From Bacteroidales bacterium (GTDB lineage: Bacteria > Bacteroidota > Bacteroidia > Bacteroidales > F082): a DNA stretch of 35,516 nt. The translations under genes and the position numbers were made by a program. Shown one piece after another: positions 1-35,516 of this stretch. Positions within the stretch are counted from its first letter, which is position 1, and each line of letters begins with the position of its first letter. The notes under the pieces were generated by a model, which was not told where the DNA came from, ran no database searches, and saw only the letters and a program-made list of their open reading frames with translations. The stretch is taken from assembly GCA_017630195.1 (NCBI GenBank), contig JAGBVS010000076.1, forward strand, positions 1 through 35,516, in the 5' to 3' direction.

Positions 1-2419
1 CGCCTTGTTCTTCACGGATTGATTTTGTATAAACGATATCGAGAACGTCAGAAAGGATACTCATATAAACGTTGTTATAGAGGTTGTATTCCATATCGCC
101 ATTGTAAATCATATATACAGAAGTCTTAGGATCTTGCATTTCTTTTCTGTAATGTGTTTTGTAGTCGCCTTCAGTGATGCCTAAACCGACGTCTTTCCAG
201 TCTTCTTTGCGGTTTTTCTTCTTCAATGAAGCTAAATATTGTTCAACGAGTGGTTTGAATGTTTCAACGTCGATGTTACCAACAAAGATGAATGTGAAGT
301 TGTTAGGGTCAGCGAAACGGTCTTTGTACATTTCCATTGCTTTAGCATAATCTACTTTGTCGTAGTCTTCAACATTCATTCTCAAACGTAATGGATGGTT
401 GTTGTATAAAACTTTTGTTAAAGAGTCTGACAATGTGAGGTTAGGATTTAACTCCATGTTCTTCAACATAGCTTTTGTACGTTCCATTGTTGATTGGAAT
501 ACTTCTTGGTCGGCGCGTGGAGCTGTGAAGTATAAGTGGATGAGTTGCATCATTGTTTCCAAGTCTTTAGGAGAACAAGAGCCGTTCATAGCTTCTGAAT
601 AAGTGTAGATGCTTGGATAAACGTCAACTTTCTTGCCAGCCAAAACTTTTGGAAGGTCTATTGCGCTGAATTCGCCAACGCCGCCTAATGTGATGATGTC
701 GCCTAAGTTTTGGAGTGTGTATGGATCATCTTGTGGAAGTGCTGACAAACCGCCTTCGCTGTAAGCTGTCATTCTGATTTCGTCTTCTTTGAATGTTGTT
801 TGTTTGTAGATGACTTTCATGCCGTTGCTGAGTGTCCATTCTGTTGTTCCGAAAACTTCGTTTTGAGCTTCTTTCTTTACTTTACCAGCTTTAGGAAGTT
901 TAGCAATCATAGGGCCGTCGAATACTTCTTCTTCGTAAGCTTCAACTTCCATAGCGAAAGCGTTATTGTACATAGCTAAGAGTTCTTCTTCTGTTGGAAG
1001 TACTTCGCCTTCTTTCTTAGGAGCTGTCAATGTGATGACGAGGTTGTTTTCTGTGAGAAGTTCTTTAGCGTATGCATTGATAGCTTCTAATGGGATGTTA
1101 GGAGCGATTTGTTGTAATAACATATATTCTGTTTCAATGTCCATCATTGGTTCATTGTTCAAGAAATGTTCTAAGTAAACATCAACGAATTTTTCATTTT
1201 CGGTATTGTTTCTTTCGTTGTATTTGCTTTCCATAGCTTTCATATAGTCGGCTTTTGCTCTTTCATATTCTGAAGCTGTGAAACCATATTGAGCCATACG
1301 TTTGTTTTCTGTAACTAAAGCTGTCATAGCTTCATCGATACCTTCAACATCTTTAGGAGATGCTGCGCTTGTCCATGCTTCTTTTGTTGGAGCTAAATAA
1401 TAGTCACCGTAGTAGCTGTAACCGTAAACGAATGGAGGGTTAGGTTTTTGTGTGAGTTCTTGTAATCTGTTGATTTGCATGTTAGAGATTAAAGAAAGGA
1501 TATAATCTGTTACCCAGTAGCTGGCGTCGCCTTTCAATTCATTTGGTGTTGCATCGTGTTTGTAGAATATTTGCAAGCTCATTGATGTCAATTCTGGGTC
1601 AGAAGCGATAGCAACGATAGGTTCTTCGTTGTCTTCAATCATGAAACGTGTTCTTTCTGCTGGATTTACAGGAGCTGGGATGTCGGCGAACATTTCTTTG
1701 ATGCGAGCTTCGATAGCATCTACATCAATATCACCAACGATGATTAAACCTTGGAGGTCTGGACGATACCATTTGTTGTAGTAGTCGCGGATTTCTTGGT
1801 ATGTAAAGTTAGCGATAACTTCTTTAGTACCGATTGGGAGGCGTGCTCCGTAAGGGCTGTTAGGGTACATTTTTGGAAGAATTTCTTCCCAAACGCGTCT
1901 GCTTGCGCCGCCTGTTGTACGTTCTTCTTCGAGGATAACGCCACGTTCGTTGTCTATTTCAGCATCTTCAAGAGCGATGAAGCTTGACCAGTCGTGGAGG
2001 ATGAGGAGACAAGTGTCAACCAAACCTGGGATGTCTGTCTGAACATTTGTAACCATGTAAACTGTTTCGTCGATTGCTGTGTAAGCGTTAAGGTTTTCAC
2101 CGAATTTAACACCTCTGCTTTGGAGGTAGTTTCTTAATGTCATTCCTGGAAGGTTTGTTGTTCCGTTGAATGCCATGTGTTCGAGGAAGTGAGCGAGACC
2201 GCGTTGGTTTTCTTCTTCGAGTACTGAACCGACTTTCTGTGCGATGTAGAAGTCAGCTCTGTTTTCTGGTTTTTCATTGTGACGGATGTAATAAGTCAAT
2301 CCGTTATCCAACTTTCCGTATCTTACGTTAGGGTCCATTGGAAGAGGCATTGCCATTTGGGCAAAACTATTGATACCAAACATCATGATAACCAATAGTG
2401 ATAATAAATGCTTTCTCAT
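1..2419 (-). CDS. Secreted M16-family zinc metallopeptidase (pitrilysin type), 3' end outside window
   Basis: Reading from an ATG at 2419, 806 codons are open to the left edge, so the C-terminus is missing; relatives are about 930-950 residues. The N-terminus is a signal peptide (MRKHLLSLLVIMMFGINSFA, then Q). The inverted zinc motif HFLEH gives H77, E80 and H81, and E158 in the segment EIDNERGVILEEE sits exactly where the third zinc ligand of the family is expected (76 residues after H81). A second, inactive M16 half begins near residue 515 (WTLSNGMKVIYKQ), so this is the two-half, single-chain architecture. Likely role is degradation of peptides in the periplasm. It lies 39 bases downstream of rsmG on the same strand and may share its transcript. 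Family is certain; substrate is unknown. Confidence 0.93.
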   Translation of the reverse strand, partial: MRKHLLSLLVIMMFGINSFAQMAMPLPMDPNVRYGKLDNGLTYYIRHNEKPENRADFYIAQKVGSVLEEENQRGLAHFLEHMAFNGTTNLPGMTLRNYLQSRGVKFGENLNAYTAIDETVYMVTNVQTDIPGLVDTCLLILHDWSSFIALEDAEIDNERGVILEEERTTGGASRRVWEEILPKMYPNSPYGARLPIGTKEVIANFTYQEIRDYYNKWYRPDLQGLIIVGDIDVDAIEARIKEMFADIPAPVNPAERTRFMIEDNEEPIVAIASDPELTSMSLQIFYKHDATPNELKGDASYWVTDYILSLISNMQINRLQELTQKPNPPFVYGYSYYGDYYLAPTKEAWTSAASPKDVEGIDEAMTALVTENKRMAQYGFTASEYERAKADYMKAMESKYNERNNTENEKFVDVYLEHFLNNEPMMDIETEYMLLQQIAPNIPLEAINAYAKELLTENNLVITLTAPKKEGEVLPTEEELLAMYNNAFAMEVEAYEEEVFDGPMIAKLPKAGKVKKEAQNEVFGTTEWTLSNGMKVIYKQTTFKEDEIRMTAYSEGGLSALPQDDPYTLQNLGDIITLGGVGEFSAIDLPKVLAGKKVDVYPSIYTYSEAMNGSCSPKDLETMMQLIHLYFTAPRADQEVFQSTMERTKAMLKNMELNPNLTLSDSLTKVLYNNHPLRLRMNVEDYDKVDYAKAMEMYKDRFADPNNFTFIFVGNIDVETFKPLVEQYLASLKKKNRKEDWKDVGLGITEGDYKTHYRKEMQDPKTSVYMIYNGDMEYNLYNNVYMSILSDVLDIVYTKSIREEQG

Positions 2420-2458
2420 AAAAATGTTGTTTAAATGAATATTGATTTTTTAATTTGT

Positions 2459-3085
2459 TTAATATAAATGTACTACGTATTTTTCAACGAAATAAGGTTC
2501 TGCGTACCATTTGGTTATTGACGTTGTCTTACGTTTCCAATTCTTAGGAACTTCGCGTAACTCATCTTCAATGTCGCCGCCTTTGAGATATAAGATGCCA
2601 CCGGCTTCGATGTCGTTGTGGATACGAAGCTTGTTGCCAACCCAGCCTGCTATCTCAGGAAGTCGTGTCACTGCTCGACTTGTGATGATGTCGAATTTGT
2701 CTTTTATTTTCTCGACACGTTCTTGTACTGCAACAACATTGGTCAGTCCTAATGATTCTGCTACAGCTTGAACTACCTTGATTTTCTTTCCTATGCTATC
2801 GACAAGCATGAAGTCGGTCTGTGGAAACATGATTGCTAATGGTATGCCGGGGAAACCTCCGCCTGTGCCTACGTCCATCACCTTCATGCCTGGTAGAATA
2901 GTGAAGTATTTCGCAATGGCTAATGAATGCAATACGTGGTGTTCATAAAAACAATCCATGTCTTTGCGTGAAATGACGTTGATTTTGCTATTCCAATCTT
3001 CATAAAGTGGTAATAAAGATTGATATTGATTCATCTGAATCTCAGTGAGTTCAGGAAAGTATTTCTTTATTATCGTGTGGTCCAT
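2459..3085 (-). CDS. rsmG: 16S rRNA (guanine-N7) methyltransferase RsmG
   Basis: 208 residues, the normal size for RsmG (GidB), which methylates G527 of 16S rRNA using SAM in the cytoplasm. The SAM-binding loop DVGTGGGFPGIP lies at about 71-82, preceded by the family segment with HHVLHSLAIAKYF and followed by the SRAV motif near 136-139 that is typical of RsmG. The start is ATG at 3085. A Bacteroidota -7 box lies 22 bases upstream, so the gene probably has its own promoter, with the M16 protease following. It is divergent from the glucosaminidase gene. Confidence 0.96.
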   Translation of the reverse strand: MDHTIIKKYFPELTEIQMNQYQSLLPLYEDWNSKINVISRKDMDCFYEHHVLHSLAIAKYFTILPGMKVMDVGTGGGFPGIPLAIMFPQTDFMLVDSIGKKIKVVQAVAESLGLTNVVAVQERVEKIKDKFDIITSRAVTRLPEIAGWVGNKLRIHNDIEAGGILYLKGGDIEDELREVPKNWKRKTTSITKWYAEPYFVEKYVVHLY

Positions 3086-3106
3086 TTACAATTATCTTAA
3101 ATTACG

Positions 3107-3114
3107 CAAAAGTA
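3107..3114 (-). promoter_or_regulatory. Probable -7 box for rsmG
   Basis: On the minus strand the sequence reads TACTTTTG, a perfect match to the Bacteroidota TAnnTTTG element, 22 bases before the rsmG ATG. No convincing -33 TTTG was found at 19-21 bases spacing. Confidence 0.5.
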
Positions 3115-3155
3115 AGAAAAAAAGATAAATATATCTTAATAATATTAGTAAAATA

Positions 3156-3193
3156 GTTGAAATAATAATTATTTGTTGAAATAATAATTATTT
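3156..3193. repeat. Two-copy 19-bp perfect tandem repeat in divergent promoter region
   Basis: The 19-mer GTTGAAATAATAATTATTT occurs twice head to tail (3156-3174 and 3175-3193) between the divergent rsmG and glucosaminidase genes. Each unit contains the palindrome AATAATTATT. It could be slippage or a pair of binding sites; nothing else supports a regulator. Confidence 0.75.
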
Positions 3194-3204
3194 ATTGTAA
3201 GCGT

Positions 3205-3212
3205 TAATTTTG
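3205..3212 (+). promoter_or_regulatory. Possible -7 box for the glucosaminidase gene
   Basis: TAATTTTG matches TAnnTTTG and lies about 24 bases before the chosen ATG at 3236. No -33 element is evident at standard spacing. Confidence 0.4.
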
Positions 3213-3235
3213 TATTTTTACAAAAATTTTTTTTG

Positions 3236-4321
3236 ATGGTAAAAACGCTTAGATATTTCATGTTTATAATAATCATGTTGTTGTGGCATGTTGATGTGCT
3301 GTCGCAAGAAAAATCTAAGGTTGTTTTGGATTATATTGAGAAATATAAGAACATTGCGATGAGGGAGATGCAGGTGTATAAAATACCTGCTTCCATAACT
3401 CTTGCTCAAGGTCTGCTCGAATCGGGCAACGGCAACAGCGAGCTCGCAAAAAAATCAAATAATCATTTCGGAATAAAATGTCATAACACATGGAAAGGCA
3501 AACGTACTTATCACGATGATGATGCCAAGGGCGAATGTTTTCGCGTATATGACTCTCCCGCTGATTCTTACAGAGACCATTCCAAATTCCTCGCTAATGG
3601 ACAGCGTTACGCTTTTCTCTTCGATTTGCAAATAACAGACTATAAGGGTTGGGCTAAAGGATTAAAAAAAGCAGGTTATGCCACATTGCCTGTATATGCA
3701 AATGTTTTGATAAAACTTATTGAGGATTACGACCTTGTGCAATATGACCAGATGGTAGTGAAAGGTAAATTCAAAAATGAAGAAAAGAAGGTCGTGCCTA
3801 AAAAAGAAGATGGTCAGAAGAAGACGTCAAATACGAATAAAAACACTCAGTCGGGTGGCAATAATAGTTCAAACAAAACTGATGTAAACAAAAATAAATC
3901 GAATAATAAGACTGAAAAAGTTGCCGGAACATATACTCCTAATAAGCTGACTGATGCAAAAGTGGTTGGCAAAGCCTATGATGGAAGATATGTTCGTGAG
4001 AATAATGGCGTGAAATTTATTTATGCAAAAGCGGGAGATAATGTACATAAATTGGCTAATGATTTGGAAATGTATGAGTATCAGTTGGTGAAATATAATA
4101 ATCTTGGCAAACGTAGAACATTTAAGGAAAATGAGATTATTTATATAGAGCCAAAGAAGAACAAGGCCTCACGTAAGTATAAATATCATACAATACAAAA
4201 AGGAGAGACTTTGTCGTATGTGTCTCGTCTTTATGGCGTTAAGTTGGAATCAATATACAAGATGAACGGTATGGATGCAAATACCATTCTTTATGTTGGT
4301 GATAATATAAAATTGAGGTAG
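3236..4321 (+). CDS. Secreted glucosaminidase (FlgJ/LytG-like) with two C-terminal LysM-type repeats
   Basis: 361 residues from the ATG at 3236; a TTG codon directly before it is in frame but the ATG is the better start. Residues 1-24 are a signal peptide. Residues about 30-170 form a mannosyl-glycoprotein endo-beta-N-acetylglucosaminidase domain (GH73), with the catalytic glutamate E62 in LAQGLLESGNGNSELA and the family segment NNHFGIKC. Residues 175-235 are a Lys/Asn/Thr-rich linker. Two LysM-like repeats follow, about 260-306 and 315-361; the second (HTIQKGETLSYVSRLYGV) is canonical. The enzyme should cut peptidoglycan glycan strands in the periplasm, with LysM anchoring it to the wall. 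It converges on uvrA, with 117 bases between them. Confidence 0.93.
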   Translation: MVKTLRYFMFIIIMLLWHVDVLSQEKSKVVLDYIEKYKNIAMREMQVYKIPASITLAQGLLESGNGNSELAKKSNNHFGIKCHNTWKGKRTYHDDDAKGECFRVYDSPADSYRDHSKFLANGQRYAFLFDLQITDYKGWAKGLKKAGYATLPVYANVLIKLIEDYDLVQYDQMVVKGKFKNEEKKVVPKKEDGQKKTSNTNKNTQSGGNNSSNKTDVNKNKSNNKTEKVAGTYTPNKLTDAKVVGKAYDGRYVRENNGVKFIYAKAGDNVHKLANDLEMYEYQLVKYNNLGKRRTFKENEIIYIEPKKNKASRKYKYHTIQKGETLSYVSRLYGVKLESIYKMNGMDANTILYVGDNIKLR

Positions 4322-4323
4322 AA

Positions 4324-4400
4324 AGGCTACAAGACCACAAGACTACAAGACCACAAGGTTTTTTGTGATGTAGTGATGTAGTGATGTAGTAATGTAGGCT
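4324..4400. repeat. Short-period tandem repeats between convergent genes
   Basis: Two simple arrays lie side by side: an imperfect CTACAAGACCACAAGA series (about 4327-4358) and an 8-9 base GATGTAGT series (about 4368-4397). The first is the inverse of the CTTGTAGT series found near 8938. No gene or clear terminator hairpin is seen between the two convergent stops. Confidence 0.6.
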
Positions 4401-4438
4401 ATTTTTCTGAAATTTTTAGATTCTGAATTTCTGATATA

Positions 4439-7282
4439 TTAGAGTTCCTCTTTCAAATACTTAGCCGTGAAGCCATTGCCTTTTTTTACTATGCTTTCCG
4501 GTGTTCCTTCACCGATGATGGTTCCGCCTTTTACTCCGCCTTCTGGTCCCATATCGATGATATAGTCGGCGAGTTTTATCACATCTAAATTATGTTCGAT
4601 GATGAGTACGGTGTTGCCTTTTTCTACTAATTTATTCAAGACTTCCATCAAGACTTTTATGTCTTCGAAATGCAATCCTGTCGTTGGTTCGTCTAAGATA
4701 TAAAGAGTCTTGCCTGTATCTTTTTTTGAAAGTTCGGCTGCTAATTTAACGCGTTGAGCTTCGCCACCTGATAATGTTGTCGATGCTTGTCCGAGTGTTA
4801 GATAACCTAATCCTACGTCTTCTAACGCTTGTATTTTTTGTGTTATGAGAGGGATGTTTTCAAAGAATACGAGTGCCTCGCTGATAGTGAGGTTCAACAC
4901 ATCATTGATAGATTTTCCTTTGTAGCGTACTTCCAAAGTCTCTCTGTTGTAACGTTTTCCTTGGCATGTCTCGCACGGGACTTGTACGTCGGGCAGGAAG
5001 TTCATTTCTATGAGACGTACGCCAGCGCCGCAGCATGTCTCGCATCTTCCGCCTTTAACGTTGAAGGAGAATCTTCCGGCTTTGTAGCCTCTGATTTTTG
5101 CTTCTGGCAGTTCGCCGAACAATTTCCTTATTTCGTCAAAAACTTTTGTGTAAGTCGCTGGATTAGAGCGTGGTGTTCTTCCAATAGGAGCCTGGTCTAT
5201 TTCAATGATTTTGTCGATATGTTCCAATCCTTCGATTGATTTATATGGCAATGGCTCTTTTAAGGAGCGATAGAAATGTTTGCTCAAAATAGGGTAGAGT
5301 GTCTCATTGATAAGGCTTGATTTTCCGGAACCGGAAACGCCGGTCACGCAAATCATCATGCCTAATGGTAATTTCAAGGTTACGTTTTTAAGATTATGTC
5401 CTGTCGCACCTTTAATAATAATATATTTGCCGTCAGTGGCTTTACGTCTTTTCTTAGGCACTTCAATTTTTTTCTTGCCATTAAGATAGTCGCAGGTGAT
5501 GCTGTGACCTTTTTTCACATCTTTAGGCGAGCCTTCAAAGGTTATTTCGCCTCCGTGAGAGCCTGCTCCAGGTCCGATGTCAACGATATGATCTGCAGCC
5601 ATCATAGTGTCTTTGTCGTGTTCAACAACGATAATTGAGTTTCCGATGTCGCGCAGTTCCTTTAGCGATTCTATAAGTCTTTGATTGTCGCGCTGATGTA
5701 AGCCTATACTTGGTTCGTCTAAAATATACAAAATGCCAGTAAGCAATGAGCCGATTTGTGTTGCAAGACGAATGCGTTGTGCTTCGCCGCCGGAAAGACT
5801 TTTGGCTGGACGGTTCAGATTCAGATAGTCGATGCCGACATTCAACAAAAAGTTGATACGTTTTTTTATCTCGGATAAAATGTCAGCTGAAATTTCTTTC
5901 TGTTTTTTATTAAGATGATTGGGCAATTCATCAAACCATTTTGCGAGATTAACGATGTCCATTTCTGCCAATTCGGCTATGTTTTTATCGTTAAGTTTGA
6001 AATATAAAGCTTCTTTTTTCAAGCGAGTGCCATGACATTCCGGGCATTGAGTTTCATTCATAAAGCTTGAAGCCCAGCGCTTTATTGCGGTGGATGCGTT
6101 TTCGTCGTTCTGATTAACAATGAAATTTATTATTCCGTCGAAAGTGGCTGTGAATGTTGACATCGTTCCGTATAACTCTTTCGTTACGGTAAAACCATCG
6201 CTGCTGCCATATAATATTGTGTTCAAAGCTTCTTCGCTTACTTCGTTTAATGGTGTGTCTAAGTTGAAGCCATAATGAAGCCCTAAAGTTTCTAACTGAT
6301 TGAAAATCCATGAGTTTTTATATTCTCCAATTGGAGCGAGACCGCCTTTGCGGATACTTTTTTCCATATCGGGAATTATTTTGTTCATGTCGATGACTGT
6401 TATCTCTCCGAGTCCGTTGCATTTCGGACATGCTCCGTATGGTGAGTTGAAAGAGAATGAGTTAGGCTCTGGGTCCTGATATGAAAGTCCGGTAGTAGGA
6501 CACATCAGGAGACGGCTGAAATATCTTACATTGTCGTCGCCTTCTTCCATTATCAACAATAAACCTTTGCCGTGTTTAAAAGCAAGTTCTACGGCTTTGG
6601 ATATTCTGCTTTTATCTTCACCTACAACAACTCTGTCGATAACTATTTCAATATCATGCGTCTTGTATCTATCGACTTGCATTCCAAAACTGAGTTCCTT
6701 TACTTCGCCATCGATGCGCACTCTTAGGAATCCTTGCTGACGTATATTTTCGAATAGTTCTCTATAATGACCTTTGCGAGCTCTTACTACAGGAGCTAAA
6801 ACGTTGATTCTTTTGTTTTTATATGTTTTAGTTATTATGTCGCAAATCTGTTCTTCAGAATAACGAACCATTTTTTCTCCTGTGTTATATGAAAATGGTT
6901 CAGCAACTCTTGCGTACAGAAGTCTAAGATAATCATATATTTCTGTTATGGTTCCGACTGTTGAACGTGGGTTTTTGTTGACAGATTTTTGTTCTATTGA
7001 AATGACGGGACTCAACCCTTTGATGTCGTCAACTTGCGGACGTTCCATATTTCCGATAAACTGGCGAGCGTATGACGACAACGATTCCATGTAGCGTCTT
7101 TGTCCTTCAGCATAAATAGTCTGGAATGCTAATGACGATTTGCCGCTGCCGCTGAGTCCTGTTATTACGACAAGTTTGTTGCGTGGTATTTTAAGGCTTA
7201 TGTCTTTGAGATTGTTTTCCTTAGCACCGTAAATCTCTAAAAAATCTTCTTCTGAAATATTGTTTTTGTCAATCGAGTTCAT
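4439..7282 (-). CDS. uvrA: Excinuclease ABC subunit A (UvrA)
   Basis: 947 residues (E. coli 940). UvrA is the damage-sensing ATPase of nucleotide excision repair and loads UvrB. Visible: Walker A GLSGSGKS at 42-49, ABC signature LSGGEAQR at 496-503, second Walker A GVSGSGKS at about 648-655, second signature at 837-844, and two LDEP Walker B motifs. The insertion zinc module CPECHGTR is present near 413-420 and the C-terminal zinc module has C747, C750, C770 and C773. The first zinc module is abnormal: C261 is followed by T264 instead of Cys, while C285 and C288 are kept. The gene lies 4 bases after the lytic transglycosylase and ends convergently with the glucosaminidase. Confidence 0.98.
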   Translation of the reverse strand: MNSIDKNNISEEDFLEIYGAKENNLKDISLKIPRNKLVVITGLSGSGKSSLAFQTIYAEGQRRYMESLSSYARQFIGNMERPQVDDIKGLSPVISIEQKSVNKNPRSTVGTITEIYDYLRLLYARVAEPFSYNTGEKMVRYSEEQICDIITKTYKNKRINVLAPVVRARKGHYRELFENIRQQGFLRVRIDGEVKELSFGMQVDRYKTHDIEIVIDRVVVGEDKSRISKAVELAFKHGKGLLLIMEEGDDNVRYFSRLLMCPTTGLSYQDPEPNSFSFNSPYGACPKCNGLGEITVIDMNKIIPDMEKSIRKGGLAPIGEYKNSWIFNQLETLGLHYGFNLDTPLNEVSEEALNTILYGSSDGFTVTKELYGTMSTFTATFDGIINFIVNQNDENASTAIKRWASSFMNETQCPECHGTRLKKEALYFKLNDKNIAELAEMDIVNLAKWFDELPNHLNKKQKEISADILSEIKKRINFLLNVGIDYLNLNRPAKSLSGGEAQRIRLATQIGSLLTGILYILDEPSIGLHQRDNQRLIESLKELRDIGNSIIVVEHDKDTMMAADHIVDIGPGAGSHGGEITFEGSPKDVKKGHSITCDYLNGKKKIEVPKKRRKATDGKYIIIKGATGHNLKNVTLKLPLGMMICVTGVSGSGKSSLINETLYPILSKHFYRSLKEPLPYKSIEGLEHIDKIIEIDQAPIGRTPRSNPATYTKVFDEIRKLFGELPEAKIRGYKAGRFSFNVKGGRCETCCGAGVRLIEMNFLPDVQVPCETCQGKRYNRETLEVRYKGKSINDVLNLTISEALVFFENIPLITQKIQALEDVGLGYLTLGQASTTLSGGEAQRVKLAAELSKKDTGKTLYILDEPTTGLHFEDIKVLMEVLNKLVEKGNTVLIIEHNLDVIKLADYIIDMGPEGGVKGGTIIGEGTPESIVKKGNGFTAKYLKEEL

Positions 7283-7286
7283 TTTA

Positions 7287-8303
7287 TTAATTTATTTCTT
7301 CTAATGCTAAAGAATCTTCAAGTAAAAATTGTTCGTCGCCAATCAAATTCATGATATGTCCGTGAGTCATATTGAAAGGTTTCTTTGGAATTTTAATTTC
7401 ATAAATCTCACCTTTATTGACTTTCAATGAGTTGCTTCTTAGCCACGGGTTAAAGACTTTTAAAAGTTTATAAGTGATGTCGTGTTCTTTTGCGAACTCT
7501 GCCCAGTTTTCAATGCTTTTGTCAACTTTTACGATGTCGTATTTATAAGGTTCGTAAGAAAGTTTTGGACTTACGTATATTCCGTGTTTTTCTGGATTTT
7601 CAAAAATGGTTTTTATAGCTAATATGCGAAATACGTAACGTTCTGTCTCTTCTGCCATTAGCATATCGTAATAAGAAGTTACGCCTTGTTCTTTCATAAA
7701 TTTTGATACTCTGGATGAGCCTGCATTATAAGCTGCTGCTACTAATGTCCAGCTGCCGAATCTTTCGTATGCTTTAAGGAAATATTTGCAAGCTGCTTCT
7801 GTCTCTAATTCAACATTATAGCGCATGTCAACTTCCTTGTTTATTTTCAATCCGTATTCTTCTGCTGTGCCTTTCATGAATTGCCAGAAGCCAGCGGCTC
7901 CGGCAGGAGATACGACATTGCTTAAATTGCTTTCAATTACACATAGATATTTGAAATCTTCAGGCACTCCGTGTTTTTGTAAGATTGGTTCAATGACTGG
8001 AAACCAGCGTTTTGAGCGTTTTAACAACACCATCGTGTTGCTGTGGAAATATGTGTTTGACAAAAGCTCTCTTTCGTAGCGTTCTCTGATGTTGAACATT
8101 TCAAGCGGCACTCTTTCACCGGCAAAATAAATGTCGTCGCAAAATTCAATGTCGTTGCTTTGAACGACTATTTGTTCTAATGAAACAGGACGTTTGTTTG
8201 CCGTTCTTATAGCAATGATGCTCATTATAAAAGTAATGACAATCATGAGGATAAGAGCTGCTACTGCAATTATTAAGAGATATTTTGTCTTCTTCGTATT
8301 CAT
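7287..8303 (-). CDS. Membrane-anchored lytic transglycosylase, MltD-like (SLT/GH23)
   Basis: 338 residues with one N-terminal membrane segment (about 8-32), so likely anchored with the catalytic part in the periplasm. The SLT domain spans about 98-205: catalytic glutamate E124 in CVIESNLSNV, then SPAGAAGFWQFM and AAAYNAGSSRV, all hallmark motifs of soluble lytic transglycosylase-type enzymes. The C-terminal part (about 255-307) resembles a weak LysM repeat. Such enzymes cleave MurNAc-GlcNAc bonds with formation of 1,6-anhydro-MurNAc. It sits between rfbC (15 bases) and uvrA (4 bases) on the same strand and is probably cotranscribed with them. Exact Mlt class is inferred. Confidence 0.9.
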   Translation of the reverse strand: MNTKKTKYLLIIAVAALILMIVITFIMSIIAIRTANKRPVSLEQIVVQSNDIEFCDDIYFAGERVPLEMFNIRERYERELLSNTYFHSNTMVLLKRSKRWFPVIEPILQKHGVPEDFKYLCVIESNLSNVVSPAGAAGFWQFMKGTAEEYGLKINKEVDMRYNVELETEAACKYFLKAYERFGSWTLVAAAYNAGSSRVSKFMKEQGVTSYYDMLMAEETERYVFRILAIKTIFENPEKHGIYVSPKLSYEPYKYDIVKVDKSIENWAEFAKEHDITYKLLKVFNPWLRSNSLKVNKGEIYEIKIPKKPFNMTHGHIMNLIGDEQFLLEDSLALEEIN

Positions 8304-8318
8304 ATTTTTATGTCAATT

Positions 8319-8864
8319 TTATATGAAAGGGCTTTCGAAATTTTTAAATAAAGGAGAAGTTTTATCTTTTTCAGATAGTATTGGATTTTCAATATTCCAT
8401 TCGATATTGATGTCAGGGTCGTTCCACAAAATGCTGCATTCCGACTCTTTGTTGTAGAAGTTGGTGCATTTATAGTTGAATATAGTGTCGTCTTCAAGAG
8501 TTAAAAAACCGTGAGCGAAGCCTTCCGGAATCCAGAACATTTCTTTGTTGTCTGCACTTAAAATACGAGATTCCCATTTCCCGTAAGTCAGTGAGTTTCT
8601 GCGTAAATCGACAGCAACATCTAAAACGGAGCCCTTAACTACTCTAACAAGTTTACCTTGTGCGTAAGGTGGCTTTTGAAAATGTAGTCCTCGTAAAACA
8701 CCTTTTGCGGATTGAGATTCATTATCTTGAACGAAATTCATCTCTAAACCGAATTTCGAGAATTTTCTTTTGTTGTACGATTCGTAAAAATATCCTCTAT
8801 CGTCTTTGAAGACAATAGGTTTTATAACTAATAAACCCTCTATAGCAGTTTTGATTATCTCCAT
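8319..8864 (-). CDS. rfbC: dTDP-4-dehydrorhamnose 3,5-epimerase
   Basis: 181 residues, the normal cupin-fold length. Motifs include FKDDRGYFYESYN near 19-31, the catalytic histidine H61 in VLRGLHFQ, and DVAVDLRR near 82-88, followed by WIPEGFAHGFL. The enzyme makes dTDP-L-lyxo-4-hexulose from dTDP-4-keto-6-deoxyglucose, a step in dTDP-rhamnose synthesis for surface polysaccharide. The other rml genes are not next to it in this window, so it is a detached copy. It is downstream of lpdA on the same strand, separated by a 109-base repeat-bearing gap. Confidence 0.93.
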   Translation of the reverse strand: MEIIKTAIEGLLVIKPIVFKDDRGYFYESYNKRKFSKFGLEMNFVQDNESQSAKGVLRGLHFQKPPYAQGKLVRVVKGSVLDVAVDLRRNSLTYGKWESRILSADNKEMFWIPEGFAHGFLTLEDDTIFNYKCTNFYNKESECSILWNDPDINIEWNIENPILSEKDKTSPLFKNFESPFI

Positions 8865-8890
8865 ATTTCAATTTGAATGAATTTTAAAGA

Positions 8891-8935
8891 GAGACGCATC
8901 AATGCGTGTATTTATAGGAAACATTGATACGTCTC
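8891..8935. repeat. Dispersed inverted repeat, copy A
   Basis: 14-base arms GAGACGCATCAATG (8891-8904) and CATTGATACGTCTC (8922-8935) are inverse copies with one mismatch, around a 17-base centre containing TTTATAGGAAA. A second copy in the opposite orientation lies at 34749-34795, with its own centre ATTCCTATAAA. Confidence 0.8.
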
Positions 8936-8937
8936 AA

Positions 8938-8972
8938 CTTGTAGTCTTGTAGTCTTGTTGACTTGTAGTCTT
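8938..8972. repeat. CTTGTAGT simple repeat
   Basis: Imperfect tandem copies of CTTGTAGT with TTGACTTGTAGTC lie directly between the inverted repeat and the lpdA stop. It is the inverse of the array at 4327-4358. Confidence 0.6.
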
Positions 8973-8973
8973 T

Positions 8974-10365
8974 TTATAGGTGTACCACTTCGCCGTGAGC
9001 AGCAGCGGCGGCTTCCATCATAGCTTCCGACATTGTTGGGTGAGGGAAGATTGTGTTGATGATGTCGCGGCCTTTTGCGCCTAACTCGCGTCCGAGGACA
9101 GCAGTAGCTACCATTTCTGTTACGTTGTCGCCGACCATGTGGCATCCGAGCCATTCGTCGTTAGCAGCGTTGAATACGACCTTGATGAAACCGTCTTTGT
9201 TGCCTGCTGCAGAGGCTTTTCCTGAAGCTGTGAATGGGAACTTGCCGACTTTAACTTCGTAACCGGCAGCGATCGCTTTAGCTTCGGTGAGACCTACTGA
9301 AGCTACTTCAGGAGTGATATATGTACAGCCTGGTATGTTGTTGTAATTCAATTTTTCTGGTTCTAAGCCGCAGAATTTTTCAACGCAGATGATGGCTTCG
9401 TGTGATGCTTTGTGTGCCAATGCTGGACCGTGGACGATGTCGCCGATAGCATAAACTCCTTCAACATTTGTTTTGTAATAATCGTCAACGATGACTTTGC
9501 CTCTTTCTGTTGCGATGCCGAGTTCTTCGAGACCGAGGTTTTCGAGGTTTGTCTGAACGCCGACAGCTGAGAGAACGATGTCAGCTTCAACGACTTTAGG
9601 ACCTTTTTTAGTTTCGATTGTACAAACGCATTTTTCGCCTGTTGTGTCAACGTTTGTTACTGATGATTCTGTCATGACAGTCATCTTCAATTTCTTGAAG
9701 CAGCGTTCAACTTGTTTTGAAACTTCTTCATCTTCAACAGGAAGGATGTTAGGCATGAATTCAACCAAAGTGACTTTTACGCCCATAGATGTGAAGAAGA
9801 ATGCAAATTCTGAACCGATTGCGCCAGAACCTACGACCAACATTGTTTCAGGGAGTTTGTCTAAAACGAGAGCTTGACGATAGCTGATGATTTTTTCGCC
9901 GTCGATAGGAAGTGATGGCAATTGACGAACTCTACAACCTGTTGCGAGGATGATGTGTTCTGCTTCATAAATTGTTTCAACACCTTCTGCATCAACAACT
10001 TTAACTTTCTTGTCGGCTGTCAATGAACCCAAACCTGCGATAAGTTCTACATTGTTTTTCTTGAAAAGATATTGAACGCCTTTGCTCATGCCTTCTGCAA
10101 CGCCACGGCTGCGACGTACTACTGCTTCCATGTCGGCCATAACTTCGCCTTCAAGTTTAATTCCGTAGTTTTCAGCATGTTTCATATATGTATAAACTTG
10201 TGCGCTTTTCAAAAGAGCCTTGGTTGGGATACAACCCCAGTTCAAACATGTTCCGCCGATTTCTGATTTTTCAACAACAGCAACTTTTTTGCCTAATTGT
10301 GAAGCTCTGATGGCTGCTACGTAACCACCTGGTCCACTGCCTATTACTATAACATCGTAATTCAT
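8974..10365 (-). CDS. lpdA: Dihydrolipoyl dehydrogenase (E3)
   Basis: 463 residues. The N-terminal FAD site GSGPGGYVAA is at 9-18, and the redox-active disulfide is C40/C45 in GGTCLNWGCIPTKA. The NAD-binding GSGAIGSEFA follows mid-protein, and the C-terminal dimer-interface catalytic pair HPTMSE gives H442 and E447. The enzyme reoxidises dihydrolipoamide in 2-oxoacid dehydrogenase or glycine cleavage complexes with NAD+. No E1/E2 or gcv genes are adjacent, so the partner complex is not shown by context. Start ATG at 10365, with a near-consensus minus-strand -7 box (TATCTTCG, 10422-10429) upstream. Confidence 0.96.
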   Translation of the reverse strand: MNYDVIVIGSGPGGYVAAIRASQLGKKVAVVEKSEIGGTCLNWGCIPTKALLKSAQVYTYMKHAENYGIKLEGEVMADMEAVVRRSRGVAEGMSKGVQYLFKKNNVELIAGLGSLTADKKVKVVDAEGVETIYEAEHIILATGCRVRQLPSLPIDGEKIISYRQALVLDKLPETMLVVGSGAIGSEFAFFFTSMGVKVTLVEFMPNILPVEDEEVSKQVERCFKKLKMTVMTESSVTNVDTTGEKCVCTIETKKGPKVVEADIVLSAVGVQTNLENLGLEELGIATERGKVIVDDYYKTNVEGVYAIGDIVHGPALAHKASHEAIICVEKFCGLEPEKLNYNNIPGCTYITPEVASVGLTEAKAIAAGYEVKVGKFPFTASGKASAAGNKDGFIKVVFNAANDEWLGCHMVGDNVTEMVATAVLGRELGAKGRDIINTIFPHPTMSEAMMEAAAAAHGEVVHL

Positions 10366-10727
10366 GATATTTGTATTTTTGTGTTAATAATTAGCATTTA
10401 AAAAAATGAATTTGCAATCTGCGAAGATAATAAAAATATTGATAAAAATGTTGCGTTATACATATTTATTTATGCAGTGTGCTCAATGCAAACAAAAATT
10501 AACTTCATTTAATGATTTTTGAAATAAAAATGTTAAAAATTGTTAAAATGATAAAAAATCTTTCAAAAACACTTGACTTTTCAATATCATATTTTGTACT
10601 TTTGCAAGACAAATGACAAGAAATTCTCCTTGAATTAAAATCAACATTTTTTTATTTGAATTCTGATATTACCGCGGGTTAGAATTATATATTCTTAAAT
10701 TTTTATTAACTAAAAACTTCTTTACTT
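10366..10727. other. AT-rich intergenic region between divergent lpdA and lipocalin-like gene
   Basis: About 360 bases without a supported gene. The left part holds the lpdA promoter region (TATCTTCG on the minus strand at 10422-10429). The right part holds a strong plus-strand promoter at 10572-10604 and a leader of about 115 bases. No tRNA or other RNA gene was recognised. Confidence 0.6.
10572..10604 (+). promoter_or_regulatory. Bacteroidota-type promoter for the lipocalin-like gene
   Basis: A -33 like CTTG (10572-10575), a 21-base spacer and a perfect -7 box TACTTTTG (10597-10604) fit the TTTG-N19-21-TAnnTTTG consensus. The same layout recurs at 33398-33429. The predicted transcript has a leader of about 115 bases. 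Confidence 0.65.
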
Positions 10728-11156
10728 ATGAAATCAATTCTAAATTCCCAATTGACGGGAAAATGGTATAGCATTGCCCGTACTCGTAACTTTTTTGAAA
10801 TGAAATTCGTTGAAATATTTCTTTATATTTCAATCGCTTGCGAAAATAGTCTCGACTTGCATTATGTCGGAATAAAAGAGGATAGAAGTAAGGTCTTGAG
10901 GAAATTGACTTTAGAAATTTTAACAAAAAATGATACGGTTTTTATAATCCTTAAAAAAGGTATTTTCAGGAAAAGATTTAAGATTTTAACATTCGATGAT
11001 AAAAATGGAATATTGATTTTGTCAGATAAAAAAATGAAGTATGTTTCAATATTATCAAGGAAATCGTCGCTATGCCGTGAGGTGGTGGAATCTTGCCTGA
11101 ATCAAATTGAAGAACTGAATGGAGAGATGGAATTGTATAGTGGCAGTATTGTTTAG
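10728..11156 (+). CDS. Lipocalin-like protein without signal peptide
   Basis: 142 residues. The N-terminus LTGKWYSIARTRNFFE contains the lipocalin GxWY hallmark (G11-K12-W13-Y14) and resembles the start of Blc-type lipocalins (GTWYEIAR). The middle is beta-rich, with alternating hydrophobic strands, and GILILSDKKMKYVSILSRK resembles the later lipocalin strands that precede the C-terminal helix (about 120-135). Blc proteins normally carry a lipoprotein signal; this one starts almost directly at the barrel, so it would be cytoplasmic unless the start is wrong. The ORF has an adjacent strong promoter and ATG at 10728. It is a single gene, probably monocistronic. Family call is moderately sure; ligand is unknown. 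Confidence 0.6.
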   Translation: MKSILNSQLTGKWYSIARTRNFFEMKFVEIFLYISIACENSLDLHYVGIKEDRSKVLRKLTLEILTKNDTVFIILKKGIFRKRFKILTFDDKNGILILSDKKMKYVSILSRKSSLCREVVESCLNQIEELNGEMELYSGSIV

Positions 11157-11274
11157 GCTCATGTGGCATTGCCGTACGTTATATGTGTCATGCCTTTCAG
11201 GCTATAATGCAAATTCTTCATTCTTCATTTAAAAATAATTCCTGATTCCTAACTTATAATTCCTAATTATTTTC

Positions 11275-11282
11275 TATCTTTG
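11275..11282 (+). promoter_or_regulatory. Probable -7 box for purB
   Basis: TATCTTTG matches TAnnTTTG perfectly, 27 bases before the purB ATG. A rare clear Shine-Dalgarno, AAGGAG at 11301-11306, follows two bases before the ATG at 11309. No clear -33 element. Confidence 0.5.
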
Positions 11283-11308
11283 CGTTTTACATAAATAATT
11301 AAGGAGTT

Positions 11309-12658
11309 ATGACATTAAATTCACTTACAGCAATATCTCCAGTTGATGGCAGATACCGTTCCAAGGCAGCAGGTCTTGATGAATATTTTTCAGAATACGC
11401 ATTGATTCGTTATCGCGTAATGGTTGAAGTTGAATACTTTATAGCATTGTGCGAACTTCCTTTGCCTCAGCTTGCAGCTTTCGATCATAATCATTTTGAA
11501 AAACTTCGTTCTTTCTATAAGGATTTCACAGTTGAAAATGCTCAAGAAATTAAAGATATAGAAAAGGTTACAAATCACGATGTTAAAGCTGTTGAATATT
11601 TTCTAAAACGTCGTTTCGATGAAATGGACCTTAAAAAATTCAAAGAATTCATTCACTTCGGCTTGACTTCTCAAGATATTAACAATGTGGCTGTTCCTCT
11701 TACATTGAGAGATGCTAACGCTAACATTTATTTGCCTGCAATGCAAGAACTTAGAGATAAACTCTATGCAATGGCAGAAGAATGGAAAGATGTTCCAATG
11801 TTGGCACATACACACGGACAACCAGCAAGTCCAACACATCTCGGAAAAGAAGTATATGTTTTCGTTGAACGTCTCGATAGTCAACTTAATGTGTTGAGAA
11901 ACATTCCTTTCTGTGCAAAATTCGGAGGAGCAACAGGTAATATGAATGCTCATAAAATCGCTTATCCACAGATTGAATGGAAAAACTTCGCTAATAATTA
12001 CATCAATAATAATTTAGGTCTTACAAGACTCCAAACAACAACACAGATTGAACACTACGATTTCATGGCAGCTTATTTCGATGCAGTGAAACGTATCAAC
12101 ACAATCTTGATTGACCTTTCTCGCGACGTATGGCAATATGTTTCAATGGAATATTTCAAACAAAAAATTAAAGCCGGTGAAGTTGGTTCTTCAGCAATGC
12201 CTCATAAAGTCAATCCAATCGACTTTGAAAACGCAGAAGGTAATCTCGGTCTTGCAAACGCTATCTTTGAACACCTCAGTGCGAAACTTCCTATCAGCCG
12301 TATGCAACGCGACCTCACCGATTCAACAGTGACAAGAAACGTCGGAGTTCCTTTGGCTCACACTATGATAGCAATTGCATCATTGATGAAAGGCCTTGAT
12401 AAACTTATTCTTAATGAAGAAAAATTGAGCGAAGATTTGTTGAATAATTACGCAGTCGTTGCTGAAGCTATCCAAACAATCTTGCGTCGTGAAGAAGTTG
12501 AAGGCGCATACGAATTGTTGAAAGGCTTGACACGTACAAACGAAAAGGTTACTCGCGAATCAATTGATAAATTTATCGATGAACTTCCTGTAAGTGATTC
12601 TGTTAAAGCAGAAATGCACGTCATCACACCTGAGAATTATACAGGTTACAGCTTTTAA
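11309..12658 (+). CDS. purB: Adenylosuccinate lyase
   Basis: 449 residues, in the range of the longer E. coli-type PurB (456). It cleaves SAICAR to AICAR and adenylosuccinate to AMP, each with release of fumarate. The fumarase/aspartase-superfamily signature GSSAMPHKVNP is at 293-303 with the catalytic serine (S294/S295) in the mobile loop; the general-acid histidine region HTHGQPASPTHLG is at 167-179, and HFGLTSQDINN at 116-126. No other purine genes are adjacent. A hairpin terminator follows at 12682-12710. Confidence 0.97.
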   Translation: MTLNSLTAISPVDGRYRSKAAGLDEYFSEYALIRYRVMVEVEYFIALCELPLPQLAAFDHNHFEKLRSFYKDFTVENAQEIKDIEKVTNHDVKAVEYFLKRRFDEMDLKKFKEFIHFGLTSQDINNVAVPLTLRDANANIYLPAMQELRDKLYAMAEEWKDVPMLAHTHGQPASPTHLGKEVYVFVERLDSQLNVLRNIPFCAKFGGATGNMNAHKIAYPQIEWKNFANNYINNNLGLTRLQTTTQIEHYDFMAAYFDAVKRINTILIDLSRDVWQYVSMEYFKQKIKAGEVGSSAMPHKVNPIDFENAEGNLGLANAIFEHLSAKLPISRMQRDLTDSTVTRNVGVPLAHTMIAIASLMKGLDKLILNEEKLSEDLLNNYAVVAEAIQTILRREEVEGAYELLKGLTRTNEKVTRESIDKFIDELPVSDSVKAEMHVITPENYTGYSF

Positions 12659-12681
12659 GTTTTAAGTAAATAGAAATTAAC

Positions 12682-12710
12682 AGGGGAATTTTGTAATAAA
12701 GTTCCCCTTT
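12682..12710 (+). terminator. Hairpin after purB
   Basis: AGGGGAA (12682-12688) pairs with TTCCCCT (12702-12708) around a 13-base loop, followed by a broken T run. It separates purB from the ABC exporter gene, which starts 12 bases later, so readthrough or a promoter overlapping it is possible. Confidence 0.55.
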
Positions 12711-12722
12711 AAATTTAATTAG

Positions 12723-14549
12723 ATGAAAATCAGTAAATTCAATAGAGTTCTTGGCTATGTGAAGCCATACTGGGGCAGCGTGACGATGAATATAGTTTTT
12801 ACTATACTTGCAACGATTTTTTCGCTGTTCTCTTTTTCAATGATTGTTCCTTTCCTGAATCTTTTGTTTAATCCGGATAATTTAATCACTGTAAAGCCTG
12901 AATTTTCATTGAGTTCGGATGCACTTCTCGAAACGATGAATTATTATATCAGCTCTATTATTATTTCAAAAGGTCAGAAAATGGCATTGTTGTTCATTTG
13001 TGTCATGTTAGTTTTCGCTTTTTTCTTGAGAAACCTCACGACATATATGGCAAGTTATTATATGGCGGCGGTGAGAGTCAATTCGATAAAGGATTTGAGA
13101 GCTGAACTTTACAACAAAATTCTTGTCCTTCCATTGTCGTTTTATAGTAAGCAAAAGAAAGGCGATATTATAGCGAGAATCACAACCGACCTCCAGGAAA
13201 TAGAAGTCTCTATCATGAATTATTTAGATGTTTTCATCAAATCGCCAATTACCATAATTGCGTATTTCGCTTATATGCTTGGAGTTAGCTGGGAACTGAC
13301 ATTGTTTGTGTTATGCGTTTTGCCTATAGGCGGCCTTGTTATCGGTAAGATTGGAAAATCTTTGAAAAAAGATTCTAAAGAAGGTATGACTCGTCTTTCA
13401 AATATTATTGCCAATATTGAAGAGACAATCTCTGGTTTGCGTATCATTAAGGCTTTCAATGCGATAGATTATACGAACGAAAAATTTGAAGAGCAAAATT
13501 ACGGTTATTCCAAGTTGTTAAAATTCGTTCACAGAAAAAGAGACCTCAGTTCTCCAATGAGTGAATTGCTTTCTGCAATAGTGATTTCTATAGTTCTTTG
13601 GTTCGGCTCAACTCTTATTTTGTCGGGTGACGCTACAATAACAGCGGCTAATTTCATTGCTTATATTGTCGTTTTTTCACAAATCATTCCTCCGGCAAAA
13701 TCATTTTCACATGGTTTTTACAACTTGCAAAAAGGTATGGCATCAGCGGAACGCGTCTTTGAAATTATTGATGCTGATGAAGTTATAGTTCAGAAAGATA
13801 ACGCTAAAAGCATTACAGAATTTAAAGATTCTATCAAGTATAATAATGTCGTCTTCCGTTATGGAAAAGAAGATGTATTAAAAAATATTAACTTGACGGT
13901 CGGTAAAGGCAAGATGGTTGCTTTGGTAGGAGAAAGTGGAGGCGGAAAATCTACGATGGTTGACCTTTTGCCTCGTTTTTATGATGTTTGTGAAGGTTCT
14001 ATAACAATTGATGGAAATGATATTCGTGATTATAAAATCGCCGACCTTAGAGGTTTGATGGGAATTGTAAGTCAGGAAAGTATATTGTTCAACGATACAG
14101 TTCATAATAATATCGCTTTCGGTATGCATAACGCTACGCGCGAAGACGTTGTAGAGGCTGCTAAAGTGGCTAATGCTCATGAGTTTATCATGCAGTTAGA
14201 GAATGGATATGATACATATATTGGCGACAGAGGTATGAATCTCTCTGGAGGACAAAGGCAGCGTTTGAGTATCGCACGCGCCGTTCTGAAAAATCCTCCA
14301 ATTCTCATACTCGATGAAGCGACTTCTTCTCTTGACACTGAATCTGAAAAACTGGTGCAAGACGCTCTTGCTAAGGTGATGAGCAACAGGACATCAGTAG
14401 TTATAGCTCATCGACTTTCAACAATTCAAAATGCTGATGACATTGTGGTGCTTGCAAAAGGTAATATTGTTGAACAAGGCAAACATGATGAACTTATTGC
14501 TAAAAATGGAGTTTATAAAAGATTGACGGATTTACAATCATTTAATTGA
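12723..14549 (+). CDS. MsbA-like ABC exporter (fused permease and ATPase)
   Basis: 608 residues. The N-terminal transmembrane domain has about six helices (roughly 20-45, 85-108, 165-185, 187-207, 280-300, 308-325). The C-terminal ATPase has Walker A GESGGGKST at 403-411, Q-loop Q451, signature LSGGQRQR at 507-514, Walker B ILILDEA near 527-533, and H-loop H563. It is therefore a complete half-transporter working as a homodimer. The closest named family is MsbA-type lipid or multidrug exporters; the substrate cannot be read from sequence. The next gene, a steroid 5-alpha-reductase homologue, starts one base after its stop, so the transporter is probably cotranscribed with the steroid-type enzymes. 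Export of a lipid or steroid product is an inference. Confidence 0.92.
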   Translation: MKISKFNRVLGYVKPYWGSVTMNIVFTILATIFSLFSFSMIVPFLNLLFNPDNLITVKPEFSLSSDALLETMNYYISSIIISKGQKMALLFICVMLVFAFFLRNLTTYMASYYMAAVRVNSIKDLRAELYNKILVLPLSFYSKQKKGDIIARITTDLQEIEVSIMNYLDVFIKSPITIIAYFAYMLGVSWELTLFVLCVLPIGGLVIGKIGKSLKKDSKEGMTRLSNIIANIEETISGLRIIKAFNAIDYTNEKFEEQNYGYSKLLKFVHRKRDLSSPMSELLSAIVISIVLWFGSTLILSGDATITAANFIAYIVVFSQIIPPAKSFSHGFYNLQKGMASAERVFEIIDADEVIVQKDNAKSITEFKDSIKYNNVVFRYGKEDVLKNINLTVGKGKMVALVGESGGGKSTMVDLLPRFYDVCEGSITIDGNDIRDYKIADLRGLMGIVSQESILFNDTVHNNIAFGMHNATREDVVEAAKVANAHEFIMQLENGYDTYIGDRGMNLSGGQRQRLSIARAVLKNPPILILDEATSSLDTESEKLVQDALAKVMSNRTSVVIAHRLSTIQNADDIVVLAKGNIVEQGKHDELIAKNGVYKRLTDLQSFN

Positions 14550-14550
14550 T

Positions 14551-15315
14551 ATGTTGCAATATTTTAACATATTTCTTTTGATAATGATTATAATAGCGGT
14601 GATAGTATTCATCGCTTTATATTTTGTGACAGCAGGTTACGGCGTGTTTTATAATAAGAAATGGGGACCGACAGTTCCTAATAAATTAGGCTGGATTATG
14701 ATGGAATCGCCGGTGTTTGTTGTCATGATTTTGCTTTGTGTTTTCTCAGAGAGAAGTTCAAATATTGTATGTCTGATATTTTTGATATTGTTTGAGATAC
14801 ATTATTTTCAACGTTCATTTGTGTTTCCTTTTTTGATTAGAGGCAAAAGCAAGATGCCTTTGTCTGTAATAGTTATGGGAGTGGTTTTCAATGTATTGAA
14901 TGCCATAATGCAAGGCGGCTGGATTTTTTATGTGTCTCCTGAAAATAAATATGAACTTTCTTGGCTGTTGTCGCCTCAATTTATTATTGGCACTATGATT
15001 TTCTTTGCAGGAATGTTAATTAATATTCATTCAGATTATGTCATAAGAAATCTTCGTAAACCAGGCGATACAAGACATTATCTTCCTAAAAAGGGAATGT
15101 TTAAATATGTTACGTCAGCTAATTATTTTGGTGAATTTGTTGAATGGCTTGGTTTTGCTATACTTACATGGTCGCTTTCCGGCGCGGTCTTCGCTGTCTG
15201 GACTTTCGCAAATCTCACTCCCCGCGCCGCCAAGATTTACGATAACTACAAGAAAGAATTTGGCGATGAACTCGATACAAAAAAAGTGAAAAGAATAATA
15301 CCTTTTATATATTAA
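14551..15315 (+). CDS. Steroid 5-alpha-reductase (SRD5A) homologue
   Basis: 254 residues, the same length as human SRD5A2, with six or seven predicted membrane helices. Segments match the animal enzymes closely: FEIHYFQRSFVFPFLIRGK (about 81-99), INIHSDYVIRNLRKPG (157-172), MFKYVTSANYFGEFVEWLGF (183-202) and the C-terminal IPFIY. E52 in MMESP and Y85 in IHYFQRSF align with the catalytic Glu and Tyr of human SRD5A2 (E57, Y91, from memory of the family). The family uses NADPH to reduce the delta-4 double bond of 3-oxo steroids to the 5-alpha product, in the membrane. Bile acids or host steroid hormones are the likely substrates in a gut bacterium; other lipid enones remain possible. It is the second gene of a tight run. 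Confidence 0.9.
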   Translation: MLQYFNIFLLIMIIIAVIVFIALYFVTAGYGVFYNKKWGPTVPNKLGWIMMESPVFVVMILLCVFSERSSNIVCLIFLILFEIHYFQRSFVFPFLIRGKSKMPLSVIVMGVVFNVLNAIMQGGWIFYVSPENKYELSWLLSPQFIIGTMIFFAGMLINIHSDYVIRNLRKPGDTRHYLPKKGMFKYVTSANYFGEFVEWLGFAILTWSLSGAVFAVWTFANLTPRAAKIYDNYKKEFGDELDTKKVKRIIPFIY

Positions 15316-15332
15316 GCGATAATCAAAACAAC

Positions 15333-16568
15333 ATGCGACCAACAAATTCCATTATTTTCACACCTTGTAAGATAGGTCCAATAGAATTAAGAAACAGAAC
15401 GATACGTTCTGCTGCTTTTGAAAATATGTGCAAAGAAAACAAGCCTACGCAGCAGCTTTTTGATTATCATACGGCTGTGGCTCGTGGTGGAATAGGCATG
15501 ACGACAATAGCTTACGCGTCTGTAAATCGCAGCGGTGTTTCTTTCGACGGGCAATTGTGGATGCGGAAAGAAATAGTGCCGGAATTGAAAAAACTAACAG
15601 ACGCCATTCATAAAGAAGGGGCTAAAGCGTCAATTCAGCTTGGACATTGCGGTAATATGACACATCGCAGCACATGCGGCTGCAAGCCAATAGGCGCTTC
15701 CTCTGGCTTTAATCTCTATTCTCCTACATTCGTGAGAGGTATGAAAGAACGTGAGATTCTCTCTTTGGTGAGAGATTTCGGCAAGGCTGTCAATCTCGCT
15801 CGTGAAGCTGGCTTCGATTGCGTAGAGATTCACGCAGGTCATGGCTATCTAATAAGCCAGTTTTTGTCGCCTTACACAAATCACAGGAATGATATTTGGG
15901 GCGGAAGCCTTGAAAATAGAATGCGTTTCATGAAACTTGTGATGAAAGAAGTCATGTACGCTGCCTCTGATGATATTGCCGTAGTGGTGAAAATCAATAT
16001 GTTTGATGGAATGAAGACAGGAATACATGTTGATGAGGCGATATTGATTGCCAAAGAGTTAGAGAAAATCGGCGTGCACGCTCTCGTGCTCTCGGCTGGA
16101 TTCGTCAGCAAGGCTCCGATGGAAGTGATGCGTGGCGCAATGCCGATAAAGACAATGGCTTATTACATGAATATGAGGAAGTTCTGGTGGCTTAAACTTG
16201 GACTTAGACTCGCCGGTAAGATGATGGTGCCAACAGTTCCGTATAAAGATGCTTATTTTTATGAAACAGCAATGAAATTCCGTGAAAATCTTAACATTCC
16301 TCTTATTTATGTGGGTGGAATGGTCGCAAAAGATGATATGGAAAAAGTCTTGAATTCTGGTTTCGTCGCTTTTCAAATGGCTCGCGCTCTCGTCAATGAT
16401 ACTGATTTTGTTAATAAATTACAAAAAGGCGAACTGACAAGAAGCGGCTGCAAACATTCCAATTATTGTATAGGAAGAATGTATAGCGAAGATATGCGAT
16501 GCCATCATTGTGTTGATGAAATGCCTAAAAAATTAAGAAAAGAAATTGATAAACTTGAAAATCAATGA
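15333..16568 (+). CDS. Old Yellow Enzyme-family NADH:flavin oxidoreductase, candidate steroid ene-reductase
   Basis: 411 residues forming only the FMN TIM-barrel domain. Visible family motifs: FTPCKIGPIELRNRTIRSA at the N-terminus, IQLGHCG (Q102, H105), HAGHGYLISQFLSPYTNHR (H167 and H170, substrate pocket), GGSLENRMRF (190-199) and the phosphate-binding YVGG near 326-329. Bile-acid enzymes BaiCD and BaiH belong to the same superfamily but carry an extra FAD/NAD domain that is absent here. The C-terminal cysteine cluster is C373, C379, C390, C393; the usual second cluster cysteine is S376, so a normal 4Fe-4S is doubtful. Placed between a 5-alpha reductase and two SDRs, it is a candidate 5-beta-reductase. 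Reaction inferred from context. Its stop overlaps the next start by 4 bases. Confidence 0.88.
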   Translation: MRPTNSIIFTPCKIGPIELRNRTIRSAAFENMCKENKPTQQLFDYHTAVARGGIGMTTIAYASVNRSGVSFDGQLWMRKEIVPELKKLTDAIHKEGAKASIQLGHCGNMTHRSTCGCKPIGASSGFNLYSPTFVRGMKEREILSLVRDFGKAVNLAREAGFDCVEIHAGHGYLISQFLSPYTNHRNDIWGGSLENRMRFMKLVMKEVMYAASDDIAVVVKINMFDGMKTGIHVDEAILIAKELEKIGVHALVLSAGFVSKAPMEVMRGAMPIKTMAYYMNMRKFWWLKLGLRLAGKMMVPTVPYKDAYFYETAMKFRENLNIPLIYVGGMVAKDDMEKVLNSGFVAFQMARALVNDTDFVNKLQKGELTRSGCKHSNYCIGRMYSEDMRCHHCVDEMPKKLRKEIDKLENQ

Positions 16569-17380
16569 TTTCTTTTAAGAAAAATATAGAAAAAATAAAG
16601 TGTCATAGAGAAGACGTTACTGCATTGATAACAGGAGCTAGTTCCGGAATGGGATTGCTTTATGCTAATCGTCTCGCTGAGGCTGGCTGTAATCTCGTGA
16701 TTGTCAGTAATCAGGAGAAAGAATTGAAAGAAGTGGGGGACAGACTTCAGAAAAATTACAAAATAAAAGTCATTGCTCGTTATCAGGATTTGTCGCATGA
16801 TGATGCAGCCCGGCAATTGTATGATTTTTGTAAAAATCAGAATGTGATTGTTGATATTCTGATAAACAACGCAGGCATGTTTTTCTTTCATGAACTTGAT
16901 GATGAATATCATAAGAAAATGGAACTTATGCTTAATCTTCATGTGATGACTCCAACTCGTATGTGTAGGATTTTTGGTGAAGATATGAAGAGAAGAGGAT
17001 ACGGAAATATTGTTTTAGTTTCTTCTATGGCGGCGCGACTTCCATTTCCCGGAATTACAACATATTCTGCAACAAAAGCTTATCTTAAAAGTTTTGGCAA
17101 ATCATTATATTATGAAATGCGAGATTATGGAGTGGGCGTGACGACTGTTTGTCCGGGAGCTATCGCTACACCTTTATATAAACTGAATCCTAAATTGCTG
17201 AAACTTGGAGTGAAAATTGGTCTTATAGGAACGCCGCAATGGCTTGTTGATAAAGCGCTTAAAGGTATGTTCAGGAAAAAGATGGTTGTCGCTCCGGGAG
17301 CTATGAATGTATATTTGCCTCCATTACTCGCAATTTTGCCAAAACCTTTAGTGAATTTTATATGGAGAAAAGTCAAGTAA
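16565..17380 (+). CDS. Short-chain dehydrogenase/reductase 1, candidate hydroxysteroid dehydrogenase
   Basis: 271 residues, classical SDR. Cofactor motif TGASSGMG at 23-30, NNAG at 101-104, N124, catalytic S154, Y167 and K171 (YSATK) are all present, so the enzyme should be active. The C-terminus ends in a hydrophobic stretch with VYLPPLLAILPKPLVNFIW, reminiscent of the membrane-associated 17-beta-HSD/ketoacyl-reductase branch of SDRs. The ATG overlaps the upstream oxidoreductase stop (ATGA) and its own end overlaps the next SDR by 19 bases, a strong sign of one transcript and coupled translation. A 3-alpha, 3-beta or 17-beta hydroxysteroid dehydrogenase role fits the neighbours, but position and stereochemistry cannot be read from the sequence. 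Confidence 0.88.
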   Translation: MISFKKNIEKIKCHREDVTALITGASSGMGLLYANRLAEAGCNLVIVSNQEKELKEVGDRLQKNYKIKVIARYQDLSHDDAARQLYDFCKNQNVIVDILINNAGMFFFHELDDEYHKKMELMLNLHVMTPTRMCRIFGEDMKRRGYGNIVLVSSMAARLPFPGITTYSATKAYLKSFGKSLYYEMRDYGVGVTTVCPGAIATPLYKLNPKLLKLGVKIGLIGTPQWLVDKALKGMFRKKMVVAPGAMNVYLPPLLAILPKPLVNFIWRKVK

Positions 17381-18201
17381 TAGTAACAGGTGCGACTGGA
17401 AGTATTGGAGGAGCCGCTGTTAAGTCGTTGTTAGATAAAGATATACCTGTAATAATGGCTTGCCGTAATATTAAAAAGGCAGCGTCTCAACGTGATGTTT
17501 TGATAAAGCAATTCCCACATTCGGAAATAGAAATAATAGAATTGGAATTGAATTCTCTTAATTCAATAAAAACATTTGCTGATATTATTAAGAATCAAGG
17601 TTTTAAGGTGAATAAACTTCTTAATAATGCAGGAATAATATGCCGCGATTTCTCAGTTAATGAAGATGGTTTTGAGACTACTGTAGCGGTAAATTATATT
17701 GGTCCTTTGTATCTTACAAAATTGATGATTCCTTTGATGGAAGATGATTTTAATATTGTTAATACGGTTTCCGTAACACGTGGAGTTTCAAAGCTTGACG
17801 AATGTTTCTTCGATTTGGATAAAAAGAAATTTTCTCAGTTGGGGACTTACGGAAAGGCGAAGTATGCTTTGTTTTTGTCGTCATTGACATTATCTGAAAA
17901 TATAAAAAACGGAAGTGTGAACCTTACCGACCCGGGAGTTGTCGATAGCAATATGATTTCAATGCATCGATGGTTTGATCCGCTTGCAGACATCTTATTT
18001 AGGCCATTTTGCAAATCGCCGGAAAAAGGTGCGATACCTGCTGTTAATGCTCTTATGACAACGGATGAAGTGCAACAGATTGGTAATGTGATGCTTTTTT
18101 CAGGTAATAAGAGCAAAGTTGTTTCTATGAAACATTATGATAATCCTATTAGAGAGTGGCTGTGGAAAGTAACGGAGGCTCGTTTAGGATTTATTTCGTG
18201 A
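17362..18201 (+). CDS. Short-chain dehydrogenase/reductase 2, retinol-dehydrogenase-like
   Basis: 279 residues. Cofactor motif TGATGSIG at 9-16, NNAG at 88-91, catalytic Y163 and K167 in YGKAK, and S137 in NTVSVTRG. The serine-to-tyrosine distance is longer than in SDR1 because of an insertion with DECFFDLDKKKF, as in retinol dehydrogenase/WW-oxidoreductase-type SDRs, where such an insertion is common. It overlaps SDR1 by 19 bases in another frame and is the last gene of the run. Two different SDRs suggest either oxidation and reduction of opposite stereoisomers, or different positions on one scaffold. Function beyond NAD(P)-dependent alcohol/ketone chemistry is inference. Confidence 0.85.
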   Translation: MEKSQVIVTGATGSIGGAAVKSLLDKDIPVIMACRNIKKAASQRDVLIKQFPHSEIEIIELELNSLNSIKTFADIIKNQGFKVNKLLNNAGIICRDFSVNEDGFETTVAVNYIGPLYLTKLMIPLMEDDFNIVNTVSVTRGVSKLDECFFDLDKKKFSQLGTYGKAKYALFLSSLTLSENIKNGSVNLTDPGVVDSNMISMHRWFDPLADILFRPFCKSPEKGAIPAVNALMTTDEVQQIGNVMLFSGNKSKVVSMKHYDNPIREWLWKVTEARLGFIS

Positions 18202-18329
18202 CTTTATCACAATTTCGTTCCAAATCCAATTCCGATGAAGTCGGCGACTCCAAAGTGTGTGTTGAGTGTTATTACTTCTAATTTTAAAAAAATCTTTTGT
18301 CGATAGTCTTTTACCTTTAGACTTTTTCT

Positions 18330-18337
18330 TATCTTTG
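18330..18337 (+). promoter_or_regulatory. Probable -7 box for the DUF5606-like gene
   Basis: TATCTTTG matches TAnnTTTG perfectly, 45 bases before the ATG at 18383. No clear -33 element. Confidence 0.5.
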
Positions 18338-18382
18338 CGAAAGATTAAACAAAGAAAATTATAACTATTTAATAAAGTAGAA

Positions 18383-18814
18383 ATGGATTTAAGTAAAGTA
18401 GTAACTATTTCAGGTAAACCAGGTTTGTTTTTAGTAACAAGCTCAGGCGCAGGAAAATTAGTCGTTGAATCATTACTCGATGGAAAACGCACTCCAGCTT
18501 TCGCAAACGATAAAATCAGTTCTTTAGAAGAAATAAGCATTTTCACAACAGGCGACGACAAACCTCTCAAAGAAGTTTTCGTAAGCATTCATGAAAAAAT
18601 CGGCGATAACATCGGTTTTGATCCTAAAAGAGTTTCTCCAGTAGAACTTAAAGAAAAATTCATGTTGGTACTTCCTGAATATGATGAAGATTCAGTTTAT
18701 CAATCAGATATGAAAAAAGTTTTCCAATGGTATCAACTTCTCAACGACAAAGGTCTCTTAGATTTCACTGTTGAAGAAGAAAAATCAGAAGAAAATACAG
18801 AAGAAACAAAATAA
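18383..18814 (+). CDS. DUF5606-like conserved Bacteroidota protein
   Basis: 143 residues, soluble, no signal or membrane segment. It begins MDLSKVVTISGKPGLFLV and ends with an acidic Glu-rich tail (EEEKSEENTEETK). The N-terminal part looks like a small beta domain (about 5-55) and the rest is helical. I recognise it as the DUF5606 type widespread in Bacteroidota, often near housekeeping genes; no biochemical function is known to me. It has its own promoter box and a strong terminator directly after it; pyrK follows 54 bases downstream and may depend on readthrough. Codon use (GAA, AAA, GTT rich) suggests good expression. Confidence 0.75.
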   Translation: MDLSKVVTISGKPGLFLVTSSGAGKLVVESLLDGKRTPAFANDKISSLEEISIFTTGDDKPLKEVFVSIHEKIGDNIGFDPKRVSPVELKEKFMLVLPEYDEDSVYQSDMKKVFQWYQLLNDKGLLDFTVEEEKSEENTEETK

Positions 18815-18831
18815 CCTAAAGATTTAATCGT

Positions 18832-18857
18832 AGGTCGTCACACTGACGACCTTTTTT
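18832..18857 (+). terminator. Intrinsic terminator or attenuator between DUF5606-like gene and pyrK
   Basis: AGGTCGTCA (18832-18840) pairs perfectly with TGACGACCT (18844-18852) around a CAC loop and runs into six T. The pyrK ATG is only 11 bases after the T run, so this hairpin stands directly before pyrKD. Confidence 0.85.
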
Positions 18858-18868
18858 GTATATATGCC

Positions 18869-19633
18869 ATGAAGAAAATCACCGACTTCCGCTTAATAGA
18901 AAAGAAAGAATGGGCAAAATCGACTTATCTTTTGCTTCAATCTGACGAGCCTCTCGAAGACATCAAGGCAGGACAATTTGTTCAAGTTAAAGTTGATGAC
19001 GCTGCCAACACATATTTGCGTCGTCCAATCTCAATTCATGATGTCGATTATCAAAAACGCACTATAACATTGTTGGTGCAAAGAGTAGGCGAGGGAACAA
19101 ACAAAATCTCCGACACTGAAATCAACGACACCTTAAATATAATATATCCTCTCGGCAACGGTTTCACAATGCCAGAAGATAGAAATACACAAGTTGTTCT
19201 CGTTGGTGGCGGCATCGGTATCGCTCCAATGTATTACCTCGGCAAAGTGTTGAAAGAAAAAGGCATCGAACCGGTTTTCGTTCTTGGCGGTCGCTCAAAA
19301 GAAGACTTGATAATGTTGGACGAATTTTCTTCAGTGGGCAAGGTTTATATAACCACCAACGACGGCAGTCTCGGCGAACAAGGTTTTGTCACTCAGCATT
19401 CTGTCTGGAAAGAAAAGAAATTCGATATGATTTACACATGCGGTCCTAAGCCAATGATGATGGCTGTGGCAAATATGGCGAGAGAGAATAACATTTGCTG
19501 CGAGGTCTCGCTCGAAAACCTTATGGCCTGCGGTCTCGGTGCTTGCTTATGCTGCGTGGAAAACACCATCGAAGGCAATGTTTGTGTATGTAAAGAAGGT
19601 CCTGTCATGAATATAAATAAATTGTTATGGTAA
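18869..19633 (+). CDS. pyrK: Dihydroorotate dehydrogenase electron-transfer subunit PyrK
   Basis: 254 residues. FAD-binding RRPISI at 51-56, pyridine-nucleotide site GGGIGIAP at 113-120 and TCGPKPMM near 190-197. The 2Fe-2S cluster ligands are C221, C226, C229 and C241 in CGLGACLCC...CKEGPV. It passes electrons from dihydroorotate via FMN/FAD to NAD+ in the class 1B heterotetramer with PyrD. The last 7 bases overlap the pyrD start, so the two are translationally coupled. Pyrimidine synthesis step four, cytoplasmic. Confidence 0.96.
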
Positions 19634-20538
19634 ACGAAACGATACAACTCAAAGGTCTCACCTTGAAGAATCCGGTGATGACAGCTTCAGGAACATTCGG
19701 TTATGGAGAAGAATATTCCGATTTCATCGATTTGTCACAACTTGGCGGCATACTCGTCAAAGGAACTACATTGAATCATCGTGAAGGAAATCCTTATCCT
19801 CGTATGGCAGAGACTCCTTCTGGTATGCTCAACGCTGTCGGCCTCCAAAACAAAGGCATCGATTATTTCGTTGAGACAATATATCCAAGAATCAAAGATA
19901 TTGATACAAATATCATCGTAAACGTTTCCGGTTCAACGATAGAAGACTATTGTGCAGTGGCTGAGAAAGTCAATGCTTTGGAAAATATTCCTGCTATTGA
20001 ACTTAATGTTTCATGTCCTAATGTAAAACAAGGCGGCATGGCATTCGGCGTTACAACAACCGGTATAGAGCAAGTTGTGAGCGCAGTGAGAAAAGTCTAT
20101 GACAAACATCTTATCGTAAAACTTTCACCTAACGTGACAAGCATAGCCGACTTGGCATTGGCAGCGGAAGCATCAGGCGCCGACTCTGTTTCATTGATTA
20201 ACACGCTTCTCGGCATGGCCATCGACGCTGAAAAGAGAAGACCTAAGTTATCTACAGTGACAGGAGGTTTATCAGGCGCATGTGTCAAGCCAATCGCTTT
20301 GAGAATGGTATGGCAAGTTGCTAAGGCAGTGAATATTCCGGTGATAGGATTAGGCGGCATCTCATCAGCTACAGATGCTATCGAGTTCTTGCTCGCTGGT
20401 GCTTCAGCAATCGAGATAGGTACAGCTAACTTCATCGACCCAACAATCTCTGTTAAAGTCGCTAAAGGCATCGTGGAATATTGCGAACGTCATGGCATCA
20501 AGAACGTAAGCGATTTGACAGGAGCTTTGGAGATTTGA
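19627..20538 (+). CDS. pyrD: Dihydroorotate dehydrogenase catalytic subunit (class 1B)
   Basis: 303 residues. Motifs: [13 protein letters not shown] at 15-27, [10 protein letters not shown] at 68-77, and the class 1 catalytic cysteine C130 in [14 protein letters not shown], followed by VKLSPNVT and the C-terminal FMN phosphate site [20 protein letters not shown] cysteine rather than serine base and the adjoining pyrK make it the NAD-linked class 1B form. It overlaps pyrK by 7 bases. Confidence 0.97.
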
Positions 20539-20540
20539 TG

Positions 20541-20627
20541 AATTCATAATTCATAATTCACAATTCATAATCAAAATAATTATGCATTGAAAAAAATTAT
20601 GCATTATGCATTATGAATTATGCATTA
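20541..20627. repeat. AATTCATA and ATGCATT simple repeats
   Basis: Four imperfect AATTCATA units (about 20541-20571) are followed by a TATGCATTATGCATTATGAA series (about 20598-20626). Together they make several self-complementary stretches between pyrD and yebC. They look like slippage-type intergenic DNA; a role as a terminator for pyrD is possible but no T run follows. Confidence 0.6.
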
Positions 20628-20633
20628 AAATTG

Positions 20634-20641
20634 TAAATTTG
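20634..20641 (+). promoter_or_regulatory. Probable -7 box for yebC
   Basis: TAAATTTG matches TAnnTTTG, 39 bases before the ATG at 20680. No clear -33 element. Confidence 0.45.
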
Positions 20642-20679
20642 CACGCAAATTAAAAAAGATACTATATAAACACTATACT

Positions 20680-21390
20680 ATGGGAAGAGCATTTGAATAC
20701 CGCAAAGCGGCTAAGATGAAAAGATGGGGTCACATGTCAAGAGTGTTCCCAAAACTCAGTAAGATGATCACTATCGCAGCTAAAGAAGGCGGCGCTGATC
20801 CAGATATGAACCCAAGATTGCGTCAAGCTATCATCAATGCTAAGGCAGAAAACATGCCTAAAGATAACATCGATGCTGCTATAAAAAGAGCTACAGCGAA
20901 AGATGCAGCCGACATGGTTGAAATCGTTTACGAAGGCAAAGGTCCTGCTGGCGTTCTCGTCGTCGTTGAATGTGCTACAGACAACACAACACGTACAGTT
21001 GCTAACGTACGTTCATATTTCAATAAATGTGGAGGTTCTTTAGTTCCATCAGGTTCATTAGAATTTATGTTCAGCCGTAAAGCTGTTTTTGAACTCGAAT
21101 TACCAGAAGGCATGGAAGTTGAAGAAATCGAACTCGAACTCATCGACGCAGGTCTCGAAGAAATCGAAGCAACAGAAGAAGGCGTAGTAGCATTGTCAGA
21201 CTGGACAGCATTCGGAACAATGCAGACAGCATTGGAAAAACTCGGCATCAGTGTTAAGAAAGCTAACTTACAACGTTTCCCAAACAACCCAGTAAGTTTC
21301 TCAGCAGAAGATGTTGAAGCAATCGAAAAATTCCTCGAAAAAGTAGAAGACGACGAAGACGTACAATCAGTCTATACCAACATGGAATAA
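20680..21390 (+). CDS. yebC: YebC/PmpR-family protein (TACO1 family)
   Basis: 236 residues. The N-terminus [23 protein letters not shown] is the family variant seen in Bacteroidota, followed by the diagnostic [28 protein letters not shown] (about 45-72) and the domain with [14 protein letters not shown] and [14 protein letters not shown]. The C-terminus is acidic. The family is described as DNA-binding regulators and, more recently, as ribosome-associated factors that help translation of difficult motifs; which applies here cannot be told. It has its own promoter box and terminator. Confidence 0.93.
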
Positions 21391-21430
21391 TTGTTAAGAA
21401 ATTTTTTAAAGATAAAATAATGTGGTTAGA

Positions 21431-21461
21431 AAAAGACAGCTTTTGGCTGTCTTTTTTTTTT
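21431..21461 (+). terminator. Intrinsic terminator of yebC
   Basis: GACAGC (21435-21440) pairs with GCTGTC (21446-21451) around TTTTG; flanking A and T runs extend the stem and the T run is ten bases. Confidence 0.9.
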
Positions 21462-21543
21462 GACTATGGCTAAGGGATTTTTGATTCAATGTTCCATGGC
21501 TCAAAAAATCACTCCTAATTCTTAATTAAATAAGACGCTTCAA

Positions 21544-21738
21544 AATTGCCTTGACAATGCAGTAATGGAAAATTTCTTTGGAATCATGAAATCCGAATTG
21601 CTATATTTGCAGAAGTTTTCTGATATGGATGATTTTAAAAAACAATTAAAAAAATACATTCATTATTATAATAACGATAGAATCAAATTGAAATTAAAAG
21701 GAAAGAGTCCGGTGCAATACCGAACTCTTTGTATGTAA
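21544..21738 (+). pseudogene. 3' fragment of IS3-family (IS150 group) transposase OrfB
   Basis: Frame reads [20 protein letters not shown] at its start, then [20 protein letters not shown] near its end, closing with QYRTLCM and a TAA. This is the C-terminal end of the DDE integrase domain of IS3-type OrfB, including the conserved [15 protein letters not shown] block with the catalytic Glu. Only about 64 codons remain; the rest of OrfB and all of OrfA are gone. The sequence before 21541 is unrelated, so this is a decayed, inactive remnant. Confidence 0.88.
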
Positions 21739-21752
21739 ACTTTTTATTAACC

Positions 21753-21772
21753 TGTCCAACTTTTTGGGGTCA
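21753..21772. mobile_element. Right terminal inverted repeat of the IS3-family remnant
   Basis: TGTCCAACTTTTTGGGGTCA is the typical IS3-family terminus and follows the transposase stop by 14 bases. The matching left end is not found in 21462-21540, so the element is truncated on its left side. Confidence 0.75.
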
Positions 21773-21778
21773 GATCAT

Positions 21779-21791
21779 CATTGATACGTCT
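21779..21791. repeat. Half copy of the dispersed inverted repeat
   Basis: CATTGATACGTCT is identical to the right arm of copy A (8922-8934). The left arm is absent and the IS terminus ends seven bases upstream. Confidence 0.7.
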
Positions 21792-21803
21792 TGTAAACGG
21801 AGA

Positions 21804-23132
21804 TTAATCTCTTCCGCCGCCCAATGCGTGGTATAATGACGTTATTGCGTTCAATTTATTAAGCTGGTCGTCGGTCTTGGAAATAAGAGCCGATAGCAGC
21901 GACTGCTGAGCTTCTATCACCTCGAGGTATGTCGATGAGCCGAGTTTCAGCAATTCGTTTGTATATTCTACAGCATTGTAGAGCGACAATATCTGCATGT
22001 TGCGCGACACTTCTTTTTGTATTTCTGCGTCGTAGGCTATAAGCGCATTGCTTACCTCCATTGCCGCATCGGTAAGTGTCTGCTTGAACTGAAGCCGAGC
22101 CTCTTCTTCCTGAGCTTTGGCAATTTCAAGTTTTGCCTTGTTGGCACCTCTGTAGAACAAAGGCTGTGTCAACGATGCGAGTGCGCTGAAGGCTGCATTC
22201 CATCCTAACGATGCGTCGATGACGATGTTTGGATAGAAAGCAGAACGCGCTGTATTTGTGTTGTAATACATAGATGCTAAATAATGTTCGGCGTTTTTCA
22301 CGTCAGGACGGTTGGCGAGCAATTGCATCGGCACTCCGGCCTTGATGTCGAAATCAACCTTCTGTTCGTCTATCTTTCCTCTTGTGATAGGTCTGGCATA
22401 ATCGCCGAGCAAAGCTGCTAAAGCGTTTTCCTGTTTCATGATGGCAGCCTTTATTTCAGGGATAGATGCTTGTATAGAAGCGTGATATGCCTCGTATTGA
22501 GCTACGGCAGCTTCTGTTGTCATGCCGCCTTCTTTCATCGCTTTGATGGTTTCGACACTGACAGCCCAGCTTTTTTCTGTCATAGTATATATGTTGAGCT
22601 GTTTATCTAAAGCGAGAAGGTTAAAATAATAATCTGCTATAGTAGCTACGAGTTGTGTTTTTACAGCCTGCTGATATTCTTGATTCATCATGAGAGAAAC
22701 TTGTGCCTTTCTCTTTTCATTCAGCAGCTTGCCGAACAAATCTATCTCCCAGCTTGCGGTGACAGAAGCATCGTAATTGGCTCCGAAGCTGCCGTTTGAG
22801 TAAGATAAATTAGCAGGAAGATAAACTCCTACAGCAGGAAAGAACGCCAATTTAGAACTCATCAGAGCAGCTTTGGCTTCATTGACTTTCTCTATTGCAA
22901 CCAAGAGGTCGGTATTGTTTTCAAGACCGTAATTTATCAATGCTTGAAGATTGGGGTCAGTGTATATTTCGGTCCAGCTTAAGTCGGCTATGCTTGCAGT
23001 GTCGGTTGATTGTGTTCCGTCAGGGGTACGATACGACTGAGCTACATTCATATCAGGGCTCTCGAAATTCTTGTATATATTGCAGCTGCTTAATGTTGTT
23101 GCACAAAGAGCTATATAAAATAATTTTTTCAT
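21804..23132 (-). CDS. Outer-membrane efflux lipoprotein, TolC/NodT family (pump 1)
   Basis: 442 residues with a lipoprotein signal: lipobox LSSC with C17 as the acylated cysteine. Two OEP repeats, the usual TolC-type helical hairpins, span about 60-240 and 250-435; the typical NRPDVKNAEHYLASMYYNTNTARSAFYPNI is at about 283-311. It forms the trimeric channel of the tripartite pump with the RND and MFP encoded upstream on the same strand. It is the last gene of the six-gene efflux block. It has the order MFP, RND, OMF in common with pump 2. Confidence 0.95.
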   Translation of the reverse strand: MKKLFYIALCATTLSSCNIYKNFESPDMNVAQSYRTPDGTQSTDTASIADLSWTEIYTDPNLQALINYGLENNTDLLVAIEKVNEAKAALMSSKLAFFPAVGVYLPANLSYSNGSFGANYDASVTASWEIDLFGKLLNEKRKAQVSLMMNQEYQQAVKTQLVATIADYYFNLLALDKQLNIYTMTEKSWAVSVETIKAMKEGGMTTEAAVAQYEAYHASIQASIPEIKAAIMKQENALAALLGDYARPITRGKIDEQKVDFDIKAGVPMQLLANRPDVKNAEHYLASMYYNTNTARSAFYPNIVIDASLGWNAAFSALASLTQPLFYRGANKAKLEIAKAQEEEARLQFKQTLTDAAMEVSNALIAYDAEIQKEVSRNMQILSLYNAVEYTNELLKLGSSTYLEVIEAQQSLLSALISKTDDQLNKLNAITSLYHALGGGRD

Positions 23133-23156
23133 TGTTTTGTATATTTAATTAACATA

Positions 23157-23201
23157 AGATGCATCAATGTCTTTTGTATTATCAGTCATTCATCGACGCG
23201 C
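23157..23201. repeat. Degenerate copy of the dispersed inverted repeat
   Basis: AGATGCATCAATG (23157-23169) differs by one base from the arm of copy A. The other arm, around CATTCATCGACGCG at 23188-23201, is weaker. It lies in the gap between the RND and OMF genes of pump 1. Confidence 0.5.
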
Positions 23202-23215
23202 CTTTACAATCATAA

Positions 23216-26200
23216 TCATTCAAATTCTATAGGTTTAAATTTCTCTTGTAATGTCTCAAATATCACGAACAATGCAGGAACGATGAATATCTGGCAAACC
23301 ATGCCGATGAGCATGCCGCCGATGGCTCCGGTTCCTAATGCACTATTGCCGTTAGCTCCTACTCCGTGAGCGAACATCATTGGAAGAAGTCCGATGATCA
23401 TGGCGAGCGAAGTCATAAGGATAGGACGCAGACGAGCAGCGGCGGCATCAATAGCTGCCTCTGCTATTGTCATTCCGCCTTGACGTCTTGCTACAGCGAA
23501 CTCTGTAATCAAGATGGCGTTCTTTGCTAACAGACCTATAAGCATGATAAGACCAATCTGCAAGTAAATGTTATTGTCGATACTCATCATTCTTGCGAAG
23601 ATGAATGTTCCGGCAAGGCCGAACGGGATAGAGAAAATAACAACCAAAGGCAAGATGTAGCTTTCATATTGTGCACTCAACAAGAGATAAACGAACATGA
23701 TGCAGATGATGAGAATCATGCCGAGACCGCCGCTCTGACCTTGTTCTTCTCTTGTCATGCCAGAATATTCGTAGGCATAACCTTGTGGGAGATACTGCTC
23801 GGCAGTCTCTTCGATAGCTTGTATTGCCTGGCCAGAGCTGTAGCCTGGTGCTGGAGTTCCGTTGACTAAGATAGAAGTGAACAAGTTGAAACGTTTGATG
23901 TTATCAGGTCCATAGACTCTTTCGAGGTCGATGAACTGGGTGATAGGAGCCATCTCGTTGCCGTTTCTTATCTTTATCGCATTGAGTGATACCTCATTGA
24001 CTCTTAGCTCTGGGCGAGCTTGTACCATGACACGGTAGAGCTTTCCGAAACGGTTGAAGTTGGATGCGTATATGCCTCCGAAATATCCTTGTAATGTTGT
24101 GAGAATGTCTGAAGGCGAAATGCCAGCCTGTTTGCATTTCGCAGCATCTATGTTGACCATATACTGAGGATATGTCGGGTTGAAACTGGTGCTTGCCTGT
24201 GCTACTTCAGGACGTTCGCTGAGACGTGCTATGAATTCTTGTGCCACGCCGTAGAACGACTCGATGGAACCTCCGGTCTTGTCTTGAAGGTTGAACTCGA
24301 ATCCGTCAGATACGCTGAAGCCAGGTATCATCGGCATTGAGAAAGTGATGACACGACCTTCTTTTACGAGTTCTCTCGCCTCTAACATGAGTTTTCTGTT
24401 TATAGCGTCGGCACTTTCGGTATCGTCGCGCTCTTCCCAGTCATGGAGCTTGCAGATGAATGTTCCGTACGAACTGCCTGTGGCACTGCTCAAGATGCTG
24501 AAGCCTGATATGGAGGTGTATGTCCTGATGGCAGGTGTGTTGTCGATGAGTTTCTCAACTTTGGCCATGGCTTCTTTGGTCTTGTCTAATGATGTTCCGG
24601 CAGGCATGTCAACGGTGACGAAAATTGTTCCGGTGTCTTCGTTAGGTACCAATCCTGATGGCGTTGTAGCCATGAGATAGAACAACAAAGCTGCGCCGGC
24701 AGCTACAGCTCCCATTGAGAGTAACTTATGTTTTACAAAGAAACTTACGCCTTTGCTATATTTTTTGACGGTAACATCGTATGCGGTGTTGAATGCGATG
24801 AAGAATCTCTTCAGAAGACCAACTTTTTCACCTTCATGATTTACGTGAGGCTTGAGAAATAAAGCGCATAATGCAGGTGATAGGGTGAGAGCGTTGATGG
24901 CAGAAAATGCGATAGATACAGCCATGGTGAGACCGAACTGACGGTAGAATGTACCTGTGATGCCCGACATGAAACTGACAGGGATGAACACAGCCATCAT
25001 GACTAAGGTGATAGATATCAAGGCTCCGGATATTTCGCCCATAGCTTCTATCGACGCATCGCGAGCTGATTTGGCACCTTTTTCTAATTTCTCGTGCACA
25101 GCTTCAACTACCACAATAGCATCGTCAACAACGATGGCGATGGCGAGAACCATAGCGCATAATGTAAGGAGGTTGATGCTGAATCCCATCACTTTCAACA
25201 TGAAGAAAGTGCCTATCAATGCTACAGGAATTGCGATGGCAGGGATGAGCGTAGAACGGAAGTCTTGCAAGAAAATGAACACTACCAAGAATACGAGCAC
25301 GAATGCTTCCAACAAAGTCTTGATAACTTCATGAATAGAAGCGAAGAGGAAGTCGTTGGAGTCGAGCAGGATGTCGTATGTTACGCCAGGAGGAAAGTTT
25401 CTCTTTTCTGCTTCCAATAATGCTTTTACCTCGTTGATGATTTGTGTGGCATTAGAGCCGGCCGACTGATATATCATGGCAGTGATACCTTCGTGGCCGT
25501 TGGAACGTGTGTCGATAGAGTAGCTCAAAGAACCGAGTTCTACGTCGGCAATGGTTTTTAGACGCAGAACGTCACCGTCTTCGGTAGCTCTGATGACGAT
25601 GTCGCCGAATTCTTCCGGTGTAGCGAGTCTTCCTTTATATTTCAACATATATTGGAACGTGACATCTTGTGCGTTTTCGCCGAGCTGGCCAGGAGCTGCT
25701 TCTATGTTCTGTTCGCTGAGAGCATTAGTGACATCACTAGGCATCAGTCCGTATTGTGCCATCACGTCGGGCTTGAGCCATATTCTCATTGAATATTCTG
25801 CGCCGAGAAGTTGGGCATCGCCGACACCTCCGATACGTTTAATCTGAGGAAGTACGTTTATCTTTAAATAGTTAAACAGAAACTCCTGGTCATATTTGTC
25901 GTTTTCGCTATAAACGGTAAATGCTAAGAGAATGCTGGTTTGTTTCTTGCTTGTGGTGACACCAGCCTTTGTCACTTCTGATGGGAGGAAGCCTTGTGCT
26001 TTGGTGACGCGGTTCTGTACGTTGACGGCAGCCATGTCGGGGTCGGTGCCAGGCTTGAAATAAACGCTTATCGTAGCGTCGCCGGTGTTGGTGGCAGTTG
26101 AGACCATATATGTCATGTCTTCAACACCGTTGATTTCCTCTTCAAGAGGTGCGATGACGCTGTTGACGACAGTCTGTGCGTTAGCTCCTTGGTATGATGC

Positions 26201-26341
26201 TTTGACTTCTACGGTAGGAGGTGCTATGTCTGGATATTGTGAGATGGGAAGCGTCATAAGTCCGATGAGACCGAGCACCACAATGATGATAGAGATGACG
26301 GTAGAAAGAACAGGACGCTTGATAAAATTATCTAATTTCAT
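23216..26341 (-). CDS. RND efflux permease, AcrB/HAE1 type (pump 1)
   Basis: 1041 residues, standard size with the two-fold repeat of six transmembrane helices and large periplasmic loops. The N-terminal family segment is RPVLSTVISIIIVVLGLIGL, followed by LPISQYPDIAPPTVEV. The proton-relay pair is D406-D407 in VVDDAIVVVEAV, and the relay lysine sits in LLAKNAILITEFA. It should drive drug or bile-salt efflux with the proton gradient. It lies between its MFP (23 bases upstream) and OMF (83 bases downstream, with a repeat). Confidence 0.97.
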   Translation of the reverse strand: MKLDNFIKRPVLSTVISIIIVVLGLIGLMTLPISQYPDIAPPTVEVKASYQGANAQTVVNSVIAPLEEEINGVEDMTYMVSTATNTGDATISVYFKPGTDPDMAAVNVQNRVTKAQGFLPSEVTKAGVTTSKKQTSILLAFTVYSENDKYDQEFLFNYLKINVLPQIKRIGGVGDAQLLGAEYSMRIWLKPDVMAQYGLMPSDVTNALSEQNIEAAPGQLGENAQDVTFQYMLKYKGRLATPEEFGDIVIRATEDGDVLRLKTIADVELGSLSYSIDTRSNGHEGITAMIYQSAGSNATQIINEVKALLEAEKRNFPPGVTYDILLDSNDFLFASIHEVIKTLLEAFVLVFLVVFIFLQDFRSTLIPAIAIPVALIGTFFMLKVMGFSINLLTLCAMVLAIAIVVDDAIVVVEAVHEKLEKGAKSARDASIEAMGEISGALISITLVMMAVFIPVSFMSGITGTFYRQFGLTMAVSIAFSAINALTLSPALCALFLKPHVNHEGEKVGLLKRFFIAFNTAYDVTVKKYSKGVSFFVKHKLLSMGAVAAGAALLFYLMATTPSGLVPNEDTGTIFVTVDMPAGTSLDKTKEAMAKVEKLIDNTPAIRTYTSISGFSILSSATGSSYGTFICKLHDWEERDDTESADAINRKLMLEARELVKEGRVITFSMPMIPGFSVSDGFEFNLQDKTGGSIESFYGVAQEFIARLSERPEVAQASTSFNPTYPQYMVNIDAAKCKQAGISPSDILTTLQGYFGGIYASNFNRFGKLYRVMVQARPELRVNEVSLNAIKIRNGNEMAPITQFIDLERVYGPDNIKRFNLFTSILVNGTPAPGYSSGQAIQAIEETAEQYLPQGYAYEYSGMTREEQGQSGGLGMILIICIMFVYLLLSAQYESYILPLVVIFSIPFGLAGTFIFARMMSIDNNIYLQIGLIMLIGLLAKNAILITEFAVARRQGGMTIAEAAIDAAAARLRPILMTSLAMIIGLLPMMFAHGVGANGNSALGTGAIGGMLIGMVCQIFIVPALFVIFETLQEKFKPIEFE

Positions 26342-26364
26342 ATTATAATCTCCTTGAGGTTAAA

Positions 26365-27513
26365 TTACTTTGTTGTAGCTTTTTGAAATTTTGCGTCTGC
26401 CTCTTCTTTAGTGATTGGCTTCATCTTCATTCCGTTCTTTACCGATGAACCTACGCCTTCTATCACGATGACATCGCCTGTTTCGAGACCTTCTGTCACG
26501 ATGTAGTTCTGTTCGTATGTGAGGTTGTCTACTTTAATCTCGCGCATCTCGGTGATGCTGTCGTTGAAGATATAAACGAACTTCTTGTCTTGCATCTCGA
26601 ATGTTGCGTTTTGTGGTACGAGACGAGCGTTGTATATTTCGCGAGGTATAAATATTACGCCTGTTGCACCGCTGCGCAATATTTTGGCAGGGTTAGGGAA
26701 AGTGGCTGTCATGCTTGCTGACCCTGTCTTGGTATCTAAAGAACCTGACACTGATGTGATGGTGCCTTTATGTTCGTATGTTGTTCCATCGGCGAGTTTG
26801 AGTTCTACCTCAGGCATGTATTTAAGTATGTCTTTCACGCCGCCTTTTGAGGTATAATATAGCATGAGTTTCTCGTTGATGGAGAAGTCGGCATCAACGC
26901 GGTCAATCTGTGATACTGTTGTTAGTGCTTCTGATGTTGTAGAGCCGACAAGGCTGCCCACGCTGAATGGTATGTCGCCTATCACGCCATCGTTAGGGCT
27001 TTTAACATAACTGTAATCTAAATTGATTCTGGCTTGTTCAAGTTTCGCTTCAGCTTGCTGAAGTTGAGCCTCGGCAGATTCCAATTGGTTGTCGGCTAAC
27101 TTCTTCTCATATTCGCTGATGATGCCTTTCTCGTAAAGATTTGTTTTGTTGACAGCGGTGAGTTTTGCTGTCTCAACATTTATTTTAGCACTGTTGACAT
27201 TGGCGAGAGCCATGTTATAATCAGCTTGATATGGAGCATGGTCTATCTCAAACAATAGGTCGCCTTTCTTTACCATGTCGCCCTTGTCGATATGTTTTTT
27301 GATGATAGTTCCTGAGACGTTGCTTCTGACTTCAGCATCTTGATAGCCTGAGATGATAGCAGGGAATGAGTTCTTTACAATGACAGGTTCTTCTTCAATA
27401 ACCATCACTGCATATTCTGGAATGGGTTGTTGTACGGTCTTTTCCTGACAAGAAAAAAGCAATGCCGATACTGCTAAAAACGACATTGCCCTTAATGTAA
27501 ATTTTGTTTTCAT
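26365..27513 (-). CDS. Periplasmic adaptor (membrane fusion) lipoprotein, AcrA type (pump 1)
   Basis: 382 residues. Lipobox LFSC with C22. Barrel-sandwich hybrid start VRSNVSGTIIKKHIDKGDMVKKGD near 62-85, alpha-hairpin about 95-160 (rich in Ala, Glu and Gln), and second half of the lipoyl domain SYVKSPNDGVIGDIPFSVG near 170-188. It links the RND pump to the outer-membrane channel. First gene of the pump 1 group, with a -7 box 38 bases upstream, so pump 1 can probably be expressed independently of pump 2. Confidence 0.95.
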   Translation of the reverse strand: MKTKFTLRAMSFLAVSALLFSCQEKTVQQPIPEYAVMVIEEEPVIVKNSFPAIISGYQDAEVRSNVSGTIIKKHIDKGDMVKKGDLLFEIDHAPYQADYNMALANVNSAKINVETAKLTAVNKTNLYEKGIISEYEKKLADNQLESAEAQLQQAEAKLEQARINLDYSYVKSPNDGVIGDIPFSVGSLVGSTTSEALTTVSQIDRVDADFSINEKLMLYYTSKGGVKDILKYMPEVELKLADGTTYEHKGTITSVSGSLDTKTGSASMTATFPNPAKILRSGATGVIFIPREIYNARLVPQNATFEMQDKKFVYIFNDSITEMREIKVDNLTYEQNYIVTEGLETGDVIVIEGVGSSVKNGMKMKPITKEEADAKFQKATTK

Positions 27514-27551
27514 ATTTTAATACTTTAGTTTTTTTGTGAAAAATTATTTTA

Positions 27552-27559
27552 CAAATATA
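27552..27559 (-). promoter_or_regulatory. Probable -7 box for pump 1 operon
   Basis: Minus strand reads TATATTTG, a perfect TAnnTTTG, 38 bases before the MFP start. No regulator gene lies nearby. Confidence 0.5.
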
Positions 27560-27605
27560 AGAATTAGATTTCAGTGATAAAAGAATTTTTTTAAAAATTA
27601 AAATC

Positions 27606-27637
27606 AACAAGGAATTAGTTCGAACTAATTCCTTGTT
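27606..27637 (-). terminator. Perfect 32-bp palindrome between the two efflux operons
   Basis: The half AACAAGGAATTAGTTC (27606-27621) is followed by its exact inverse complement (27622-27637). It stands 10 bases after the pump 2 OMF stop (minus strand) and upstream of the pump 1 -7 box. As an RNA it is a 16-bp hairpin followed by AT-rich sequence without a perfect T run, so a terminator or processing site is the simplest reading; an operator for pump 1 is an alternative. Confidence 0.7.
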
Positions 27638-27647
27638 CATGATTATC

Positions 27648-28982
27648 TTACTCCAATCCTCCGCCAAGTGCATGATACAATGTTATAACACTTTGTATTT
27701 CCTGGTATTTGTCTGAAGACTCTGTCAGCTCGGCTTGTAAGAGATTTTTTTGCGCTGTGAGCACTTCGATGTAAGTGGCTTGTCCGTTCTTCATCAGAAG
27801 CTGTGTGTTATATACAGCGCCTTTTAAATACATAATCTGTAATTTGTCGCTGTCTAATCTTTTGCGAGCTGTCTGCCATGATACTAAAGCGTTGTTGGCT
27901 TCGGTGCCTGCATCTAACAATGTCTGCTTGAAGTTGAGCAGCGCTTCTTGACGTTGGGCCTCGCTGATTTTCACTCTTGCTTTATTCTTTCCTTGATTGA
28001 AGATAGGCTGCATCAAAGAGCCTACTGCGTTGAAGATCCAGTCGCCAGGGTCGCCTATGACTCCCGACCAGCCTGCACTGCCGCTTAAAGTGATGTTAGG
28101 GTAGAAGTAGGAACGTGCTACGTTGGTGGCGTAATATGCCTCTACCAATTTGTATTCAGCCTGACGAACGTCGGGGCGATTGACAAGACTCGACAAAGGA
28201 AGTCCCATTAATAATGTATCAGGAAACACTTGCTGCGACAAATCATTGCGTTCAAACACTTGTGGCACGAGGCCCAAGAGTGCTGCTAATGAATTCTCTT
28301 GTTCGGAGATTTGTTTGTTTAATGTCAAGATGGATGCTTCAACGTTGACTTTATTAGCTTTAGCTTGTAAGACGGCAGCTTCGTTGGTCTTGCCGGCTCT
28401 TTTCAAAGCTGACAATGTTCTGATGTTTTCTTCCCAAGTGTTGAGTGTTCTCTTGCTTATTTCCAATTGCTCATCGAGCATGAGAAGTGTGTAATATGAA
28501 TTTGCTATTGTTGCGATGAGTTGAGTCTGTACGGCCTGTTGGAATGCTTCAGTGGCGGCCAATGCAGCTTCAGAACCTTTCTTGGTGTTGTGTAATCTTC
28601 CGAAAGCGTCAATCTCCCACGATGCATTAGGAACAAGGCTGTAACTGCCGTTTGTGCTGACTTGAGCAGTAACTGCCGCGTTAGGGAAAAAAGCTAACTT
28701 TGATGACTGTAGTGTGGCTTCAGCTTGTTCTACTTTTAAGCGCGCAATCTCAAGGTCGGTATTGTTTTTCAATCCTATTTCTATCATGTTTTGAAGAAGT
28801 GTGTCGGCAAACAACTCTTTCCATGATAGTGATGCTATCGACTCGTAGTTGTTGGCAGTAGGTATTTTGTTGTACAGACTATCCACAAAACTAATATCGG
28901 GACGCTCGTAATGCTTATACAAGGCGCAACTGTTCATCGTGACAACAGTCAATATTATAAAAGGAATTAATATCTTTTTCAT
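27648..28982 (-). CDS. Outer-membrane efflux lipoprotein, TolC/NodT family (pump 2)
   Basis: 444 residues with lipobox MNSC (C19 acylated). Same architecture as pump 1's channel: two OEP repeats, and NRPDVRQAEYKLVEAYYATNVARSYFYPNI near 283-312. The two channels share clear relatedness but differ widely outside the family motifs, so they are old paralogues. Starts 2 bases after the pump 2 RND stop. Confidence 0.95.
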   Translation of the reverse strand: MKKILIPFIILTVVTMNSCALYKHYERPDISFVDSLYNKIPTANNYESIASLSWKELFADTLLQNMIEIGLKNNTDLEIARLKVEQAEATLQSSKLAFFPNAAVTAQVSTNGSYSLVPNASWEIDAFGRLHNTKKGSEAALAATEAFQQAVQTQLIATIANSYYTLLMLDEQLEISKRTLNTWEENIRTLSALKRAGKTNEAAVLQAKANKVNVEASILTLNKQISEQENSLAALLGLVPQVFERNDLSQQVFPDTLLMGLPLSSLVNRPDVRQAEYKLVEAYYATNVARSYFYPNITLSGSAGWSGVIGDPGDWIFNAVGSLMQPIFNQGKNKARVKISEAQRQEALLNFKQTLLDAGTEANNALVSWQTARKRLDSDKLQIMYLKGAVYNTQLLMKNGQATYIEVLTAQKNLLQAELTESSDKYQEIQSVITLYHALGGGLE

Positions 28983-28984
28983 GA

Positions 28985-31900
28985 TTATATTTCTTTATTT
29001 CTTTGAGGCATTATTTTCTCTTCTATATTTCTAAATATGATAAATAAGACGGGGACGACAAATAAAAGAGCGATTGTTCCTATTAACATGCCGCCTACAG
29101 TTCCCACGCCAATTGAGATGTTGCCGTTAGCGCCGACACCTGTTGAGAACATAAGTGGTAACATACCGAAAATCATCGTCAATGATGTCATCAGGATAGC
29201 TCTTAATCTGGCTTTCGCTGCCGACATCGCTGCCATAGGAATCGACATGCCTTCGCTTCTTCTCGCAGATGCGTATTCTGTAATTAAGATGGCTGTCTTT
29301 GCCAAAAGACCAATCAGCATCAAGAGACCGATTTGCAAGTAAATGTTGTTTTCCAATCCGTACATATTGGCGAACAAGAAACTGCCTGCAAGACCGAATG
29401 GTATCGACAAGATGACGACGATAGGGATGAATATGCTTTCGTATAAAGCGCAAAGAATCAAGTATATGAAAACGATACAGAATACGAATATTATCGCTGT
29501 TGAACTTCCTGAGGAAGCCTCTTCTCTCGACATGCCGCCAAATTCGTAGCCGTAACCTGCTGGCAATAACTCATCTGTTACTTCTCTTACGGCTTGAATT
29601 GCTTCGCCTGATGAATATCCGTATGCAGCCTGTCCGTTGATTTGTATTGATGAGAAAAGGTTGAATCGTGAGATAGACTGTGGTCCGTAGATACGTGTTA
29701 AAGTGACATATTGGCCAATAGGAGACATCTCGCCTTTGTTGTTACGGACGAACATATTGTTGAGCGATTCTGTGTCGAGACGGTATTCTGCAGAAGCCTG
29801 TACCATGACTCTATAAAGCTTGGAGAAACGGTTCATGTTAGAAGCGTATGAACCTCCCACATAACCAGCCATCACGTCGAGGACGTCGCCAGGAGAGACA
29901 CCGTTACGTTTGCAGCGAGCAGCATCTACTTCCAAGAGATATTGAGGATATTTGGTGTCGAATGTTGTGCTGGCTCTGCCTACCTCTGGTCTTTCGTTAA
30001 GAGCTGCTATGATATTGTTGGTGATACTTTGTAAGTCTTCGATATTACCGCCTTTTTGGTCTTGGATGTGAAGCTCGAAGCCGCTACTTGCACCATAGCC
30101 AGGAATCATACCGCGGGTGAAGACTGTTATCTTGGCAGATGTGATGTCGGCTGTAGAAGCATAAATATCTTCCATCACAGAGTCGATGTCGTCGCCTATT
30201 TCAGTACGCAACTCCCAGTCTTTTAATCTGATGGTGAAGCCGCCGCATGAAGGACCGGCACCACTCATCATGCCATAACCTGTGGTGTATGAATATGACT
30301 CTATCTGTTCTATTGCATCTAATCGTGATGCTATAAGTTCCATGACTCTCACTGTCTCGTTGAGGTTGGTGCCCGGAGGTGTCTGAACGTCAATGTTTAT
30401 TGAACCCATATCTTCCTTTGGAACGAGACCTGTTTTGGTGTTTTCTAACATATAGAAAAGTCCGCCTACAGCAGCTATGACGAGAATTACAGAGAACCAT
30501 TTGTTCTTGAACATAAACAAAACGCCTCTCTTATATCTGTTGACGAGTCCTTGGAATCCTGAGTCGAATGCGATGTGGAATCGTGTTGAGAATGAGAGCT
30601 TGCCTTCATTGTTGGTATAGTGTGGCTGCATCAATAAGGCACATAATGCCGGACTTAATGTGATGGAGTTGATGAGTGAGATACCAACAGCAACGGCCAT
30701 GGTAAGACCGAATTGTGTGTAGAAGGTACCTGTTGTTCCGCCCATGAAACATACTGGGATGAACACTGCCATAAATACGAATGTTGTTGCAATCAAAGCA
30801 TTGGAGATACCTTGCATAGCGTCGATGGTGGCTTTGTATGGTGAGTCGTATCCTGCGTCGAATTTGGCTTGTACCGCTTCAACCACAACGATGGCATTAT
30901 CCACGACGGTGCCGATAACAAGCACTAAGGCAAACAAGGTAATCATATTGAGACTGAATCCTGCTACTTTCAAGAATGCAAATGTTCCAACGAGTGACAC
31001 TATGATGGCAATAGCAGGGATGAAGGTAGAACGGAAACTCTGTAAGAAGATATAAACAATCAAAACAACCAAGACGACAGCCAAGATAAGAGTGACGATG
31101 ACGTTTTCTATAGAAGCGTCAAGGAAGTCTTTTGTACTCATCAAGTCGATGATTTCAATGCCTTTTGGTAATGTCTTGCGTATTTCTTCAACCTCTTTGT
31201 CGATGGCATCGATGATTTCGTTGGCGTTGGAGCCTGAAGTCTGTGAAATCATCAATGTCGTTCCAGGATGGCCGTTAACTTGTCCGATATAGTCGTAGCT
31301 TCTGGATCCTAACTCTACTGTTCCCACGTCTTTGAGTCGTAATAAAGTACCGTCGCTGTCGGCACGAATCACCATGTTGGCGTAGTCTTCTTCCTTGTCG
31401 TAGCGGCCTCTGTATTTCAATGTATAACGGAAAGTGTTGTCGGAGTCGGCGCCGAGAGTGCCGGTAGCTGCTTCAAGGTTTTGTTCCGCCAATACCGCAG
31501 AGATGTCTTTTGGCACCAAAGAATATTTTGCCATTTTTGCTGGGTCGAGCCAGATACGCAGTGAGTAGTCGGCGCCTCTTACGTCAACTTCACCAACGCC
31601 GGCGATACGAGAGAGACGTGGCTCGATGTTAATCTTTAAGTAGTTACTTAAAAATCTCTCGTCGAAAGAGTCATCTGGACTATACACGGCAAGTACTTTG
31701 ATTCTACTTGTCTGTCTTTTCTTTACGCTGACGCCGCTTCGTGTTACTTCTGCGGGGAGAAGACCTTGTGCTGAAGCGATGCGGTTCTGTACGTTGACCA
31801 TCGCCATGTCGGCATTGGTTCCTTGACGGAAATAAATCTGTATGTTGGCAGAGCCGTTGTTGTTAGCCGATGATGTCATATACATCATATTCTCCACGCC

Positions 31901-32113
31901 GTTGATGGCTTCTTCTAAAGGCACGATGACGCTGTTCTGAACGGTCTCGGCATTAGCTCCTGAGTAGTTGGCAGAAACGCTCACTGTCGGAGGAGCGATT
32001 TCTGGATATTGTTCGATAGGAAGTCCGCCTAAGCAGATTAGTCCTAAGAGCACTATTATCACAGAGATGACACCCGCGAAAATAGGACGGTCGATGAAAG
32101 TTCTTATATTCAT
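28985..32113 (-). CDS. RND efflux permease, HAE1 type (pump 2), with Asp-Asn relay
   Basis: 1042 residues, full-length RND with the two-fold repeat. N-terminus RPIFAGVISVIIVLLGLICL, then LPIEQYPEIAPPTVSV. In helix 4 the usual Asp-Asp pair reads D405-N406 (VVDNAIVVVEAV), while the relay lysine in LLAKTAILITEYA is kept. The pump 1 protein keeps DD. Other RND branches naturally have DN, so the protein may still be active. Its ATG overlaps the adaptor's stop (TAATG) and the OMF follows 2 bases after its stop. Confidence 0.97.
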   Translation of the reverse strand: MNIRTFIDRPIFAGVISVIIVLLGLICLGGLPIEQYPEIAPPTVSVSANYSGANAETVQNSVIVPLEEAINGVENMMYMTSSANNNGSANIQIYFRQGTNADMAMVNVQNRIASAQGLLPAEVTRSGVSVKKRQTSRIKVLAVYSPDDSFDERFLSNYLKINIEPRLSRIAGVGEVDVRGADYSLRIWLDPAKMAKYSLVPKDISAVLAEQNLEAATGTLGADSDNTFRYTLKYRGRYDKEEDYANMVIRADSDGTLLRLKDVGTVELGSRSYDYIGQVNGHPGTTLMISQTSGSNANEIIDAIDKEVEEIRKTLPKGIEIIDLMSTKDFLDASIENVIVTLILAVVLVVLIVYIFLQSFRSTFIPAIAIIVSLVGTFAFLKVAGFSLNMITLFALVLVIGTVVDNAIVVVEAVQAKFDAGYDSPYKATIDAMQGISNALIATTFVFMAVFIPVCFMGGTTGTFYTQFGLTMAVAVGISLINSITLSPALCALLMQPHYTNNEGKLSFSTRFHIAFDSGFQGLVNRYKRGVLFMFKNKWFSVILVIAAVGGLFYMLENTKTGLVPKEDMGSINIDVQTPPGTNLNETVRVMELIASRLDAIEQIESYSYTTGYGMMSGAGPSCGGFTIRLKDWELRTEIGDDIDSVMEDIYASTADITSAKITVFTRGMIPGYGASSGFELHIQDQKGGNIEDLQSITNNIIAALNERPEVGRASTTFDTKYPQYLLEVDAARCKRNGVSPGDVLDVMAGYVGGSYASNMNRFSKLYRVMVQASAEYRLDTESLNNMFVRNNKGEMSPIGQYVTLTRIYGPQSISRFNLFSSIQINGQAAYGYSSGEAIQAVREVTDELLPAGYGYEFGGMSREEASSGSSTAIIFVFCIVFIYLILCALYESIFIPIVVILSIPFGLAGSFLFANMYGLENNIYLQIGLLMLIGLLAKTAILITEYASARRSEGMSIPMAAMSAAKARLRAILMTSLTMIFGMLPLMFSTGVGANGNISIGVGTVGGMLIGTIALLFVVPVLFIIFRNIEEKIMPQRNKEI

Positions 32114-33294
32114 TATTCGCCTCCTGTTCTATTTTCGTTCTCAACCTCAATGCCTGAATCCATAGATTCCTGAACTCCTGAAGTCCTGATAACAGCTCCT
32201 TCTCTGACGAGGCCAGCGCCTTCAGCGATGATGACATCGCCCACATCGAGGCCGCTCTCTACTATATATTCAACGCCGTTGTTACGTGGCATGACGGTGA
32301 TGGCTGCTGAATGTGCTTTGCCATCGATGACTTTATAAACGAAAATCTTTTCTTGTAATTCAAATGTAGCGGTCTGAGGAATGATGATGCAGTCTTCATG
32401 AACGGTAGGGATTATGACTGTACCGCTGCCACCGTCACGAAGGAGACGCTCAGGATTTGGGAATACGGCGCGGAAACTGACGGCACCTGTGCTGGCGCTG
32501 ATGGTACCACTCACAGCGTTGATTTTTCCTTTGTGTTTGTAAGTCTTGCCGTTGCTCATTATCAGTTCTACTTCCGGCATGTCTTTGATAGCTGCTTTCA
32601 AAGAACCGTATTCCTGAATGAGGTCGAGCATTTGGTTTTCTGCCATAGAGAAATAGGCGAAAATCTTGCTGTCGTCGGAAACTGTTACTAAAGGCTGGCT
32701 GATGTTGCTGTTGACCAATGCGCCGACGCGATATGGAATCATGGAAGCGACGCCGTTAACAGGTGACTTCACCATCGTATAAGAGAGGTTGTTGTATGCG
32801 CTGTTCATCTCGGCCTTCGCCAGTGCAAGCTTGGCTTCTGCCTCGGCGAGGTTGTTGTTGGCTGTCATAAGCTCGAACTCAGAAACAACGTCTTGTTCGT
32901 AAAGTTCCTTGCTGCTTTCTAAAACGAGCTGAGCCGTTGAGAGGTTAGCTTCTGCACTCATCACGTTGGCTGACGCAATTTCGTAAGCAGCTTTGTATGG
33001 TGTCTGGTCGATGACGAAAAGAGTAGAGTCTTTGCGGACAAAATCGCCTTCGTTGATGCGGATGTCGGTAATCATGCCGCTGACCTGAGGACGTACCTCA
33101 ACAGTCTGGCAACCGTTGATTGTAGCAGCAAAACCGCTTCTTAAAACCTGATTGCTTTTTTCTACTGTTAAAGTCTTGTAAATAGTTTCTGTCTTTTTTT
33201 GTGGAACGACTTTTTCTTGACAGGATGTCAACGACAAACCAATAACACCTATTAATAATGTTCTCTTAAAAATACCTAAATTATTCATTTTCAT
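32113..33294 (-). CDS. Periplasmic adaptor (membrane fusion) lipoprotein (pump 2)
   Basis: 393 residues from the ATG at 33294; an in-frame TTG six bases upstream is an unlikely start. Lipobox LTSC with C25. Lipoyl half VRPQVSGMITDIRINEGDFVRKD near 64-86, a hairpin rich in Ala and Glu at about 98-170, and the second half MVKSPVNGVASMIPYRVGALV. First gene of the pump 2 operon, with a -7 box 29 bases upstream. Its stop overlaps the RND start by one base. Confidence 0.95.
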   Translation of the reverse strand: MKMNNLGIFKRTLLIGVIGLSLTSCQEKVVPQKKTETIYKTLTVEKSNQVLRSGFAATINGCQTVEVRPQVSGMITDIRINEGDFVRKDSTLFVIDQTPYKAAYEIASANVMSAEANLSTAQLVLESSKELYEQDVVSEFELMTANNNLAEAEAKLALAKAEMNSAYNNLSYTMVKSPVNGVASMIPYRVGALVNSNISQPLVTVSDDSKIFAYFSMAENQMLDLIQEYGSLKAAIKDMPEVELIMSNGKTYKHKGKINAVSGTISASTGAVSFRAVFPNPERLLRDGGSGTVIIPTVHEDCIIIPQTATFELQEKIFVYKVIDGKAHSAAITVMPRNNGVEYIVESGLDVGDVIIAEGAGLVREGAVIRTSGVQESMDSGIEVENENRTGGE

Positions 33295-33322
33295 ATTCAA
33301 CGCTAAATATATAATGTAACGA

Positions 33323-33330
33323 CAAATTTA
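33323..33330 (-). promoter_or_regulatory. Probable -7 box for pump 2 operon
   Basis: Minus strand reads TAAATTTG, a perfect TAnnTTTG, 28 bases before the adaptor ATG at 33294. Confidence 0.5.
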
Positions 33331-33397
33331 AGAAATATTTTGTGAAGAATTAAAAAAAAGATAGAATGAAATTTGCCCCGAAAAAATAAAAAAAACT

Positions 33398-33429
33398 CTT
33401 GACTTTTGCTTTTTGAATCATTATATTTG
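33398..33429 (+). promoter_or_regulatory. Bacteroidota-type promoter for the small secreted peptide
   Basis: CTTG (33398-33401), a 20-base spacer and TATATTTG (33422-33429) fit the consensus; it is built like the promoter at 10572-10604. It predicts a long leader of nearly 200 bases before the peptide ATG at 33632. Confidence 0.65.
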
Positions 33430-33452
33430 CAAAAAAAACCAAACGAAAAAAT

Positions 33453-33533
33453 ATGTTAATTAGAACCAAACATAGAATACATACATACATTTTTTACCAA
33501 TATTTGGATGATTGGGAAAAACAAGTTCATTAA
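33453..33533 (+). CDS. Possible 26-residue upstream ORF in the peptide leader
   Basis: ATG to TAA encoding MLIRTKHRIHTYIFYQYLDD, then WEKQVH. It starts about 24 bases after the -7 box, inside the long leader. It may be a leader peptide or chance; no family is recognised and no Shine-Dalgarno is seen. Confidence 0.25.
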   Translation: MLIRTKHRIHTYIFYQYLDDWEKQVH

Positions 33534-33536
33534 ACG

Positions 33537-33583
33537 AATGTCAGTTCCGGCAGTTGTCTGATAATTGCTTTTGAACTGACGTT
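33537..33583 (+). promoter_or_regulatory. Leader hairpin upstream of the small peptide gene
   Basis: AATGTCAGTTC (33537-33547) pairs with GAACTGACGTT (33573-33583), 11 pairs with one G-U, around a 25-base loop. No T run follows, so it is more likely a regulatory or stabilising leader structure than a terminator. Confidence 0.45.
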
Positions 33584-33631
33584 AAACTATAGATAAATAA
33601 ACATATTTTTTTATACTAAACTTTTACAACA

Positions 33632-33856
33632 ATGAAAACACGTAAATTATTATATTTGATTTCGCTATTGGCGATGGTGTTTATTGCCATTTCAAAAAAA
33701 TCAAACGCAGCGACACCAGATAATCCATGTAAAACAGTGGTAGTTACATGTCCTGATGGAACACAGGCTTCTGGATTAGTATGTGAAGATGAAGACTTGG
33801 AAGTATTAATATCGTTTTTCTGTAAAATAGAAATAGATATAGAAGTTATAAATTAG
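33632..33856 (+). CDS. Small secreted four-cysteine peptide
   Basis: 74 residues. Residues 1-27 are a signal peptide (MKTRKLLYLISLLAMVFIAI core, cleavage near SNAA). The mature part of about 47 residues has cysteines at 33, 40, 51 and 64, enough for two disulfides, and an acidic stretch EDEDLE at 52-57. The length and signal resemble the small Bacteroidota exported peptides of the NVEALA kind, but the NVEALA motif is absent. It has its own promoter and hairpin-containing leader, and a terminator separates it from the GLPGLI gene. Function not known; a secreted effector, bacteriocin-like peptide or cargo of the neighbouring outer-membrane system are all possible. Confidence 0.65.
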   Translation: MKTRKLLYLISLLAMVFIAISKKSNAATPDNPCKTVVVTCPDGTQASGLVCEDEDLEVLISFFCKIEIDIEVIN

Positions 33857-33866
33857 TACTAACTGA

Positions 33867-33902
33867 CCATAATGGCTCGAGCCGTTATGGCCTTTATTTT
33901 TG
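33867..33902 (+). terminator. Hairpin terminator after the peptide gene
   Basis: CCATAATGGCTC pairs with GAGCCGTTATGG (33867-33890), 12 pairs with one wobble, followed by a T-rich stretch. The GLPGLI gene starts at 33910, so partial readthrough would give high peptide and low downstream expression. Confidence 0.75.
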
Positions 33903-33909
33903 AGAAATT

Positions 33910-34743
33910 ATGAAAAATATTATAAACGCTATAATGGTAATTATCAGTACCGTCATACCTCTTAAAGCTCAGTTGTTTAATGCTAATGTAGAGATTTTTG
34001 ATACTGCAAATCTTGTTGTGATGTATGAATTATCTTTCCGTGAAGATACTACACATCTGGAATATGTTAGTGAAGCAAAACAAATTCTGTTGATAGGCGA
34101 AAACGGTATTAACTCATATCAAGATTATAATCATTACAGATATTATAGGGATATGAGGAGAAAGGTAAAAGATGGTACCATTGACGAATGGCTTATGGGA
34201 GGTCTGAATGTTTCTGATTATATTTCAAACTACCGATTTGAGATATATAAAAATCATAATAGTAGGATCATACTCACAAATGATCATATATTTCAAATGG
34301 GTCTCTACGAATACGAAGAATCTTTCGACAGTTTCAATTGGCAGATAACTTCAGAGACTGATACGATTCATGATTATGTTTGTCAGAAAGCCATCTGTGA
34401 TTTCGGAGGTCGTACTTGGGAAGCCTGGTTCACTATGGAAATTCCAATCAGCGACGGTCCTTATAAATTTTGCGGACTGCCTGGTCTCATTTTAAATATT
34501 GCAGACACGCAAGCTCATTATTCATGGAAATTCCTTTCAATAGAGAAGCCATCAGAAATTATAAATATTGAAAGAGCCGATAAAGATAGGACAAAAACCA
34601 CTAAGATAGATTTTTTTAAACTACAAACCAGAAGCAACGTATCTCATGGTATTAGCAATATGACAGCCAACGACAAAGCTGTTCAAAAAGCTATCGAATA
34701 TGAAAAGTCCAAAAATAATCCGATAGAATTGGATAGGAAATAA
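33910..34743 (+). CDS. GLPGLI family protein
   Basis: 277 residues with an N-terminal signal (about 1-20, ending KAQ). The name-giving motif is present: FCGLPGLILNI, with GLPGLI at 189-194, preceded by the usual GRTWEAWFTMEIPISDGPYKF. Cysteines at 158, 163 and 188 may matter for the fold. The family is exported and restricted to Bacteroidota; its function is unknown, and its genes often stand beside outer-membrane proteins with a carboxypeptidase-regulatory-like N-terminus, as here. The neighbouring peptide and the following large outer-membrane protein suggest one locus. Confidence 0.92.
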   Translation: MKNIINAIMVIISTVIPLKAQLFNANVEIFDTANLVVMYELSFREDTTHLEYVSEAKQILLIGENGINSYQDYNHYRYYRDMRRKVKDGTIDEWLMGGLNVSDYISNYRFEIYKNHNSRIILTNDHIFQMGLYEYEESFDSFNWQITSETDTIHDYVCQKAICDFGGRTWEAWFTMEIPISDGPYKFCGLPGLILNIADTQAHYSWKFLSIEKPSEIINIERADKDRTKTTKIDFFKLQTRSNVSHGISNMTANDKAVQKAIEYEKSKNNPIELDRK

Positions 34744-34748
34744 ATGTA

Positions 34749-34795
34749 GAGACGCGTCAATGATTCCTATAAAATAAACAAACATTGACACGTCT
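34749..34795. repeat. Dispersed inverted repeat, copy B
   Basis: Arms GAGACGCGTCAATG (34749-34762) and CATTGACACGTCT (34783-34795) with centre ATTCCTATAAA. The whole aligns to copy A (8891-8935) read on the opposite strand. It sits between the GLPGLI gene and the outer-membrane protein gene. Confidence 0.8.
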
Positions 34796-34858
34796 GAATT
34801 AGGAATAAAAATAATCTTGGACAAAGCCTTTAGTCTTTAGTCCTTAGACATAGAAAAC

Positions 34859-35516
34859 ATGAAACAATCAACGTTGATATTATTCCTCATATTGATTTTA
34901 GTCAGTATGAAAGTTCAGTCGCAGACAGTCATCAAAGGTAATATTACTGATACTTCCGGCGAGCCTTTGTTTAATGTCAGCGTCTTGGTGTATAATGCGG
35001 GCAGTAACTTGATAATAGCCTACGGTTTTTCCGACATCGACGGTAATTATGAAATAAATTTTAACTCGCCTTCCGACAGCTTAGACATAAAGACTAATTC
35101 TTCTTTTTATGAAAAAATAACAAAACGTATTACAAACACTTCTCAAACAATCGACTTCGTTTTGAAAGAAGAAGTCTATGTGTTGAAAGGCGTCACCGTG
35201 ATGGCACGACCTATAGAAAAGACCAACGACACAATAGAATATTTCGTTGATTCTTTTGTAGGTCTTGAAGATAAAAGCATTGAAGATGTGCTGAGGAAAA
35301 TGCCGGGAATAGAAGTGGAAGGCAACGGCCAGATTTTATATCAAGGACTGCCGATACAGAAATTCTATGTGGAAGGCATGGACTTGATGGACGGGCAATA
35401 TGCTACCATCAGTAAGAACCTGCCGCATCAGTCGGTGGCGTCGGTGGAGATTTACGAAAACCATCAACCGATACAATTGCTTCAAGACCGCATCGAGACA
35501 GACAGAGCTTCTCTCA
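34859..35516 (+). CDS. Outer-membrane protein with carboxypeptidase-regulatory-like N-terminus, 3' end outside window
   Basis: 219 codons are visible from the ATG at 34859. Residues 1-22 are a signal peptide (MKQSTLILFLILILVSMKVQ, then SQ). Residues about 23-103 form a CarboxypepD-regulatory-like beta domain (IKGNITDTSGEPLFNVSVLV). A TonB-receptor-plug-like segment follows: SIEDVLRKMPGIEVEGNGQI near 139-158 and YQGLPIQKFYVEGMDLM. This is the N-terminal layout of large Bacteroidota TonB-dependent-receptor-like outer-membrane beta-barrel proteins that pair with GLPGLI proteins. The barrel lies beyond the right edge. Confidence 0.88.
   Translation, partial: MKQSTLILFLILILVSMKVQSQTVIKGNITDTSGEPLFNVSVLVYNAGSNLIIAYGFSDIDGNYEINFNSPSDSLDIKTNSSFYEKITKRITNTSQTIDFVLKEEVYVLKGVTVMARPIEKTNDTIEYFVDSFVGLEDKSIEDVLRKMPGIEVEGNGQILYQGLPIQKFYVEGMDLMDGQYATISKNLPHQSVASVEIYENHQPIQLLQDRIETDRASL

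Follow-up and report, generated by a model that had tools for sequence, protein, structure and literature searches.

Gene clusters of the 5AR/5BR/3beta-HSDH kind, in which an SRD5A homologue (steroid 5-alpha-reductase, 5AR) adjoins an NADH:flavin oxidoreductase and one or more short-chain dehydrogenases (SDRs), are described for Bacteroidota in the parts of PMC10382948, PMC9645264 and PMC12697870 available to us. The excerpts of PMC10382948 place 5AR in a cluster with a predicted 3beta-HSDH and an NADH:flavin oxidoreductase, report that disruption of the P. merdae 5AR blocked alloLCA derivatives, and give the role of the flavoenzyme (5BR) as hypothesised. According to the accessible text of PMC8044976, the 5beta-delta4 dehydrogenation of 3-keto bile salts is carried out by two enzymes of the Old Yellow Enzyme (OYE) family, and three tested OYE homologues were inactive on bile salts, so that membership in the family is not by itself proof of the reaction.

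The locus analyzed here lies in a 35,516-nt stretch of DNA from a Bacteroidales bacterium (contig JAGBVS010000076.1), hereafter the window. An earlier, sequence-only reading had described four tightly packed genes, and this was borne out by ORFs on the plus strand belonging to the expected Pfam families. They encode a 5AR of 254 aa (14551..15315; PF02544 Steroid_dh, 7.4e-42, 143 bits), a short OYE of 411 aa that is the putative 5BR (15333..16568; PF00724 Oxidored_FMN, 1.9e-59), a classical SDR of 271 aa (SDR1; 16565..17380; PF00106, 6.9e-41) and a second SDR of 279 aa (SDR2; 17362..18201; PF00106, 1.2e-17). From the ORF coordinates, 5AR and OYE are separated by 17 bp, OYE and SDR1 overlap by 4 bp, and SDR1 and SDR2 overlap by 19 bp. 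The set holds a gut-clade SRD5A homologue and, next to it, an NADH:flavin oxidoreductase from the orthologous group and related SDRs. The cluster to which the operon belongs has already been described in human gut bacteria, so the find broadens the known occurrence of a bile-acid-flattening system and is not itself a new one; the cassette differs from the known examples in its uncultured genus and in its position between an MsbA-like gene and DUF5606. New in detail are an OYE that lacks the FAD/NAD domain of BaiCD and carries three tail cysteines plus C106, a Met in place of the QEY Gln, and an SDR2 seen only beside 5AR.

In phmmer searches with the whole 5AR protein, bacterial PbSRD5A (7c83) scored 198.7 bits (1.2e-57) and human SRD5A2 142.2 bits (2.1e-40). 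The near-identity to animal 5-alpha reductases noted previously was evident in the block INIHSDYVIRNLRKPG, 13 of whose 16 positions were identical to INIHSDYILRQLRKPG of human SRD5A2 (PDB 7bw1). In a tree of 49 hand-picked rows, the protein fell in a single gut Bacteroidales clade (support 100/99) with that of Phocaeicola massiliensis, a human-gut species standing in for the biochemically tested Bacteroidota 5AR; human SRD5A2 joined next to this clade on a long branch with weak support (62/80). Like PbSRD5A and SRD5A2, which belong to the same family, the enzyme has the catalytic Glu and Tyr (E52 and Y85; human E57 and Y91), both invariant in 126/126 5ARs, and retains most NADPH contacts, among them those made by Asn, Asp, Arg and Glu; by homology, it is predicted to be an integral membrane protein that depends on NAD(P)H. 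It differs from them at M51, the counterpart of human Q56, which was Met in 126/126 5ARs, so that the Gln of the QEY motif is absent. The Q56A/L substitutions abolished human SRD5A2 activity, according to the available portion of PMC7815742. Since a Nocardia homologue also has Met at this position, the motif as published may be drawn too narrowly; for the same reason, and because Met was likewise found in the other 5AR clade (36/36), a role for it as a gut-specific switch was rejected. Other changes in the gut clade relative to PbSRD5A were Y177 to His (87/90), H230 to Ile, Leu or Val (90/90) and R34 to a non-basic residue (55/90).

The OYE shares with BaiCD, 2,4-dienoyl-CoA reductase and 5beta-delta4-KSTD1 the OYE barrel and the catalytic Tyr (Y172), and its tail aligned with the Fe-S loop of FadH. 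It differs from Fe-S flavoenzymes of the BaiCD type in consisting of the FMN domain alone: PF00724 was its sole Pfam domain, the Pyr_redox_2 FAD/NAD domain was missing, and NF041087 matched at 195 bits against a cut-off of 825. The standard motif CX2CX3CX11-13C was not matched. Instead, the second cluster Cys was replaced in all 79 5AR-linked sequences, while C106 and the cysteines of the pattern C373-X5-C379-X10-C390 were invariant in the same 79, these counts leaving out the later OYE loci L189-L195. By hhalign, Val258 occupied the site of the DCR His and of ci2350 N253, although MAFFT placed a gap there and the column is uncertain; as far as the sources at hand describe it, an Asn at this site is characteristic of the Bacillota clade of steroid 5-beta-reductases (ci2350/BaiCD), and the OYE probably lacks it. 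By sequence, the protein is an orthologue of the putative 5-beta-reductase/5-beta-delta4-dehydrogenase of the known cluster; 52 rows entered its tree, namely the window protein, the added rows and roughly a quarter, taken arbitrarily, of those linked to 5AR.

The family sample (149 genomes) yielded homologs of the 5AR in 86, and the order sample (393 genomes) in 90. Among 77 gut-clade loci, a set derived from one query protein, in which some genomes may occur twice and kinship is uncorrected, 64 had 5AR and OYE with at least one SDR, 22 had the order 5AR-OYE-SDR1-SDR2, and eight had no cluster partner near 5AR. Unguided clustering of the neighbors at 82 loci returned 5AR (75), OYE (64) and SDRs (58) as the sole common families, the next reaching 18. 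Across the 393 Bacteroidales genomes, a close OYE was present in 46/47 with a gut-clade 5AR, 8/43 with another 5AR and 1/303 without 5AR. As 5AR homologs are widespread and the close clade mostly has the same neighbors, the four-gene arrangement is not a chance find. The 5AR-OYE-SDR order recurs across gut-clade loci and matches the Bacteroidota cluster as set out in the published portions cited above. Inserts of 1.7-1.9 kb between 5AR and OYE at two loci (L032 and L039) were rejected, by eye only, as extra pathway genes.

The catalytic Tyr and Lys are conserved in SDR1 (Y167, K171) and SDR2 (Y163, K167). An SDR2-type gene was present at 29 of 69 5AR-OYE loci and at none of 16 loci with a close OYE and no adjacent 5AR (Fisher p 8e-4, kinship uncorrected); among the loci examined, SDR2 was found solely next to 5AR. 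The SDR1 type adjoined eight of these 16 OYEs. The SDR counts for the 16 are lower bounds, as L191 runs only ~250 bases and L177 ~1 kb past the OYE and L195 is a fragment. An OYE-SDR1 pair of this sort in Parabacteroides distasonis (NZ_OY725754.1) was 64% (OYE) and 46% (SDR1) identical to the window proteins; it differs in adjoining RND efflux genes, with no 5AR detected in the 117-kb record at 1e-5. Phocaeicola massiliensis, whose 5AR is of the same clade, has 5AR-OYE-SDR2, with one SDR type vs. two in the window, and its SDR is 35% identical to SDR2. This division suggests which SDR belongs to which half of the pathway: we propose SDR1 as a 3-hydroxysteroid dehydrogenase of the 5-beta side and SDR2 as a 3-beta-hydroxysteroid dehydrogenase of the 5-alpha side. 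The RND pumps at 21804-33300 of the window were considered as linked efflux and rejected (~26% to the RND adjoining the P. distasonis OYE).

Taken together, we consider it probable that the operon, being of the known Bacteroidota 5AR/5BR/3beta-HSDH kind, inverts the A-ring of bile acids (3-oxo-steroids). In the proposed flow, SDR1 would first oxidize a 5-beta bile acid at its 3-hydroxyl, giving the 3-oxo form, and the OYE would remove two hydrogens in a reversible step to give the 3-oxo-delta4 compound. The membrane 5AR would then reduce this compound, C5 receiving a hydride from NAD(P)H on its alpha face and C4 a proton from the conserved Glu, to yield a flat 3-oxo-5-alpha (allo) product whose 3-oxo group SDR2 may reduce to the 3-beta-hydroxy (isoallo) form. 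Weighing against this reading are the Met at the QEY position, the probable lack of the ci2350-type Asn in the OYE, the inactive OYE homologues of PMC8044976, the merely hypothesised role of 5BR in PMC10382948 and the eight gut-clade loci where 5AR has no partner close by. The sequence-only reading had the cluster processing 3-oxo-delta4 steroids; family, tree placement and synteny do point to the A-ring of 3-oxo-delta4 or 3-oxo-5beta compounds (bile acids), whereas its idea of a distinct variant did not survive.

Other readings of the chemistry are less probable. A fatty-acyl or polyprenol enoyl substrate for 5AR, of the TECR or SRD5A3 type, would account for faint leftover similarity to ART-1, a TECR-like reductase (36.6 bits), and to DUF1295 (30.1 bits), but is extremely improbable given the far higher scores of PbSRD5A and SRD5A2, the invariant steroid-site Glu and Tyr and the linkage with OYE and SDRs; grouping with fatty-acyl enoyl reductases was not seen, ART-1 being the only TECR-side comparison. 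Many OYEs accept hydride from NAD(P)H at the FMN, and the OYE might by this general property act as an NAD(P)H-driven 5-beta-reductase in the reducing direction only, 5-alpha and 5-beta products being made in parallel from delta4 precursors. Reviews do use reductive names for the enzyme (including PMC10382948, in the part available), yet OYE-SDR1 pairs without an adjacent 5AR fit an oxidative 5-beta module and BaiCD is described in the excerpted PMC8044976 as running in both directions; neither point is decisive, and we regard this alternative as rather doubtful. The same chemistry might instead serve steroid hormones or dietary or plant sterol derivatives. PbSRD5A responds mainly to progesterone (PMC7815742, accessible portion), the Bacillota OYE 5-beta-reductase ci2350 has mainly hormones as substrates in the source available, and Chitinophagales and Saprospiraceae MAGs (L051, L052) also carry 5AR homologs. 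Against this, the known cluster is tied to LCA derivatives in the consulted part of PMC10382948, and the host genome encodes a bile-salt-hydrolase-like PF02275 protein that lies above the Pfam cut-off (234.6 bits) and below that of the NCBIfam bile-salt-hydrolase model (230 vs. 350); we regard hormones or sterol derivatives as unlikely substrates. Within the bile-acid pathway that we favor, the OYE could be a stripped Fe-S flavoenzyme, with FMN and a [4Fe-4S] cluster on C373, C379, C390 and the migrated ligand C106. Having no NAD(P)H-binding domain, it would therefore give electrons to, or take them from, a distinct carrier (ferredoxin, for example), whereas 5AR, with a nucleotide pocket remodelled in the gut clade, would use NAD(P)H, so that A-ring inversion would link two electron pools with the bile acid as shuttle. 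We offer this only tentatively. The operon itself makes it possible to test where the so-called 5BR, devoid of an NAD(P)H domain, gets its electrons.

The sequence-only reading had also suggested a distinct variant with two SDRs and an exporter. The two-SDR order is too common for this (the 22 loci above) and was rejected as a separate variant. The exporter gene (12723..14549, plus strand, 608 aa) scored 532 bits with TIGR02203, below the cut-off of 602, and is called MsbA-like only. Membership in the system, with export of the product, would fit its end at 14549, 1 bp ahead of the 5AR start, its adjacency to the cluster in all six loci of the window's subclade, and a terminator-like site of 12 pairs after purB (12682-12708) from which an exporter-led unit might run into the cluster. 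The terminator scan was weak, however, with 10 sites vs. 5.5 expected and four more plus-strand sites inside these genes; the Bacteroidales promoter pattern matched once in the window vs. 1.36 expected. Moreover, adjacency was seen at only one of 20 other loci in the genus, the exporter and cluster of G051 are on different contigs, and four relatives (G094, G131, G067 and G087) have purB-exporter-DUF5606 without the cluster. An exporter-bearing variant is thus quite improbable. Of the 60 genomes sampled from the genus, 51 carry the exporter, including 12 of the 13 that are listed without 5AR; we therefore judge it a neighbor, possibly co-transcribed, outside the pathway, and rejected it as a cluster member. 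The closest cluster-less relative, G094, lacks exactly window positions 14548-18283, its exporter being followed directly by DUF5606; the cassette edges show a 2-bp microhomology (TT), and no target-site duplication was seen between the window and G094. Some relatives carry the cassette at this locus and others do not, which provides a natural comparison. With this operon, the range of the isoallo-bile-acid cluster comes to include a large, uncultured genus of Bacteroidales; some of its closest named relatives are MAGs from ruminant guts, including roe deer colon.

The four genes that the sequence-only reading had described as tightly packed were present as ORFs on the forward strand. They encode an SRD5A-type steroid 5-alpha-reductase (5AR; 14551-15315), an Old Yellow Enzyme (OYE; putative 5-beta-reductase, 15333-16568) and two short-chain dehydrogenases (SDR1, 16565-17380; SDR2, 17362-18201), spaced at +17, -4 and -19 bp. 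Profile matches agreed with the families that had been assigned, and the motif quoted as shared with animal 5-alpha reductases was identical to human SRD5A2 at 13 of 16 positions. The 5AR matched bacterial PbSRD5A (7c83; 1.2e-57) and human SRD5A2 (7bw1; 2.1e-40) over nearly its full length and TECR-like ART-1 weakly (3.6e-8). Nothing else in the 2.74-Mb, 84% complete assembly, of which the window is contig C51, matched PF02544. By gene anatomy the cluster is of the known 5AR/5-beta-reductase (5BR)/3beta-HSDH kind, with putative activity, and it offers two testable side findings, a proposed cysteine swap in OYE and a proposed SDR partition. The Honda group's isoalloLCA study is reportedly that of Sato 2021. 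As recounted in a section of PMC10382948 on that group's study, strains of P. merdae, O. laneus and B. dorei convert 3-oxo-delta4-LCA to isoalloLCA, disruption of the P. merdae 5AR prevented formation of alloLCA derivatives, and 5AR was clustered with genes for a predicted 3beta-HSDH and for a flavin oxidoreductase, the latter being the hypothesised 5-beta-reductase. The same indirect pathway is described in part of PMC9645264, and excerpts of PMC12697870 and PMC11271093 give the Bacteroidetes route as 5BR, 5AR and 3beta-HSDH. Among chicken Bacteroidetes isolates, a portion of PMC6069880 places 5AR in all but two Odoribacter and P. distasonis.

Identities of other 5AR proteins to that of the window split into two groups, at least 50% (the upper, or gut, clade, which contains the window) and at most 47% (the lower clade). 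The upper group formed one side of a branch with an SH-aLRT of 99 in a quick tree and support of 100/99 in a careful tree of 49 chosen rows; Phocaeicola massiliensis 5AR fell inside it, and human SRD5A2 adjoined it with weak support. OYE was found near 5AR on the same strand for 78 of 90 upper-clade proteins and 0 of 36 lower-clade proteins. Two of the 12 upper-clade 5ARs without a nearby OYE (L003, L005) come from the same contigs as loci L032 and L039, where OYE follows after an insert, and OYE occurred elsewhere in 6 of 7 genomes whose 5AR has none adjacent (locus L044 being outside this check). In a sample of 393 Bacteroidales genomes, a close OYE (at least 50% identity) accompanied upper-clade 5AR in 46 of 47 genomes, in two pieces in G295 and absent from G149, which had no OYE match at 1e-10; it was present in 8 of the 43 genomes whose 5AR is of the lower clade and in 1 of the 303 that lack 5AR. 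Unguided clustering of neighbours at 82 loci returned 5AR (75), OYE (64) and SDRs (58) as the sole common families, the next family reaching 18 loci and the exporter 6. The inserts, 1.7-1.9 kb in two close relatives (L032:8762-10636; L039:8762-10501), contained by eye a transposase-like fragment and short unassigned ORFs, respectively, plus a lipoprotein-like ORF. G149 (L093/L096) and G267 (L094/L098) each carried two divergent gut-clade 5AR copies, none with an adjacent OYE.

Gene order was counted at those 77 upper-clade loci whose downstream sequence extended for 3.9 kb or more. The window order, 5AR-OYE-SDR1-SDR2, is common, since it was found at 22 of these, and the proposal that the two-SDR version is a distinct variant was not borne out. 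The remaining orders were 5AR-OYE-SDR1 (32), 5AR alone (8), 5AR-OYE (5), 5AR-OYE-SDR2 (5), SDR1-5AR-OYE (2), SDR1-5AR-OYE-SDR2 (2) and 5AR-OYE-SDR1-SDR1 (1). The P. massiliensis locus reads 5AR-OYE-SDR2, and that of P. distasonis OYE-SDR1, without 5AR in that record. Because SDR2 was present in 29 of 69 5AR-OYE loci versus 0 of 16 close OYE loci lacking an adjacent 5AR (p 8e-4, uncorrected for kinship), 8 of which have SDR1, we infer that SDR1 probably serves OYE on the 5-beta side and SDR2 the 5AR on the 5-alpha side. Counter to a strict partition, 5 of 77 loci were 5AR-OYE without an SDR and 32 of 77 had SDR1 alone.

PF00724 was the sole domain of the window OYE, and its best NCBIfam match, BaiCD, covered the N-terminal part with a score far under cut-off. 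According to PMC7371122 and PMC11574389, the defining features of Fe-S flavoenzymes are an additional FAD/NAD domain and the motif CX2CX3CX11-13C; the Fe-S loop of one of them, E. coli FadH, aligns with the window OYE tail. None of six short OYEs from Actinobacteria and Proteobacteria had Cys at position 106, and five carried CX2CX2CX9-11C. C106 and all four tail cysteines occurred in 11 of 12 distant Bacteroidales OYEs (one is truncated). In the 5AR-linked OYEs (79/79), their close relatives (8/8) and both named species, C106 was accompanied by three tail cysteines, the second missing. This series, from short to distant Bacteroidales to 5AR-linked OYEs, suggests a ligand swap in which C106 would take over from the second Cys; the sixth of the short OYEs, from RHA1 pRHL1, lacks the second Cys as well as C106 and speaks against a strict need. 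A precedent for OYEs acting on 5-beta bile salts appears in a section of PMC8044976: 5beta-delta4-KSTD1 and CasH have a similar domain structure, KSTD1 has a predicted Fe-S cluster and two flavins, and three other homologues assayed alongside were inactive. Residues 259-300 of the window OYE (window 16107-16232) form a ~40-residue insertion relative to FadH. It contains the aromatic and hydrophobic run FWWLKLGLRLAGKMMVP and may be a segment that faces the membrane, close to a partner enzyme located there.

Across the 126 distinct 5AR proteins, equivalents of human E57 and Y91 were invariant and the Q56 position was always Met. A conserved QEY motif, with activity lost in human Q56A/L, and tolerance of H231A in the human enzyme are reported in part of PMC7815742. 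Since a Nocardia homologue has Met too, this may be a common bacterial state. At PbSRD5A NADPH contacts, Y177 was His in 87/90 upper-clade and Tyr in 36/36 lower-clade proteins, H230 was Ile/Leu/Val in 90/90 and His in 28/36, and R34 was non-basic in 55/90 and basic in 36/36; N159 (89/90) and D163, R170, E196 and R226 (90/90) were retained in the upper clade. A cofactor shift in upper-clade 5AR is possible.

The closest named 5AR relatives, 85-87% identical, were MAGs labelled Lentimicrobiaceae SIG104/105/107, together with Bacteroidales MAGs from the colon of roe deer, and Candidatus Colimorpha pelethequi (Bacteroidales incertae sedis) nested among window-genus rows in the OYE tree. An MsbA-like ABC exporter gene (12723-14549, forward strand) ends 1 bp before 5AR begins. 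Of 60 genomes sampled from the genus, 51 carry it (25 of the 26 good ones), including 12 of 13 listed without 5AR. In G094, where no 5AR was found, DUF5606 directly follows the exporter; exporter, PurB and DUF5606 are 96%, 95% and 97% identical to the window, and homology ends at 14547 and restarts at 18284, sharing TT, with no target-site duplication seen at the junction. The purB-exporter-DUF5606 order without the cluster recurred in G131, G067 and G087. Of 20 other genus loci, 11 had DUF5606 downstream of the cluster and one had the exporter upstream of it; the five closest relatives all had the exporter upstream and none had DUF5606 within the 0.2-5 kb of downstream sequence covered. The window is the sole locus among these to show both flanks. 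This distribution fits an ancestral order purB-exporter-cluster-DUF5606-pyrKD with later breaks and losses; repeated gain of the cluster at one site may be an alternative. Upstream of purB, a small lipocalin-like protein (10728-11156) is strongly diverged, at 43-78% among close relatives compared with 92-95% for purB.

Two tandem RND efflux operons (21804-33300, reverse strand), with an outer-membrane factor, an AcrB-type pump and an adaptor (families scanned for the first set only), encode pumps 53% identical to one another and ~26% identical to the RND adjoining the P. distasonis OYE. RND pump genes lay close to OYE in P. distasonis and in two genomes that share one genus code, G252 and G434 (L162, L072 and L194), and a link to bile-acid efflux is possible in the lineage with OYE-adjacent pumps. 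Elsewhere in the window's own genome, contig C40 (L153:1408-2517) encodes a bile-salt-hydrolase/penicillin V amidase-like protein, with a signal peptide by eye, that exceeds the Pfam PF02275 cut-off and scores 230 bits against the NF038245 cut-off of 350.
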